From Isoetes taiwanensis (lineage: Eukaryota; Streptophyta; Lycopodiopsida; Isoetales; Isoetaceae), in assembly GCA_021234155.1 (NCBI GenBank), contig JAJEKV010000073.1:3692001-3756000 (forward strand): DNA of 64,000 bases. The letters are read 5' to 3'. Under the pieces are notes generated by a model. It did no database searches, had not been told where the DNA came from, and was given only the letters and a program-made list of their open reading frames with translations. Below are positions 1 to 64,000 of the stretch, one piece after another (positions within the stretch are counted from its first letter, which is position 1; each line of letters starts with the position of its first letter). The position numbers and the translations under genes are program-made.

Positions 1-260
1 TGCTTGGATTATGAATCTACATCGTTCATGAGTGATGCTTGGCCAAGGTTTGTGCTCCTTCTCTCAAGCAGTATTAATTTGGATTTCTTTAATTCATTTC
101 TATTTTGAAGGGCCTTAACTGGAATACATTGAATGGTCTCGCTGTGTTCTCAACTCATTTGTTATGCTGGGGCATATATAATTCAGGTTCGGAGCACCTT
201 GGAGCCTTAATTGATACTTTGAGAGCGTGCTTGGACCTTCTGAGTGTTTTTCCTGCCAAG
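1..260 (+). pseudogene. possible 3' exons of an unrecognised gene, cut by the window edge
   Basis: The first 60-80 bases read openly in one frame, and a second open stretch runs from about 105 to 260. The latter ends at a good splice donor (GCCAAG followed by GTACAT at 261) and encodes a helical-looking segment with GALIDTLRACLDLL. A polypyrimidine-rich stretch ending in AAG near 109 could be an acceptor. I do not recognise the protein, and the gene would begin outside the window. This is inferred from open frame and splice-like sites only. It could equally be chance open reading in spacer. Confidence 0.22.
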
Positions 261-620
261 GTACATAGATGTGAGTCGGCTCTTTGTCTTAGATTTCTTT
301 CATTTAATGTAGGTAGCATAGAAATTGAAAATGGGGAGATTCTTAATATTTGTCACAAGGGAATATTTGATGCTCATTATCTTACATTCCTTTTATTTCT
401 TAGCTTCAATCAGCATGTGTGCCTGAGAAATTGATAATTCATTTTTTAGTTTTGAATGCCTATGATGCCCAAAGGCCTTCTAAATCGTTGTGTTATCGAG
501 TGCTCTCTATAGCAGTCCATGTGCTTATAGCAGATAGGATGATTCAGTCGTAGTCATGAATAAATATAACCTTGATGTTACATTTAAAGCAATTAAATTT
601 AGCTTCACATCTTTGTGCAG

Positions 621-1514
621 GCCTTATAATAGGTAATTTGGTGCAGTACATGGCCAAGGCATTTGATCAAATAGAAGGTCTAGATTTGAGCTTCAATATC
701 CTTACAGGATCAATTCCATCTGGGCTCGGCCTTCCAAGGCTAAACACACTCACATTGGCTCATAACAGTCTATCAGGTTCCCTGCCAAGGATTACATCCC
801 CTTTGATTCACCTTGATCTTCAAAAGAATGCTCTAAGTGGTGACCTGCCTGCATTGCCATATATGTTGGAGTTTGTGTCTTGCCAGGAATTCTTTCTCAG
901 GCTCTTTGGGACCTGTAAGTGGCCTCAACAGCTTAACCTTTCTAGATTTGAGCTTCAAAGAATTTACTGGAAGCATTCCGTCGGTGATATTCAGCTTCAA
1001 ATTGACAGACCTGCTACTGCAGAGGAATAAGCTTTCCGGACCAGTCATTCCACCAGGGCCACTGAGCATTATGAACATTGATCTAAGTTATAACACACTT
1101 TCTGGACAGCCTTCATCTCTGCTTTCTTATGCTCAGAAGCTGTTTCTTAACAACAACAGGTTTACTGGTCTGGTGCCTCAAGAGTTTGTGGACAGTATGG
1201 TTTTTGGTGATCTTCAGATTATGTATTTGCAGCACAACTATTTCAGGACCCTCAAGATAGGGGCTGACCTTCCTTTTCCTACCACTTGCACTTTCTGCAT
1301 ACAGTATAATTGCCTGAACCCTTCTATGCAATCTGCATGCCCTACTAATGTTGGCAGGCAATCCTCCAGACCCAGCTATCAGTGTAACAGTACTGTTTCG
1401 GATCTATTTAATTACACAGACCTTTCATCCGAGATGTACTTCAATTGTTTTGCCATTAGTATAACTACCATACCTAATTGTTGTAATCACATCAAAAGTC
1501 TCCAGTTCCAATAA
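621..1514 (+). pseudogene. plant leucine-rich-repeat protein, 5'-truncated and frameshifted
   Basis: About seven plant-type LRRs (LxxLxLSxNxLxGxIP pattern) run from about 680 to 1190, for example LDLSFNILTGSIPSGL and LTLAHNSLSGSLP. A Cys-rich C-terminal cap follows at about 1290-1410 (CTFCIQYNCLNP, then CP and a further Cys), as in secreted or wall-associated plant LRR proteins. The stop is at 1512-1514. The first half is in one frame (from about 621) and the second half, from about 880, is in another: the frame changes by one base between 876 and 882, in the middle of an otherwise continuous repeat. No signal peptide is visible. The sequence before 621 ends like an intron (TTTGTGCAG), so an upstream exon may be missing or unrecognised. 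It is either a pseudogene or a gene with a one-base sequence error; family membership is secure. Confidence 0.7.
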
Positions 1515-1600
1515 ATTATCATTTTTTTCCTGGTTTCAACACGGGTCTGTCAATGCAATAGAGATTAAGAAATAACATTTTTGTGAGTTAGAAATCTCAA
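1515..1600. other. 3' flank of the LRR gene, AT-rich
   Basis: Short AT-rich flank. No clear polyadenylation signal or other feature is seen. Confidence 0.3.
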
Positions 1601-1690
1601 AAAGAAAGCTCATTTGTGAATATTATATTTGCTTGACACATGTCAAAGAAACAAAAAGCTCATTTAAGAACATTATATTTGCTTGACATT
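1601..1690. repeat. two-unit tandem repeat, about 50-bp period
   Basis: A unit beginning AAAGCTCATTT and ending ATTATATTTGCTTGACA occurs at about 1605-1642 and again at 1655-1690 with a few differences. Confidence 0.75.
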
Positions 1691-1944
1691 TTTTTTTTCC
1701 ACATGCTCATATTTCCTCACCTAGGTAGTCTTTTAATTACTCCATGTTACACAAATTAGGTATATTGGATTCAATTTATTAGGTGCATATTGGATCCAAG
1801 AGTGAAGCTTTTTTGAAAATGAAATAAGCTAAATTCCCATATTGTACCTTTAAAATAATAATATCTTTGTTTCCTTATCTTATCTTATCTAAGAGCATAA
1901 GACATTGTTGCAAAAATCATAGTATAACATGAATGGTACTCATA

Positions 1945-2185
1945 GTCTTACACTTCCTCTATGACCGGTCACAATGTAGCAAGTTATTTGGTTATATCTA
2001 TATAGGATATTTCTTTTGTTCTAGATGTGGTGCCAAATGAATGTCCTTATACTATTTATCTATATATCTTATACTCGCTCTATCATTAGTCACAATGTAA
2101 GCAAGTTATTTGGTCATATCTATATAGGATATTTCATTTGTTGTAGATGTGGTGCCAATCAAATGTCTTTATACTTAGTATCTAT
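1945..2185. repeat. two-unit tandem repeat, about 122-bp period
   Basis: The stretch starting TCACAATGTAGCAAGTTATT near 1968 recurs near 2090 (TCACAATGTAAGCAAG). Both continue through TATCTATATAGGATATTTC and ATGTGGTGCCAA. The units differ by scattered substitutions, so the duplication is not recent. Confidence 0.8.
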
Positions 2186-2460
2186 CTGTCTATGAAAGTT
2201 CACTACAATAGCCAAACCTTCTCTTTGATAAATACTAGGTAACATCATCTTTATACAAGTTTCAACTTCCTTCAATTTCAATGACATCATATATATTTCA
2301 ATAATGTTTCGCATCACCTATTCCATCCAACAAAATGCTGCGCATTAACTTATGTTTGTACCTATGTCTGGCAACGCTGGGCACCCTTACTAGTAGTTTA
2401 TTATAATACGAGAATACATTTAGTTTATTTAGATGGTTACTTTATTTAGTTTTCAGTTTC

Positions 2461-2617
2461 TTTGCGCGAGTTTGAGCCCACCTTTTAACATTTTTTTAAC
2501 TTTGGGGTATTCGACTTGTGCGAGTTCGAGCCCACCTTTTAACATTTAACTTTGGGGGTATTCGACTTGTGGAATAATTTTTTAACTTTGGGGGTATTCG
2601 ACTTGTGGAATAAGTTG
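2461..2617. repeat. short tandem repeat cluster
   Basis: The strings GCGAGTTYGAGCCCACC, CTTTTAACAT and TTTGGGGGTATTCGACTTGTG occur two to three times each in tandem, with units of about 45-65 bp. Confidence 0.75.
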
Positions 2618-2674
2618 TGCATGCCGAAACCCCCCTGGAATCCAAGTCCAAATGGGGAGCCAATAAATGCACCG

Positions 2675-2774
2675 ATTCTATTCTATTCTTACGATGAAAT
2701 ACCAATGCTTTAAATATTGATGGTATTGCTATATAGTTTTTGAACAGAAAGATTTTGGTCAAGCATTGCTTGCC
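2675..2774 (+). repeat. dispersed direct repeat R1, left copy
   Basis: About 100 bp (ATGAAATACCAATGCTTTA ... GCTTGCCA) that is found again at 4,638-4,742 in the same orientation with roughly 90% identity by eye. It may be a fragment of an unrecognised transposon or the ends of one 2-kb unit. Confidence 0.75.
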
Positions 2775-4637
2775 ATTAAGCTTCCAATTTTTGTGTTTGG
2801 TATTTGTGGGTCGTATCTCATGCATGGTTTGTTTAGATTTCATGGCTGTATATAGCCGAAATAGTATATAGAGAGTATTTTTTGAACAGGTTTGAGCTGC
2901 TTGTTGGCGGGCGATGGGTTTGGTTGGGTTTAGTGGTTCTCAGGGAGATGGAGTTGGATTTCTGAGTGCATGGTTTGAAAATAGAAGGAGAATGTTCTGG
3001 AGATTGGATGGACAGGTCATGGAGGCACGCCGGTATAGTCGGTTGCTGGGTGTATGCTTGGAGCGACTGGCCAGTGCATCATGAGGATGTTGGCGAGTCT
3101 TGCCTCTGATTTTGTTGTCGGAGTAGTAATTGCAGGGGTTAAAAAGTGAAATTATGATTCTGAGAAGTAAAATGTGAGTTATAGAGATGAATTGTTTGTG
3201 AGATGGCCTATCGAAGGATAGTGAGCAAAAAACACTCGGGTAAAGCTGAAGAATCCCAAGATGGGTTGCTTACAAGAAGAAAGGATAAGGCCTTCACGTG
3301 AGCCTTTTGCCTGTTCGTTTTTGCGGGAACTCATAGATGCCAACTCTTCTGCGCTGCAAAAAACCACAGTGATAATGGTCAAATGGATTTGCTTCTTCCT
3401 CCAGTTTAATAGTGCCGGAACAGAGCTCAACTCACATACAATCCTGATTTAAACTTGGAGTAAAAAAACAGAGCTTCTGGCTTTGAGTTAAACGACCAGA
3501 TCGTTCTTCCAACTGGAGTAGCTGATATGAAGAGGAAAATAAGGTCTGGAAACACCTGATTCGGGGGATAGAAGACGAGACCAACGCCTCTGTGATTATG
3601 AGAATTAAAGCCTGGGCTTATTTTTTATGTCTGGGAACAACTCGGCTCCGCTCAATCCTTCATAAATGGCTTCTGCAGATAATAAAAGAAAAGGATTCTG
3701 GGCTAAAGGATCCGACCCTGTAATCGACTTCTTCATGTTCCTTTTGGATTTTGAGATCACAGAGGAGATGATGTGCTTGCTAATTGTCCTGATTTTGAAG
3801 CCTGCCCCTTTCCAGTGATGTGGGTAAAGATTCGAATGCCTCAATGGATGTTGCTATCTAAGCTCAAGAGCTTCATTTCTACAATCTACCAGAGTTGAGG
3901 GCTTAGCTTCCCCTCAAGGAATGGCATAAATTTTCCCCATGGGCCTGATTCGCGGGCCCCACAACAGGGCCCGATTTCTTCCTATGGTCAAGGATAGAGT
4001 GGTTTGAAATTGATGAAGAATGCTCAAATCCCGGTTTCAGAGATAATAACTGAGCTTTCGTCACCAGAGCATATGAGGCTGGGAGTTTGGTGGTCTAAAA
4101 GACATGAACCCATAGATTTGCAGAGGCCAAGTTTGATGCATTCTACAGAATTCATAGAGGGCACATAACTTTGGGTAAACCCATTGTAAAATTTTGTGCT
4201 GATGTACTCTTACTTCTTATGGTGCCATTGTAAAATTGTGGATATACTTGTTCTGTATGTAGAGCTATGCTTTGGAATTGCTTTGGTACATATTTTGTTT
4301 GTAAACATAAGTATGAAATACATGTGGATATTTGTGCAATTTCATTATGTAATGTTGTCTATTGTGGATAGTGACCGTAGGTTTTGGCTTTTGTTTTATT
4401 TGGCAAAAAATCATGAGGCATTTATGGGGTACAATATATGGAATATGCTTTCCATCCACGGCCCCGAAGAGTCCTCCATGAAAAAACCCATAAGGAAAGA
4501 ATTAGAATGAGGTACTTACGGACTTGACTTTGGGTTTAGGCTAACATGCTGTAAATTTTTATTAGGAATTTAGAGCCAGATTCGATTTTGGCAATTAGAG
4601 GATGCAGAGATTTTACATGTCTGATATTTTACATCTT
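2775..4637. other. spacer between the two R1 repeats, no gene recognised
   Basis: The stretch contains only short open frames (the longest about 100 codons) without recognisable motifs. Because it is bounded by the R1 direct repeats it could be the body of a degenerate element, but I find no PBS, polypurine tract or transposase signature. Confidence 0.4.
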
Positions 4638-4742
4638 TTCTATTATATTCTATTCTTATGATGAAATACCAATGCTTTATATATTGATGGTATTACTATA
4701 TAGTTTTTGAACAGAAAGAGTTCGGTCAAGCACTGCTTGCCA
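4638..4742 (+). repeat. dispersed direct repeat R1, right copy
   Basis: Second copy of the repeat at 2,675-2,774, same orientation, with scattered substitutions. Confidence 0.75.
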
Positions 4743-5716
4743 CAAATATATACAAAAATCTGTTTTATATAAAATTGGGCATGAAAGAAAGCAATTCCGA
4801 AATTCAATTTTGGAATGTGTGTTAGCAAGTTCCAATGGAATAGTGCAGGAAAATTGTCTTGTCAATCATGTAACCCTTGTTGCCACGTAGAGGAATAATT
4901 GACATGCATGTCGAATCTGGCCGTTATTTAGTTTTCATGCTGCATCACTTTCAAACAAGAAGGAATTAGGTACTTGTTGTCTTTTGTTTATATGGTTTAA
5001 CGTGCTTTTGTTTTTCCTACATATCTAGTGTAGTTTCAAAATTTGTTAGCAATTTAATTAGTTTCCCCATCGCAATATAAAATAGGGAAAATTATTTAAA
5101 TGCCCTCACAATTTGAGTATTGTACTAAAATGCCACTTGTATTTTGATTATTTCCTTAAATGCACTTGGTCAATGAAATACTATCATATTTTAACCTATT
5201 TACTTAAATGCTCCTCAAATATTTGGGAATTTACCAAAATTAGAGTGGATTCACATTATAGGGTTGTTTCAGTTAAATTAAAAAATGATAAAAATGACTG
5301 CATTCACACATAAGTCTGTTAGGGTTTTGGTTATAATAGGGGGGTTAACTTTTAATGGTCGTGGTTATGTTAAATATTAATTCTACCCCCTCCCCCCCTC
5401 CAGATATGATTTGGTTATATTCAATAACCTGGAAGATGCATAGGCTACTGCTAATATACTTAGAATGCTACATTTCGTGATGTTTGCAATACGACGAAAA
5501 ATACAGTTACATGAATGAAGTTTGTGTTTTTATAACCACATCTGACTTGGCAAATACATTAGGTAACCCATAATAGACTCTAACACGCAATGACACCTGA
5601 CAAAGTATCAATATGTAGCACAATAACAGGGGTTCAAGGGGGATTTGATATGGATATAAAAATAACAATTCCTAAAATCATAGACCATATATCTCTAAAA
5701 CTATTGAATAGGATGT

Positions 5717-5720
<4 letters not shown>
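4743..5720. other. AT-rich spacer, no gene recognised
   Basis: Low-complexity AT-rich DNA with a C-rich homopolymer run near 5,388-5,402. No coding or RNA gene is supported. Confidence 0.4.

Positions 5721-5752
<32 letters not shown>
5721..5752. repeat. poly(A) run of about 32 bases
   Basis: Uninterrupted A run. It could be the tail of a + strand retroposed sequence ending here, but I could not define the body of such an element. It lies just before, not after, the SINE-like sequence. Confidence 0.9.
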
Positions 5753-5753
<1 letters not shown>

Positions 5754-5774
5754 ATAGATCCAAGATAAAAAAAT

Positions 5775-5955
5775 CACACTAGCTCATTGGGTATATTGGT
5801 CAAAGTAGTCTTATCAGGACATTGTGTTATTTTGGTAGAGGTATGAGCCCCAATATTTCATATTCTAAAATCTTAGACAAAGTCATATAGAGGTTCGATA
5901 TTCACTCAAAACCTTAGGCGAACTCGTATTTCATATTTCAAAATCACTGGCGCCT
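5775..5955 (+). mobile_element. tRNA-like SINE fragment (family shared with 25.5 kb and 49 kb)
   Basis: TAGCTCATTGGGTA at about 5,781 resembles an RNA polymerase III A box. GGTATGAGCCC at about 5,840 resembles the B box GGTTCGANNCC at a SINE-like distance. The following 100 bp, with the stretch GCGAACTCGTATTTCATATTT, matches the reverse complement of 25,486-25,685 and 48,957-49,150. In those copies the B box is canonical (GGTTCGAGCCC). Two diverged positions in opposite orientations, plus box-like sequences, support a dispersed tRNA-derived SINE. The 3' end and target duplication are not clear. Confidence 0.5.
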
Positions 5956-7030
5956 CCAATCATAAATGACTATAAGCAAAACGAGAGGTGCTCAGAGGCC
6001 CCAACATACGATCTGGGTCATAGGATCCACGGATCCGACAACTGTGGTAGTCCAGGGTGCACCTCGTTTAGTGGGAAGTTCCCTTGGATGATTAACAAAA
6101 GACAATAGGTTAAGGATAAAATATTGCAACTTTGTTTTAGCAACAAAAGCATTCTTATCACAAAAACAATAGGTTGAGGATAAAACATGGCAATGTTTTG
6201 GCAACAAAAATGTCCTTATCCAATTCCTTAAGCCTAACAAGGAAAGTATTGATAATTATAGCAAGGAACGGTTTATGGAACTATGAAAGAAAGGAAGATG
6301 GTATACGATTTGGTTGAGTTATTTATCAATACGCTAGCATGTGGTCTAGAGTTATGGAGGTAAGTCACTCACACTTGCATTTTGTTCTGAGCGACGCAAT
6401 CTAAATCTCAACATTTCGTTCTTCTGGTTTCTTTCTATTATGGATGTTCATTGGCTCATGAGAATAAATAACTTTTTTTCAAAAGTACTAGGGTAAAACC
6501 TTGCAAGCAATGCGACAGCAATTCAAACGCAACAACTCATATTGCAACCACAATAAAAGTTAAACAAATGGGAGTATTTCATCAAGAAAAGGCTATCTAT
6601 TCTTAGCTCAAAGATGGCAAGCATTGGATTATACAATCGTTCAAGATTTTGTATCCATAAGTAAATTTAAATGAAGAAGTCATTTCAAGCCCTATTTGCT
6701 TAATTTAGGCAATTATGTGTGCAATGTTGCCATGTTTGCGTGGACAGTTAATTTGCCGTAATATAGGCTAGCATAGGTCCAATTCATATAAAACTCAAAA
6801 ACCTATGTGTGGCAACGTCAGGCACATGTGAATCATACTTATCACGTGTGCAGCATATGGCCTTAGACATCAAGGATGTAGTTCACACATTTCCGAGCAC
6901 ACCTTTGAGGGAGCCACAACTAAAAACAAGACAGGGTTTGAACTTGCAACAGTTGCGAGTCACACACCTTTGCCAAGTGTGCTACCAATATTTATTAAAG
7001 GCATTCCCTCATGTCTTTCTCATATGCGGG
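5956..7030. other. spacer, no gene recognised
   Basis: No credible gene. A 25-30 bp string near 6,803 (CTATGTGTGGCAACG...GGCAC) also occurs near 2,362 (CTATGTCTGGCAACG...GGCAC), a minor dispersed repeat. Confidence 0.4.
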
Positions 7031-7035
7031 GCTAT

Positions 7036-7063
7036 TTCTAGGAGATTCTAGAATATTCTAGAA
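7036..7063. promoter_or_regulatory. heat-shock-element array
   Basis: TTCTAGAATATTCTAGAA at 7,046-7,063 is four perfect alternating nTTCn/nGAAn units. Two further units (TTCTAGGAGA) precede it from 7,036, with one mismatch. Plant heat-shock factors bind such arrays. No gene start is recognised downstream, so it may be a relic promoter of a transposon or chance. Confidence 0.5.
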
Positions 7064-7239
7064 CTTACTAAAAAATTTATCCAACAAATTCTTCCAGTCC
7101 CAAAATTTCGCTTTTTTTTTTTGGAAAATCGGCGTCTTGGCGGCCCGAGGAAAAAAGGAAATACCCCCACCCAAAACTTTTTAAATAAGTAGATATATTC
7201 TCAATCACCACCCTTCCTTGCTTGATGTGTCTGTCAAAC

Positions 7240-8289
7240 TCCTTCATAAGGACATTGGCAAGCTTGTTAAAATCTTCATACCGAATTCTCGCGAAGGATA
7301 GGCTGTATCAACTAGGATGTATGGTCGCACATTGATTGTCTGTACACTTCTTCTTTCTGGTTGGTAATTATCACATTGCAATTGTAGTATTGGCTCACTA
7401 CATTCAATGTTATACTTCAGCTTCCTATACAAGGATAAATGAGAAAATCGGCATCATGGACACCACCAGGAAACAAACAACATATATCCAACCACATCTT
7501 GTTAGTATCACATAGGCCTTGCAATAACATGGAACTGATGCCCATCCTATTGCGATAAGCATGTATATCATACTTTTTTGATGGTTTTCCTTTGAGCATT
7601 ATATAAGATCCATCAGTTGCACCACAATAATTTGGGAGGCCACAAAATTCTTCAACTATTAATCACGCTTGTCGAATCATCACCTCTAGGAATTTGGATA
7701 AAAAACCCCAAAAATTTATTTCTACCAGCCAGAACTCCACAAATCTTGTTGGTGGTTTTACAATGGTGGACTTTCCAACCTGGAACAAGTCCCATATCCA
7801 TCTAGTGCTCATGTCACTAACCAACCTATATAAAACAATCTTGATCGCAGTTCTTATGTCTAATGGCTGTCTTACCTTTCGGCCAAGCATGATCAAATAA
7901 GGAGAAAGGATCTCTACCAATCTCTTAAAGCTAGCAACATCCACCTTGTACTATTCATTCCACTTCAAATTTAGAACAATGAAGTCATATTGCCAGGAAC
8001 GATGTTCAGTAATCTCATTGAATGTGGACTGATCTGGATTCATTATTTGTTGCATTGCTAAATAAGCAAGCATAATGGATACAAACGTCATCCTTCCCAT
8101 CTCTTCGTCCATCTTCCTTCTCATCTCAAGTGGTGGCTGCATGATGTCCGTAATGGATCTGATGAATGTTGAGAATGAGAATGAGAATGAGAATGACTTT
8201 TTATCGTCCTCTGAGGCCAATCGGCCTATGGGACCCATAAGAAGTGCAACAAACTTATTACTGTTCGGGTTAAAAAACCCCCGTCCCAA
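7240..8289 (-). pseudogene. PIF/Harbinger transposase (HARBI1-like DDE nuclease), broken
   Basis: Read on the minus strand, a DDE_Tnp_4-type nuclease is recognisable. An N-terminal segment (8,289-7,951) is followed by a helix-turn-helix-like stretch with VGKSTI near 7,770. Next come GATDGSYIM (first catalytic Asp, about 7,610-7,630), PGGVHDADFL (second Asp, about 7,440-7,470) and ILVDTAYPS (third acidic site, about 7,290-7,320). Two in-frame stops (about 7,951-7,953 and 7,660) and a frameshift (about 7,435) interrupt it, and the C-terminus after VDTAYP is lost. The N-terminal part contains an FSFSFS run encoded by a GAGAAT microsatellite (about 8,172-8,195). No terminal inverted repeats were found, so the element boundaries are undefined. 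Confidence 0.8.
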
Positions 8290-8331
8290 AGGGTTTTCGA
8301 GGGAAAAACCGTGGCAGTAATAAGAACGCTA

Positions 8332-9450
8332 TCAAACTGTACAAGTATACATCATCATGAAATAAATGTATATATACATGTCAAGTGTGTGCCCGAGGAC
8401 ATAGCTGATCTCGCATGTCCATAACCTCCTGAAGGTATGATCCCAAAGACCCGTCACGGATCTTTTGCTCAATGTCACATGTAACGGCCGGCGGGCCGAC
8501 CAACTTCGGCATAGCGTCCGGATTTGATCGTATGCTGGGCAACTTTGAAGGGTATGAGATTCATCCTCAATGACTCTCATTTGGCAGCATTGACAGAGTC
8601 TGTCCTGGCATGACTCACCAATCCATCTGCCCGTCTCAATTCGAAGATGATGTGCCCCTGTGCGAATGGAGGCAATGAGTCTGCGCCTTTTCATGGGCAA
8701 GTGGGTACCTTGGGTATCATTCGCGGGGCCTCGTTCAATGTGGGATTTATGTGGCGCTGATAGTGTGTTGTCTTGACATGTTCAAGGGCATTGGCATCCC
8801 AAAGCTTGCTGAGGAAGCAAGCGTCAAGATATTGCCTCAAGCTATGGTGATCTGCCTCTGTTTGCACATGTATGCACCTGTGCTCCTGCACATTCCATCT
8901 AGCCAACCATTGAGCTCTCTTTTCCCTCCAGTAGGCCTTGAGGCGCTGCGGCCCCATTGCCATGATATAAGCTAGTTTAGGGAGACGGGCATCGTCCATA
9001 TTGACCACCTTCTGGAAATAGATAATGTGGCGATCATGGGCCGCCCTCTGAAAAGGCAAGAATCTTGTCTCCTGCAGTAGAATTTGATATGGGACTGTGG
9101 ACTTCACCCCTAGGGCTCGTACTAAGAAGGCTTTCTGCACCTGCTCCAAGTCATTCCAAGTAGCAAGTGATACTACTGGGCCCCATACTTCAACCCCGTA
9201 TAAAAGGACAGGCTTCACTAAGACCTTGAACAGGTGTGATTGATGGGTCCAAACATACAACTATGCTCTATAACTATTGTTTTGCATTGCATATAGTGCC
9301 TTCCAGCCTGCCGTCACTCGTAATCGTATGGATGTATCCCAGTGCTTAAACTCCACTCCCAAATATTTGTATGTGGATGCTACTTCCACATTTTGCCCTC
9401 GGTAACTGAAGGAGGGGACCCTCGGCTGACGTGAAGATGATATGAAAACC
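8332..9450 (-). pseudogene. LINE ORF2 C-terminal domain with zinc-binding tail
   Basis: After the palm comes YKYLGVEF (about 9,350), then LVKPVLLYGVEVWGP (about 9,180-9,220), both typical of plant and animal LINE ORF2 thumb/connection regions. The final segment, 8,700-8,332, contains CQCC and ESHTLQSCPAY, the CCHC-like tail of many LINEs. Frames change near 9,260 and 8,700, so the ORF is not continuous. Together with 9,380-9,880 and the 5' half it makes one broken ORF2. Confidence 0.75.
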
Positions 9451-9880
9451 ACCTTAGTCTTGGCCAGGTTGACGGCATATCAGTCGCTTGGCAGAATGTG
9501 TCCAGGGCATCGAGATGTCGTTGCATGTCTATTGGTGTATAAGCTAGGCGGTCCACGTTATCAGCATATATTGACTGTCTGATGATCTGGTAGAGAAGGT
9601 GAGCTTCATTGCCCCCATTATCAGCAAGCCAGCTCTTCAATTGATCAATGTAAAGCCCAAACAAAGTTGGGGAGAGAGGGCATCCCTGACGAACCCCGAT
9701 ACTACTATCAAATGGTTGGCTTATGGCCGCAAAGCGACCGAGCATCTTTTTTATATAGCCTGTACCTTTGCATTACGCAAAATCTCAGAACCCCGGTTTG
9801 CCTTGATCTTGCCCATAGTTTTTCCCGAGGCACAGTGTCAAATGCCTTCGCAAAATCCACAAAGCAACAATATAGATCCT
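9380..9880 (-). pseudogene. LINE reverse transcriptase palm region
   Basis: Motifs in order on the minus strand: VDFAKAFDTVPR (motif A, catalytic Asp), GVRQGCPLSPTLFGLYI (motif B), and YADN near 9,560 where YADD would be expected (motif C). The frame shifts near 9,750-9,800 and again near 9,440-9,450. The Asn in place of the second Asp of YADD should inactivate the enzyme, if it is not a sequence error. No promoter belongs to this piece; it is part of the split ORF2. Confidence 0.8.
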
Positions 9881-9894
9881 GACGGCGGTTCCTG

Positions 9895-9898
9895 TTGT
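9895..9898. repeat. target-site duplication TTGT, left
   Basis: TTGT abuts the left end of the 12.4-kb element. The same TTGT follows its right end at 22,311-22,314 and at 45,764-45,767. Deleting the element and one TTGT restores the LINE reading frame. Confidence 0.75.
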
Positions 9899-9923
9899 AA
9901 GCACAATTTCATTAATTATGGAC
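9899..9923 (+). repeat. left terminal inverted repeat of the 12.4-kb element
   Basis: Begins AAGCACAATTTCATTA and ends TGGAC. The reverse complement of 45,739-45,763 begins AAGCATAATTTCATTA and ends TGGAC, with two differences in 25. Weaker similarity continues inward, with ACCATTTTTTAG in the left end against ACC-ATTTTTTAG in the right end. Confidence 0.8.
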
Positions 9924-9948
9924 AATACCTGAATTTATGGACCATTTT

Positions 9949-12400
9949 TTAGTAGACTTGGATGAATGACTCATTTTCATACACTAGTTGACATCCCCCT
10001 GAAGTCTTTGCATATGCCTCGTGCCGGCATGCACGGTATCTTAATAGTATTAGGTATCTTCTTCTTGTTTGATGGCTCCCAAAGCGTGGTCGATAGTCTC
10101 CACTTCTATCGCGGTCACTTGCGGTCGTTGGCCTCCATCTCTTCTTCCAACAATTGGCATAATTATTTGGGTAGACTTGGTTCCTCACCTGGGGATTGGC
10201 TCCCACCAAGTCACCGAGAATAGTCTCAAAGTTCTCCTTCTTATCATCCATTTGTGGGTCCTCGTTAGCTAGGCCCACCCAAGTTGAACACAAACACATC
10301 ATCGCGTGCCATAATAAACATACCTTTCTTCAAATCTTTGTATGGGTTGAATTCGGCCGCGGGTTTGTCCTTCGAGGGCCGACATAAGGAGGAGTGATAG
10401 TAGCAATTGGCTCTACCACTACAGCTACATGAGGTGGAGCTTGTGCTTGCCTAGTACATGGCGAAGTCATTATAAGTGCCTTCGTCGCTGATGTTCGAGT
10501 TCTTGCAAGAGTTTCATCCAATATTCAATCGTGGCCGGAAGCGTGCTTGAAGTAGTTGGCGTTTTCGGAGCACCTTTGTTAGGCGTTGAACAAGCAACCC
10601 AATGCAATATATGCTTGTGGATCTTCATTTTAGCAGCTGGGGCCAAGGTCCTTCACCGATTTCTTGGGAGGAAGGCGACTTAGGATATCCAAGCTGGCAT
10701 CATGGGCTTCCGTCTCTTTTTTCTTTCCACATTTTTATTCCTGGCGGCAACCAATCCAGGTAAGTGGGTCTAGTTTTGTAATACATGACCATTCATAGCG
10801 AATCCGAAAGTTAGAGGGGTGGTATGACTGTCAATCTATCATCCCCATCTGGTATGTAGCCTTCTATAAAACCCTTCCAATCCGGAACTTTGTCAACAAC
10901 ATAGGGGGACGGGTGTATTCAAGTTGCATTTGTGGAATTCATCTGATGGATTACGGCATTGTGAGCACCTCTGCCTTCTTTAAAGATGTAGAGAAGTTAC
11001 CAAACAAGGCATCGATATCATCATGTGTGTGACCAGGGCATCATGAACCCTAGCTCAATCTCTTCAAACACACACCAAGATATACTAGGTAAGAAAGATA
11101 GGAGAAGACATACCTATTCTTGTTTCCGTCCGGATCGTTGTCGGTTGCAAATAAAAGTATCTTGGGAGGCTTCAATGATGGTCCACGTGTGCTGTGGCAA
11201 ATTAGCGGGGTATCTTTGGTATTGGATAGTGACAACTTTGACTCCAAGGCCGTTGTGTCTCGCAATGGGGAGACCCATTTTGGAGCAGATGATTCGGACC
11301 GACATGGGTGGCCTCCTGCATACTCGTGCCCCATCTCTAATCTCTTCAAGATGCTATTCAAAGAACCTACATGGAAGTTGGAGTCATCCGCCCATAAGTC
11401 CGGGGCAAAGTTTCCATAAGATCCATTCCCATGACCATGAGTCAATGCACCGGTCAATGTCGTTTTCGGCTTGTCAAGTCTCGAGAGAGACTTTCTGATT
11501 GTTGCAATTTTGGAATCATTGTTTTGGCTTGATCCATTTTGTCGTGAATAATACAAAGATATTGGCGGGATACTGTGGGAGTATAATCTCCACGACCCGA
11601 TCTTTGCGTGCGCGACGAGGCTGCTTTCGGTCTATCGGCTCTTCTTTCATCATGCAACGGCCTCCTCTCTCCTTCATCTTTGGTCTTGATAACCCGTGCG
11701 GATCACCTCACATGTATCGCATTTGGAGAATGCAATTTTCTTTCGCGATACTGGCGTCCCGGAACCTCGCCTCCCGTTCTATGAAACAGCCGGTGATACC
11801 TTCTTGCCGATCAATGCCACAACCTGCATTAACCTCTTCTAGAATCTTTGGACTTAAAAACATTGCAGGCAACTTCACGACATTCTCTCTTATCCCCTCC
11901 TCGTTTCTCTTGCTCACGGTGGGCAAGGATTCACCGATTCTCCCTCACGGAACATGGAAAACACGGCCTCACATGCCAGCGTCGGGCGAGGCTTCAGGTG
12001 CCACAGTTACCATGTTCGCCTTGCGTGCACCCTCAAGAAATTGGGCCTTCCATTTCAGATCGCCGACTTTGAGATCCGAGACCAAGGTACCCCGCCCTTT
12101 CGCCGAACGAGATTCCCCTGCAAAGACCCGATTCCCACTCTTGACCTTTCATGTTGTTGGGCGAACATGTCATAAACAAAAGTAACCCTATCACTTGATT
12201 TCATGGCAAGGAATTCCTTTCGCATGTTAACAACTTGATTCCTAGAGAACGACACAACACCTATTCTTGCAACACAAGGTCCTCCCGTAAGTGAGGATAG
12301 CATTAAAGTGGTGAGACAGGCAAGCTTTGGTGGCCTAACAACCTTCACGGGTTGTCGGGAATGAAAAGTGTAATGTCGTTTCTCATAATTTGGGTGCTTC
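9949..12400 (-). pseudogene. minus-strand gene of the 12.4-kb element, copy 1, function unknown
   Basis: Read leftward from about 12.4 kb, open blocks in changing frames give a continuous-looking protein. It has a segment with EFLAMKSSDRVTFVYDM (about 12,166-12,220), then KWKAQFLEGA-like text, then ILEEVNAGCGIDRQEG (about 11,800-11,850), then HVGSLNSILKRLEM (about 11,330-11,380), and a proline/arginine-rich part towards 10.0 kb. The first block is preserved in copy 2 at 35,628-35,682, which supports a real coding origin. I do not recognise the family. Frame changes are frequent, and many lie at sites where the copies differ by CG-containing strings, so the intact protein may be longer and unbroken. 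It could be the transposase, by position only. Confidence 0.45.
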
Positions 12401-13116
12401 GATGCTCACGAGCTCCCCCACGGTGGACACAATATACGCTTCAAGCGGGCGGTGCTGCGGTCAATATCTCCGAGACCTTTACTCCGTCAACCTGAGGGCG
12501 AGGTCATTGCTCCATCTCACGAGCATGCCCGGCCCCGGCGCACACAAAGCAACCACGGCAGCGGATGTTCACTTGAAAGGGGAGGAAACCGATTTACGGA
12601 TACTCCCACAAACTTGAAACCAGAACGGTCACAAAGCGCATCATCGGGGCGATTGAAAGATATGAATCCCTTTCGGCAATAATGGAGTCGCATGAGTGCC
12701 ATATCTCACAATCCTTTTTCTAGAAGGGTATATCTTGTCGGGGTTGTGTCTCCTTCCCCCATTTGTCATTGTCTTTTCTTTGAGGGGCGTCATTGGGCGA
12801 CTCCACGAGCATCTTCACTTCTCCCGCGAGGCGAATGAGCCCGGGCTTACGCTATTGTGGTTGCATCAGGAGTTGGCGGGGAAGGGTGTGGTGGCCTTCA
12901 ACACTTCCTCCACACCCACGCTCAGTAGTCCTTTCGATATCTCCTTGAAGTGGCATTGTGTCATTTGCCCCACAACTCCCTTTGCTACTAGATGTTCATT
13001 AAGGAAGAGATACACAACTTTGCACAAGGATTTCAGTAGTGTTAAAATCGAGTAAGGAAGGCGAGAAAGCAATGCAAATGACACAGGGGACTCCCATTCA
13101 ATGGTTACAAGGACAA

Positions 13117-13650
13117 TAAAATTGGGCGGGTGCCCTTTTTTACGTGTATAGGGTGTTTAGATTCCCTTGTATAAGGTTAGTATTGGATCACGATTGAGTC
13201 TCACAATGGGTAGAAAAGAAGGTTCTCCTCAAGAGGGGCCATATCCACGCACAAATTTGAAACCCCAATTTGTTCGTGGTGGTGGAGGAGTCGTAAAGTA
13301 GGCACACACTCGGCCCGCCCAATTTAGTTTTGTCACCAAGAGAAAACACATTCGAGAATCTGGCTGGCCCGCGGTGATTTCACCTATCGATCATGTACGA
13401 GAAAGGGACAATATAGGCGGCCAGCCCAATTTGTCCCATTATTTACCAAATTAGGACGCCCAATTTGAACCGAATCGGCTTATATAAGGGTATTATTGAT
13501 GCGGTCCGGTCTCACAATGGGTACAAAAAGAAGGTTGTCGATTCGAAAGCGGGACATATCCGGCAAGACAAATTGGCGCCCGCCCTATTTGTTCGTGGTG
13601 GTTAAAAGACTATGAAGTAAGCGAGACACTTTCGCCTTCCTTAATTTAGT
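13117..13650. repeat. dyad cluster and 312-bp tandem repeat in the element, copy 1
   Basis: Two tandem units start TCTCACAATGGGTA at about 13,198 and 13,510. Each includes TTGTTCGTGGTGG and TTTAGTTKTCACCAAGA. Dyad half-sites (AAATTGGGCG, GCCCAATTT) fall at about 13,120, 13,318, 13,425 and 13,580. No coding sequence is evident. Confidence 0.7.
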
Positions 13651-13956
13651 TGTCACCAAGATAAAACACCTTAGAGATACAGTTTGCCCATCCAGGGCGG
13701 TTTCACCTACGGTCACCTACACATACACACTAAAGAGAACTAAGGAGGCAGACACTAGCTGGAATTTATCATTGAGCTCCCAAAACAAATACAATCGAGC
13801 ATTGGAAGGGCCTGACTACAAACAAGGGTTAATGGAGAAAATAGCGGGCACACAAATCCGCATGACAATTTCGTGAAAAGGGCGATTCGCATCGAAATTT
13901 AGAGTTTATGTAAATGTGACGATGCCCCGGTTGAGCGAGGAGGAGTAAATCAAGGG

Positions 13957-14600
13957 TCAAGCCATCGAAAAGGCGTGAATGGAAAGGTGAATGAAATGAG
14001 CAGGCGTGCTTGAAGAGGTGCGAATGAGCCCGTGAATGGAAAGGCGTGATTGATAAAATCGGGTAACATCACATTTGCAGCAATTACACACATCGAGGTA
14101 TGGCGAATTTAAGCGTGGAGCAGCACAAACCTTTGGAGATCTAAGTGGCCATGAATATGAATCACTGAAGATGTTTGCGTCTTGTAGAAAAGATAGTAGC
14201 CAAACAAGGCCTTTGAAAAAAACAATGAGTTTGAAGCGCATTTACATTTAAACATGAATTCCCCAAAAAATTTGAATGTAATTTCCCCAATTTTTAAAGT
14301 TAAATGTCCCACCTAATTTGAAATAATGTGTCCGAAAGATCGGAACTTTGAAAAACGAGTTCCCGCCAAAGCACGCGGCGACACGATGCATGACTCAATT
14401 AATTTTAGGCGGGCTTTAAATGTGATTTGAAATTCAAAAATCGGCGCACTCATTATTAAGGTCCACAATTAATTCCCTCACGCTCGAAGCCATCAACGGT
14501 CCATTTTATTTCAAAGGGCCAAGCGCTTACATGCCGCGACACTTGTCTTAGCCCCCAGAGAGGTCCATAACCCTTTAAAAGCCCCTCATTCTCCTCATTG
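13957..14600. other. non-coding part of the element, copy 1
   Basis: AT-rich stretch between the dyad cluster and the first plus-strand coding-like exon. It is preserved at 37,430-38,050. No function is seen. Confidence 0.4.
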
Positions 14601-14649
14601 CAGATTTAGAAAATTCATTGCTTCTTTGGTAGCTTTGTGCTCCGCTAAA

Positions 14650-14863
14650 CATGTCGCCTTCATATTTCTTAATACGAAAGTCGTTCTCAACCGCACTATA
14701 CTCCCGAACCGGTAAACCCGGATCGAGCTCTTAGCCTTGTGTCTCTCGGCCGCTTATGCCATCATCATTGGCGCCTTCCTCTGCATTGACACCTATCGCA
14801 CGGGTACCCCCGTACACCAAAGAATTCTAGGAGTTGATGGGCATCGCCACCACCGTGGCAAAG
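14650..14863 (+). pseudogene. possible first exon of the element's plus-strand gene, copy 1
   Basis: An ATG at 14,651 begins MSPSYFLIRKSF, and the stretch ends at a consensus donor (GGCAAAG then GTAAGG at 14,864). The counterpart is at 38,090-38,315 with the same donor. Stops interrupt the frame. The exon is inferred from a conserved donor and coding-like text; the product is not recognised. Confidence 0.35.
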
Positions 14864-15169
14864 GTAAGGTGGACTACTTTCTAAATATAAACTTGGCTTG
14901 CACGATTAAGTATCCGCTATAACATCTCGGACATATGAACATCTTCTAGATGCCTCACTAGTCCCCCCAGTATGCATACGTATCGCGGATCACGAATAGA
15001 ACGCAATTGCTTCCCTTAGAGTGTTTCATTTTGCAAAACATTGGACATTGGACCCAATGTGGGCGGCGCTGATTTGCCTATCAGAGCACCAAAGTATGGG
15101 GCTTCCCGGTTGCCTATCGAGAGCGACTACCCGAGGATGGTAGACTTGGTGGGGACTAAATTGGGCCGC

Positions 15170-15470
15170 CCAATTTAGTCGACCAATCTAATCAAAATAG
15201 TCGTGCTCTCCGGAATAAACCGGGCGAAGCGTCTTTGAATAATGAATATAAATTGGGCGGGCGCCCATTTTAGCGTGGGGATTGCAAAATTGGCGCCCAA
15301 TTTAGTATCTTGGGATCTGCGGCAAGGGTGGGCGGGCGCCCAATTTGCCCCTTGTGATCAATCGTCTCCTCGGACTCAAGGCTCACCATGAGTTGGTATG
15401 ATGGGCGATGCCCAATTTGGTGTCGATGGGGATCGGGGGCAAATGGGGTGGCCAATTTGCCTCTCCATCG
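15170..15470. repeat. dyad array upstream of the element's main coding region, copy 1
   Basis: Five dyads within 250 bp (about 15,172, 15,250, 15,290, 15,333 and 15,400), several with both half-sites and a GGCGGGCG-type centre. They lie immediately upstream of the coding-like segment starting at 15,535. The counterpart is 38,612-38,925. Confidence 0.75.
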
Positions 15471-15534
15471 GACTAACAGTCTCTTCAGCCCCAAGTCTCC
15501 CAAGTACTAACACTACTTTCTGCGAGGAATTAAT

Positions 15535-18500
15535 ATGGCCTTGAACAAAGCGATTACTTTCGGGTTCGATACCAGGACCAAATTTGCGAAGGCTATTGCA
15601 ATAGAATGCAAACGGAAAAGAAAGAAAGATCTGTTTGGCATCGAGGTTGTGCCCATGAAGTTTTGGCCGGTTCGCGGCCGTGAATGGGTGCGGTGCATAG
15701 AGATAGGGAATATTCATCACAGGTCCCAGGACAAACCACCTCAAGGATCTTACGCTTTTTTCTTTGGCAAGATAGGGGCAGGAAAAATGAATTAGGGTAT
15801 CGTCATCGACATGGAGGTGTCGCTGCGAACAATGATGACTTCCTCGCCGGCGTTGAAGACGCCGTAGATCCGGACTTTTGTCCCGTTATAAAGTTCCACT
15901 ATCTAAGTACGAGCCATGTATGATGAGCATGAAAAATTATAAAGGAAAGCCCACATTCTTGCTTTCGAGAAAGGATGGTATTTGGACTATATGAAAGTTT
16001 AAAGTTCGGGCATCAAATCAAGAGCCCGATATTTTGGATGGCTACTACATTTGTCGAGACAGTGGATATTAGAGCACAAAGCGAGCAGTTGAGCAACTTG
16101 TTCCGCGGAGTATCGGGGCAAAAACCAACCTAAAAGTAATGCGATACTAAGTGGCTTAAAGTCTAGATACAAGAAAATTGAGGCGGCTTCTTATTGAGGC
16201 GTATAAAATGGAATGATCTGGCCGGTCAAAAGAAGCGAGGACACGCTAAGGCTATTCACCGTAAAAGCGCCACTAAACTTATATTGATTGGAATGAAGAG
16301 AACATCAAAGGTCGCCCGTCACGAGTCGCGAAGAGGACCCCGGTCACGAAGAGAACCCCAAAAGCATGGGAAAGATTTAGGTGGTCCGTCGAAGAAGCAT
16401 GGCGGGCGTGTCCGCGAGCCCAAAACCGGAGAGGAGTCCTTGTCTTCTTCTTCTTCATCCCGAACAGCGGTAGCCCGGCCGGTCGTGAAGTTCACTCCAT
16501 CACGGTGGCGGCGATCACTTGGGGGAAGCGGAGACATGAGTTGTCACAAAGCGCCATAGCAAGCATCAAGCCGCGGGGGAGAGAATCTACCCTACGGGGG
16601 GTGGGCCGAGATTGAAGTCGATGTGTTCAAGATGCATAAAGCCCCGCCAAATATGACTTGTAGGGTCTTAAGTCCGAGCACTTGGACACTCTCTCACGAA
16701 TCGTTTATCATCCATGGTCACCCTCCACATGGCGATGTGGGTGCCGTTCGATCCCAGGCAGGGAAAGCAATAAAAAGTGGAAGAAGTCGGAGGATACGCA
16801 AAATCACGAATCTTTAGTTGTTAATGGCAACCATACGACCCGCAGTTGCTCAAGCGGATTGTCACACAGCTTTGGCATGGCCTCTGAAAAAGCACTTGCG
16901 AAGATATTCTTTTCTATGCCAAAAGAAATCGCAGGAGTCTGGCGAGGGAAATCTCCACGGCAATGTCGATGCGTTAAATTGTAAGCCCGAGGAGAATAAT
17001 GACACTTAACAAAGAAGACTATACGAGGAAGTATTTTTTGAAGAAATTGGCAACCTTAAACCAATGGGCATTCTAAAGGGGAAGCCGAAGGGCAAGGCAG
17101 CTTGGACACTCGATGCGGTGGGCGTAGCAAGTGCACTACCACCATTACTAGTTCTGCTATCCACAAGTTGAAATTGAAGCCGCCCAATTTCAGCCTATTA
17201 ACTCTTTTTTCAAATTAGGCCAATTTCGGAGCAGTACGCAAATAGAGCTCGCCCAATTCCGGAAAGCGGATGCGGGAAATTGAAGCTCCCTTGTTTCTTT
17301 TGAGTGTCGGATGATCACGAGAAATTAGGCGGTAGCCCAATTTCGTCTCTTGCAAGCAAATTAAGATGATGTGTATCGCGCCTTATCTGGTGCCTTCTTT
17401 GTCATGCGAGGATTGGAAACATGGCGCAAGCGATTAAGAAGTCAACTATCCGTGACTACGACTACTTTGTATATCTTGAAGCGACGAATTAGGTGGAATA
17501 TGTGCACCAAAGTTGCCGAGTTATTCTCTCACGAACCAGGTTGAAGGGCGAAGGGAAAAAAAATTGAGGTGAAGGATAGGCTTAGACTTTTCACCAATAA
17601 TTCCTAAGCCCATTAAAGTCCAGCCATCCTCTAGATACGCAAAAAATTTCTTTGAAGGAGATCAAGGATGGCACCACATTCTGAAGGAAGCAAGGATTAT
17701 CTTGGGAGACGCACTATGAAAGTCCCGAGCGGTGAAAGCTGAAGAAGATTGGAACAATGGGGCGGGCCCTTGTCGGATACATGAAGGGCTGAAGAAACTT
17801 CCTTTTTCAAGACATGGCTGCCTTGGGGCAAGCTCACCCCATATTCACGGAGAATCGATGCTTATGTTCGCCAAGTAGCATCGGTGGATGAAGGCGAAGG
17901 GCCCTTAAAGAGATGGAGAAGGAAGCTTTCGGAGTCCCCTCTGACAAAGTAGGCGAATATCTTCTAGGGCGGTTGAGGAGGGTGGCAAACCTTTTCAAGT
18001 GTTTCCCGTTAGTCCGGGAGGTTTGTGCGTGCCGGCCAGCTTCATTGGATCGCGACTTGATATATGAAGAAATGGCCAAAGGAAGATTATGAAAAATTCC
18101 TTGACCCGACTAAAGCCACGATGGCCGGACCAGCGGCTTTCTTTGGGTAGCTATATTTATTACCCCAGACCCGCCTCAATGAGTGCCTATCGCCATGAAG
18201 ACAATAGGCGGTGGCCGTAGGTGTTTGGGTTGGTTCCTACCAGGACCCCGGCCCGGGCTGCGACTACCTCTAGAGTTCGAGAGTTGCAATGTCTTGTCCA
18301 CGCTAATGTATGTTGCGAGAGGCTTGGCGGCTTCGCCATCGATGCAGGGAAATAAATATTTGCCAGCCAATTCCGACCATCAAAGCAATATGCTAAGTTT
18401 CCCAAGCATTTACGAGAAAAGCGGGGACATCGAAAAGAATTTGCGATCCGCGGTGTGCGGCGGGGTATACATTTTAAATTGAAGCAGCCCAATTTGCTTG

Positions 18501-19435
18501 TTGACTTACCAATGTTTCTAACATTTTTGTTTTCCGATCGGCTTATTGGGTATGTCGACCTTAGTGCGACAAAAGGTCGCGGCGGTGGGGAGAAGATGAT
18601 GCCGCGAATCGGTTGGAAAGTAGGGCGTGCACCTATCTGAATGCAGTTGATCTTTGAAAGGTTACCTTTGTTCACCGACTTCTTTCGGTGGTGCTTTTAG
18701 CCAGGCGGCGTGTCGCGAGGGCTATAAAACATTGTCTTTTGAGGCAGGCGAAAAAGGCTGGAAATTAAGCATGCGGATATTGAGCAACTCGATGTCATAT
18801 TTAGGCGAGAAAAATCAAGAGCTCGGGCACTCTGAGAAGATAAAGAGGGAAAAAAAGAAGGCCTCTACTTCCAAAAGGCGCTCCTCAGCCTCGACTTCAC
18901 GCCCACTGAGACACCTTGTCCGTTCTCGTCTACAACTATAAGCGAAGTGCAATCAGTTGAGCGAGGACAAGGCCTTGATTCAACTAGAGCTCAAAGGCGT
19001 GACCCTAGGCTCTCCGGTTGGAACTATTTGAAGAAAAAACAACATCAGCGCTTAGCGGCGAGGGGATGGAATTTGGTGAATACCGGGGACATGATTGAAG
19101 CGACCTCAAAGTTGAGGAAGAGGTTGCTAGGGGAGACTGACGCTGCAATGTCGTTGTCATGGAAACCTGGGGAAGGGGACAATCGGGGATGGAGAGGATG
19201 TGGTCCCCAACCACGATGGCCTGATCAAGATGTAGAAGGGAAGAGGTGGGCGAACTGAGAAAGACAATCAAGGTGCACATGATGGGAATGAGAGGCTGGG
19301 GCGAAGATTTTATGCAAAAGAATGGAATTGATCAAAGAGGCAGCACAACAACCTCACTTGACACCGGAAAGGGATCATTCGGAGAAGATGTGCCTCAGAA
19401 CCGAATGGCGACTTATGAGTTGAAAATCACGTGAA
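15535..19435 (+). pseudogene. plus-strand coding region of the element, copy 1, function unknown
   Basis: Open blocks in shifting frames match the copy 2 blocks at 38,999-42,850. They comprise a basic N-terminal block (RTKFAKAIAIECKRKRKK, about 15,570-15,640), a Ser-rich low-complexity block (SLSSSSSSRTA, about 16,435-16,470), a block with KKPLTD-like charged text around 17.8-18.0 kb, and a lysine-rich block near 18,840-18,880. No catalytic motif is identifiable. Stops and frameshifts are more frequent than in copy 2. It may encode one or more element proteins. Confidence 0.35.
17165..17345. repeat. dyad cluster, copy 1
   Basis: Half-sites GCCCAATTT and related strings at about 17,182, 17,210, 17,250 and 17,320-17,343, in a stretch without convincing coding. 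The counterpart is 40,629-40,792. Confidence 0.6.
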
Positions 19436-20741
19436 ATATGTTAATAACAATTGTTCATACTTCTTTTTTGAAATGATAGCGTTGCACTCATTTTCCTTGT
19501 CTTAAATTTCTCTAGTTTACTTTGCTAACCAAATTGGTAGCGAATTTGGCTAACCCCCACAAACTATAGCCTTTTATTAAATTTATTTGACTTGGCTATC
19601 CTCCATGATGCAAATAGGGTGGAGCCCAATTTCTTGGCAATAAGCGCCATCAAACTTATGAAGTGAAGTGGGCTGCGAGAAAGCGATTGGAGATCAAAAA
19701 GCGGGACCCTCGGGAATTTTTCAGTGCGTTACATTATATAATATTGACTATGCTTATTACATCCTTACAACATTATTATATCCTTATCGGCATTAACATA
19801 TCAGAGTGTACAAAGAGTCACTGCGTCGTCAGCGCCCTGAGAAGCGTGCCATTGACTCAAAGATCTGGCGGTCGGAAGCCAATATCTGGTGGACCTCAAC
19901 GCGAGTGAGCTTCCGCAATTACTCGCGAGTCCATGCTTTGGACTGGAGCCATGGATCAAGACTAACACCAGTCATATAGCACTGCAAATATCGTTGTAAC
20001 TCAAGTAGCGCGAAGGATCGGATGTTCTCGGACGATCAGGCAAAGGAAGCCATGAGAGATGAATCTGATGGATTTTGCTTTTATAAGCGTGAAAATTATT
20101 GATGTCAATTATTGGTACATACTAAGCGCAACATGTAGCCGTATAAGGTACCTACGCCTATCCCGCCTTTGATTGGGTGGCCGCCCAATTTAGCGCATCC
20201 TCGATATGAGCATTCAAGGGGGCAAAGGGGTGAGCCCAATTTCCGCGGGACATGTTGGACAAGTTGCACATATAGAAGACAAGTTGTACTAATACTTTAT
20301 CTCATAGATGATTCTGATCCCGATTACAACAAGATGACAAGCGTTCATTTAGGGGACTCTTGAGTCATTTTCACGAGCACCGGTGATCTTCTCTATCATG
20401 TACATTTGATGCTCTCTATTCCATATCGGATGGATGATAGCGTCAAAGGGATCGGGGATAATGCGAGGATTTAGGCGAGTGTGGTCATCGGTCTTCCATG
20501 GGTATCTCGCTCGCGGCCTTTGCTTGAAGTTTTAAGTGATTCATCTTAGGTTGATGGAATCACGTTGGGGTTGACCGAGACCACATGGCTAAAGCGAAGG
20601 CCAAATTTGATGGTCAAAATTGGTTTGAGATATATTTATACCCACAATCATTATTGAAGGTATTTATGCATAAAGATTATTGGATGTACGTATATACAAC
20701 CAATAATCTTTCCTCTCGATAGTCATCAATAATTCCTTGGC

Positions 20742-21351
20742 TATAAATATAGCTGCATTCGGCCTTCTTTGACACATTCGTACCATGTCTGCGCCATCTT
20801 CCACGGGCCCCATGTTGACACCCTTACTTGCCTTATGACCTATGGCCCGATCTTTATGCTGCGAGGTTGAAGGGATCTCTCACCGATCCACGGGCGTATG
20901 GTATAGCCTCTTGGTGAAAGAAAGACTCCCCGTGAGTATCATGTTACTATCCATATTATTATTGGGTTCAGATGCCTTGAGCTTTTTGAGATTAATAGAA
21001 TCACCAATAATTACAATCTATGACTCATGTATTTCATAACTTTATATGATATGATGATGTAAGCGTATTTGTGCATGATTCTGTTGTTATGTTTGAGTTG
21101 TTGTTATCTTGATTTACGATCTACGTTTTTTTCTCGTTTTCCTTTTTGCAAGCAAGAAGGAAAGTGGGCGAGGCCTTAATTTTTCTGAAAGTGGAAGCCT
21201 TCATGAAACTACCCGAGGCCATCACGAAGGGGCAAAGTCGGCTGACGCCCGGTTTGGAGGAGACTATTCAGAAAAAGAAAATGGAAAAAGGCCAATTTCC
21301 GGAAGGAAAGTGGGCGTGCCCAATTTCCTCGGGGAGGCCTCCATGAAATAA
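20742..21351 (+). pseudogene. TATA box and last plus-strand gene of the element, copy 1
   Basis: TATAAATA at 20,742-20,749 lies about 35 bases upstream of an ATG at 20,785 (MSAPSSTGPMLTPL). The same layout occurs at 44,186 and 44,229 in copy 2, where a longer open frame follows. A stretch near 21,150-21,350 includes dyads within coding-like text, ending at GAAATAAGATATT. The product is unknown and the frame is broken after about 16 codons. Confidence 0.4.
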
Positions 21352-22285
21352 GATATTCTTGTTAGAAATTACCGCGTCATTGGGATGTTCTCATGCCAGA
21401 CAAAAACATTCTATTCACATAGGAATGGAGTACATGGATGGATTACGTGAATAATAATATCAACTAAACAACATCATTCGAAAGCATAGGTTGAACGGAA
21501 TGACAATAGATAATAATAGATAATATTAAACATGGGCGTTTTGGTCAATATCGGTTCCATAATTAGATCCCCGGTTGGAACTACATTGATATGTCTTGTC
21601 GTGATCTGAGATCCGACCAGTCATCCAATTACGCCATCCCGGATAGAAGTCTTTGAGGATGAGTTTGATTACCAAAGCCACCTGTTTGCCTCTTTTCCTT
21701 CTTGTAAAGCTTCTTAAACAGCGCCCAGGAAAGTGTTGTGCAGCCAAACATCCTCCATTTTCAGCAACCTCTTGAGCTTACTGCCTGTAAATATGGCGTT
21801 TCAGGAAATCAAAGCGACCTTCCAGCTCTGCTAAAGGTCATCGGCTCATCGCCATCCTTCATCAACTCTCCGCGGCGAATAGGCTTCTGAGTTGGCTTCT
21901 CATTTCTTACATTGCCATTTTGGTTTATCGTTACGCACCTCAACTTTTGAAGCTGATTAGCATGAGCTAATATTGGCTCGGCGATATGTACTTGCATTTC
22001 GCTCATTGTGAATCCATAAAAGCTGCTTTGGTTGGACCATTCGGCGAAGCCGCGAATATGAATCTACACTATCACCCGGTTTCTGCGAATGCGGAACAGC
22101 GTGGCGAACCGTCTACAGAAGGCGGCTTGCGAGACACAAACTTCGGTTGGCACTTTTGTGCTTTATAGATACAAGGCACGCCATCCCACCTACACGCACA
22201 CATTCGAAAATTAGCATCATTCTACTAAATAAAACCCTTATTTTCTAAAAATGGTACATTTGGGAGTCATATGGACTCGGCCAAA

Positions 22286-22310
22286 GTCCACAATAATGAG
22301 GGGTATGCTT
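22286..22310 (-). repeat. right terminal inverted repeat of the element, copy 1 (altered)
   Basis: GTCCACAATAATGA...ATGCTT corresponds to the right end at 45,739-45,763 but has internal changes (GGGG in place of AATT). TTGT follows at 22,311-22,314. Confidence 0.7.
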
Positions 22311-23190
22311 TTGTCTTCAATCGAGTTAGCGTGAAGATATGGTCAATGGTTGGTCGCGGGGTCTGAATCTGCACACGGGTGAGGTCCGCACCTCTGCTTT
22401 GCCTCACGCCCGACCGATCAAGCTGCTGCTTTCGAGAATCCCGGCAAAGCGGTTTGCAAACGCCGGCCTGACCATGATTGTTGGTAATTTTACAGGCGGT
22501 GTGGGTCCTGCCTTATAGATGGGAACAACTACGCTATTAGTCCCGCTGCGTGGGGAAGCCTTCTGTAATGCCTTGTTGAACAAAGGCGGTCATGCCCCGG
22601 TTTTATAAACGGCCACGCCCCTTAAGCAATGCAATGCGCATACCATCCAGTGCGGGGCTTTTCATTGGCAAAGGTATTTGTAAGCCTTGTTCCGCGTCCG
22701 AATCTGTGATTTCCAGCACTAGGCCTTCTTCGCGGTATCTTTGCATGTGCACCTTGAGGTCGTATAGCTATTGCAAGTATTACCTCCTCGCTTTCGGGAG
22801 TGATATTCCCTGTGGTACATCGCGGCTTTCTAAGAACCCTTAGCCAAAGGTCACGGGGTGGCGTTCGGAGGTAAAACATTTCCCTTTGATGCGTTGCAAT
22901 GTACCTAGCTTTCTTAGCTTTAATGAAGGCGATGATGCTGTCATTTGCATGTGAAGTGGCGAGTGCGTGACTTGGCGAGGGCGGCGTTTGTGTTCCTTGC
23001 ACTGCATCAAACCATTGATTACATGGGAAGGTTGTGTTCACGGAGGTCCATTCGCGGGCTTATCCCAAAAGCACCTCTGCCCGCAGATCCTAAGCACATC
23101 CGGTCGGCCGGCATGCATTTGCTCTAGTGTGGGAAAATGCGCGGGGCACGCCATCTAGCCACAGCAATTATGTGGCACAAATATCTTCAA
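22311..23190 (-). mobile_element. LINE 5' half, copy 1
   Basis: The minus strand encodes the linker and the first reverse transcriptase motifs, continuing into the 3' half at 8.3-9.9 kb once the 12.4-kb element is removed. A segment with TTFPCNQWFDA (about 22,990-23,020) and FIKAKKARYIA (about 22,890-22,930) matches copy 2 at 46.3-46.55 kb. The endonuclease domain is absent, so the LINE is 5'-truncated. CTG/CAG positions of copy 2 are replaced by CG-containing strings here. Confidence 0.75.
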
Positions 23191-23332
23191 TGTGGAAACG
23201 GGTAGGAAATGAAATCCTTCACTCATTCTCTTGTAAGACAATCTAAATTTGGCTTTGGTTCTTTCTTGTTTTCCACTTGTCATTTTGAGATCTCGTCTCG
23301 TACTTTCTGAGTTTCGGACTTGTCCCATCAAC

Positions 23333-25044
23333 TTACCTTAGCTTTCTTACTTTTGTTTCCCTTCTTGGTGGCATTGGATCTTTTCTTTTTTGCCACACGG
23401 TACTTCCTTGGTAATCTGATGCGCAACTCCACTTTGGAATCTCTAGCAGTGGTGCGACATAAAACATAAGATTAGTGCAAGTTGAAAGTAGAAAAGTAGG
23501 ATTGATTGGATGCCGGCATATCTCGGCCACGTTGCGGCATGCAATAAAAGAGTTTTACTTTTCAAACGTTTTCCATTCAAGCAAGAACTCATGATCCTCT
23601 CTTTCTCTTGGACATATAGGAAAACTTTTTTATGCCACATCTCGATAATTTTACCGCCGGTCATGTTTATACCATTCTTCATCCTCGCTCTTATTGCAAA
23701 TCCGCGACCTTCGAGCTCCTTTGCTTGAGTCATATGTGTGTTGGCTGGCGGGATACTTCTCACGGGTCCACACAAACCTCACAACAACACTTGCACTCTT
23801 CACCATAAAATCCGGGTTTATTTGACCTTAAAGCATTAGAGGCCTACTCGACATAACTCCATATGGTATATGCAATAGCGGGGTTTCTTTTCGATACTTT
23901 TTTTTACAGGCTTCAACTTCTCAAAAGCCTTTAAAAAACAAAATTATTAGGGGTGTGCCTTTTTGTATTGTTGAAAAAGCTACATTTTGAATGGTGGCCT
24001 TTGGTTAAAAGTATTTATGAAAAAATTGCAAGGGTTTTTTATATGGAAACTTATACCTGTATGACCTCCATAAGGTGCAAGGGATAAAGAAATTAGGAAG
24101 CTTGGTCTCAGCCGTGTTTACAACATCCCTTCTTGCAAGGGAGAGACTACCGCTATTCTATTTCAGTGCGTAATCCTTTCCTTGCAAGCGAGGGGGTGAG
24201 AGAATCATGCATCGACCTCCTTTGGAAGCTAGACCATATCAAGGACGGCCCGACTTTTCATAATGCGGCAGTTTGCAATTGTTGTCCTTTTGGAACATGT
24301 CATAAGAAATATTGCACATTATTCAATGAACCTATCCGACCAACAACACTTTCGGCCGGATACAAACACTTAAAAGCATAAAGAAACACGGACATGAAAT
24401 CAAAGAAATAGATGTACCTAACAACCATGCCATAGTGGTGATTGCATCTCGATTTTGTAGATGAAGCCATCACCAGTGTCGAGGTTCTGGCTCTCCAAAT
24501 ATCATGTCCCTTTGCCTCTTTGTAGCTACCATTGTCTATTTTAAGTTGTTGAGCAGCACCCTCGCTGCCTTGCACTCCTTTGAATATGGAAAAATTTCAG
24601 GTTATGAGATTTCCATTTCGTGGTGATGAACCACCCTCTTCATCACATCGGCCTTGATTTTGGGTGAATGCTTCGTGGTAAGCTTGTTGAAGTAATCAAC
24701 TGTAAGCTTGGCTATTTTTTGCCGTGTCTCATGCTTAGATCTTCCCGTTCAACCGCTGCTTTTTTCATCTTATTATATAATCTGGCATCTCTCTTTCTCT
24801 GTGCATTGCAGAGGAAACTGGATCTTCGCGATATCTACGGTGTTTCAGTGAGATCCAACAAATCTAGAACAGTGTATTGGAATTCATCTGGCCGAAAATC
24901 CAATGCTAAACGTGTGATTGCCTCCAGGTCGGTATCAGGGAGCACCATGAATTTCTTGATAGAGGGAGAATAGGTGAATTGGAGGGAGAATTTGCGCGGG
25001 CCATGTGCTCGAAGCAGTTCGGGCCTCAAATTTGCAACATACAC
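23333..25044 (-). pseudogene. gene A, copy 1 (unrecognised Cys-rich protein), broken
   Basis: The first exon (25,044 downwards, MYVANLRPELLRAHGPRKF) is almost identical to that of copy 2, with a 2-base deletion and a substitution creating an early stop (LLDLTETP then stop) near 24,838. The 3' part, with the lysine-rich tail at about 23,340-23,400 and the Cys-rich block at about 23,690-23,800, differs from copy 2 by many small indels and CG-containing replacements. As written it cannot encode the copy 2 protein. Whether it is a pseudogene or an unpolished copy is open. Confidence 0.5.
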
Positions 25045-25485
25045 TCGCGCGAAAATCCAGCCAAAATCCCTTAATCATTTCCTAACAGTTCGTTGCTGAG
25101 GTGGACATGTGAGTACATGAAAGGCGTGGAAAAAATGACGGGCGGTTACACCCACCAGCACCCAAATTAAGCAAAAGCAGGGATGCTTTAAGCGGGCTAA
25201 AACCTGCTATAAGCATACGTCCGGACGCATGCTTTTGATACCCACCAGCATAACTTTGCCCTTTATCTGATGGGCCCTCACTTGTGTTCACTTCTTCAAT
25301 ATTTTGCATTCCAACTTCGGCTCGACTGGCCTTATATAGAATCAAGAAGATTGCGCTTTTTAGACTTGACGAGCATTACCTTTTTCTTTTTGAATCACTC
25401 TTACATAGGTTTTGATATCAATAGTATGTTGGGGCCTCTGAGCACCTCTCATTTTGCTTACGGTCATTTATGATTTGGGGCCCTA

Positions 25486-25685
25486 TGATTTTGAAATATG
25501 AAATACGAGTTCGCCTGAGGTTTTCATGGATATGGAACTTCTATGAGGTTTTCATGGATATGGAACCTCTATATGGCTTCGCCTACGCTTTTAGAATATG
25601 AAGTACAAGGGCTCGAACCTGTGCTAAAATAACTCAATGTTCTAATATGACTACTTTGATTTGTTTGGCCAGATAATTTAGCTAG
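25486..25685 (-). mobile_element. tRNA-like SINE, copy 1 of the duplication
   Basis: Reverse-complement match to 5,775-5,955. On the minus strand GGTTCGAGCCC (about 25,612-25,622) is a canonical pol III B box. The A-box region (TTAGCTAAATTATCTGG) is weaker. Inside is a 27-bp tandem duplication (TGAGGTTTTCATGGATATGG twice, 25,516-25,570) that is absent from the 5.8-kb copy. Confidence 0.5.
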
Positions 25686-25689
25686 GTTT

Positions 25690-26530
25690 AGTTGGGTTTG
25701 GCCAAAGCATGGCGTGCTTAATCGCCTTCTCTGAAGCTGATTCGGCACACCTTGATCAATTTAAATAGCCATGCTGAATCCATTCAGGAACCTCTTTCAT
25801 TTAGAAATCGCCATTAGCTACGTCCATCATGCTTTGATGGATACTGAGTTTGAATCTGTAAGTTGTTTAGATTAAACGTTATGAAGAATGCTATGTAGTG
25901 AGCATTTTAAAGGTTTTACGTGACCATGATTTATTCTTGCATTGTTGACCCTAAAGGGCTCCATGCAAGTTAGCCATCTGGATGCAAGACCCGAACTTAA
26001 ATATGTATGTTCCTTCAAATGATATTGTTTGTTCTTTATGACTTAATACTTTTTGAGTTGTCTGCAGGCAAATCAGACGAGGTTGTGATGTTAGCAGAAT
26101 ATTCTTTGAATATAACTGATGAATGGCATAAATTAGTATGGTGGGAGGAATAAGAAGAGAATATGTCGATTGGAGGGCCAGGAGATAGTAGCAAAAGGGG
26201 GAGGGAAAGAGAGAGAAATTCTGCTTTCGCTGTTTCTTTTCAGATCGGATTCGTCCGAATATACATGGGAACTCTTAGATTGCATGCATTCATCGATTGA
26301 AGAGCATGCGTTCTGGAACAACTTCTAGTTTCACTTCGGTTAGCTTACACTTTACAATTTTACACCCAACCTGGTATGGATCTTGTCCCAGGTGGATTTC
26401 ATTTTACTTCTCAAGGATTTTTCTTCCGACCATTTTGAGCATCTATCTTGGCGTCTTCTTCTAATATGCAGATGTGATTATGATTCTCTAGAAGGAATGG
26501 TTTGGGAAGGCATCACAGCTTGCACTTGGG
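25690..26530. other. upstream region of the + strand exon, copy 1
   Basis: AT-rich DNA. An A/G-rich run with GAGAGAGA lies near 26,195-26,220. It could be promoter and 5' leader of the exon at 26,533. Confidence 0.35.
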
Positions 26531-26532
26531 CT

Positions 26533-26585
26533 ATGAGCTATGGCAACCATTACTCGACTATAACAGAGTTAGGCGATCGTCACAG
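26533..26585 (+). pseudogene. possible first coding exon, copy 1
   Basis: Counterpart of 50,014-50,067. It starts ATGAGCTATGGCAACC and ends at CAG before GTAAAC. One base is missing relative to copy 2 (TACTCGAC against TACTCTGAC), which shifts the frame. The product is unknown. Confidence 0.3.
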
Positions 26586-28440
26586 GTAAACAATCTGCAT
26601 TGGTTTAATCATGCACTTTATTGTCTTTGTGCTTATCGTCAACCCCATTTTTCCCTTTAGGAGTTTTTTTGTAGGCTTTAGCAGAGTTTGGGTTTCTGAT
26701 ATTAGGACATTGGTATTTGGATTTCCTTTGGGATGTCTATTATAAAATGTGTGCAAAACTGGGTTCTTGGCAGGATTAATAATGTAACTTATATAGCATG
26801 CAATCCACAAAAATGGACTTTATTCATTTTGTTGGTTTTTTGTTGGTTTCACTGTATGCCTTTTTAGTACCATGTTATTGTCCCCGATCATGCTCCTGTT
26901 GCTTATTTTCATTTCCTGATACGTTAGCTAGGTTATGGTGCTAGCATGGCTGCTGGAGGGAGGTGGTTGTTTCTTACTTTTGTGAGGTTATAAGCATTTG
27001 CTAGTAGGACCAACTTCCAGGTAAGCACGTTGGACTGTGCTTTTACCCCATGTTTTTACATACAGAAGCTTATAAGGACATGAGCACCTGTTTACTCAAG
27101 TAAGTGTGAAAAACTATTCACCTTGAATAACAAAATGTAGGGAGAAAATGTTCTTGTAACTTTATGTTTTCTTTTTGGTATTAGAATTGAGCAGATTCTT
27201 TTTGATATGATGGTTGATAAACTTTTATGAATGTATTTCTAGTACCTTTGTCCCTTCTTCTAGAAATATGATTTACTGTAGATGGGCATGTCTTTTTGCT
27301 ACATGTCTTTCCTTCTAGAATGTTCTTTGTAGCTTTATGGATCGTCAATTTCAGGAACATTTCTTTGTTCTTTTTCCTTGGTGCCAATTGAAGAAGGATA
27401 GGAAAGTTTTCCTTTTGTCTGCAGTTGCAATATACTATTCTAGATTATGTGTTTTGGAGTGCTTAACAAGGCGGTGATGAAAAACTTAAGGAAAATGGGT
27501 TGAACTTATCAGTTGGTTTGCCTAAAAAAGGATGGTAGTCGGATTGCACCTTTACTACATAACATTCTTCATAACATTTAACATCAAAACTTAACATTCT
27601 TCATAAAGCCCATTGCATACCTTTTCAAACTCAATATCAAACTTAATATCCATCAAAAGTATGATGGAGGTAGCTAATAAGCGATCCTAAAAGATTCTGA
27701 ATGAAAGGGTGAATAGATTCAGCATGGCTGTATTTGAATTGATCAAGATGTACCTAATCAGCTTCAAAAGAATTCAACATGCCACGCTGCGAAATCCGGC
27801 TAAACCTAGCAACCGAAATTCAAGGTCTAAAAATCGTCATTTTAGCAAATTTTAATAACCCTAGTTATCACATGTAGCACTTAGCTTCACTTTGCATCTC
27901 TTTACTTTGGCATTACCTCCTTCTAGCTTCACTTAACTCATTCTTTTCTGGTTCTTTGATGTATATTATGTTTGGCATTTCATATGAAGTTGGATAGAGA
28001 CAGTTTATTCATTGGGAGGGAAAAATTATATAGAAAAAACGCTTAAAAAGCTAAGATCCATTATACTTCAAATCAAAAATTCTATATCTCAAATTAGATA
28101 TTTTAAGTCATCATACCCAATGCAAATTTAAACTCCATAATGGCACAAGTTCATTCTTCCTTCAATGTTTTATACTTTAATTTAGGCTTTCTTTAAGATT
28201 AATAAATGGACGCCATGGAAAAATGCAATAAATTTTTCATTTCTTGTTGCTATATATAGGGAGGATAATATACAACCTTTACCTTCATCATGTCACATAC
28301 CATCATTTACTTAGCCTTGTCCCCAACTGCATCCGTACAGTCAAAGAGTTGGGACTTTGAGGCACAATGGTCACTATTCAATTCAGTATAGTCGTTGACA
28401 TACCTGATTTATCCAAAACAACACAACGTTTACATAGACA
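26586..28440. other. intron or spacer, copy 1, no exon recognised
   Basis: AT-rich, matching 50,068-51,990. GTTATGGTGCTAGCATGGC at about 26,933, after TTAG, could open a second exon, but no downstream exons are identified before gene B. Confidence 0.35.
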
Positions 28441-31400
28441 CATCAGAGGAGCCCTCTCTTTCTGAGTCTTCAATATCAGAAAATGTAAACCTATTGCCAA
28501 TCTGCCTTATATATAAAGTAAAAAGAAAGTACCTCGGGTCTCATTGGGATCTCTCAAGCGTGTAATGATGCAGGCCTGCAATTGCTGGATCTCTGCATGA
28601 AGGCTATCGGTGCTACTAAGACTTCTTGAATGCAAGAGCTGAATACATTTTATCATCGACAGTTTTCCCAAGGCATGTTACTGATGACAACTCATGACAG
28701 GACTTTGCCTGCTTGCTTGAGAACTTGACCTTGGAACTGTAACCAAGGCATCGCCTTCCTGCTGAATAAAGATTTTTCATTCGAACCACTTTCACATTTC
28801 AAATGCATTTCTGTTTCTGCATTTTAAAGGAACCATGGAATATCAGCTTCTTCTGGGATGCATGAAAATTCATGCTTTTCTGGCAGCCAAATTGATGATG
28901 CATGTGCCATTTCCTGTTTGCAAATATTTCTTGTGGGTTCTCTGACTGGGTTAGGTTATTCTGCTCAGACCAAAGAGATGCTTTTGAGAAATCCATTAGC
29001 CTCCATCTTCTAGATTTAACTTCCGGATATATGACCATTTCATTAGAGTCTATCTGTCCATCTGCACCAGCTTTTTGTTGCCTTGTTATTGAGCTCAAGG
29101 GGTTACATTATTTGTAACACCCTTCATTCTTTGGGATTCCCTCTCTGTGGAAGGAACTGTGATTGAGCAACTTTGTGCAAATGTACTGAAGAAACTAAGA
29201 ATAGATACAACAGGAAGAACTTACAAACCAATTCAACGATTTCATATTCAAGTCTGCGAACACTGACTTTCCTTTGCATCAATACAGCCTGCAAATCCTG
29301 GAGCTCTTGTTGATATTCCTGCATCTGAGATAGTTTTTGAAGAAGTGAACATCTGAATAGATCATTTTCCATCAGCAATTCAATTAGCTACCTCCGTTTG
29401 CTTTTTTGAAGACTTTCAAGTTCATGAAATATGGGCATCACAGGCACTCAATTGTCTGTGAAAAGTTACAATTTACAGCAGCAAGCTTTTCTGGACTTCT
29501 CCAAGTTCAATTCCTTCCTCTCTATTATAAAACGTGCATGCATAAGAACCATACAAATTTACAAGCACAAATAGAAAACGTTAAAGTCAATTGCAACAAG
29601 CCCCATGCACATACTTGGCAGCTTCCTTCAAATGTAGCGCATTGGTTTCCCATTACTTCAAGCAGTTTCGAAACGATGCAGCAATTTCAAAAGCACTAGT
29701 CAACTTCTCTGGGATTCATCAGATGCACCCTCAGGTTGTTCGGCAATGTCCTTCAAAGCCTGTCAAAGCTTTTTGTTACCTTATGCCAGCCAATGAAAGG
29801 CCAACTTGCAGGTAAAAACAAGGAAAATACATTTGCATTTTGTTATACTACAACTTGATATATTTTGGAGCAAATTTAAATGTCTCTGGATGACAGACCT
29901 TTTCATAAGATTCCAGCTGTGAAGTCTTTTCTAGAAGTTGAATATTTTCTTTTAATGTCTTTTTGGGTTCTGTATCTCAAGGTATACGCACCCTCTCCAG
30001 CGGTGTCCTCTCTGCATTCTTCATTTGCAATTTTTCTGGATTGGCATAAAATAGAATTAGAAACATAACCAGAAAATAGAAATCAATTTCTTGGAAAGGG
30101 TTTATGCGTGGAAAAGATATAAAAAAAAGTAAGTGATATCAATCCTTGGGAAGACTGCCCTGCGATTTGCTATCTATGGCTGGCCAAGACTGTAATTTTC
30201 ATTTGGCATTGTTTGTCATGTGGGCGGGATACTGTAATTATGATTGTGCTGCATATTCTGTGCTTCCAGTCGAGGAACTTGAAGCTTTCAACATATGTGT
30301 ATATTTAGAATAAGAAAGGAGCAACTAAGACTAAAGAAAGTAACAGGCACCTGCAAATTTTAATATGTCTAATTCAGAAGCTCTTCTATGTGTATTTGTT
30401 GTTTTGCTCTATATACCTTACCAAAGAACCCTCCACAGCTGCACCATCTTCTAAAGCTCTGCATGAATCTTCCTCTTGCTTCTCTTTCTCTGCTATTGTT
30501 TATCTTTAATGTGGCTATCTGGGATGACATTATATGCAACCGGTCATGGCTGAAGATTTTCAACATCTACAGCAGTTTGTTTTTCTATTCTTCTTGTTCC
30601 TCACATCCGGACCTGGATCTCTCATACATGGGACAGTAAAAGTAAAAAGTCACGGCTTTTGTAAATAATAGAAGATACAAAGTTTGTGAAATCAAACCTT
30701 TGCCTCCACTAGTGTTTGGAACTTTGAATTTGCAGCAACAAAGCATCAAATGTTGCGTATTACAGCACGGTACAATGCATAACTTTCTAGAGCGCTGTAT
30801 CGGCGAACTAGAAACATTTGAAAAGACCTGTGACATGTGCCTTCTCCATGCCATAACTTCCCACCAGAATATTAGTAAGGACCTTTTAAAACTGCACAAG
30901 AGCATGAAGTTTCAGTTTAAACTTTTATATGAACAACCATAAAGACAAAGTATTTATGGTTTCAACCCCTTTCCCTTCTCGACTTGTTTACTTAGTTGCT
31001 TTAAGTTCCTTCTTTCTTCTGTAAGGAGAATATTAGATTTCAGTCTTGGATGCGCCTCCTTTGGAATGTTAAAAATAGTACAAGGATAGAACTTACTTCC
31101 TTACTTTGTGCATGCATTATGCTTGATAATCATGCAAAGCAACTATAGCTGTTCTTTTCAAAGCTTGATTGATCTTTTTAGCAGCCATGCTTCTTACATT
31201 TGCTGCTTCATACTTTGCTGCCATACTAAAAATACCTATACAGCTACTTTTGAGAACATGCATCAATGTACACATTGAACTCGCCAATAGATAGCCTCAT
31301 TACATAATTTCTGCAACATGCATCAATTTAACATGCTTAGGATTAGGTATCTTAATTTTAATAACCTATCTTGCAAAGTAATAATATGTTTTCATAGGCT

Positions 31401-34131
31401 GGAATACTTACCCTTGAGAGAAAAATGGAAAATAATGCATAGGCCAAAATTGCTCTAATCTTCTTTTTGACTCTTGATATCCATGACTTCTTTCCGAGAA
31501 AACCATCACTTCGCGCAGCTGCGTATTTGCCAAAAGGCATTATACACTCCTCCCCAACCAGCAATTTCTTCCTTTTTAGAAAGTGTAAAGTTGTGTACCA
31601 TCTAAGGCCATAAACGATTGGTTATTTGTCAAATAAGTTACTTCATTCCCACATAAATTAGGAAGATAAAAACATTATTATATATTAAAAAATATTGAAT
31701 AGTTGCTGTTCTTTTCCAACCTTGCTGATCCAAAACTAGCATCATCCACTACTAATGTTTTTTTTCGTGAAAAAATGCTACCTGTGTGTTGAAACCCTGA
31801 GCTTTGATACCACTTCCTATGTGCAATGGCCGCTTCTTTTTTGCTTAGCTTCCTGATTTGTTTTCACGAACCATGGACAGCCAGGCAGAGAAAGCGCACA
31901 CCGTCAAGATTTATCAAAGTACGCCTTGCAATAGTTCTGTTTAAACTTTCTTTGGCTGAGACCTTGCTTTCACCCACCAAGAGCAGAGGCAGTGTCTTTT
32001 CATACTGGTTCTCAATGCCATTGTTGATATGTCAACTAGATGCCTCTCTCTCTCTTTGTTTGTCCTCTCATTGACTACAATACTCTTCCATCTTAAAATA
32101 ATATCATGCAAGAAAACTTGAGACCTATATGCCAACAGCCACTTGCATTTCGTTTTGAAACAGGTAATCAAATGCCATGATCTCTGTATGTTTCCTGTAA
32201 ACATCCTGCATAATGATTTAGACAAAATATTGCTGAATCCATATAGGTATGCGAACCAAAGGAAATACCAATACAAATAGTGATGAGAATAATATACTAC
32301 GCATGCTGTTCCTTTTGGTCACGGACTTTTATTACTTTGGCGTTTTGGCTGTGCAAAGGCATACGGCCTACTTCGAACAATTTGATTTAGCAAATTCTAT
32401 AGCTGATTATTCATGCCGATTTAAGACAAGTTGCCCGTTTCTGCTTTATAAATTAAATGAAGAGAGCCATCACGTGCTTTATTCCGGTGGCCAATATTAG
32501 CACGCTTTTTGTACAGTAAGGGCTTAATTTATATAAGGTTTCTAATGCATTAATTATGCAAAGAAGCAACCTTGGAAACCGTCTTCTGCAGTTCGTTTGA
32601 GTACCTGCCTTCTGTCTCAGGTGTGCATTTTAAAGAATATGACTTATTTGGCTCATGTTTGCAGTTTGTCTTTCTCAGCTAAGCCTTCAGAACTGCCTGC
32701 AAAAGTCACGTATATTGCTGAGGGTGTGCAAATTTTGATATCAAAACCTGGGAATATATTCACAAAATCTTTTACGGCCTGCGGTAGTACAATGACCTAG
32801 AGGTACTACCTGGATGGCACTTTCTTGTACTTCTGATTCGAGTATGGTTACGAAGATCAAATGCAGAGGCACCGATACCTTAGGTTTACAGGATGGCGTT
32901 CTGCCTTACTCGAATTCTTATGCAGCTTTTCTCCAGAGGCTTGCTTGATTAGCTGTCCTTTACCCCGAGGTGGGAGTCTTACAAAACTAAAAATGTAGTA
33001 CATTCAAGCTGTGGCATTGCTTCCAACAAATCATAATTCAATGTTTGCTCTTGAACTAGTTGGGATCTTATGCGACTTCCTTTGTTGAACATGTACCTTC
33101 AATTCCTTTGAACAGTGGGTTTATGCTTTATTAATAATAAGTCCATGACATAGGGTTGGATGCAGGGTAACTTATAAAGCATACTTAACTACTATTAAGG
33201 AAAAGAGAATTTAGACTTTCGTTAAACTGAGGAATGAAAAGATACTTATGCTTATTTAAAGAACATCAGAAGGTAGTAGGAATTTATCTCGTGTAAAACT
33301 GAAGTGTAAATTCATTTGCAGGTGAAGATGCAAACCATTTTAAGGCTAAGAAGGAGATGTTATTTATATGAACTGATGTTAAATTCTTAGTGACAAAATC
33401 CGATAGGATGGACAAGAACCTTTGAATATGACTTGTCATGAAGGCTGAGGAGTTTTGCCCATATTTTTACAAGTACAGTATGGTTTCACTCTCCGCTCTC
33501 CACGATTCTCTTAGTTCTGCCATGCAGCTCCAATCTGCCTAGACATCACTAATATTTAGTTTTACCGGTTTGTATTGAAAATTGCTAATCAAATTCAAGT
33601 TGAGACATTATGGTTCACCTTTCACGAAATATTTCATTTACATTTCTGCAACCTGCGTTTGTTCTGTTTCGAGATGCATTTTCTAAGTCGGCCTGCAAAG
33701 CCGCAACTTGGCGTCTTAAGGAGCATGCAGCAGGAGGTGCGAGCAAGTTATCAATTTTACTTAGATTTGCGGCGCTGGAACATCATCCTCCCGCCCTGTA
33801 CTAAAGGCACCTGCTTTCTACTGCCCACTTGGCTGCCGTTTCCAGCCCTAGAATCCCCCTCCACGGACTTGGCCTTCGCAGGGACGGTGCCATGGATCCA
33901 CCACAGCCACCATTGTTGCAAGGGGCTGATTTAAGGGCCGGCAGCAGGCATGCTACCTATAGGTAGAAGAGTGCTTCCTGGAGCAGAAATCCACGCTTTT
34001 GTTATTCGGATTGGACATGATTCCATGTTCCTGGCGATGGAGATCTTGGTGGAGGGAGATTTGGCATTGTGCAGTGCTAGTAGGGCTGGATTAGATCGAC
34101 GTGATGCGTTTGTTGCTGCATAATGCTGCAT
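28440..34131 (-). pseudogene. gene B, copy 1 (SFI1-like coiled-coil protein), disrupted as written
   Basis: Same order of exons as gene B at 52,006-57,728, but with many small insertions, deletions and substitutions. For example, the last large exon is open only from 29,098 to about 28,800 (SSITRQQKAGADGQI) and then loses frame. The first exon begins at ATG 34,131 and diverges after about ten codons. Sites such as the exon with RHEQSAIEF are not readable. It cannot encode a full protein as given. Differences are dominated by indels rather than third-position changes, which argues for sequence error or very recent decay rather than long pseudogene evolution. Confidence 0.6.
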
Positions 34132-34300
34132 GTAATATGATAATTCTAGCAGGGAGGACGGTAACAGGCCGCCATGGATAGAGGTACATCCCGGAAGTGG
34201 CCTACCTGGCAGCCGCCAAATTTGTTTATGTTACTTGGAATAAATTGCATTTTGCAGATTAGAGAGCTTTGCTTCATTAATTACTAAAGAAAAAGGTAAG

Positions 34301-34314
34301 GTCATAAGGTGTGC
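34301..34314. other. duplication junction with about 14 bp of filler
   Basis: Left of it is the end of copy 1 (AAAAAGGTAAG, as at 57,915-57,925). Right of it is TATAAAACCC, as at 10,865. The bases between (GTCATAAGGTGTGC) match neither parent continuation well. No long homology is present at the join. Confidence 0.7.
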
Positions 34315-34514
34315 TATAAAACCCTTCCAATCCTAATCCTTTGTCAACAACATAGTGGGACTCCGTGTAATTCAAGTTGCATTTAGGAATTCATACAAAG
34401 AGTTCGCATTGTGAGCACCAACTCTCCTACTTTTAAAGAGTGTAGAGAAGTTAACAAACAAGGCATCGAGATCATCATGTGTGTGACAAGATCATGAACC
34501 CTAGCTCAATCTCT

Positions 34515-36400
34515 TCAAACACACCAAGATATACTAGGTAAGAAAGATAGAGAAGACATACCTATTCTTGTTCTCATTCGGCCCGTGCGGCTTGTCCACC
34601 TAGGGGTCATAAAGTATCTTAAGTAGGCTTCAATGATGGTCCCCGTGTTCGCGGGCAAATTAAAGGTGCATGCCGGTATTGATAGTGACAACTTTTTGAC
34701 TCCAAGGCCGCTGTGTCTCGAATGAGGAGACCCATTTTGAGCGATGATTCGTGACCGACAGTGGCCTCCTCGCATACTGCGTCTCCATCTCTAATCTCTT
34801 CAAGATGCTATTCAAAGAACCTACATGGAAGTTGGAGTCATCTCACCATAAGTCCGTAAAAAGTTTCCATAAGATCCATTCCCATGACCATGAGTCAATG
34901 CACCACCAATGTCGTTTTGGTTTGTCAAGTCTCCGTGAGAGACTTTACGATTGTTGCAATTTTGGAATCATTGTTTTGGCTTGATCCATTTTGTCGCGGA
35001 ATAATACAAAGATATTGGTCGATACCCGCGGGGAGTATAATCTCCACGCATCAGCATCGTGCGCATTAACAGGCCTCGCTTCCGCCTATGCGCTTCTTCA
35101 TCATGCAACATCCTCCTCTCCTTCATCTTTGGTCTTCGCGAACTTCAGATTGATCACCACATGTATCGTGATTGAGAATGCAATTTTCTTTTGCGAGCAT
35201 CGACGCCCCGGAAACTCCGCCCACGTTTATGAAAACCTCGTTTGTGATACCTTCTTTGCCGCCAATGCCACAACCTCTCAAGATAACCTCTTCTAGAATG
35301 CCGACTTCGTAAACATTGCTGCGTGCAACTTCCCCGACATTCTCTTATCCCTCCTCGCTTCTCTTGCTACTTTGCAAGGATTCACCGCTCTCCCTCACGG
35401 TAACATGGAAAACACGGCCTCACATGCCAACGCCGAGGAGCCGGTGGCTTCAAGGTGCCACGCTACCATGTTCGGGCTTTTTGCGGCACCCTCAAGAAAT
35501 TGGGCCTTCCATTTCAGATACATACTTTGAGATCCCGAGACCAAGGTACCACGCCTTTCGCAAAAACGAGATTCCCCGCAAAGACCACGCCGCCCCACTT
35601 CTTCGACCTTTCATGTTGTTGGCTTAACATGTCATAAACAAAAGTAACCCTATCACTTGATTTCATGGCAAGGAATTCCTTTCGTGATGTTAACAACTTG
35701 ATTCCTAGAGAACCCGACACAACACCTATTCTTGCAACACAAGGTCCTCCCCGTAAGTGAGGATAGCATTCGAAAGTGGTGAGACGAAAGCAAGCTTTTG
35801 GTGGCCTAACAACCTTCCCCGGGTTGTCGGAATGAAAAGTGTAATGTCGCTTTCTCATAATTTGGGTGCTTCGATGCTCGAGCCCCCTGGCCGACACAAT
35901 ATCCCGCTTCCCCGCTATGCGTGTTGCGGTCAATATCTCCGGTGACCTTTACTCCGTCAAACACAGACGCAGGTCATTGCTCCATCTCACGAGCATGCCC
36001 GGCCGCACTGCAGCAACCCCGCAACGGATGTTCACTTCAAAAGGGGAGGGAAACCTTCGCCATGTATACTCCCACAAACTTGAAACCCGTAAACCGGGTC
36101 ACAAATCGCATCATCGGGCCGAAAGATATGAATCCCTTTCCGCAATAATGGAGTCGCATGAGTGCCATATCTCACAATCCTTTTCAAGAAGGGTATATCT
36201 TGTCACGGGTTGTGTCTCCTTCCCCACCGCCCAAATAAGGGCTTTGCCGGGACGCCATTAGCGCATCTACACCACGCAGCATCTTCACTTCTCCACGTAA
36301 TCCAATGAGCCCCGGCTTCTCGCTATTGTGGTTGCATCCGAGTTGGCCGTGAAGGGTGTGGTGGCCTTCGAACACTTCCTCCACACCTACGCCAAGAGTC
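34515..36400 (-). pseudogene. minus-strand gene of the element, copy 2, function unknown
   Basis: The best-preserved block is 35,933-35,514 (139 open codons), containing GGPCVARIGVVSG and EFLAMKSSDRVTFVYDM. Upstream (about 36,040-36,140) lies a block with RFTGFKFVGVYM, and downstream are blocks matching copy 1 (HVGSLNSILKRLEM region, about 34,790-34,840). The family is not recognised. The 3' end of this gene is lost because the duplication breakpoint falls inside it. Confidence 0.45.
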
Positions 36401-36583
36401 CTTTCATATCTCCTTGAAGTGGCATTGTGTCATTTGCCCCACAACCCCTTTGCTACTAGATGTTCATTAAGGAAGAGATACACAACCCGCACAAGGATTT
36501 CGTAGTGTTAAAATCGAAAGTAAGGAAGACGAAAAGCAATGCAAATGACCTGGGGACTCCCATTCAATGGTTACAAGGATAAT

Positions 36584-37107
36584 AAAATTGGGCGGTGCCC
36601 TTTTACGATGAGGTGTTTAGATTCCCCTTGTATAAGGTTAGTATTGATGCAAAGTGAGTCTCACAATGGGTAGAAAAGAAGGTTCTCACCGGAAGAGGTT
36701 ATATTCACAAGACAAATTGGGCTCCCACCAATTTGTTCGTGGTGGTGGTAGAGGAGCCGTAAAGTAGGCACAACACTTCTACCCAATTTAGCCGCCACCA
36801 AGAGAAAACACATTCGAGATACAAATGGCCCAATCTTTACACAGCCACCTATCTGGTCATGTACGTAAAGGGACAATATGGGCGATCGCCCAATTTGTCC
36901 CATTGTTGCAATTGGGCGGCTAATTTGAACCGAATCAGCGCTTTATATAAGGGTATTATTGATGCAAATACCGGCCTCACAATGGGTACAAAAGAAGGTT
37001 GTCGCTCGAAAGCAGATATATCCACAAGACAAATTGGGCGCCCAACTATTTGTTCGTGGTGGTTAAAGACCAGTGAAGTAGGCGAGACTCTCTACCGCCC
37101 AATTTAG
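36584..37107. repeat. dyad cluster with 318-bp tandem repeat, copy 2
   Basis: Seven dyads at about 36,584, 36,713, 36,775, 36,877, 36,909, 37,031 and 37,094, spread over two tandem units that each begin CTCACAATGGGTA (about 36,660 and 36,978). The 36,877 copy reads GGGCGATCGCCCAATTT, so both half-sites are visible. Confidence 0.75.
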
Positions 37108-38089
37108 TTGTCACCAAGATAAAACACCTTCGAGATACGCTTTGCCCATCCCAAGTAAAGCTTTACCCGTCACCTACACATACACACTAAGAGAACTAAG
37201 GAGGCATTAACTAACCGAATTTATCATTGAGCTCCCAAAACAAATACAATCGAAAGCATTGGAAGGGCCTCGACTACAAACAAGGGTTAATGGAGAAAAT
37301 AGCAGTACACAAACTCGCATGACAATTTCAGAAAAGGGCGACCGCATCGAAATTTAGAGTTTATGTAAATGTGACAAAGAACTGTGTGAACGAGGAGGAG
37401 TAAATCAAGGGTCAAGCCATCAAAAAGGCGGAATGGAAAGGTGTGAATGAACAGCGCGTTTGAAGAGGTGCGAATGAACAAACCGCGGAATGGAAAGGCG
37501 GATTGATAAAAATCGGGTAACATCACATTTTGCAAAAGAATTACACATCGAGGTATGGCGAATTTAACTGGGAGCAGCACAAACCTTTGGAGATCTCGTA
37601 CATGAATATGAATCGCCAAGATGTTTGCGCCTTGTAGAAAAGATAGTAGCCAAACAAGGCACCGCCAAAAAACAACAGTGTTTGAAGCGCATTTACATTT
37701 AAACATGAATTCCCCCAAAATTTGAATGTAATTTCCCCCAATTTTAAAGTTAAATGTCCCACCTAATTTCGAATAATGTGTCCGTCCCTAACTTTGAAAA
37801 ACGAAGTTCTCAAAAGCACGTATTAATGCATGACTCAATTAATTTTGGCTGGCTTTAAATGACGATTTGAAATTCAAAAAATCCGCAAGACTCATTATTA
37901 AGGTCCACAATTAATTCCTCACGCCAAGCCATCAACGGGTCATTTTTATTTCAAAGGGCCAAGCGCTTTACATGCACGCATACACTTTGTCTTCCCAAGA
38001 GGTCCATAACCCTTTAAAAGCCCCTCATTCTCCTCGACCGCAGATTTAGAAAATTCGCGGCTTTTTGGCGCTTTGTGTTCGCTAAACAC

Positions 38090-38315
38090 CGCCGCCTTCA
38101 TATTTCTTAGCCACGAAAGTCGCTTCTCAGCCAAGACTATACTCCGAACCAAATTGCCGGCTTTTGATCGAGCTTGTGGCTTTTTGTGTGTCTCTACCGC
38201 TTGTCGCCATCCCGCATGCCTTCCTCCCTCAGATTGACTCTATCGCCGGGTACCCCTCAGACACCAAGGAATTCTAGCAGCTGATGGCATCTCGCCCACC
38301 ACCCAAGTGGCAAAG
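38090..38315 (+). pseudogene. possible first exon of the element's plus-strand gene, copy 2
   Basis: Corresponds to 14,650-14,863 and ends at the same donor (GGCAAAG, then GTAAGG at 38,316). The ATG of copy 1 is replaced by CACCGCCG in this copy and stops interrupt it. The product is not recognised. Confidence 0.3.
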
Positions 38316-38611
38316 GTAAGGTGGACTACTTTCTAAATATAAACTTGAGCTTGCCCTCGATTAAGTATCCCGCTATAACATCTCTGACATATGAACATCT
38401 TCTAGATGCCTCACTAGTCCCCACGCATGCATACCGTATGCGAACCCAATAGGGCACCCAATTGCTTCCCCTTAGAGTGTTTCATTTTGCAAAACATTGG
38501 ACATTGGATTCCAATGTGGGCGACGCTTCAGCTTTGTTTATCCCCGACACAAAGTGGGACGCCAGTTTATCCCGGAGAGCACGAGCCATTCGATGGTAGA
38601 CTTGTCGACTA

Positions 38612-38925
38612 AATTGGGCCACCAATTTAGTCCCACCAAGTCTACCATCCAAGGTAGTCGCGGGTCGATAGGCAAAACCGGCCCCCCACTTTGGTGTCGA
38701 GGGATAAGTAAATTGGGCTCATTTTAGTATGAGGGATTCGGCAAAATTGGGCGCTTCAATTTAGTATGCGTAGGGATCTGGCAAAATTGGGCGGGCGCCC
38801 AATTTGGCCCCTGTGATACAATCGTCTCCTCAGACTCAAGGCTCACCATGAGTTGAGCCGAGGAAATTGGGCGTGCGCCCAATTTGGTGTGCGTGGATCG
38901 TGGCAAATTGGGCGGCTTCAATTTG
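38612..38925. repeat. dyad array upstream of the element's main coding region, copy 2
   Basis: Six dyads in about 310 bp, at 38,612, 38,711, 38,742, 38,783, 38,863 and 38,905. The 38,783 and 38,863 copies are complete: AAATTGGGCG, then GGCGCCCAATTT or TGCGCCCAATTT. The short spacers share GGGATCTGGCAA-like text. Coding-like sequence begins at 38,999. By position it could be a binding array for an element protein. Confidence 0.8.
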
Positions 38926-38998
38926 CCTCCATCGCATTCTTGCCTCTTCAGCCCCAAGTCTCCCAAGTACTAACACTACTTTCCGCTCGCAGAATTAA

Positions 38999-39440
38999 TA
39001 TGGCGCCAACAAAGCAGATCGCCGTTCCCCTGCACCGACCCAAATTTGCAGAGGCTATTGCAATAGAGAATGCAAGAACGTAAGAAGAGAAAGATCCGCT
39101 TGTCGGGCATCCGTGTTGTGCCCCATGAAGTTTTGACGGTTGTCGGACGAATGGGTCCGTGCATAGAGATAGGGAATATTCATCCCGGGTCCCGCACAAA
39201 CCACCTCAAGGATCTTCTCGCTTTGGCAAGATAGGGGCAGAAAAAATGAATTCGCCGGGTATCGCCATCGACATGGAGGTGTCGCCGCATGAACAATGAT
39301 GACTTCCTCATCGACGTTGAAGACACCGTAGATCGGACTTTTGTCCGCTATAAAGTTCCACTATCTAAGTACGAGCCATGTATGATGAACGCAAGTATAA
39401 AGGAAAGCCCACATTCTTTGGCCGTAAAGGATGGGCGCTG
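38999..39440 (+). pseudogene. element plus-strand coding segment 1, copy 2
   Basis: Starts at ATG 38,999 (MAPTKQIAVPLHRPKFAEAI). Another block, about 39,290-39,430, reads NNDDFLIDVEDTVDRTF and continues VRYKVPLSKYEP. Both are conserved at 15,535-15,640 and 15,820-15,910. The block junctions are frameshifted. No family is recognised. Confidence 0.4.
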
Positions 39441-39759
39441 ACTCATATGAAAGTTTAGAGCGGGCATCAAATCAAGAACTGATATTTTGATGGCTACTAC
39501 GCCGGCCGACGCTGGATATTAGAGCACAAACGTAACAGTCGAAAAGCAATCGCTCACGAGTATCGTGGCAAAACCAACCTAAAGTGTATGATACTAAGTG
39601 GCTTAAGTCTAGATACAAGAAAGGTGAGACAAAGATTGCCGGGCGGGGCAACAAAAATGGAGCCCGACACGCCAGTCAAGAAGGCGAGGACACCGCTAAG
39701 GCTATTCACCGTAAAGTCGCCACTAAACTTATATTCTAAGGAATGAAGAGAACATCAAG

Positions 39760-40440
39760 GTCGCCTCGATGCGAAAAGAAGAGACCAGCCGCCCAAGAGG
39801 AACCCCTAAGCGCATGGGAAAAGATTTAGGTGGTCCGGTCGAAGAGGCGCAAGCGGACGGTGTTATCACGCGAGCCCAAAAAACGGAGAGGGAGTCCTTG
39901 TCTTCTTCTTCATCCGAACAACCGGAGAGTAGCCGGCAGATCGTGAAGTTCACTCCATCCGGTGGCTTACGCCACCGAGAGAGCGTATTATGAGTTGTCA
40001 CAAAGCCATAGCAAGCATCAAGCACGTGGAGAGAATCTACCCTTCGGGGTGGGCTTCGAGATTGAAGTCGATGTGTTCAAGATGCATAAAGCCCCCGCAA
40101 AATATGACTTGTAGGGTCATAAGTCCGTAGAGCACTTGGACACTCTCTACCTAATCGCTTATCAGCCATCGATGCACCCTCCCCGCGTTGATGTCGCGGC
40201 CGCTCGATCCACGCATTGCATGCAGCAATAAAGTGGAAGAAGTCGAGGATCTGCAAAATGCGTAATACCGATTGTTAATGGCAACCATACGACCACCTGC
40301 TGCTCAACCGCTTGTCACACAAGCTTTGGCATGGCCTCCTCGAAAGGAAGCACTTGGCGTAACTGATATTCTTTTCTATGCCAAAAGGAAATGCCGAAGT
40401 CCCGGCAGAAATCTCACAAAGAATCGAAAGTACGCTCGTA
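39760..40440 (+). pseudogene. element plus-strand coding segment 2, copy 2
   Basis: A charged, Ser-rich block (RESLSSSSSEQPESS, about 39,885-39,930) is followed by FGVGFEIEVDVFKMHKAP (about 40,045-40,100). The latter is also present in copy 1 near 16,590-16,650. Interrupted by stops. No function can be assigned. Confidence 0.4.
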
Positions 40441-40628
40441 AGCCGAGAATAATGACATAACAAAGAAGACTATACACGAGGAAGTATTTTTCAAGAAATT
40501 CAGCCAGCCTTCGCAACCAATGGGCATTCTACGAAGCCACGTAAGGGCAAACGCGGGCACTGGCCGTCGGGGAGCGTGATTCTGTAAGTGCACTACCACC
40601 ATTACTAGTTCCCAAGCATCCACAAGTT

Positions 40629-40792
40629 CAAATTGGGCTCAATTTTCGCCAAATTGCTGGCACTCTTTTCAAATTGGGGGCTCAATTTCCTAACGGCCGA
40701 AATAGGGCGCCCAATTTCGAAACGTTTCGAAATTGGGCTCACCAGCTTAACCTCGAAAGTGTCGGATGATCTGAAATTAAGGCTTCAATTTG
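40629..40792. repeat. dyad cluster, copy 2
   Basis: Five partial or complete dyads (about 40,629, 40,670, 40,702, 40,730 and 40,774), the third with both halves (GGGCGCCCAATTT). It lies between coding-like segments. Confidence 0.7.
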
Positions 40793-40859
40793 CGCCACCA
40801 TCGCAAGCAAATTAAGATGATGTGTATGCGCTTTATCCGTGCCTTCTTTGTCATGCAGA

Positions 40860-41484
40860 TTGGAAAGTCAGAAGGCCAAGAAACGATTAAGAAGTCAACT
40901 ATGCGTGACTACTTACTACTTTGTATATCTTGACGACGAAGTCGCGGAATATGTGCACCGGTTGCCCGCTTATTCTAATAAGACCGGGTTGAAGGACTAG
41001 AAGGGAGAAAAAATTGAGGTGAAGGATAGGCTTAGACTTTTCACCAATAATTCCCGTCCGCCTATTAAAGTCCATGCATCCTCTAGATCCGCAAAGGTCA
41101 GCCAAGGAGATCAAGGATGGCACCACATTCCCTGGCGGGAAGCAAGGATTATACCGGGAGACGACTATGAAAGTCGAGCCTGAGTCAAGAAGATTGGAAC
41201 AATGGAGCGGGCCCTTGTCGATACATGAAGGAGTGAAGAAACTTCCTTTTCAAGACATGGCTGCCTTGAGGCAAGCTCACCCCATATTCACGGAGAATCT
41301 GATGCTTATGTTCGCAAGTAGCATCGCGGATGGGCGTAAGGACGAAAAGAGATGGAGAAGGAAAGCTTTCCCGAGTCCCTCTACAAAGAAAGTAGACGAA
41401 TATCTTCTAGGGCCGGTTGAGGAGGGTGGCAAACCTTTCAAGTGTTTCCACGCTAGTCCGGAGGTTTGTGCGTGGACGGGGTAA
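40860..41484 (+). pseudogene. element plus-strand coding segment 3, copy 2
   Basis: The longest clean open stretch on this strand of the element is 41,074-41,484 (136 codons). It contains HPIFTENLMLMFASSIADG and KKVDEYLLGPVEEGGK. It is conserved in copy 1 at about 17,620-18,040 but broken there. I see no catalytic motif. It may be part of a structural or DNA-binding protein, but that is a guess. Confidence 0.45.
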
Positions 41485-41593
41485 ACACTTCGCCCCGCTT
41501 CATTGGATGCGACTTCAGATATAATGAAGAAATGGCCAAAGGAAGATTATGAAAAATTCCTTGACCAAAGCACGATGATGGACCAGCCAGCTT

Positions 41594-42850
41594 TTACCGG
41601 GTAGCTATATTTATTACCCCGCATCGCCTCAATGAGTGCCTATCCGCCATGAAGACAATAGACGGTGGCAGTACCGTGTTTGGGTTGGTTCCTACCAGAC
41701 CCCCTACCGTAATCGCCACTACCTCTAGAGTTCGAGAGTTGCAATGTCTTGTCCTCGCTAATGTATGTTGCCGAGACGAAATGCTACGCCATCGCGACAG
41801 AAATAAATATTTGCTTCGCCAATTCCCACCATCCAAAGCAATATGCTAAGTTTCCCAAGCATTTACGAAAAAAACAGACATCGAAAAGAATTTGCCCGAT
41901 CACGAAAGTGTGCAAAGCAGGTATGCATTTTAAATTGGGCCCGCCAATTTGCTTGTTGACTATCAATGTTTCTAACATTTGTTTTCCGTGCAGCTTATTG
42001 GTCAGTATCGACCTTGGTGCGACAAGGGTGCGGCAGTGGGGAGGAGTACCGGTGCGTAATCGGTTGGAAAGTAGGACGGCACCTATCTAGTACGGGTTGA
42101 TGCCGAAGGTTGCACCGTTTCTCGACTTCTTTTCCTGGTGCTTTTAGCCGAAAGGCAAAGCAGCGAGGGCTATAAAACATTGTCTTTTGAGACGACGAGA
42201 AGCTGGAAATTAAGCTTGTACAGATATTCGAGCAACTCGATGTCATGTTAGACGAGAAAAAAATCAAGAGCTCTGCACTACGTAAGATAAAAGAGGGAAA
42301 GAAGAAGGCCTCTACTTCCAAAACCGCTCTCAGCCTCAGCTTCCCCCTCGAGACACCTTGTCCGCTCGCCTACAACTATAAACGGTGCAATCGCCTCGGA
42401 CAGACAAGAGCGATTCAACTAGAGCTCAAAAGGGCAAATGCCCTAGGCTCTCCGGATTTGGAACTATTTAGGCGAAGAAAAACAACATCAACGACCGGGC
42501 AGGGATGGGACCGGTGAATACTGTGACATGATTGAGGCGACCTCAAAGTTCGAGGAAAGAGGTTGCTAGGGAGCCCGACTGCCGCTGTCATGGAAACACA
42601 GAAGGGGACAATCAGATGGAGAGGATGTGGTCCCCAACACGATGAGCAAATAAGATGTAGAGGAAGAGGTGGCGAACACGTAAGACAATCAAGGTGCACA
42701 TGATGAGAATGAGGAACTGGGGTCCAAGATTTTATGCAAAGAATGGAATTGATCAAAGAGGCAAAGACAACAACCTCAGCCCCAAAAGATGGAGAACCCA
42801 AAAGGGATCATTCTAAGATGTGCCTCCGCATCTAATGAGCGAATTTATGA
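41594..42850 (+). pseudogene. element plus-strand coding segment 4, copy 2
   Basis: Open blocks include MKTIDGGSTVFGLVPTRPPT (41,649) with VIATTSRVRELQCLVLANV, and a basic block with KIKSSALRKIKEGKKKAS (about 42,255-42,310). A dyad sits at 41,933. Copy 1 has the same order at 18,180-19,435. The lysine-rich tail suggests nucleic-acid binding by composition only. Confidence 0.4.
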
Positions 42851-42963
42851 GTTGAAAAATACGTGAAATATGTTAATAACAATTGTTCATACTTTTTTTT
42901 TCGAAATGATAACGCTGCACTCATTTCCTTGTCTTAAATTTCTCTAGTTTACTTTTGCTAACC

Positions 42964-43065
42964 AAATTGGGCTCAAATTTGGCTAACCCTTACAAACTAT
43001 AGCCTTTATTAAATTTATTTGATTCTCGCTATCCTCCGGCAAGAAATTGGGCGGGCGCCCAATTT
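42964..43065. repeat. dyad pair, copy 2
   Basis: Dyads at 42,964 (AAATTGGGCTCAAATTTGG) and 43,043. The latter is complete, with GGGCGGGCGCCC at its centre. Confidence 0.75.
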
Positions 43066-43608
43066 ACTGGCAGAGTAAGCGCCATCAAACATGAAGTGAA
43101 GTGGAGCTGCAGAAACAGTGGAGATCAAAGAGCAGACCCTCAGGAATTACTCAGGCACGTTACATTATATAATATTGACTATGCTTATTACATCCTTACA
43201 ACATTATTATATCCTTGTCAAGATTAACATATCCGAGTGTACAAAGAGTCACTCGTCGTCAACGCCTGCCAAGGCGATGCCATTCAGCTCAAAGATCTGC
43301 TGATCAGGAAGCCAATACAGGTGGACCTCAACACGAAGTGAGCTTCCCCGCAATTACCGCAGTCCATCCGCTTTGACCGAGCCATGGATCAAGACTAACA
43401 CCACCATATAGCACCGGGCAAATATCGCTGTAACTCAAGTAGCACTTGAAGGATCGGATGTTCTCCTGACGATCCCGCAAGGAAGCCATGAGAGATGAAT
43501 GCAAAGGGAGCCGCTTTTATAGGCGGAGAAATTATTGATGTCAATTATTGGCGCATATACTAGCGCAACATGTAAATCAGATATAAGGTACACCTATATA
43601 CCACGCCG

Positions 43609-43682
43609 AAATTGGGCGGCCGCCCAATTCTCACAAGATCATACGATATGAGCATTCAAGGGCAAAGTGGGCTGCCCAATTT
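43609..43682. repeat. dyad pair, copy 2
   Basis: A perfect palindromic centre GGGCGGCCGCCC at about 43,614-43,625, flanked by AAATT and AATTC, and a second copy at about 43,667 (GTGGGCTGCCCAATTTC). Confidence 0.8.
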
Positions 43683-44185
43683 CACTCGACATGTTGGACA
43701 AGTTGCACATATAGAAGACAAGTTGTACTAATACTTTATCTCATAGATGATTACAACCGATTACAACAAGATGACAAGCGCTCATTTAGGGGACTCTTCC
43801 GAGTCATTTTCACCGTGCACCCCAAATGATCTTCTCTCATCATGTACATTTGATGCTCTCTATTCCATATCGATGGATGATAACGCCAAAGGGATCGTGA
43901 TAATGGCGAGGATTTAGAGCGAGTGTGGTCATCCGCCTTCCATGGGTATCTCTCGCCAAGAATCGCTTGAAGTTTTCGCGGATTCATCTTGCGCTTGATG
44001 GAATCACGCTCGTGACCGACCGAGACCACATGGCTAGACGAAGGCCAAATTTGATGGTCAAAATTGGTTTGAGATATATTTATACCCACAATCATTATTG
44101 AAGGTATTGTACGCAAAGATTATTGGATGTACACCGTATATACAACCAATAATGCCGCTACAAGAGTCATCAATAATTCCTTGGC

Positions 44186-44429
44186 TATAAATATAGCCGA
44201 TTCGACGCCACAAAGACATTCCGCCGCCATGTCTCGCCATCTTCACAGCCCCATGTTGACACCCTTTACTTGCCTTATGACCTATGACGATCTTTATGCT
44301 CATGAAGTTGAAAGGGATCTCTCTCGATCCCCTCGGCTGTATGGTATAGCTACCGGTCGAAAAGAAAGACTCCCCTACGAGTATCATGTTACTATCCATA
44401 TTGTGTGGGTTCCTGAGCGAGGCTTTTGA
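44186..44429 (+). CDS. TATA box and last plus-strand gene of the element, copy 2
   Basis: TATAAATA at 44,186-44,193 is followed by ATG at 44,229. The open frame continues to 44,429: MSRHLHSPMLTPFTCLM, then YDDLYAHEVERDLSRSP and a C-terminal HVTIHIVWVPERGF. The TATA-to-ATG spacing is the same in copy 1. A donor-like GTGAGT in copy 1 at about 20,931 suggests the exon ends near 44,385, so the last residues may be intron. The product is unknown. Confidence 0.4.
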
Positions 44430-44590
44430 GATTAATAGAATCACCAATAATTACAATCTATGACTCATGTATTTCATAACTTTATATGATATGATGATGT
44501 AACCGTGTTGTGCATGATTCTCGCTGTTATGTTTCGCTTGTTATCTTCTGGTTCGATCTACGTTTTCTTTTCCTTTTGCCCTCAAGAAGG

Positions 44591-44763
44591 AAAAGTGGGC
44601 GGGCTTCAATTTTCCTCGAAAGTGGAAGCCTTCATGAAACTACCTTCGTGCCATCCGAAGGGCAAAGTCTCGCGACGCCCGGTTTGACGGAGGAGACTAT
44701 TCCCGAAAAGAAATGGGCGGGCTTCCAATTTCCTCCTCGAAGGAAAGTGGGCGGCGCCAATTT
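44591..44763. repeat. dyad cluster near the right end, copy 2
   Basis: Three dyads (44,591, 44,711, 44,744) with GTGGGCGGG-type left halves and CAATTTTCC or CCAATTTCC right halves. They lie within coding-like sequence about 1 kb from the right terminus. Copy 1 counterpart is 21,165-21,335. Confidence 0.7.
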
Positions 44764-45738
44764 CCTCGGGAGGCCTCCATGAAATAAGATATTACTGTTC
44801 GAAATTGCACGCCATTGGGATGTTCTCAATGTAGACAAAAACATTCTATTCACATAGGAATGGAGTACATGGATGGATTACGTAGATAATAATATCAACT
44901 AAACAACATGCGTCGAAAAGCATAGGTTGAAATCGTAATGACAATAGATAATAATAGATAATATTAAACATGGACGTTTCAAATAATATCCGGGGCCCCA
45001 CCGCAATTAGATCCCCCAGTTGGAACTCGATATGTCTTGTCGGCAAAGATGAGATCCACCCGGTCATCCAATTACGCATCGGATAGGGAGGCCGAGGATG
45101 AGTTTGATTACCAAAGCCACACGCCGCCTTTTTCCTTCTTGTAAAGCTTCTTAAACAACGACCGGAAAGTGTTGTGCAGCCAAACATCCTCCATTTTCAG
45201 CAACCTCTTCGAGCTTCCGCCTCAGAAATATGGCGTTTCAAGGAAATCAAGCAGCCTTCCAGCTCTACCCCTCAAGTAAGGTCATCCGCTCATCGCCATC
45301 CTTCATCAACTCTCCACGACGAATGAGCTTCCCGAAGTTGGCTTCTCATTTCTTACGTACCATTTTGGTTTATCTCGCTTCACGCACCTCAACCCGGAAG
45401 CCGATTCGCATGAGCTAATATTGGCTCGGCGATATGGCACCGCATTTCGCCATTGTGAATCCATAGCCGCGCTGGTTCTGGACCATTCTCGACCGCACAC
45501 TAATATGAATCTACACTATGCGATTTGCGAATGCCTACCGGGCGTGGGCGAGACCACGCCTCTGTATAAGCCATTGGGCGAGACACAAACTCGGTTGGCA
45601 CTTTTTGTGCTTTATAGATACAAGGCCTGCCATCCCACCTACCTGCACACATTTCGAAAATTCGCATCATTCTACTAAATAAAACCCTTATTTTCTAAAA
45701 AATCGGGTACATTTGGGAGTCATATGGACTCGGCCAAA

Positions 45739-45763
45739 GTCCACAATTAATGAAATTATGCTT
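45739..45763 (-). repeat. right terminal inverted repeat of the element, copy 2
   Basis: GTCCACAATTAATGAAAT...GCTT is the inverted partner of 9,899-9,923 with two mismatches in 25. TTGT (45,764-45,767) follows. Confidence 0.85.
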
Positions 45764-46690
45764 TTGTCTTCAATCAGAGTTCGCAACGTGAAGATATGGT
45801 CAATGGTTGAGTGCGAGGGTCTGAATCCTGCCTGGGTGAGGGTCCGCACCTCTGCCGCCGCTCGCTTGACCATTCAACCCAACCGCCCGAGAATCCCAAA
45901 AAGCGCTTTTGCAAACACCGAACTGACCATGATTGTTCGGTAATTGGCTGGGCAGTGTGGGTCACCTGCCTTATAGATGGGAACAACTCTGCTATTAGTC
46001 CACTGCAGCGGGAAGCCTTCCTGTAATGCCTTGTTGAACAAGGCGGTCAGCACTGGTTTTATAGACGGCCCTGCCCACTTAAGCAATTCTGTCTGCATAC
46101 CATCCAGGTCTGGGGCTTTTCATTGGCAAGACGCTGTAAGCCTTGTTCCACGTCCGAATCTGTGATTTCCAGCACTAGGCCTTCTTGCAGAGGTAATGCT
46201 GCATGTGCACCTTGAGGGTCGTATAGCTATTGCAAGTATTACCTCCACTGCTCGGGAGTGATATTCCCTGTGGGCTGTACTGGCTTTCTAAGAACCCTTC
46301 GCCAAAAGGTCCTGGGGTGACGTTCCAGGAGGTAAAACATTTCCCTTTGATGCGCTGCAATGTACCTAGCTTTCTTAGCTTTAATGAAGACGTGGTACTG
46401 TCTGACTGCATGTGGGCGTAAAGCAGGGTCTGTGACTTGGCGGAGCCAGCGTTTGTGTTCCTTGCACTCTGCATCAAACCATTGATTACATGGGAAGGTT
46501 GTGTTCCTGGAGGTCCGTCGCAGGCGGCTTATCCCAAAGCACCTCTCTGCCGCAGTCCTAAGCACATCAGTCAGCCGGCCTGTCTGTTGCTCTAGTGTAG
46601 GAAAATTGCAGGGCCTGCCATCTAGCCCTGTAATTATGTGGCACAAATATCTTCAATGTGGAACACAGGTAGGAAATGAAATCCTTCACT
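45764..46690 (-). mobile_element. LINE 5' half, copy 2
   Basis: The minus strand carries a long open block 46,646-46,239 with NTTFPCNQWFDAECKEHK and FIKAKKARYIAAHQREMF, the region between endonuclease and reverse transcriptase in plant LINEs. Then come VVPIYKAGDPHCPANYR (RT motif, about 45,950-46,010) and GFRPSHSTIDHIFTLRTLIE (about 45,775-45,835). It stops at the element insertion point. No endonuclease domain precedes it, so the LINE is 5'-truncated near 46,690, next to the 3' end of gene A. Confidence 0.85.
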
Positions 46691-46770
46691 CATTCTCTTG
46701 TAAGACAATCTAGGAGCTGGCTTTGGTTCTTTCTTGTTTTTCCACTTGTCATTTGAGATCTCGTCTCGTG

Positions 46771-48515
46771 CTACAGTTTCAGACTTGTCCCATCAACTAC
46801 CTTAGCTTTCTTACTTTTGTTTCCCTTCTTGGTGGCATTGGATCTTTTCTTTTTGCTGCCACCTGGTACTTCCTTGGTAATACAGTCTGCAACTCCACTG
46901 GAATCTCTAGCAAGGTCTGCAGCATAAAACATAAGATTAGTGCAAGTTGAAAGTAGAAAAGTAGGATTCGGTGGATGCCAGCATATCTCAGCACGTTGCA
47001 GCATGCAATAAAGAGAGTTTTACTTTTTCAAACGTTTTCCATTCAAGCAAGAACTCATGATCCTCTCTTTCTCTTGGACATATAGGAAAACTTTTTATGC
47101 CACATCTCTGATAATTTTGCACAGTCATGTTTATACCATTCTTCATCCTCGCTCTTATTGCAAATCACAGCCTTCCAGAGCTCACTGCTTGAGTCATATG
47201 TGTGTTGGCTGGCCAGATACTTCTCACCAGGTCCACAAACCTCACAACAACACTTGCACTCTTCACCATAAAATCCAGGTTTCGCTGACCTTAAAGCATT
47301 CAGGCCTACTCTGACATAACTCCATATGGTATATGCAATAGCAGGTTTCTTTTTCTGATACTTTTTTTTTTACATAAAGAGGCTTCAACTTCTCAAAAGC
47401 CTTTAAGAAAACAGGGTATTCAGGGTGTGCCTTTTTGTATTGTTGAAAAAGCTACAGCTGAATGGTGGCCTTTGGTTAAAAGTATTTATGAAAGAATTGC
47501 AAGGAGTTTTTATATGGAAACTTATACCTGTATGACCTCCATAAGGTGCAAGGGATAAGAAATTCGGAAGCTTGAGTCTCCAACCGTGTTTACAACATCC
47601 TTCTTGCAAGGAGAGACTCTGCTATTCTATTTCCAGAATTCTGTAATCCTTTCCTTGCAAGCAGGGGTGAGAGAATCATGCCTCAGCCTCCTTTGGAAGC
47701 TAGACCATATCCAAGGACGGCTTCTGACTTTCATAATGCAACAGTTGCAATTGTTGTCCTTTTGGAACATGTCATAAGAAATATTGCACATTATTCAATG
47801 AACCTATCCCAGCCAACAACACTCAGCAGATACAAACACTTAAAAGCATAAAGAAGCACAGACATGAAATCAAGAAATAGATGTACCTAACAACCATGCC
47901 ATAGTGGAATTGCATCTCGATTTTGTAGATGAAGCCATCACCAGTGTCGAGGTTCTGGCTCTCCAAATATCATGTCCCTTTGCCTCTTTGTAGCTACCAT
48001 TGTCTATTTTAAGTTGTTGAGCAGCACCCTCGCTGCCTTGCACTCCTTTGAATATGGAAAAATTTCAGGTTATGAGATTTCCATTTCGTGGTGATGAACC
48101 ACCCTCTTCATCACATCGGCCTTGATTTTGGGTGAATGCTTCGTGGTAAGCTTGTTGAAGTAATCAACTGTAAGCTTGGCTATTTTTTGCCCGTGTCTCA
48201 TGCTTAGATCTTCCCGTTCAACCGCTGCTTTTTTCATCTTATTATATAATCTGGCATCTCTCTTTCTCTGTGCATTGCAGAGGAAACTGGATCTTCACGC
48301 GATATCTCTGGTGTTTCAGTGAGATCCAACAAATCTAGAACAGTGTATTGGAATTCATCTGGCCGAAAATCCAATGCTAAACGTGTGATTGCCTCCAGGT
48401 CGGTATCAGGGAGCACCATGAATTTCTTGATAGAGGGAGAATAGGTGAATTGGAGGGAGAATTTGCGCGGGCCATGTGCTCGAAGCAGTTCGGGCCTCAA
48501 ATTTGCAACATACAC
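46771..48515 (-). CDS. gene A, copy 2: unrecognised Cys-rich protein, possibly transposon-derived
   Basis: Start at ATG 48,515 (MYVANLRPELLRAHGPRKFS). The frame is open to about 48,275, then coding continues in a second frame: KKAAVEREDLSMRHGQKIAK and KLTVDYFNKLTTKHSPKIK (about 48,060-48,240). A stretch at about 47,300-47,450 encodes LFQQYKKAHPEYPVFLKAF and ETCYCIYH. In another frame the block 47,110-47,350 gives PGFYGEECKCCCEVCGPGEK, with clustered cysteines (possible zinc binding). A lysine-rich tail (GGSKKKRSNATKKGNKSKK) ends at 46,771. The FxxYKxxHP...LKPxYV...TCxCxYH pattern resembles a protein family I associate with repetitive, transposon-like genes in many eukaryotes, but I cannot name it. 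Exon borders are unresolved. The LINE abuts its 3' end. Confidence 0.45.
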
Positions 48516-48956
48516 TCGCGCGAAAATCCAGCCAAAATCCCTTAATCATTTCCTAACAGTTCGTTGCTGAGGTGGACATGTGAGTACATGAAAGGCGTGG
48601 AAAAAATGACGGGCGGTTACACCCACCAGCACCCAAATTAAGCAAAAGCAGGGATGCTTTAAGCGGGCTAAAACCTGCTATAAGCATACGTCCGGACGCA
48701 TGCTTTTGATACCCACCAGCATAACTTTGCCCTTTATCTGATGGGCCCTCACTTGTGTTCACTTCTTCAATAGCTGCATTCCAACTCAGCTCTGACCTGG
48801 CCTTATATAGAATCAAGAAGATTGCGCTTTTAGACTTGACGAACGTACCTTTTTTCTTTTTGAATCACTCTTACATAGGTTTTGATATCAATAGTATGTT
48901 GGGGCCTCTGAGCACCTCTCATTTTGCTTACGGTCATTTATGATTTGGGGCCCTAT

Positions 48957-49150
48957 GATTTTGAAATATGAAATACGAGTTCGCCTGAGGTTTTCATGGA
49001 TATGGAACTTCTATGAGGTTTTCATGGATATGGAACCTCTATATGGCTTCGCCTACGCTTTTAGAATATGAAGTACAAGGGCTCGAACCTGTACTAAAAT
49101 AACTCAATGTTCTAATATGACTACTTTGATTTGTTTGACCGATAATTTAG
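48957..49150 (-). mobile_element. tRNA-like SINE, copy 2 of the duplication
   Basis: Nearly identical to 25,486-25,685, including the 27-bp internal tandem duplication. On the minus strand GTTCGAGCCC is retained, in the context TACAGGTTCGAGCCC. Confidence 0.5.
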
Positions 49151-49499
49151 CTAGGTTTAGTTGGGTTTGGCCAAAGCATGGCGTGCTTAATCGCCTTCTC
49201 TGAAGCTGATTCGGCACACCTTGATCAATTTAAATAGCCATGCTGAATCCATTCAGGAACCTCTTTCATTTAGAAATCGCCATTAGCTACGTCCATCATG
49301 CTTTGATGGATACTGAGTTTGAATCTGTAAGTTGTTTAGATTAAACGTTATGAAGAATGCTATGTAGTGAGCATTTTAAGGTTTACGTGACCATGATTTA
49401 TTCTTGCATTGTTGACCCTAAAGGGCTCCATGCAAGTTAGCCATCTGGATGCAAGACCCGAACTTAAATATGTATGTTCCTTCAAATGATATTGTTTGT

Positions 49500-50013
49500 T
49501 CTTTATGACTTAATACTTTTTGAGTTGTCTGCAGGCAAATCAGACGAGGTTGTGATGTTAGCAGAATATTCTTTGAATATAACTGATGAATGGCATAAAT
49601 TAGTATGGTGGGAGGAATAAGAAGAGAATATGTCGATTGGAGGGCCAGAGATAGTAGCAAAAAAAGGGGAGGAGGGAGAGAGAGAGAGAGAAATTCTGCT
49701 TTCGCTGTTTCTTTTCAGATCGGATTCGTCCGAATATACATGGGAACTCTTAGATTGCATGCATTCATCGATTGAAGAGCATGCGTTCTGGGCCCAGCTT
49801 CTAGTTTCACTTCGGTTAGCTTACACTATTTACAATTTTTACACCCAGCCTGGTATGGATCTTGTCCCAGGTGGATTTCATTTTTACTTCTCAAGGATTT
49901 TTCTTCCGACCATTTTGAGCATCTATCTTGGCGTCTTCTTCTAATATGCAGATGTGATTATGATTCTCTAGAAGGAATGGTTTGGGAAGGCATCACAGCT
50001 TGCACTTGGAGCT
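49500..50013 (+). promoter_or_regulatory. putative promoter and leader of a + strand gene, copy 2
   Basis: A GAGAGAGA-rich tract (49,672-49,692) precedes TCTGCTTTCGCTGTTTC and the putative first coding exon. GA tracts are common in plant 5' leaders. An open frame at 49,630-49,944 overlaps but looks non-coding. Gene B is transcribed on the opposite strand, converging on this region from the right. Confidence 0.3.
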
Positions 50014-50067
50014 ATGAGCTATGGCAACCATTACTCTGACTATAACAGAGTTAGGCGATCGTCACAG
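50014..50067 (+). CDS. possible first coding exon of a + strand gene, copy 2
   Basis: ATG at 50,014 opens MSYGNHYSDYNRVRRSSQ (18 codons, phase 0) and ends at CAG before the donor GTAAAC at 50,068. The preceding frame (KEWFGKASQLALGA) is also open. A second exon may start at about 50,418 (GYGASMAAGGGG). No further exons could be found before gene B, so the gene may be truncated or the exon spurious. Not recognised. Confidence 0.3.
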
Positions 50068-52000
50068 GTAAACAATCTGCATTGGTTTAATCATGCACTT
50101 TATTGTCTTTGTGCTTATCGTCAACCCCATTTTTCCCTTTAGGAGTTTTTTTTGTAGGCTTTAGCAGAAGTTTGGGTTTCTGATATTAGGAGCATTGGTA
50201 TTTGGATTTCCTTTGGGATGTCTATTATAAAATGTGCCAAAACTGGGTTCTTGGCGAGATTATTAATGTAGCTTATATAGCATGCAATCCACAAAAAATG
50301 GACTTTATTCATTTTGTTGGTTTTTTGTTGGTTTCACTGTATGCCTTTTTTTAGTACCATGTTATTGTCCGCCCCGATCATGCTCCTGTTGCTTATTTTC
50401 ATTTCCTGATACGTTAGCTAGGTTATGGTGCTAGCATGGCTGCTGGAGGAGGTGGTTGTTTCTTACTTTTGTGAGGTTATAAGCATTTGCTAGTAGGACC
50501 AACTTCCAGGTAAGCACGTTGGACTGTGCTTTTTGACCCCCATGTTTTTACATACGAAGCTTATAAGGACATGAGCGCACCTGTTTACTCAAGTAAGTGT
50601 GAAAAACTATTCACCTTGAATAACAAAATGTAGGAGAAAATGTTCTTGTATGCTATGTTTTCTTTTTTGGTATTAGAATTGACAGATTCTTTTTGATATG
50701 ATGGTTGATAAACTTTTATGAATGTATTTCTAGTACCTTTGTCCCTTCTTCTAGAATATGATTTGCTGTAGATGGGCATGTCTTTTTTTGCTACATGTCT
50801 TTCCTTCTAGAATGTTCTTTGTAGCTTTATGCTGGATGCGTCCAATTTCGGGAACATTTCTTTGTTCTTTCCTTGGTGCCAATTGAAGAAGGATAGCAAG
50901 TTTTCCTTTTGTCTGCAGTTGCAATATACTATTCTAGAGTATGTGTTTTGGAGTGCTTGGCACAAGGCGGTGATGAAAAACTTAAGGAAAATGGGTTGAA
51001 CTTATCTGATTGGTTGCCTAAAAAAAGGATGGTAGTCCAGTGTGCACCTTTACTACATAACATTCTTCATAACATTTAACATCAAAATGCTTAACATTCT
51101 TCATAAAGCCCATTGCATAACTTTTCAAACTCAATATCCAAACTTAATATCCATCAAAGTATGATGGAGGTAGCTAATGGCGATCCCTAAAGATTCCTGA
51201 ATGAAAGAGGTCCATGAATAGATTCAGCATGGCTATTTGAATTGATCAAGATGTGCCTAATCAGCTTCAAAGAAGGCGATTCAACATGCCACGCTGCAGC
51301 CAATCCCGGCTAAACCCTAGCAACCGAAATTCAAGGTCTAAAAAATCGTCATTTAGCAAATTTTGGCCAACCTAGTTATCACATGTAGCACTTAGCTTCA
51401 CTTTGCATCTCTTTACTTTGGCATTGCCTCCTTCTAGCTTCACTTAACTCATTCTTTCTAGTTCTTTGATGTATATTATGTTTGGCATTTTCATATGAAG
51501 TTGGATAGAGACAGTTTATTCATTGGGAGGTTAATTTAATTGAAAAATTATATAGAAAGAAACGCTTAAGAAAGCTAAGATCCAGCCATACTTCAAATCA
51601 AAATTCTATATCTCAAATTAGATATTTTAAGTCATCGTACCCAATGCAAATTTTAAACTCCATAATGGCACAAGTTCATTCTTCCTTCAATGTTTATGCT
51701 TTAATTTAGGCTTTCTTTAAGATTAATAAAATGGACGCCATGGAAAAGAATGCAATAAATTTTTCATTTCTTGTTGCTATATACAAGGAGGATAATATAC
51801 AACCTTTACCTTCATCCATGTCACATACCATCATTTACTTAGCCTTGTCCCCAACTGCATCGTACAGTCAAAAGAGTTGGGACTTTGAGCCATGTGGTCA
51901 CTATTCGAATTCAGTATAGTCGTTGACATACCTGATTTATCCTGAAGCAACACAACGTTTACATAGACACATCAGAGGAGCCTCTCTCTTTCTGAGTCTT
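50068..52000. other. intron or spacer, copy 2, no further exon recognised
   Basis: AT-rich with no convincing coding on either strand. An inverted-text possibility was not supported. Matches 26,586-28,440. Confidence 0.35.
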
Positions 52001-52005
52001 CAATA

Positions 52006-55000
52006 TCAGAAAATGTAAACCTATTGTAATCTGTATATATAAAGAAGTAAAGAAAGAGTACCTCGGGTCTCGTGGGATCTCTCAAGCGTGTAATGATGCG
52101 AGCCTGCAATTGCTGGATCTCTGCATGAAGGCTATCGGTGCTACTAAGACTTCTTGAATGCAAGAGCTGAATACATTTATCATCGACAGTTTTCCCAAGG
52201 CATGTTACTGATGACAACTCATGACAGGACTTTGTACTGCTTGCTTGAGAACTTGACCTTGGAACTGTAACCAAGGCATCGCCTTCCTGCTGAATAAAAG
52301 ATTTTTCATTCGAACCACTTTCACATTCCAAATGCATTTCTGTTTCTGTGTCATTTAAAGGAACCCTTAGAATATCAGCTTCTTCTGGGATGCATGAAAA
52401 TTCATGCTTTTCTGGCAGCCAAATTGATGATGCATGTGCCATTTCCTGTTTTGCAAATATTTCTTGTAGGTTCTCTGACTGGGTTAGGTTATTCTGCTCA
52501 GACCAAAGAGATGCTTTTGAGAAATCCATTGGCACTCCATCTTCACAAGATTTAACTTCCGGATATATGACCATTTCATTAGAGTCTATCTGTCCATCTG
52601 CACCAGCTTTTTGTTGCCTTGTTATTGAGCTCCAAGGAGTTACATTATTTGTAACACCCTTCATTCTTTGGGATTCCCGCTCTGTGTGAAGGAACTGTGA
52701 TTGAGCAACTTTGTGCCAAATGTACTGAAGAAACTAAGAATAGATACAACAGGAAGAACTACAAACCAGATTTCAGCTTGATTTCATATTCAAGTCTGCG
52801 AACGCGGCTTTCCTTTGCATCCAATACAGCCTGCAAATCCTGGAGCTCTTGTTGATATTCCTGCATCTGAGATAGTTTTGAAGAAGTGAACATCTGAATA
52901 GATCATTTTCCATCAGCAATTCAATTAGCTACCTCCGTTTGCTTTTGCATAAGAAGACTTTCAAGTTCATGAATATGGGCATCACGAGCCTCAATTGTCT
53001 GTGAAAAGTTACAATTTACAGCAGCAAGCTTTTTCTGGACTTCTCCAAGTTCCAATTCCTTCCTCTGTTATAAAAACACGTTCATGCATAAGAACCATAC
53101 AAGTACAAGCACAAATAGAAAACGTTAAAGTCAATTGCAACAAGGCCCCATGCACATACTTGGCAGCTTCCTTCAAGTGTAGCGCATTGGTTTTCCCGTA
53201 CTTCAAGCAGTTTCCGAAACGATGCAGCAATTTCAAAAGCACTAGTCAACTTCTCCTGGGATTCATCAGATGCACCCTCGAGTTGTTCGGCAATGTCCTT
53301 CAAAGCCTGTCAAAGAAGCTTTTCAGTACGCTTATGCCAGCCCAATGAAAGGCCAACTTGCAGGTAAAAAAGGAAACAAGGAAAATACATTTGCATTTTG
53401 TTATACTACAACTTGATATATTTTGGAGCAAATTTAAATGTCTCTAGGATGACAGACCTTTTCATAAGATTCCAGCTGTGAAGTCTTTTCTAGAAGTTGA
53501 ATATGCATTTCTTTTAATGTCTTTTCAAGGTTCTGTATCTCCAAGGTATGCCGCACCTCTCCAGCGGTGTCCTCTGCATTCTTCATTTGCAATTTTTTCT
53601 GGATTGGCATAAAATAGAATTAGAAACATAACCAGAAAATAGAAATCAATTTGCGCGGAAGGGTTTGTGCGTGGAAAAGATATAAAAAAAAGTAAGTGAT
53701 ATCAATCCCTTGGGAAGACTGCCCTGCGATTTGCTATCTATGGCTGGCCAAGACTGTAATTTTCATTTTGGCGTGGTTGTCATGGGCCGGGATACTGTAA
53801 TTACTATGATTGTGCTGCATATTCTGTGCTTCCAGTCCGAGAACTTGAAAGCTTTCAACATATGTGTATATTTAGAATAAGAAAGACAACTAGACTAAGA
53901 AAGTAACAGGCATACCTGCAAATTTAATATGTCTAATTCAAGCTCTTCTATGTGTATTTGTTGTTGCTCTATGTCACCTTGCAAAGAACCCTCCACAGCT
54001 GCACCATCTTCTAAAGCTCTGCGCAGATCTTCCTCTTGCTTCTCTTTCTCTGCTATTGTTATCTTTAATGTGGCTATCTCGGATGACATTATATGCAACC
54101 GGTCAATAAGCTGAAGATTTTCAACATCTACAGCAGTTGTTTTCTGTTCTTGTTCCTCACATCGGACCTGGATCTCATCGCAGGACAGTAAAAGTAAGAA
54201 GTACGGCTTTTGTAAATAATAGAAGATACAAAAGTTTGTGAAATCAAACCTTTGCCTCCACTAGATCATTTTGGAACTTTGAATTTGCAGCCAACAAAGC
54301 ATCAAATGTTGCATGCAACCACGAATGCAATGCATAAACTGCTACAGAGCGCTGTCGGCGAACTAGAAACATTTGAAGAACCTGTGACATGTGCCTTCTC
54401 CATGCCATAACTTCCCACCAGAATATTAGTAAGGACCTTGCAAACTGCACAAGAGCATGAAGTTTCAGTTTAAACTTTTATATGAACAACCATAAAAGAC
54501 AAAAGTGTTATGGTTTCAACCCTTTGTTCCCTTCTCGACTTGTTTATGATTGCTTTAAGTTCCTTCTTTCTTCTGTAAGGAGAATATTAAGATTTCAGTC
54601 TTGGATGCGCACTCCTTTGGAATGTTAAAAATAGTACAAGGATAGAACTTACTTCCTTACTTTATTGCATGCATTATGTGATAATCATGCCAAAGCAGCA
54701 TAGCTGTTCTTTTCAAAGCTTGATTGATCTTTTTAACAGCCATTGCTTCTGCTTGTTGCTGCTTCATACTTTGCTGCCATGCTAAAAATACCTGCTAATA
54801 TACAACCAACTTTCTGAGAACATGCATCAATGTACACATTGAACTCGCCAATGAATGGCCTCATTACATAATTTCTGCAACATGCATCAGGCTAACATGC
54901 TTAGGATTAGGTATCTTAATTTTAATAACCCTATCTTGCAAAGTAATAATATGTTTTCATAGCTGGAATACTTACCCTTGAGAGAAGAAAATGGAAATAA

Positions 55001-57728
55001 TGCATGAGGCAAAATGCTTTTCTAATCTTCTTTTGACTCTTGATATCCATGACTTCTTTCCAAGAAACCATCACTAAACGCAGCCTGCGTATTTGCCAAA
55101 GGCGTATACACTCCTCCCCAACCAGCAATTTCTTCCTTTTAGAAAGTGTAAAGTTGTGCCATCTAAAAGGCCATAAACGATTGGTTATTTAATCCAAATA
55201 AGATTGCCATTCCCACATAAGTAGAAGATAAAAACATTATATATTAAAAAAATATTGAATAGTTGCTGTTCTTTTTCCAACCTTGCTGATCAAGCAACAT
55301 CCACTACTGTGTTTTTTTTTCGTGAAAAAATGCTACCTGTTGAAACCTGAGCTTTGATACCACTTCCTAGCATGTGCAATGGCCGCTTCTTTTTGTAGCT
55401 TCCTGATTTGTTTTTCACGAACCATGGACAACCAGGCAGAGAAAGCTTGCCTACACGTCAATTTATCAAGGCGCTTATGCAATAGTTCTGTTTTCGCTTT
55501 CTTTGGCTGAGACCTTGCTTTCACCCACCATTTCCAAAACTTGAGGCAGTGTCTTTTCATACTGGTTCTCCAATGCATTGTTGATATGTCAACTAGATGC
55601 CTCTCTCTCTCTTTGTTTGTCCTCTCATTGACTACAATACTCTTCCATCTTAAAATAATATCATGCAAGAAAACTTGAGACCTATATGCTACAGCCCTTG
55701 CATTTCGTTTTGAAGCTACAGTAATCAAATGCCATGATCTGTATGTTTCCTGTAAACATCCCTGCATAATGATTTAGACAAAATATTACTTTGAATCCAT
55801 ATGGTGTCTTGCAAAACCAAAAGGAAATACCAATACAAATAGTGATGAGAATAATATACCCTAGCATGCTGTTCATATGCAGTACGGACTTTTATTGCGC
55901 GTTTTGTGGCTAATGCAAAGGCATGCAGCCCTCGCCTAGAACAATTTGATTTAGCAAATTCTATAGCTGATTGTTCATGCCGATTTAAGACACGTTGCCG
56001 TTTCACTGCTTCCTCAAAGTAATGAAGAAACCTCCGCATGACATGCTTTATTCTATTTTGTTCAACCATCTCGTCCTTTGCTTTCTGTATCAGAGACCAA
56101 TTTATATGAGTTTCTAATACCTTCCACACAGTAATTATGCAAAGAAACTCCAACCTTGGAAACAATCTTCTGCAGTTCGTTTGAGTATTTTTCTGCCTTC
56201 TGTCTCAGAGTGTCTGTTAAAGAATATGACTTATTCAGCTCATGTTGCAGTTTGTCTTTCTCAGCTAAAGCAGCATCCAGAACTGCCTGCAAAAGTCACG
56301 TGCATCATATACTGAAGATGATGCTAAATTTTGCAGTATCAAAACCTGAGATATATTCACAAAAATGTTTTGACCATGATAGTACAATGACCTAGAGGTA
56401 CTACCTGGATGGCACTTTCTTGTGCTTCTGATTCAGTATGGTTACGAAGATCATCTGAGAGCTTTGCAATGTAGGTTTGCAAGGATGAGCGTTCTGCCTC
56501 GAATTCTTGTACGCTTTTCTCCAGAGCTTGCTCCAGGTCCTTTTTCTCCTTTTCGAGTGAGGAAGTCCTGCAAAACTAAAAATGTAGTACGTCAGAAAAG
56601 CACATGCTTATTAGCATTGCTCAACAATCATAATTCAATGTTTCATATCTTGAACTAGTTGGGATCTTATGCAAACTACTATTTCATTTGAACATGCCTT
56701 CAATTCCTTTGAACAGTGATAGTTGTCTTTATTAATAAGTCCATGAATATGAGGTTGGATGCAGACAACATAAAGCATAACACTATTAAGGAAAAAGAAA
56801 ATTTAGACTTCGTTAAAGCAAGGGAATGAAAAGATGATACTTATGCTTATTTAAAGAACATCAGAAGAGTAGTAGAATTTATCTCGTGTAAATAGAAGTA
56901 TCTAAATTAAATTTCTGAGTGAAGATGCACAAACCATTTTAAGGCTAACAAGTTAAGGAGATGTTGTTATGAACTGATGTTAAATTCTTAGTGAACAAAA
57001 ATCCGATGAGATGGACAAGAACCTTTGAGCCAAACGTCGCTGAAGGCTGAGAGTTTGCTCCATATTTTCGTGCAATGTATTGAGTTCACTCTCCGCTCTC
57101 TCCACGTTCTCTTGATTCTGCTGCATGTACAGCTCCAATCTGCCTAGGCGCATCCACCCAATATTTAATTTTACCAGTTGCAACATTGAAAATTGCTAAT
57201 CAAATTCAAGTTGAACGATGTGGTTCACCTTTCACGAAGCTGTTCATTTACATTCTGCAACCTGCGTTCTGTTTCGAGATGCATTTCTAAGTCGGCCTGC
57301 AAAGCCGCAACTTGGCGTCTTAAAGAGGCTGCATCTGCAGCGGGAGGTGCGAGCAAGTTATCAATTTTAGATTTCACAGCGGCCTTTGGAACATCATCCT
57401 CCGCCCCTGTACTAAAACTGCCTGCTTTCTGCCCACTTGGCGCTGCCGTTTCAGCCCTAGAATCCCCCTCCACGGACTTGGCCTTCGCAGGGACGATTGC
57501 CATGGATCCACCATAGCCACCATTGTTAGAGGCCCGATTTAAAAGACTGGCAGCGAGCATGCTACTATAGGTAGAAGAATTTCTTCTTCCTGGAGCAATC
57601 ACGCTTTTGTTATTCGGATTGGACATGATTCCGGCTGTTCCTGGCGATGGAGATCTTGGTGGAGGAGATTTGGCATTGTTGATGTAATGCGACTGGATTA
57701 GATCGACGTGATGCGTTTGTTGCTGCAT
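52006..57728 (-). CDS. gene B: SFI1-like coiled-coil protein, 16 exons, 1,171 codons
   Basis: Exons (minus): 57,728-57,229; 57,139-57,023; 56,567-56,405; 56,286-56,155; 56,120-55,860; 55,761-55,337; 55,162-54,976; 54,791-54,661; 54,436-54,250; 54,173-53,916; 53,598-53,458; 53,306-53,160; 53,064-52,933; 52,866-52,767; 52,681-52,062; 52,020-52,006. All introns are GT-AG and all phases agree. Residues 1-110 are low-complexity Ser/Pro/Ala (SPSPGTAGIMSNPNN). Residues 110-304 and about 700-960 are heptad-rich coiled coil. Residues 305-700 carry spaced aromatic/basic helices (SQVFLHDIILRWKSIV, LIFWWEVMAWRRHMSQV, KFWKWWVKAR) like SFI1 centrin-binding repeats. Likely cytoskeletal or basal-body/microtubule-organising, by analogy. 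The last intron and four-residue C-terminus are least certain. Confidence 0.75.
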
Positions 57729-57925
57729 AATGCTGCATGTAATATGATAATTCTAGCGAGGAGGACGGTAACAGGCCGCCATGGATGGCTCAAGAAGAGG
57801 AGAGTGCATCCCAAGAAGCCCATGCAAGCACGTAACCAAATTTGTTATGTTACTTACGACAAATTGCATTTTTTACCGTTCGAAGAACTTACCTTGCCCT
57901 AGTAAGTACTAAAGAAAAAGGTAAG
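57729..57925 (-). promoter_or_regulatory. 5' leader/promoter of gene B inside the duplicated unit
   Basis: Only about 200 bases upstream of the ATG of gene B are inside the duplication. In copy 1 the matching region is followed by the filler and by the element, so the two copies of gene B have different upstream DNA. No TATA box was identified. Confidence 0.4.
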
Positions 57926-59588
57926 AATATCGAGTGGCCTTAATCGTACGCTAAGTGAATTTTATTTTTTTGAAGTAAGAGAGAAATATTTTCTGAAGGA
58001 CGAGAGAGAAATAGCATTACCAATCAATCCATTACCAATCAGAGAAAAAAGTGCAATAAGCTGAGAGAGGTTTAAAACTCAAAGAGACAAAATGTCCTTT
58101 TGTGCAAGGCTACCTGTACATCTCAGATATTCATTTGATATGACTATCCTCTAAACTCACCAATGAGGCCCAGAATGTAGACCAGAAAGGACAGAATGTA
58201 GACCAGCAAGGACAACAACGACCGCATGAGAGATCCACAAAAAGAATTGTGACACGTGTCAATGTCTTATTGGCTCACATGTCTGAAAGTAGCTGAGTCG
58301 CCCTTTACTAAGCGCATAAAAGATAGATAGATAGGTCTTATTTTAATGTCCACGGGACCCTAGTGCAGGCCATAGAATGAGTCTATATATAATGTGACTC
58401 TGGGCAGGCAAGGTCAGTGTACATTTGCTATAAAGGATACAAGGTTAAAAAAGTGGCATTCTTGTGGGATACTTTAGGACCAATTTCGCACACCACCACA
58501 AATAACATAAGTTTGTGCCCGAAAAATAAGGTTATGTTTATATGGACATCTGAGATAGATTGATCACTCAAAGCTGCTATCCAACAATGCAAGTTATTTG
58601 CTTGAGACTAAATGTACCCCACTAATATTTAAATGATGTTTAGTAAATTGAACTGAATTAACTTTTATGATCCTCAAAGACCATGGAGTTGTATCCGACA
58701 CTTGCAAAACTTATGCATATGTGGAGGTGCATGAGCATTTGTGAAGACTTTTATAAGAGTCTAAGAATAGGCGTTTGTTTGGATTTATAGCATATTATAA
58801 ACCAACAAGTCATTGAGTATACTCTAAAGGATGCTTTTTAGCCGGATTTTCCATGTTAACTAAGGCTTAAAGAATTGGAATCAATCACATTAGCATTCCT
58901 AGAATGGGTCCTATGAAACAACTAGCTGGCCGAATGAAGTGGTGTTCTCATTGAGCTCTTTGAAACCTTGAATACAAGTTGATTACCTATACTAGGGGTA
59001 GAAGTTTTTTTTAAATGCTTTGAAAACTGCTCCGAAACTCGATAATCAGCGAGAACATGATGACACATAAAAAATACTAGATAAAAGATGAATCGATTGC
59101 CATCTAGGCTATGCAAAGGTAAGAAAACTGATGATAACTTCTCATCAAAATGAAAAACCCCGCACTTCTGGGTTTTCGAGAAAAACCTTAATGAGAAATG
59201 GTCGCCAACACTCTTGAAAAATGCCTGCAGTGCCAGAACCAAAATGGAGATGACTTGAAATATGTTGCGCAAAATAAGGAGTTGAAGCACTCAACTGGGA
59301 AGCTCGATCACTAGCATACATCAGCCAAAAATTCTCCGATAAACAAGGTGGGAAGGCTCCCCAAGGATGAAGTGCGACCCTTCGCATTGTGACAATCTAG
59401 ATGCTCCAAAAATAACCTGCAGAGTCAAGGCTGAAAAGGGAAAATGACCGGTCAGGGAGTTATGCATCTCATACATCAATATAATATAGTAACAAAAGAA
59501 TAATAAGGCTCGGAGGCTCCAGGGCCACGCCAGCCGACCACTCGGAAATCGTCCGCAGAATGACCACCACGGGAAGAGCATCCGATCA
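57926..59588. other. spacer, no gene recognised
   Basis: AT-rich DNA. Two 21-bp tandem units (GAATGTAGACCAG, then AAAGGACA or CAAGGACA) lie at about 58,173-58,214, and a short AGAT microsatellite lies near 58,323-58,334. No coding sequence is supported. Confidence 0.4.
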
Positions 59589-60518
59589 TGTAACGAGCTT
59601 GGTCCGTTAGCGGGCATGTAATTTACAATTTCCCATTGATGATTATCGAGAATATTCCAATTGGTTATTATATGAGAAATACATACTGGGTATGAAAAGT
59701 TTATACAAAGTTCATGTGGTAAAAGGAAAAGGCATCAGTTTCTATGAGGGTTTCTGAAAGGAGGCAGAAAAAGCAATTTTTGGGCAATTTTGCTGGCCGA
59801 ACTGGGTGGCCTTCATAGAATCAGAGTAGGCATTGCATGCTTATGGATATCTCGTGGTTATTTCATATCATGATTTCTCATGGTCTCGTGGTTATCTCTT
59901 GGTTATTGTCAGGTTATAACATGTGCATTTACAACTTATTTGGATGGCTTAATGATGTTCTTGTTCTTATTATCATTGTTCATGTTATGTCCTAATGTTG
60001 CATTGCTGGTTTCTAGCATAGAGGGATTCTTAGGTGAGGCATCTAATAAGAATTATTCTTGTGATTGGTACATCGTACATGTTTCTTTTTTATTATGCCA
60101 GCATTTTCTAAATGCCTCAAACCCCCACTTAGTCTTTAAGAACTAACTCCACATGTTTATGGTATAAGCATTTTCAGAAGCAGCAAAATGTAGCGGGGCA
60201 ATTGAAGAGCACAACTGAGTGCAATCTTAACTTATAGGGAATATGTATACCTTTAGAAAGGCCTTGTCATGTCTGGAGCTTATAGATATTAAACTGCAAA
60301 TCATTGTCTTGTATATGCCACAAGAGTGCTATACAATTATAATTCAAATATGTATGTATTTCTAACTGTGGATTTAAAGATAAAGATTCAATACTTGATC
60401 AAGATTTCTTTAATAGCACTGCATCATTCAACTCATACATACCAATTTGCCATTGACTCATGCATGATTAGATGGGATTTCGGATTACTTGGAGGGTTAA
60501 CTCGGCAGGTCCGTTACA
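59589..60518 (+). repeat. 5' LTR, 930 bp
   Basis: Starts TGTAACGAGC and ends GTCCGTTACA, with short inverted ends TGTAACG/CGTTACA. Its first 107 bases match 63,249-63,356 with about 85% identity by eye. Confidence 0.8.
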
Positions 60519-60520
60519 AC

Positions 60521-60533
60521 TAGTATCAGAGCA
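60521..60533 (+). other. primer binding site (initiator tRNA-Met type)
   Basis: TAGTATCAGAGCA differs at one position from the usual plant TGGTATCAGAGC site and lies two bases after the LTR end. Confidence 0.8.
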
Positions 60534-63236
60534 TAATTGGGTCATTGGTGTTGACGTGGTGGATTATAAATTTCAGCTGAGGTTATTGGTTGTGGATGAT
60601 GCTAATGATAATATTTCAGATCATGTAGGGATGATGGTCTAGGATGTCGGATGATGTGAAGGTATGGTTTTTACATTTGCTTAGTTTCTCTACAATTCAT
60701 AGATAGTCGAGTGGTAGACTTATTGACAAATGTATTTTGGACTAAAAGTGCATAAGGTGCAAAAGAATGTCAAAGAGAATTTCATTATGGATGAAGGTGG
60801 GAGCTTTCCTTATCATTTTGGGTGAGTTATTTTTACATTAAGGACACATTAAGTGGCTTCTAGCAGTGGATTGATGCGTCTAGATATTTGAATATGAGGT
60901 GTTAAATACATCCTCGCCTATTTTTGCTAAATCAATTTCAGACAGGTTATATCTGACTTCACAGTCACAACAATGCAGCTAAAATAAGCCTGGATTGCAT
61001 TTGATGGTTCAAGTTGGCAGGATGGCTAGTTTGAAAATCTTGTATAGATAGTTATGGTATTGACATAGAAGAAAATGCCATTATCCTATACAATGACTCT
61101 ATTTGGAGATTAAAATTTTGTGCATGTTCTTGTAAGCAGTCTTTTGTGCATGTTTCTAATCAAGGTTATAGCTGAAGTAAGATTTGGAGGTGAAAGATTC
61201 TCATAACTATCAAGGGTAAAAGTAAGTGCTTTTGAGAACACACGGATCTGGTCAAAGGATTGAGTAAATAGAGAATGGTCTTAAACACTTTTGGTCAAGT
61301 TAGGTTGAAAAATAATTTGAGCAATGTTGGACATATAATAGGAAAGAAATTTTGTCCACATTGCAAAGCTGATTAGAATAGCAATATCCGTAGTGGTAGG
61401 GAGCAGATGTTGCAGTAAAGACTAGATATAGGAACATAAAAGTATAAAGACATATTTGAGCTGCGGTGGAAGGGAATGTTACAACAATGTGAAGTGCCAC
61501 ATTTGAAATTATATAATTTGATAGAAAGGTACAGTAACATGCTCAGGAACTCAAGGTTACTGCCCATATACTTGCATTCTCTTATCGAGTCATTTGAGGG
61601 ACATATTGAAAGGATGTTAGTTTCATCACAACCTGTCAAGGAAAGTAAGCATCTATTGGGGATTGCATCATGGGACTCTTGCTAGTGATGGAAGGAATGT
61701 TGATGATTTGAATGGCTTAGATTGGTTCGACATATTCTAGCCCGGGTTAGTAAAGGAGCTAATTGGATTATGCATGAGAGCATGCTAGCAATTTTTCGAG
61801 TGTAAGAATAGAGGTTTTATTTGATATGTAAGGTAAGGGCTTCTAAAGCTTGACTAGTGTCAGGGAAAAGTCAGTGCTACACAATAGAAATTAATCTATG
61901 TAATGGGTGTGAGTATATGAGAGCATGTGAGCAATATCTGTCGAGATTACTTTTGTAGACTATGATTGTAATCATTCTAGGCTCGTTTATATTGATTATC
62001 TGTGCTTTATAGCCTTGAGATACCTAGATTGGGGGACTTAACTATGTATTCTACTTGTCAATTTTTGGATTTAGCCACCCAAGAAGTTTCATGTGATATA
62101 TCGAATTCAATCTGAGCATCTACTTTGCCATGGTGGGCTCCTCTATAGAAAATGGTGGATTCATTATGTGGGTGAAGTTGCATTATCTTTGGTTGGGTTA
62201 TACTTAAGTTTTTTGCATTATATGCATAAGCATAGACACAGTTAGTAACATTTGGGTTTGATTTTAAACTACGCGTATGCCAAATTCGTCGTCGGTGGTC
62301 AATACACTTGACCTATGTAACATACATCTTTAACTTGACTTGCTTATGATGTTTAGCAAGCTAGGCAATTTTGAAAAGATAAGAGATGGTTTGTATACGA
62401 CAAACCATCTCGAGTATTGAGGCAGCTTGTGTTTGTTAAGGCTATAGAAGTATCATTGAAGGATCTTCATTTCAGTTTAGGTGTTTTTCTTTTGGGTATA
62501 ATTAAGATGGCACATATAAAGAAGCTTAATTATAAATGAAACATAATTATTGGTGAGATATCTCTACGCATATGCTAGAATCGTAAGACGAGTTAGTTGT
62601 CTCTTAGAATTATTTTGAGCTGCATTTTTTTTTATTTCATTCAAGTAAAGCTTTCCACAGATGCTACAAATCATGAAACAGTGTTAGATTTGAAAAAGCA
62701 CCTTAATAGGTTCCATTTAATGAAATAAATGTCATCTTGGTGATGTTCAAAGGAGGCATAAGTAGCCAAGATTATTTATCATGAGAACGAGCTATTTACT
62801 GACAAAGTCCCCAATTGATGTTGTCAATGACTTCAAGATGAATATGGTTTAATAGTATAGGTGCTTAAGAATGAATGTTAATAAGAAGAGCAGTTCCCTG
62901 CAGATTGGTTTCAAGCTTGTAATTTCATTTGTTACAATGCATGTATGCTTTCTATTCAACTAAACAAGTGTGGTGCTCCAATGGAAAAATGAAAGTCTAG
63001 ATGTGTTTGTTTTCTTGGGATAGAGATTTTAATGTGTGAAGAAGATTGAGGCGGTATAAGAAAGCCCGATTAACTTGCTGATTGTGTAGGATAAAAGTAT
63101 GATAGCTACCAGTGGAAGGAAGAATTATTATGGTGGATAAGTTGGCATTATTATATAGTTGCCATGAAGGTTTAATTCTATGATCGATTGGATACTCCGT
63201 TATTTTGGAACGATCCACGAGGACATGGATTGAAAT
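60534..63236 (+). pseudogene. LTR retrotransposon interior, coding capacity lost
   Basis: Only short open frames remain, such as 61,476-61,685. An 11-bp perfect hairpin stem (GAGATGGTTTG, 62,383-62,393, with 62,401-62,411) lies inside. No protein family is recognised. Confidence 0.5.
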
Positions 63237-63248
63237 AGAAGGGGAGAA
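63237..63248 (+). other. polypurine tract
   Basis: AGAAGGGGAGAA directly precedes the TG of the 3' LTR, the expected site for plus-strand priming. Confidence 0.75.
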
Positions 63249-63356
63249 TGTAACGAGCTTGGCCCATTAGCAGGCATGCATTTACATTTCCCTATTGATG
63301 ATTATTGAGAATATTCTAATTGGTTATTACATGAGAAATATATACTATGTATGAAC
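63249..63356 (+). repeat. 3' LTR, truncated after about 107 bp
   Basis: TGTAACGAGCTTGGCCC onwards follows the 5' LTR until GTATGAA at about 63,356, after which the sequences are unrelated. Confidence 0.75.
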
Positions 63357-64000
63357 CATCATCAACAACATGATATACGCATCACATGAGGAGATGCTTA
63401 TCCTGGCTCAGCCTCCAATGGGTTGAGTGAGGTCAAGTCCTCGAAATAACAACAGATAATAATGGTGCTTGGATGGCATAGAACATTGGCTACGATTGTC
63501 CACTCCATCCACCCCTCCTGTGCACCAGGGTGTTTTTTAATCTCCCTACATATTTGAAAGGGCGTAAAATATTGGCCACTACTTAATTTGGATAAATTGT
63601 GTAGTTTGGCCTGGCAATCTTTCAAATTATTATGACTAGAGGTTGTAACTTAAATGATGAAATCATGAAAGTAACCCCCCAAAAAAAAGGGGGAAATCAA
63701 ATTGGCCACATCCATACATCTGACATGTAAAGTTGGCATGTTTGTCTATGCTGCTCTATAAAGTTGTCACAAACAAATGCATGCTATGTTTCTCTAACTA
63801 AAATCAGTACAAGATCAATTAACCGTGTCAATATGTTATCTTTAGGTAGAAGCACAAACGTTTTCGGTAGGACGGATCTCACCAAAAACCGTATGAAAAC
63901 TAACCTTGATTTGAGTGGAGAGGACAAACGAAGAGCAGATGCGTGCAGGACAAAGAGCAGATTTTGGATGCAAATTGCAAATCGAATAAAAAAATTTGCA
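63357..64000. other. spacer to the window end, no gene recognised
   Basis: AT-rich DNA with a C-run/A-run/G-run at about 63,675-63,692. Nothing else is supported. Confidence 0.4.

Follow-up and report, generated by a model that had tools for sequence, protein, structure and literature searches.

An array of short palindromes inside a mobile element raises the question of which protein reads it and to what end. Such arrays were noticed in a 64-kb stretch of the genome of the lycophyte Isoetes taiwanensis (the window; contig JAJEKV010000073.1), where a preliminary description reported many copies of one CG-rich dyad between coding-like blocks.

The window element and its palindromes

The arrays belong to a DNA transposon of 12.4 kb, larger than the extent first given to it, with 25-bp terminal inverted repeats (TIRs) and a 4-bp target-site duplication (TSD; TTGT). 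It is very abundant in the genome, and encodes a DUF7869 transposase and a second, divergent gene (gene 2). The window holds two copies (Table 1). Copy 1 is flanked by TTGT at 9895-9898 and 22311-22314, while copy 2 is missing its left ~1 kb because the breakpoint of a 23.4-kb tandem duplication falls within the element (window self-BLAST, 10864-34179 vs 34314-57786, 86%). A degenerate TIR pattern has 379 matches in the genome and its control has none. Of six insertions checked, five have a 4-bp TSD (CTAT, TTAT, AATG, ATTA and, in the window, TTGT), and L015/L016 has none. The TIRs, the TSD and the DUF7869 transposase rule out an LTR or viral element, and a CACTA element is excluded by the 4-bp TSD and by the ends, which start AAGCA. 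The transposase assignment comes from the related L011 ORF, which matches DUF7869 at 6.6e-40; the name is absent from the literature searched.

Table 1. Positions of the transposon copies, their genes and their palindrome clusters in the window
Feature	Position	Strand	Basis or remark
Copy 1, full length 12.4 kb, decayed	9899-22310		Ends are where 5 other genomic copies cease matching
Left TIR, 25 bp	9899-9923	+	Degenerate TIR pattern
Transposase remnant (DUF7869), copy 1	10528-12149	-	tblastn with L011 and L017 ORFs
Copy-1 equivalent of 36.6-37.1 kb cluster	13119-13590		Half-site scan
Copy-1 equivalent of 38.6-38.9 kb cluster	15158-15458		Half-site scan
Gene 2, copy 1, decayed	15463-18563	+	tblastn; blocks 15463-16293, 16535-17215, 17654-18563
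Copy-1 equivalent of 40.6-40.7 kb cluster	17182-17343		Half-site scan
Right TIR, copy 1, decayed	22286-22310	-	TIR/TSD inspection
Copy 2, without left ~1 kb	34314-45763		Window self-BLAST; right end from other genomic copies
Transposase remnant (DUF7869), copy 2, truncated	34315-35610	-	tblastn
Dyad/half-site cluster, copy 2, 5' of transposase gene	36585-37105		Half-site scan
Densest dyad cluster, copy 2, directly 5' of gene 2	38611-38913		Exact N4 dyads at 38784 and 38864
Gene 2 first coding block, copy 2, decayed	39000-39743	+	tblastn with L002 ORF, motif scan
Gene 2 second coding block, copy 2, decayed	39947-40766	+	tblastn with L005 ORF
Dyad/half-site cluster between gene 2 second and third coding blocks, copy 2	40630-40738		Half-site scan
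Gene 2 third coding block, copy 2	41103-42024	+	tblastn; homologue of L026 gene 2
Dyad cluster 3' of gene 2, copy 2	42964-43065		Exact dyad at 43044
Second dyad cluster 3' of gene 2, copy 2	43609-43682		Dyad and half-site scan
Half-sites close to right end, copy 2	44592-44752		Half-site scan
Right TIR, copy 2	45739-45763	-	Right flank TTGT, same as copy 1

The dyad itself is real, since exact AAATTGGGC-N4-GCCCAATTT occurs 3,296 times in the genome of 1.66 Gb and its reversed control not once. Noise or an assembly artefact is excluded as its source by exact occurrence at thousands of genomic places. With at most one mismatch, copy 2 has 37 half-sites and copy 1 has 32, whereas the remaining 40.0 kb of the window has 10, so the motif is not equally frequent outside the element. 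Full N4 dyads with at most three mismatches number 10 in the two copies together and zero in the rest of the window; none appeared in 20 first-order Markov simulations of the element. The dyad also survives in a consensus of 12 copies of the family, which holds 8 dyads with at most three mismatches (3 of these exact) and 46 half-sites with at most one.

The half-sites are paired at spacers of 0, 1, 2, 3 and 4 bases (9, 5, 8, 6 and 10 pairs, respectively), and also stand singly. Thus, the 4-base centre of the preliminary description is the commonest arrangement among several, and its length of about 22 bp suits a subset only. The six clusters that it placed in copy 2 are recovered by the half-site scan, with four additional single half-sites outside them (35497, 37736, 41932 and 44044), and the densest does lie directly upstream of the plus-strand coding region, stopping ~90 bp before the ATG. 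Coding boundaries are taken from ORFs, not transcripts; the cluster between the second and third coding blocks, which the 3' end of the second block overlaps, probably lies in an intron.

Palindromes and gene 2 in related transposons

To see how general the arrays are, 16 other DUF7869 loci were sampled from 150 listed of 9,908 first-look candidates, six being picked by score or ORF length and ten at random from the remaining list. A repeated palindrome (at least four identical arms, against at most one in 60 simulations of each locus) is present in 14 of them; below this threshold, L035 has two arms and L036 one, with no array seen within 3.6 kb in the latter. Besides the window motif (W), these loci carry five further versions, and the six fall into about four sequence groups: A/A', B, D and W/C. 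Those of the first three groups have no spacer. Exact genome-wide counts, with patterns of 16 to 22 bases, are 3,296 for W, 4,415 for A', 1,810 for B, 408 for C, 184 for D and 13 for A; all reversed controls give 0.

In loci with readable genes, most arrays are found 5' of gene 2 and between its coding blocks. Those of families A and B are situated between the two divergent genes, and in L021, L023, L024 and L025 also between the ParB-like and methyltransferase exons, while L022 has no array between gene-2 exons. Among the matches listed (contigs C1-C97), six of seven methyltransferase matches have an exact B dyad 0.9-1.7 kb on the 5' side. In L044, 12 exact dyads form two regular arrays, one of them just 5' of the gene-2 start.

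The W dyad is exact in relatives whose DNA is 66-86% identical (aligned stretches >60 bp). Of six W clusters examined among the matches listed, five share DNA with the window element, some only 140-430 bp, and the L032 cluster has none in common with it. Among the 12 copies of the window family, conservation at non-CpG dyad positions (0.916) does not exceed that of the remaining positions (0.925), which gives no hint of selection acting on copies once inserted. Decayed CpGs are 8 of 146 inside dyads vs 186 of 1,199 within 100 bp, a difference that is a hint only, because the alignment is gappy at dyads and 17 sites count.

In families A and B, gene 2 contains a significant N6/N4 DNA methyltransferase domain (PF01555 at 5.4e-15 and 2.7e-16), and the nearest solved structures include MboIIA, CcrM and RsrI. 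Beta-class N6A/N4C DNA methyltransferases are characterised by motif I, FxGxG, and motif IV, (D/N/S)PPY, which are represented here by DAFSGSGTT and by the variant DIPY/DLPY, with one P replaced. Methyltransferase and transposase are found within 15 kb of each other in 24 pairs, vs 0.4 by chance (a further 9 pairs are 15-200 kb apart). Of the close pairs, 22 are divergent (head-to-head), with the methyltransferase 5' of the transposase. The ParB label of these proteins comes from sub-threshold DUF6551 matches (E 0.009-0.03) and the published description of a similar protein. In family C (L026), gene 2 and transposase share one strand and the methyltransferase match is weak. The N-domain of gene 2 shows the greatest divergence between A and B (24-26% identity, other parts 37-64%; three alignments, one just 29 aa long). 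However, it also diverges within one motif class (56-89%, other parts 60-97%), and is therefore not singled out as the reader of the dyads.

Gene 2 of the window family starts with MARTKQTARVPG in better-kept relatives and with MAPTKQIAVP in copy 2, and its N-terminus, MARTKQTAR, resembles the histone H3 tail. The best piece of the second coding block is 46% identical to the L005 ORF over 259 aa (E=7e-49). The third block is methyltransferase-like with degenerate motifs (hhalign, weak match): the link consists of a weak profile match (P=5e-4, probability 30%) and a motif-I-like stretch, LDFFSGGAFSR, the sole beta-class motif found. A PPY-type motif IV was not found in this gene, nor was a significant Pfam methyltransferase match. 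Pfam gave sub-threshold matches only on plus-strand ORFs of the family's copies, and a PDB sequence search with the gene-2 ORFs of L011, L009 and L021 gave matches at E>=0.13. Profile homology of the N-domain and of the proposed ParB-like part to families A and B is unsupported (P=0.32 and 0.34). Codon periodicity, compared between the 12-copy consensus and L030, yields no clear coding frame, probably because indels blur the signal.

Possible functions of the arrays

The palindrome arrays may be a self-recognition system that jumping genes use to escape silencing. We lean towards the view that they are family-specific targets of a transposon-encoded protein, most likely the gene 2 product, with a VANC/VANDAL-like anti-silencing role. 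The preliminary description had proposed a binding array for either an element-encoded or a host protein. The former is favoured, because related families put other palindromes at similar places and an accessory gene adjoins the arrays. The protein would act as a dimer on the paired half-sites. From its sites in the control region and within gene 2, it would most likely keep the element's chromatin open or marked as 'self' and so shield it from silencing by the host, the role that VANC proteins have in VANDAL elements. Where gene 2 carries a methyltransferase, the effect could come from N6-adenine or N4-cytosine methylation of the transposon. For the window family, whose methyltransferase motifs are degenerate, a different activity of this protein might serve, possibly its histone-H3-like N-terminus.

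It is tempting to extend this view, although the extension is unlikely as it stands: each family would pair a palindromic address of its own with a sequence-specific reader that it encodes, and the W reader would show a copy of the H3 tail (ARTKQTAR) at its free N-terminus. On dyad-bound dimers, this tail would serve as a decoy for that of a nucleosome at the element's control regions, recruiting or occupying host readers and modifiers of the H3K4 tail and thereby blocking silencing. If true, a DNA transposon would have evolved histone mimicry, alongside a self-methylating version of the system in sister families. A literature search on H3-tail mimicry in transposons found nothing of this sort in titles and abstract openings.

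Distinctly unlikely, but first among the alternatives, is that the transposase itself binds the dyads as internal assembly or regulatory sites and that gene 2 has nothing to do with them. Repeated subterminal motifs are bound by transposases in other superfamilies, every sampled locus was found via its DUF7869 transposase, and this protein has diverged to 49-55% identity between motif classes A and B. However, the arrays are internal, concentrated at gene starts and between coding blocks. In the window element, 2.1 kb separate the left TIR from its nearest exact half-site, and the last half-site is ~1.0 kb short of the right end, although a one-mismatch half-site at 9901 falls within the left TIR. 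Families A and B, moreover, are similar in placement and different in motif.

Slightly less probable again is the recruitment of host factors, such as transcription factors or insulator proteins, with different ones for each family. The clusters are located where promoters would be, but several host proteins with 14-22 bp specificity would be needed to account for six palindromes, in about four groups, at ~10,000 exact sites. The arrays could also be functionless selfish tandem repeats spread by slippage. Their regular units, of ~42 bp (B, D) or 68-73 bp (L044), do indicate tandem expansion, and the conservation among fixed copies given above fits this reading. We nevertheless consider it improbable, since palindromes recur at similar gene positions across the sampled loci and the same dyad is kept exact among relatives whose DNA has otherwise diverged. 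Hairpins or cruciforms in DNA or transcripts (e.g., small-RNA sources or structural elements), also suggested at first and in keeping with the palindromic form, are very doubtful because spacers vary from 0 to 4, half-sites occur singly, A/A', B and D have no loop, and bases are fixed within a family where structure alone would not require one sequence.

Comparison with known transposons

The element-encoded protein that we favour has precedents in VANDAL elements and in a Sola-1 transposon. In En/Spm (CACTA) elements, the element-encoded TNPA binds a repeated short motif and counteracts silencing; the motifs are subterminal and ~12 bp long, the TSD is 3 bp and the ends are CACTA. This comparison, made in the preliminary description, is a poorer match, because the transposase, the TSD (3 vs 4 bp) and the internal position of the palindromes differ, as do the ends (CACTA vs AAGCA).

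VANDAL elements are closer in layout, with three differences. Firstly, their transposase is of the MULE type, whereas the present one is DUF7869. Secondly, their motifs are 8-9 bp long, in contrast to palindromes of 14-22 bp. Thirdly, the accessory protein of families A and B is of methyltransferase type, unlike that of VANDAL, and anti-silencing is proposed here by analogy. In the excerpted text of PMC5735166, the non-coding DNA of Arabidopsis VANDAL21 and VANDAL6 (introns, intergenic and terminal regions) is described as holding short motifs, often tandem, that are bound by protein, and so the statement that no described element has this layout does not hold. Like the present elements, they are multi-gene and their related families differ in motif (excerpts of PMC5735166; PMC10398659). 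Here, too, the arrays lie in non-coding parts, with coding bounds from ORFs, and the motif changes between related families. Sequence-specific anti-silencing of the VANC type has been worked out in detail for one group of Arabidopsis transposons, and Isoetes would, by analogy, offer an unrelated transposase superfamily with the same logic at large scale in a lycophyte. One genome offers ~10,000 exact copies of six palindromes, with placement and accessory genes comparable between families, so that the long-standing question of how a mobile element recognises itself and changes that recognition becomes directly testable.

Sola-1 transposons have a 4-bp TSD, the length found here. Sola1-1_Ec32 of the brown alga Ectocarpus is described, in the excerpts of PMC12477816, as a giant Sola-1 DNA transposon of 21.5 kb whose accessory gene runs on the opposite strand to the transposase and is predicted to encode a ParB-like and N4mC/N6mA methyltransferase protein. 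Both it and the present elements are large, with the accessory gene divergent from the transposase (in A and B), a likeness judged on the description. For that gene, A and B have the significant PF01555 match and mostly divergent pairs, but a ParB match below threshold; in the window family and C, the methyltransferase match is weak, and in C the gene shares the transposase strand. The same excerpts make no mention of repeated binding sites, and in them the authors suggest that such ParB-methyltransferase proteins may bind to the transposon that encodes them and modify it (PMC12477816). The Isoetes arrays are a concrete candidate target for this idea and, if gene 2 reads the dyads, the families would be a natural set of long-palindrome DNA-binding specificities.

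The window element and its dyad

The element in the window extends from 9899 to 22310 (12.4 kb; limits set by five further copies with their flanks) and ends in imperfect terminal inverted repeats (TIRs) of 25 bp. A 4-bp target-site duplication, TTGT in the window, accompanies five of the six insertions examined, and none was seen at the sixth (loci L015/L016). The left-end minus-strand gene encodes a DUF7869 protein (6.6e-40 for the open reading frame, ORF, of a related locus, L011), and the element is probably Sola-1-like. In the genome searched (1,658,258,908 bases in 1,110 contigs), a degenerate TIR pattern has 379 matches and its control none; among the 100 matches listed, at least 14 facing pairs lie 12.1-13.1 kb apart. 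A 1.2-kb core probe gave 365 candidates, with 40 scored matches at 88-100% identity. Facing TIRs also occur 2.1 kb apart on contig C334 (1203178-1205326) and 4.5 kb apart on C779 (78768-83284), and may represent derivatives with internal deletions; the pair on C779 carries the variant TTTGGAC and may belong to another family.

The window holds two copies of the element because of a single 23.4-kb tandem duplication (10864-34179 and 34314-57786, 86% identity), and copy 2 is therefore not an independent insertion. In 500-column windows, the duplicates are 76-90% identical in the element and 79-99% elsewhere, there mostly above 90%. The stretch at 24.5-26.9 kb reaches 97-99.6%, compared with 76-90% for the transposon part, a difference that points to constraint or gene conversion in the half of the duplication outside the transposon. 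The CpG observed/expected ratio, 0.51 in the rest of the window, is higher within the two elements, at 0.89 and 0.95; such values are consistent with an element that is young or little methylated, although base composition could explain them. Two minus-strand ORFs (8691-9260 and 45877-46499) resemble, by eye, remnants of non-LTR reverse transcriptases.

The preliminary description had noted a CG-rich dyad of facing half-sites (W) repeated in clusters across the element. The dyad is confirmed by 3,296 exact copies with a 4-base spacer genome-wide, compared with none of the reversed pattern, and a half-site scan allowing one mismatch found the clusters where they had been placed. In that scan, copy 1 has 32 half-sites, copy 2 has 37, and the other 40.0 kb of the window has 10. 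The window has 21 exact copies of AAATTGGGC and 21 of its reverse complement, and spacers of 0 through 4 bases are all common. The 10-kb core was scanned in ten genomic copies (L001-L010), which carry 29-45 half-sites each, and five of the six dyad clusters fetched and checked share DNA with the window element. The element copies are decayed (non-CpG identity to the consensus about 0.92), and among these fixed copies dyad positions are no better conserved than the rest (0.916 vs 0.925). This is expected if selection acts solely on active copies, and lends no support.

Palindrome arrays beside DUF7869 genes

A DUF7869 search of the genome gave 9,908 first-look candidates, of which 150 were scored and listed. 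Six loci were picked from the list by score or ORF length (L021-L026), and ten were drawn at random from the remainder as 3.6-kb pieces (L033-L042). The commonest 7-base palindrome arm is present in 4-16 copies in 14 of these 16 loci, in two copies in L035, and once in L036, where no repeated palindrome was found in the 3.6-kb piece. Simulated loci never had more than one arm copy (60 second-order Markov runs per locus), and ten 3.6-kb chunks of the window outside the element had 0-1. Since 16 loci were drawn from 150 listed of 9,908 candidates, the share of DUF7869 families bearing arrays is uncertain.

The palindrome itself changes from family to family (see the table). Exact genome-wide counts are 4,415 for A' (18-mer), 1,810 for B (22-mer), 408 for C, 184 for D (20-mer TGTCTATGCGCGCATAGACA), and 13 for A (16-mer), with no match to any of the five reversed controls.

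Array placement was judged against gene boundaries taken from ORFs and homology, not transcripts. The arrays of L025 are placed like those of L021, and L023 and L024 likewise have arrays at two positions, one in the gap separating the divergent genes and the other separating the ParB-like exon from the methyltransferase exon; L022 has the first and none at the second position. In L026, clusters flank the accessory gene (gene 2) on both sides, and a third lies farther along at 8419-8921. In window copy 2, clusters are found on the 5' side of the transposase, immediately ahead of gene 2, beyond its 3' end, and in the interval from its second to its third coding block. A relative found via gene 2, L044, has 12 exact and two one-mismatch dyads in two arrays. 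The L044 arrays have a regular unit of about 68-73 bp, while in families B and D it is about 42 bp, or some four helical turns.

Palindromes, arrays and H3-like starts of gene 2 at the fetched loci
Feature	Locus	Sequence	Position	Remark
Palindrome A	L021, L025	GTATGAATTCATAC
Palindrome A'	L037, L038, L041	GTATAAATTTATAC		close variant of A
Palindrome B	L022, L023, L024, L033, L034, L039; L035 weakly	AAGTGTATTCCGGAATACACTT
Palindrome C	L026	AAATGGCGCANNTGCGCCATTT		matches W at 14/18 arm positions
Palindrome D	L040, L042	CTATGCGCGCATAG
Array 1	L021		3744-4392; weaker site 3690	between divergent genes
Array 2	L021		6654-6866	between ParB-like and methyltransferase exons
Arrays	L044		290-701 and 2512-2945	gene 2 ATG at 901
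42-bp unit, family B	L034		2897-3108
42-bp unit, family D	L042		1169-1500
H3-like start	L002		3265
H3-like start	L008		3278
H3-like start	L044		901	oriented
H3-like start	window		39000	decayed

The accessory gene as a candidate reader

In families A and B, gene 2 and the transposase gene are arranged head-to-head. The product of gene 2 has an N-domain and an acidic linker, together with a stretch similar to ParB-like domains (weak DUF6551 matches, E 0.009-0.03) and an N6/N4 DNA methyltransferase domain. The last matches PF01555 at 5.4e-15 (L021) and 2.7e-16 (L024), and its nearest structures include MboIIA, CcrM, and RsrI. PF01555 has 1,444 candidates in the genome, and the 150 scored were paired against the 150 listed DUF7869 matches. 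Among these listed matches, 24 pairs lie within 15 kb, compared with 0.4 expected, and nine at 15-200 kb; in 22 of the 24 close pairs the two genes diverge and the methyltransferase lies 5', and 17 of these 22 are spaced 4.9-6.2 kb. An exact B dyad is found 0.9-1.7 kb on the 5' side of six of the seven methyltransferase matches listed on contigs C1-C97; the seventh, on C29, has no exact B dyad nearby.

Gene 2 of the window family is related to that of family C (E=7e-14) and has a motif-I-like LDFFSGGAFSR. It may be methyltransferase-like and is probably not catalytic; confidence in this is low, because profile comparison with the A/B methyltransferase gives a weak match (P=5e-4, probability 30%), no PPY-type catalytic motif is seen, and homology to A/B was not supported for its other parts.

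Such an accessory gene is not new, since a Sola-1 transposon of Ectocarpus encodes on its opposite strand a 1,104-aa protein with ParB-like and methyltransferase domains. These algal proteins have been suggested to bind and modify their own transposon, with earlier green- and red-algal reports cited, and the passages on the Ectocarpus element do not mention repeated target sites (PMC12477816). VANC proteins are described as acting through 8-9 base motifs in the non-coding DNA of VANDAL elements, removing silencing marks (PMC5735166; PMC10398659).

The preliminary description took the dyads for a binding array of an element-encoded or host protein, or a source of hairpins. Binding by an element-encoded protein is the part kept here, and it is extended to self-recognition of the VANC/VANDAL kind. 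The arrays differ in their long palindromes yet occupy similar positions next to one type of accessory gene, as would be expected if every family had a reader and an address of its own, the two changing together. We lean slightly towards the product of gene 2 as the dyad reader, which might bind the facing half-sites as a dimer; the benefit to the element would be escape from silencing. The system would resemble VANC/VANDAL in self-recognition, but the window element is not a member of that group.

A histone H3-like N-terminus

Read from its first in-frame ATG, gene 2 begins with MARTKQTARVPG in L002, L008, and L044, and the same peptide is present in L030, a locus fetched for its dyads; L044 was ascertained by the peptide, while L002 and L030 were not. 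The peptide is decayed in L004, L009, and the window copy. It includes ARTKQTAR, which is identical to residues 1-8 of histone H3; should the H3-tail reading hold, the system would be far more novel. In an ungapped comparison of L002 with L044, nine of the ten codons 2-11 differ and every change is synonymous; in the 22 codons that follow, 16 encode a different amino acid. MARTKQ is absent from L021-L026 and from the short pieces L033-L042, with loose matches in L022 and L039 alone.

A DNA pattern for MARTKQTARVP matches the genome 233 times and its control never; among the 100 matches listed, at least 14 have the spelling of the window family and at least 11 that of L044. Three other spellings were fetched. 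In L046, no ORF of 80 aa runs from the match, while ORFs in L045 and L043 begin with MARTKQTARVP, that of L045 with no Pfam match. The L043 ORF (856-2148, 431 aa; C907:27955199-27958198) combines a complete H3 histone fold (Pfam 4.4e-24; PDB H3 1.7e-24) with a long charged insert, the H3 match spanning the fold and not the residues of the N-terminal tail. A Ty3-type gag ORF (2716-3000; Retrotrans_gag 2.3e-13, Ty3_capsid 4.2e-07) follows at a distance of 0.6 kb, and L043 would be a retroelement that may bring along an H3-like histone. That VP follows ARTKQTAR in both kinds of element suggests that the tail was passed from one to the other, or that both took it from a single source.
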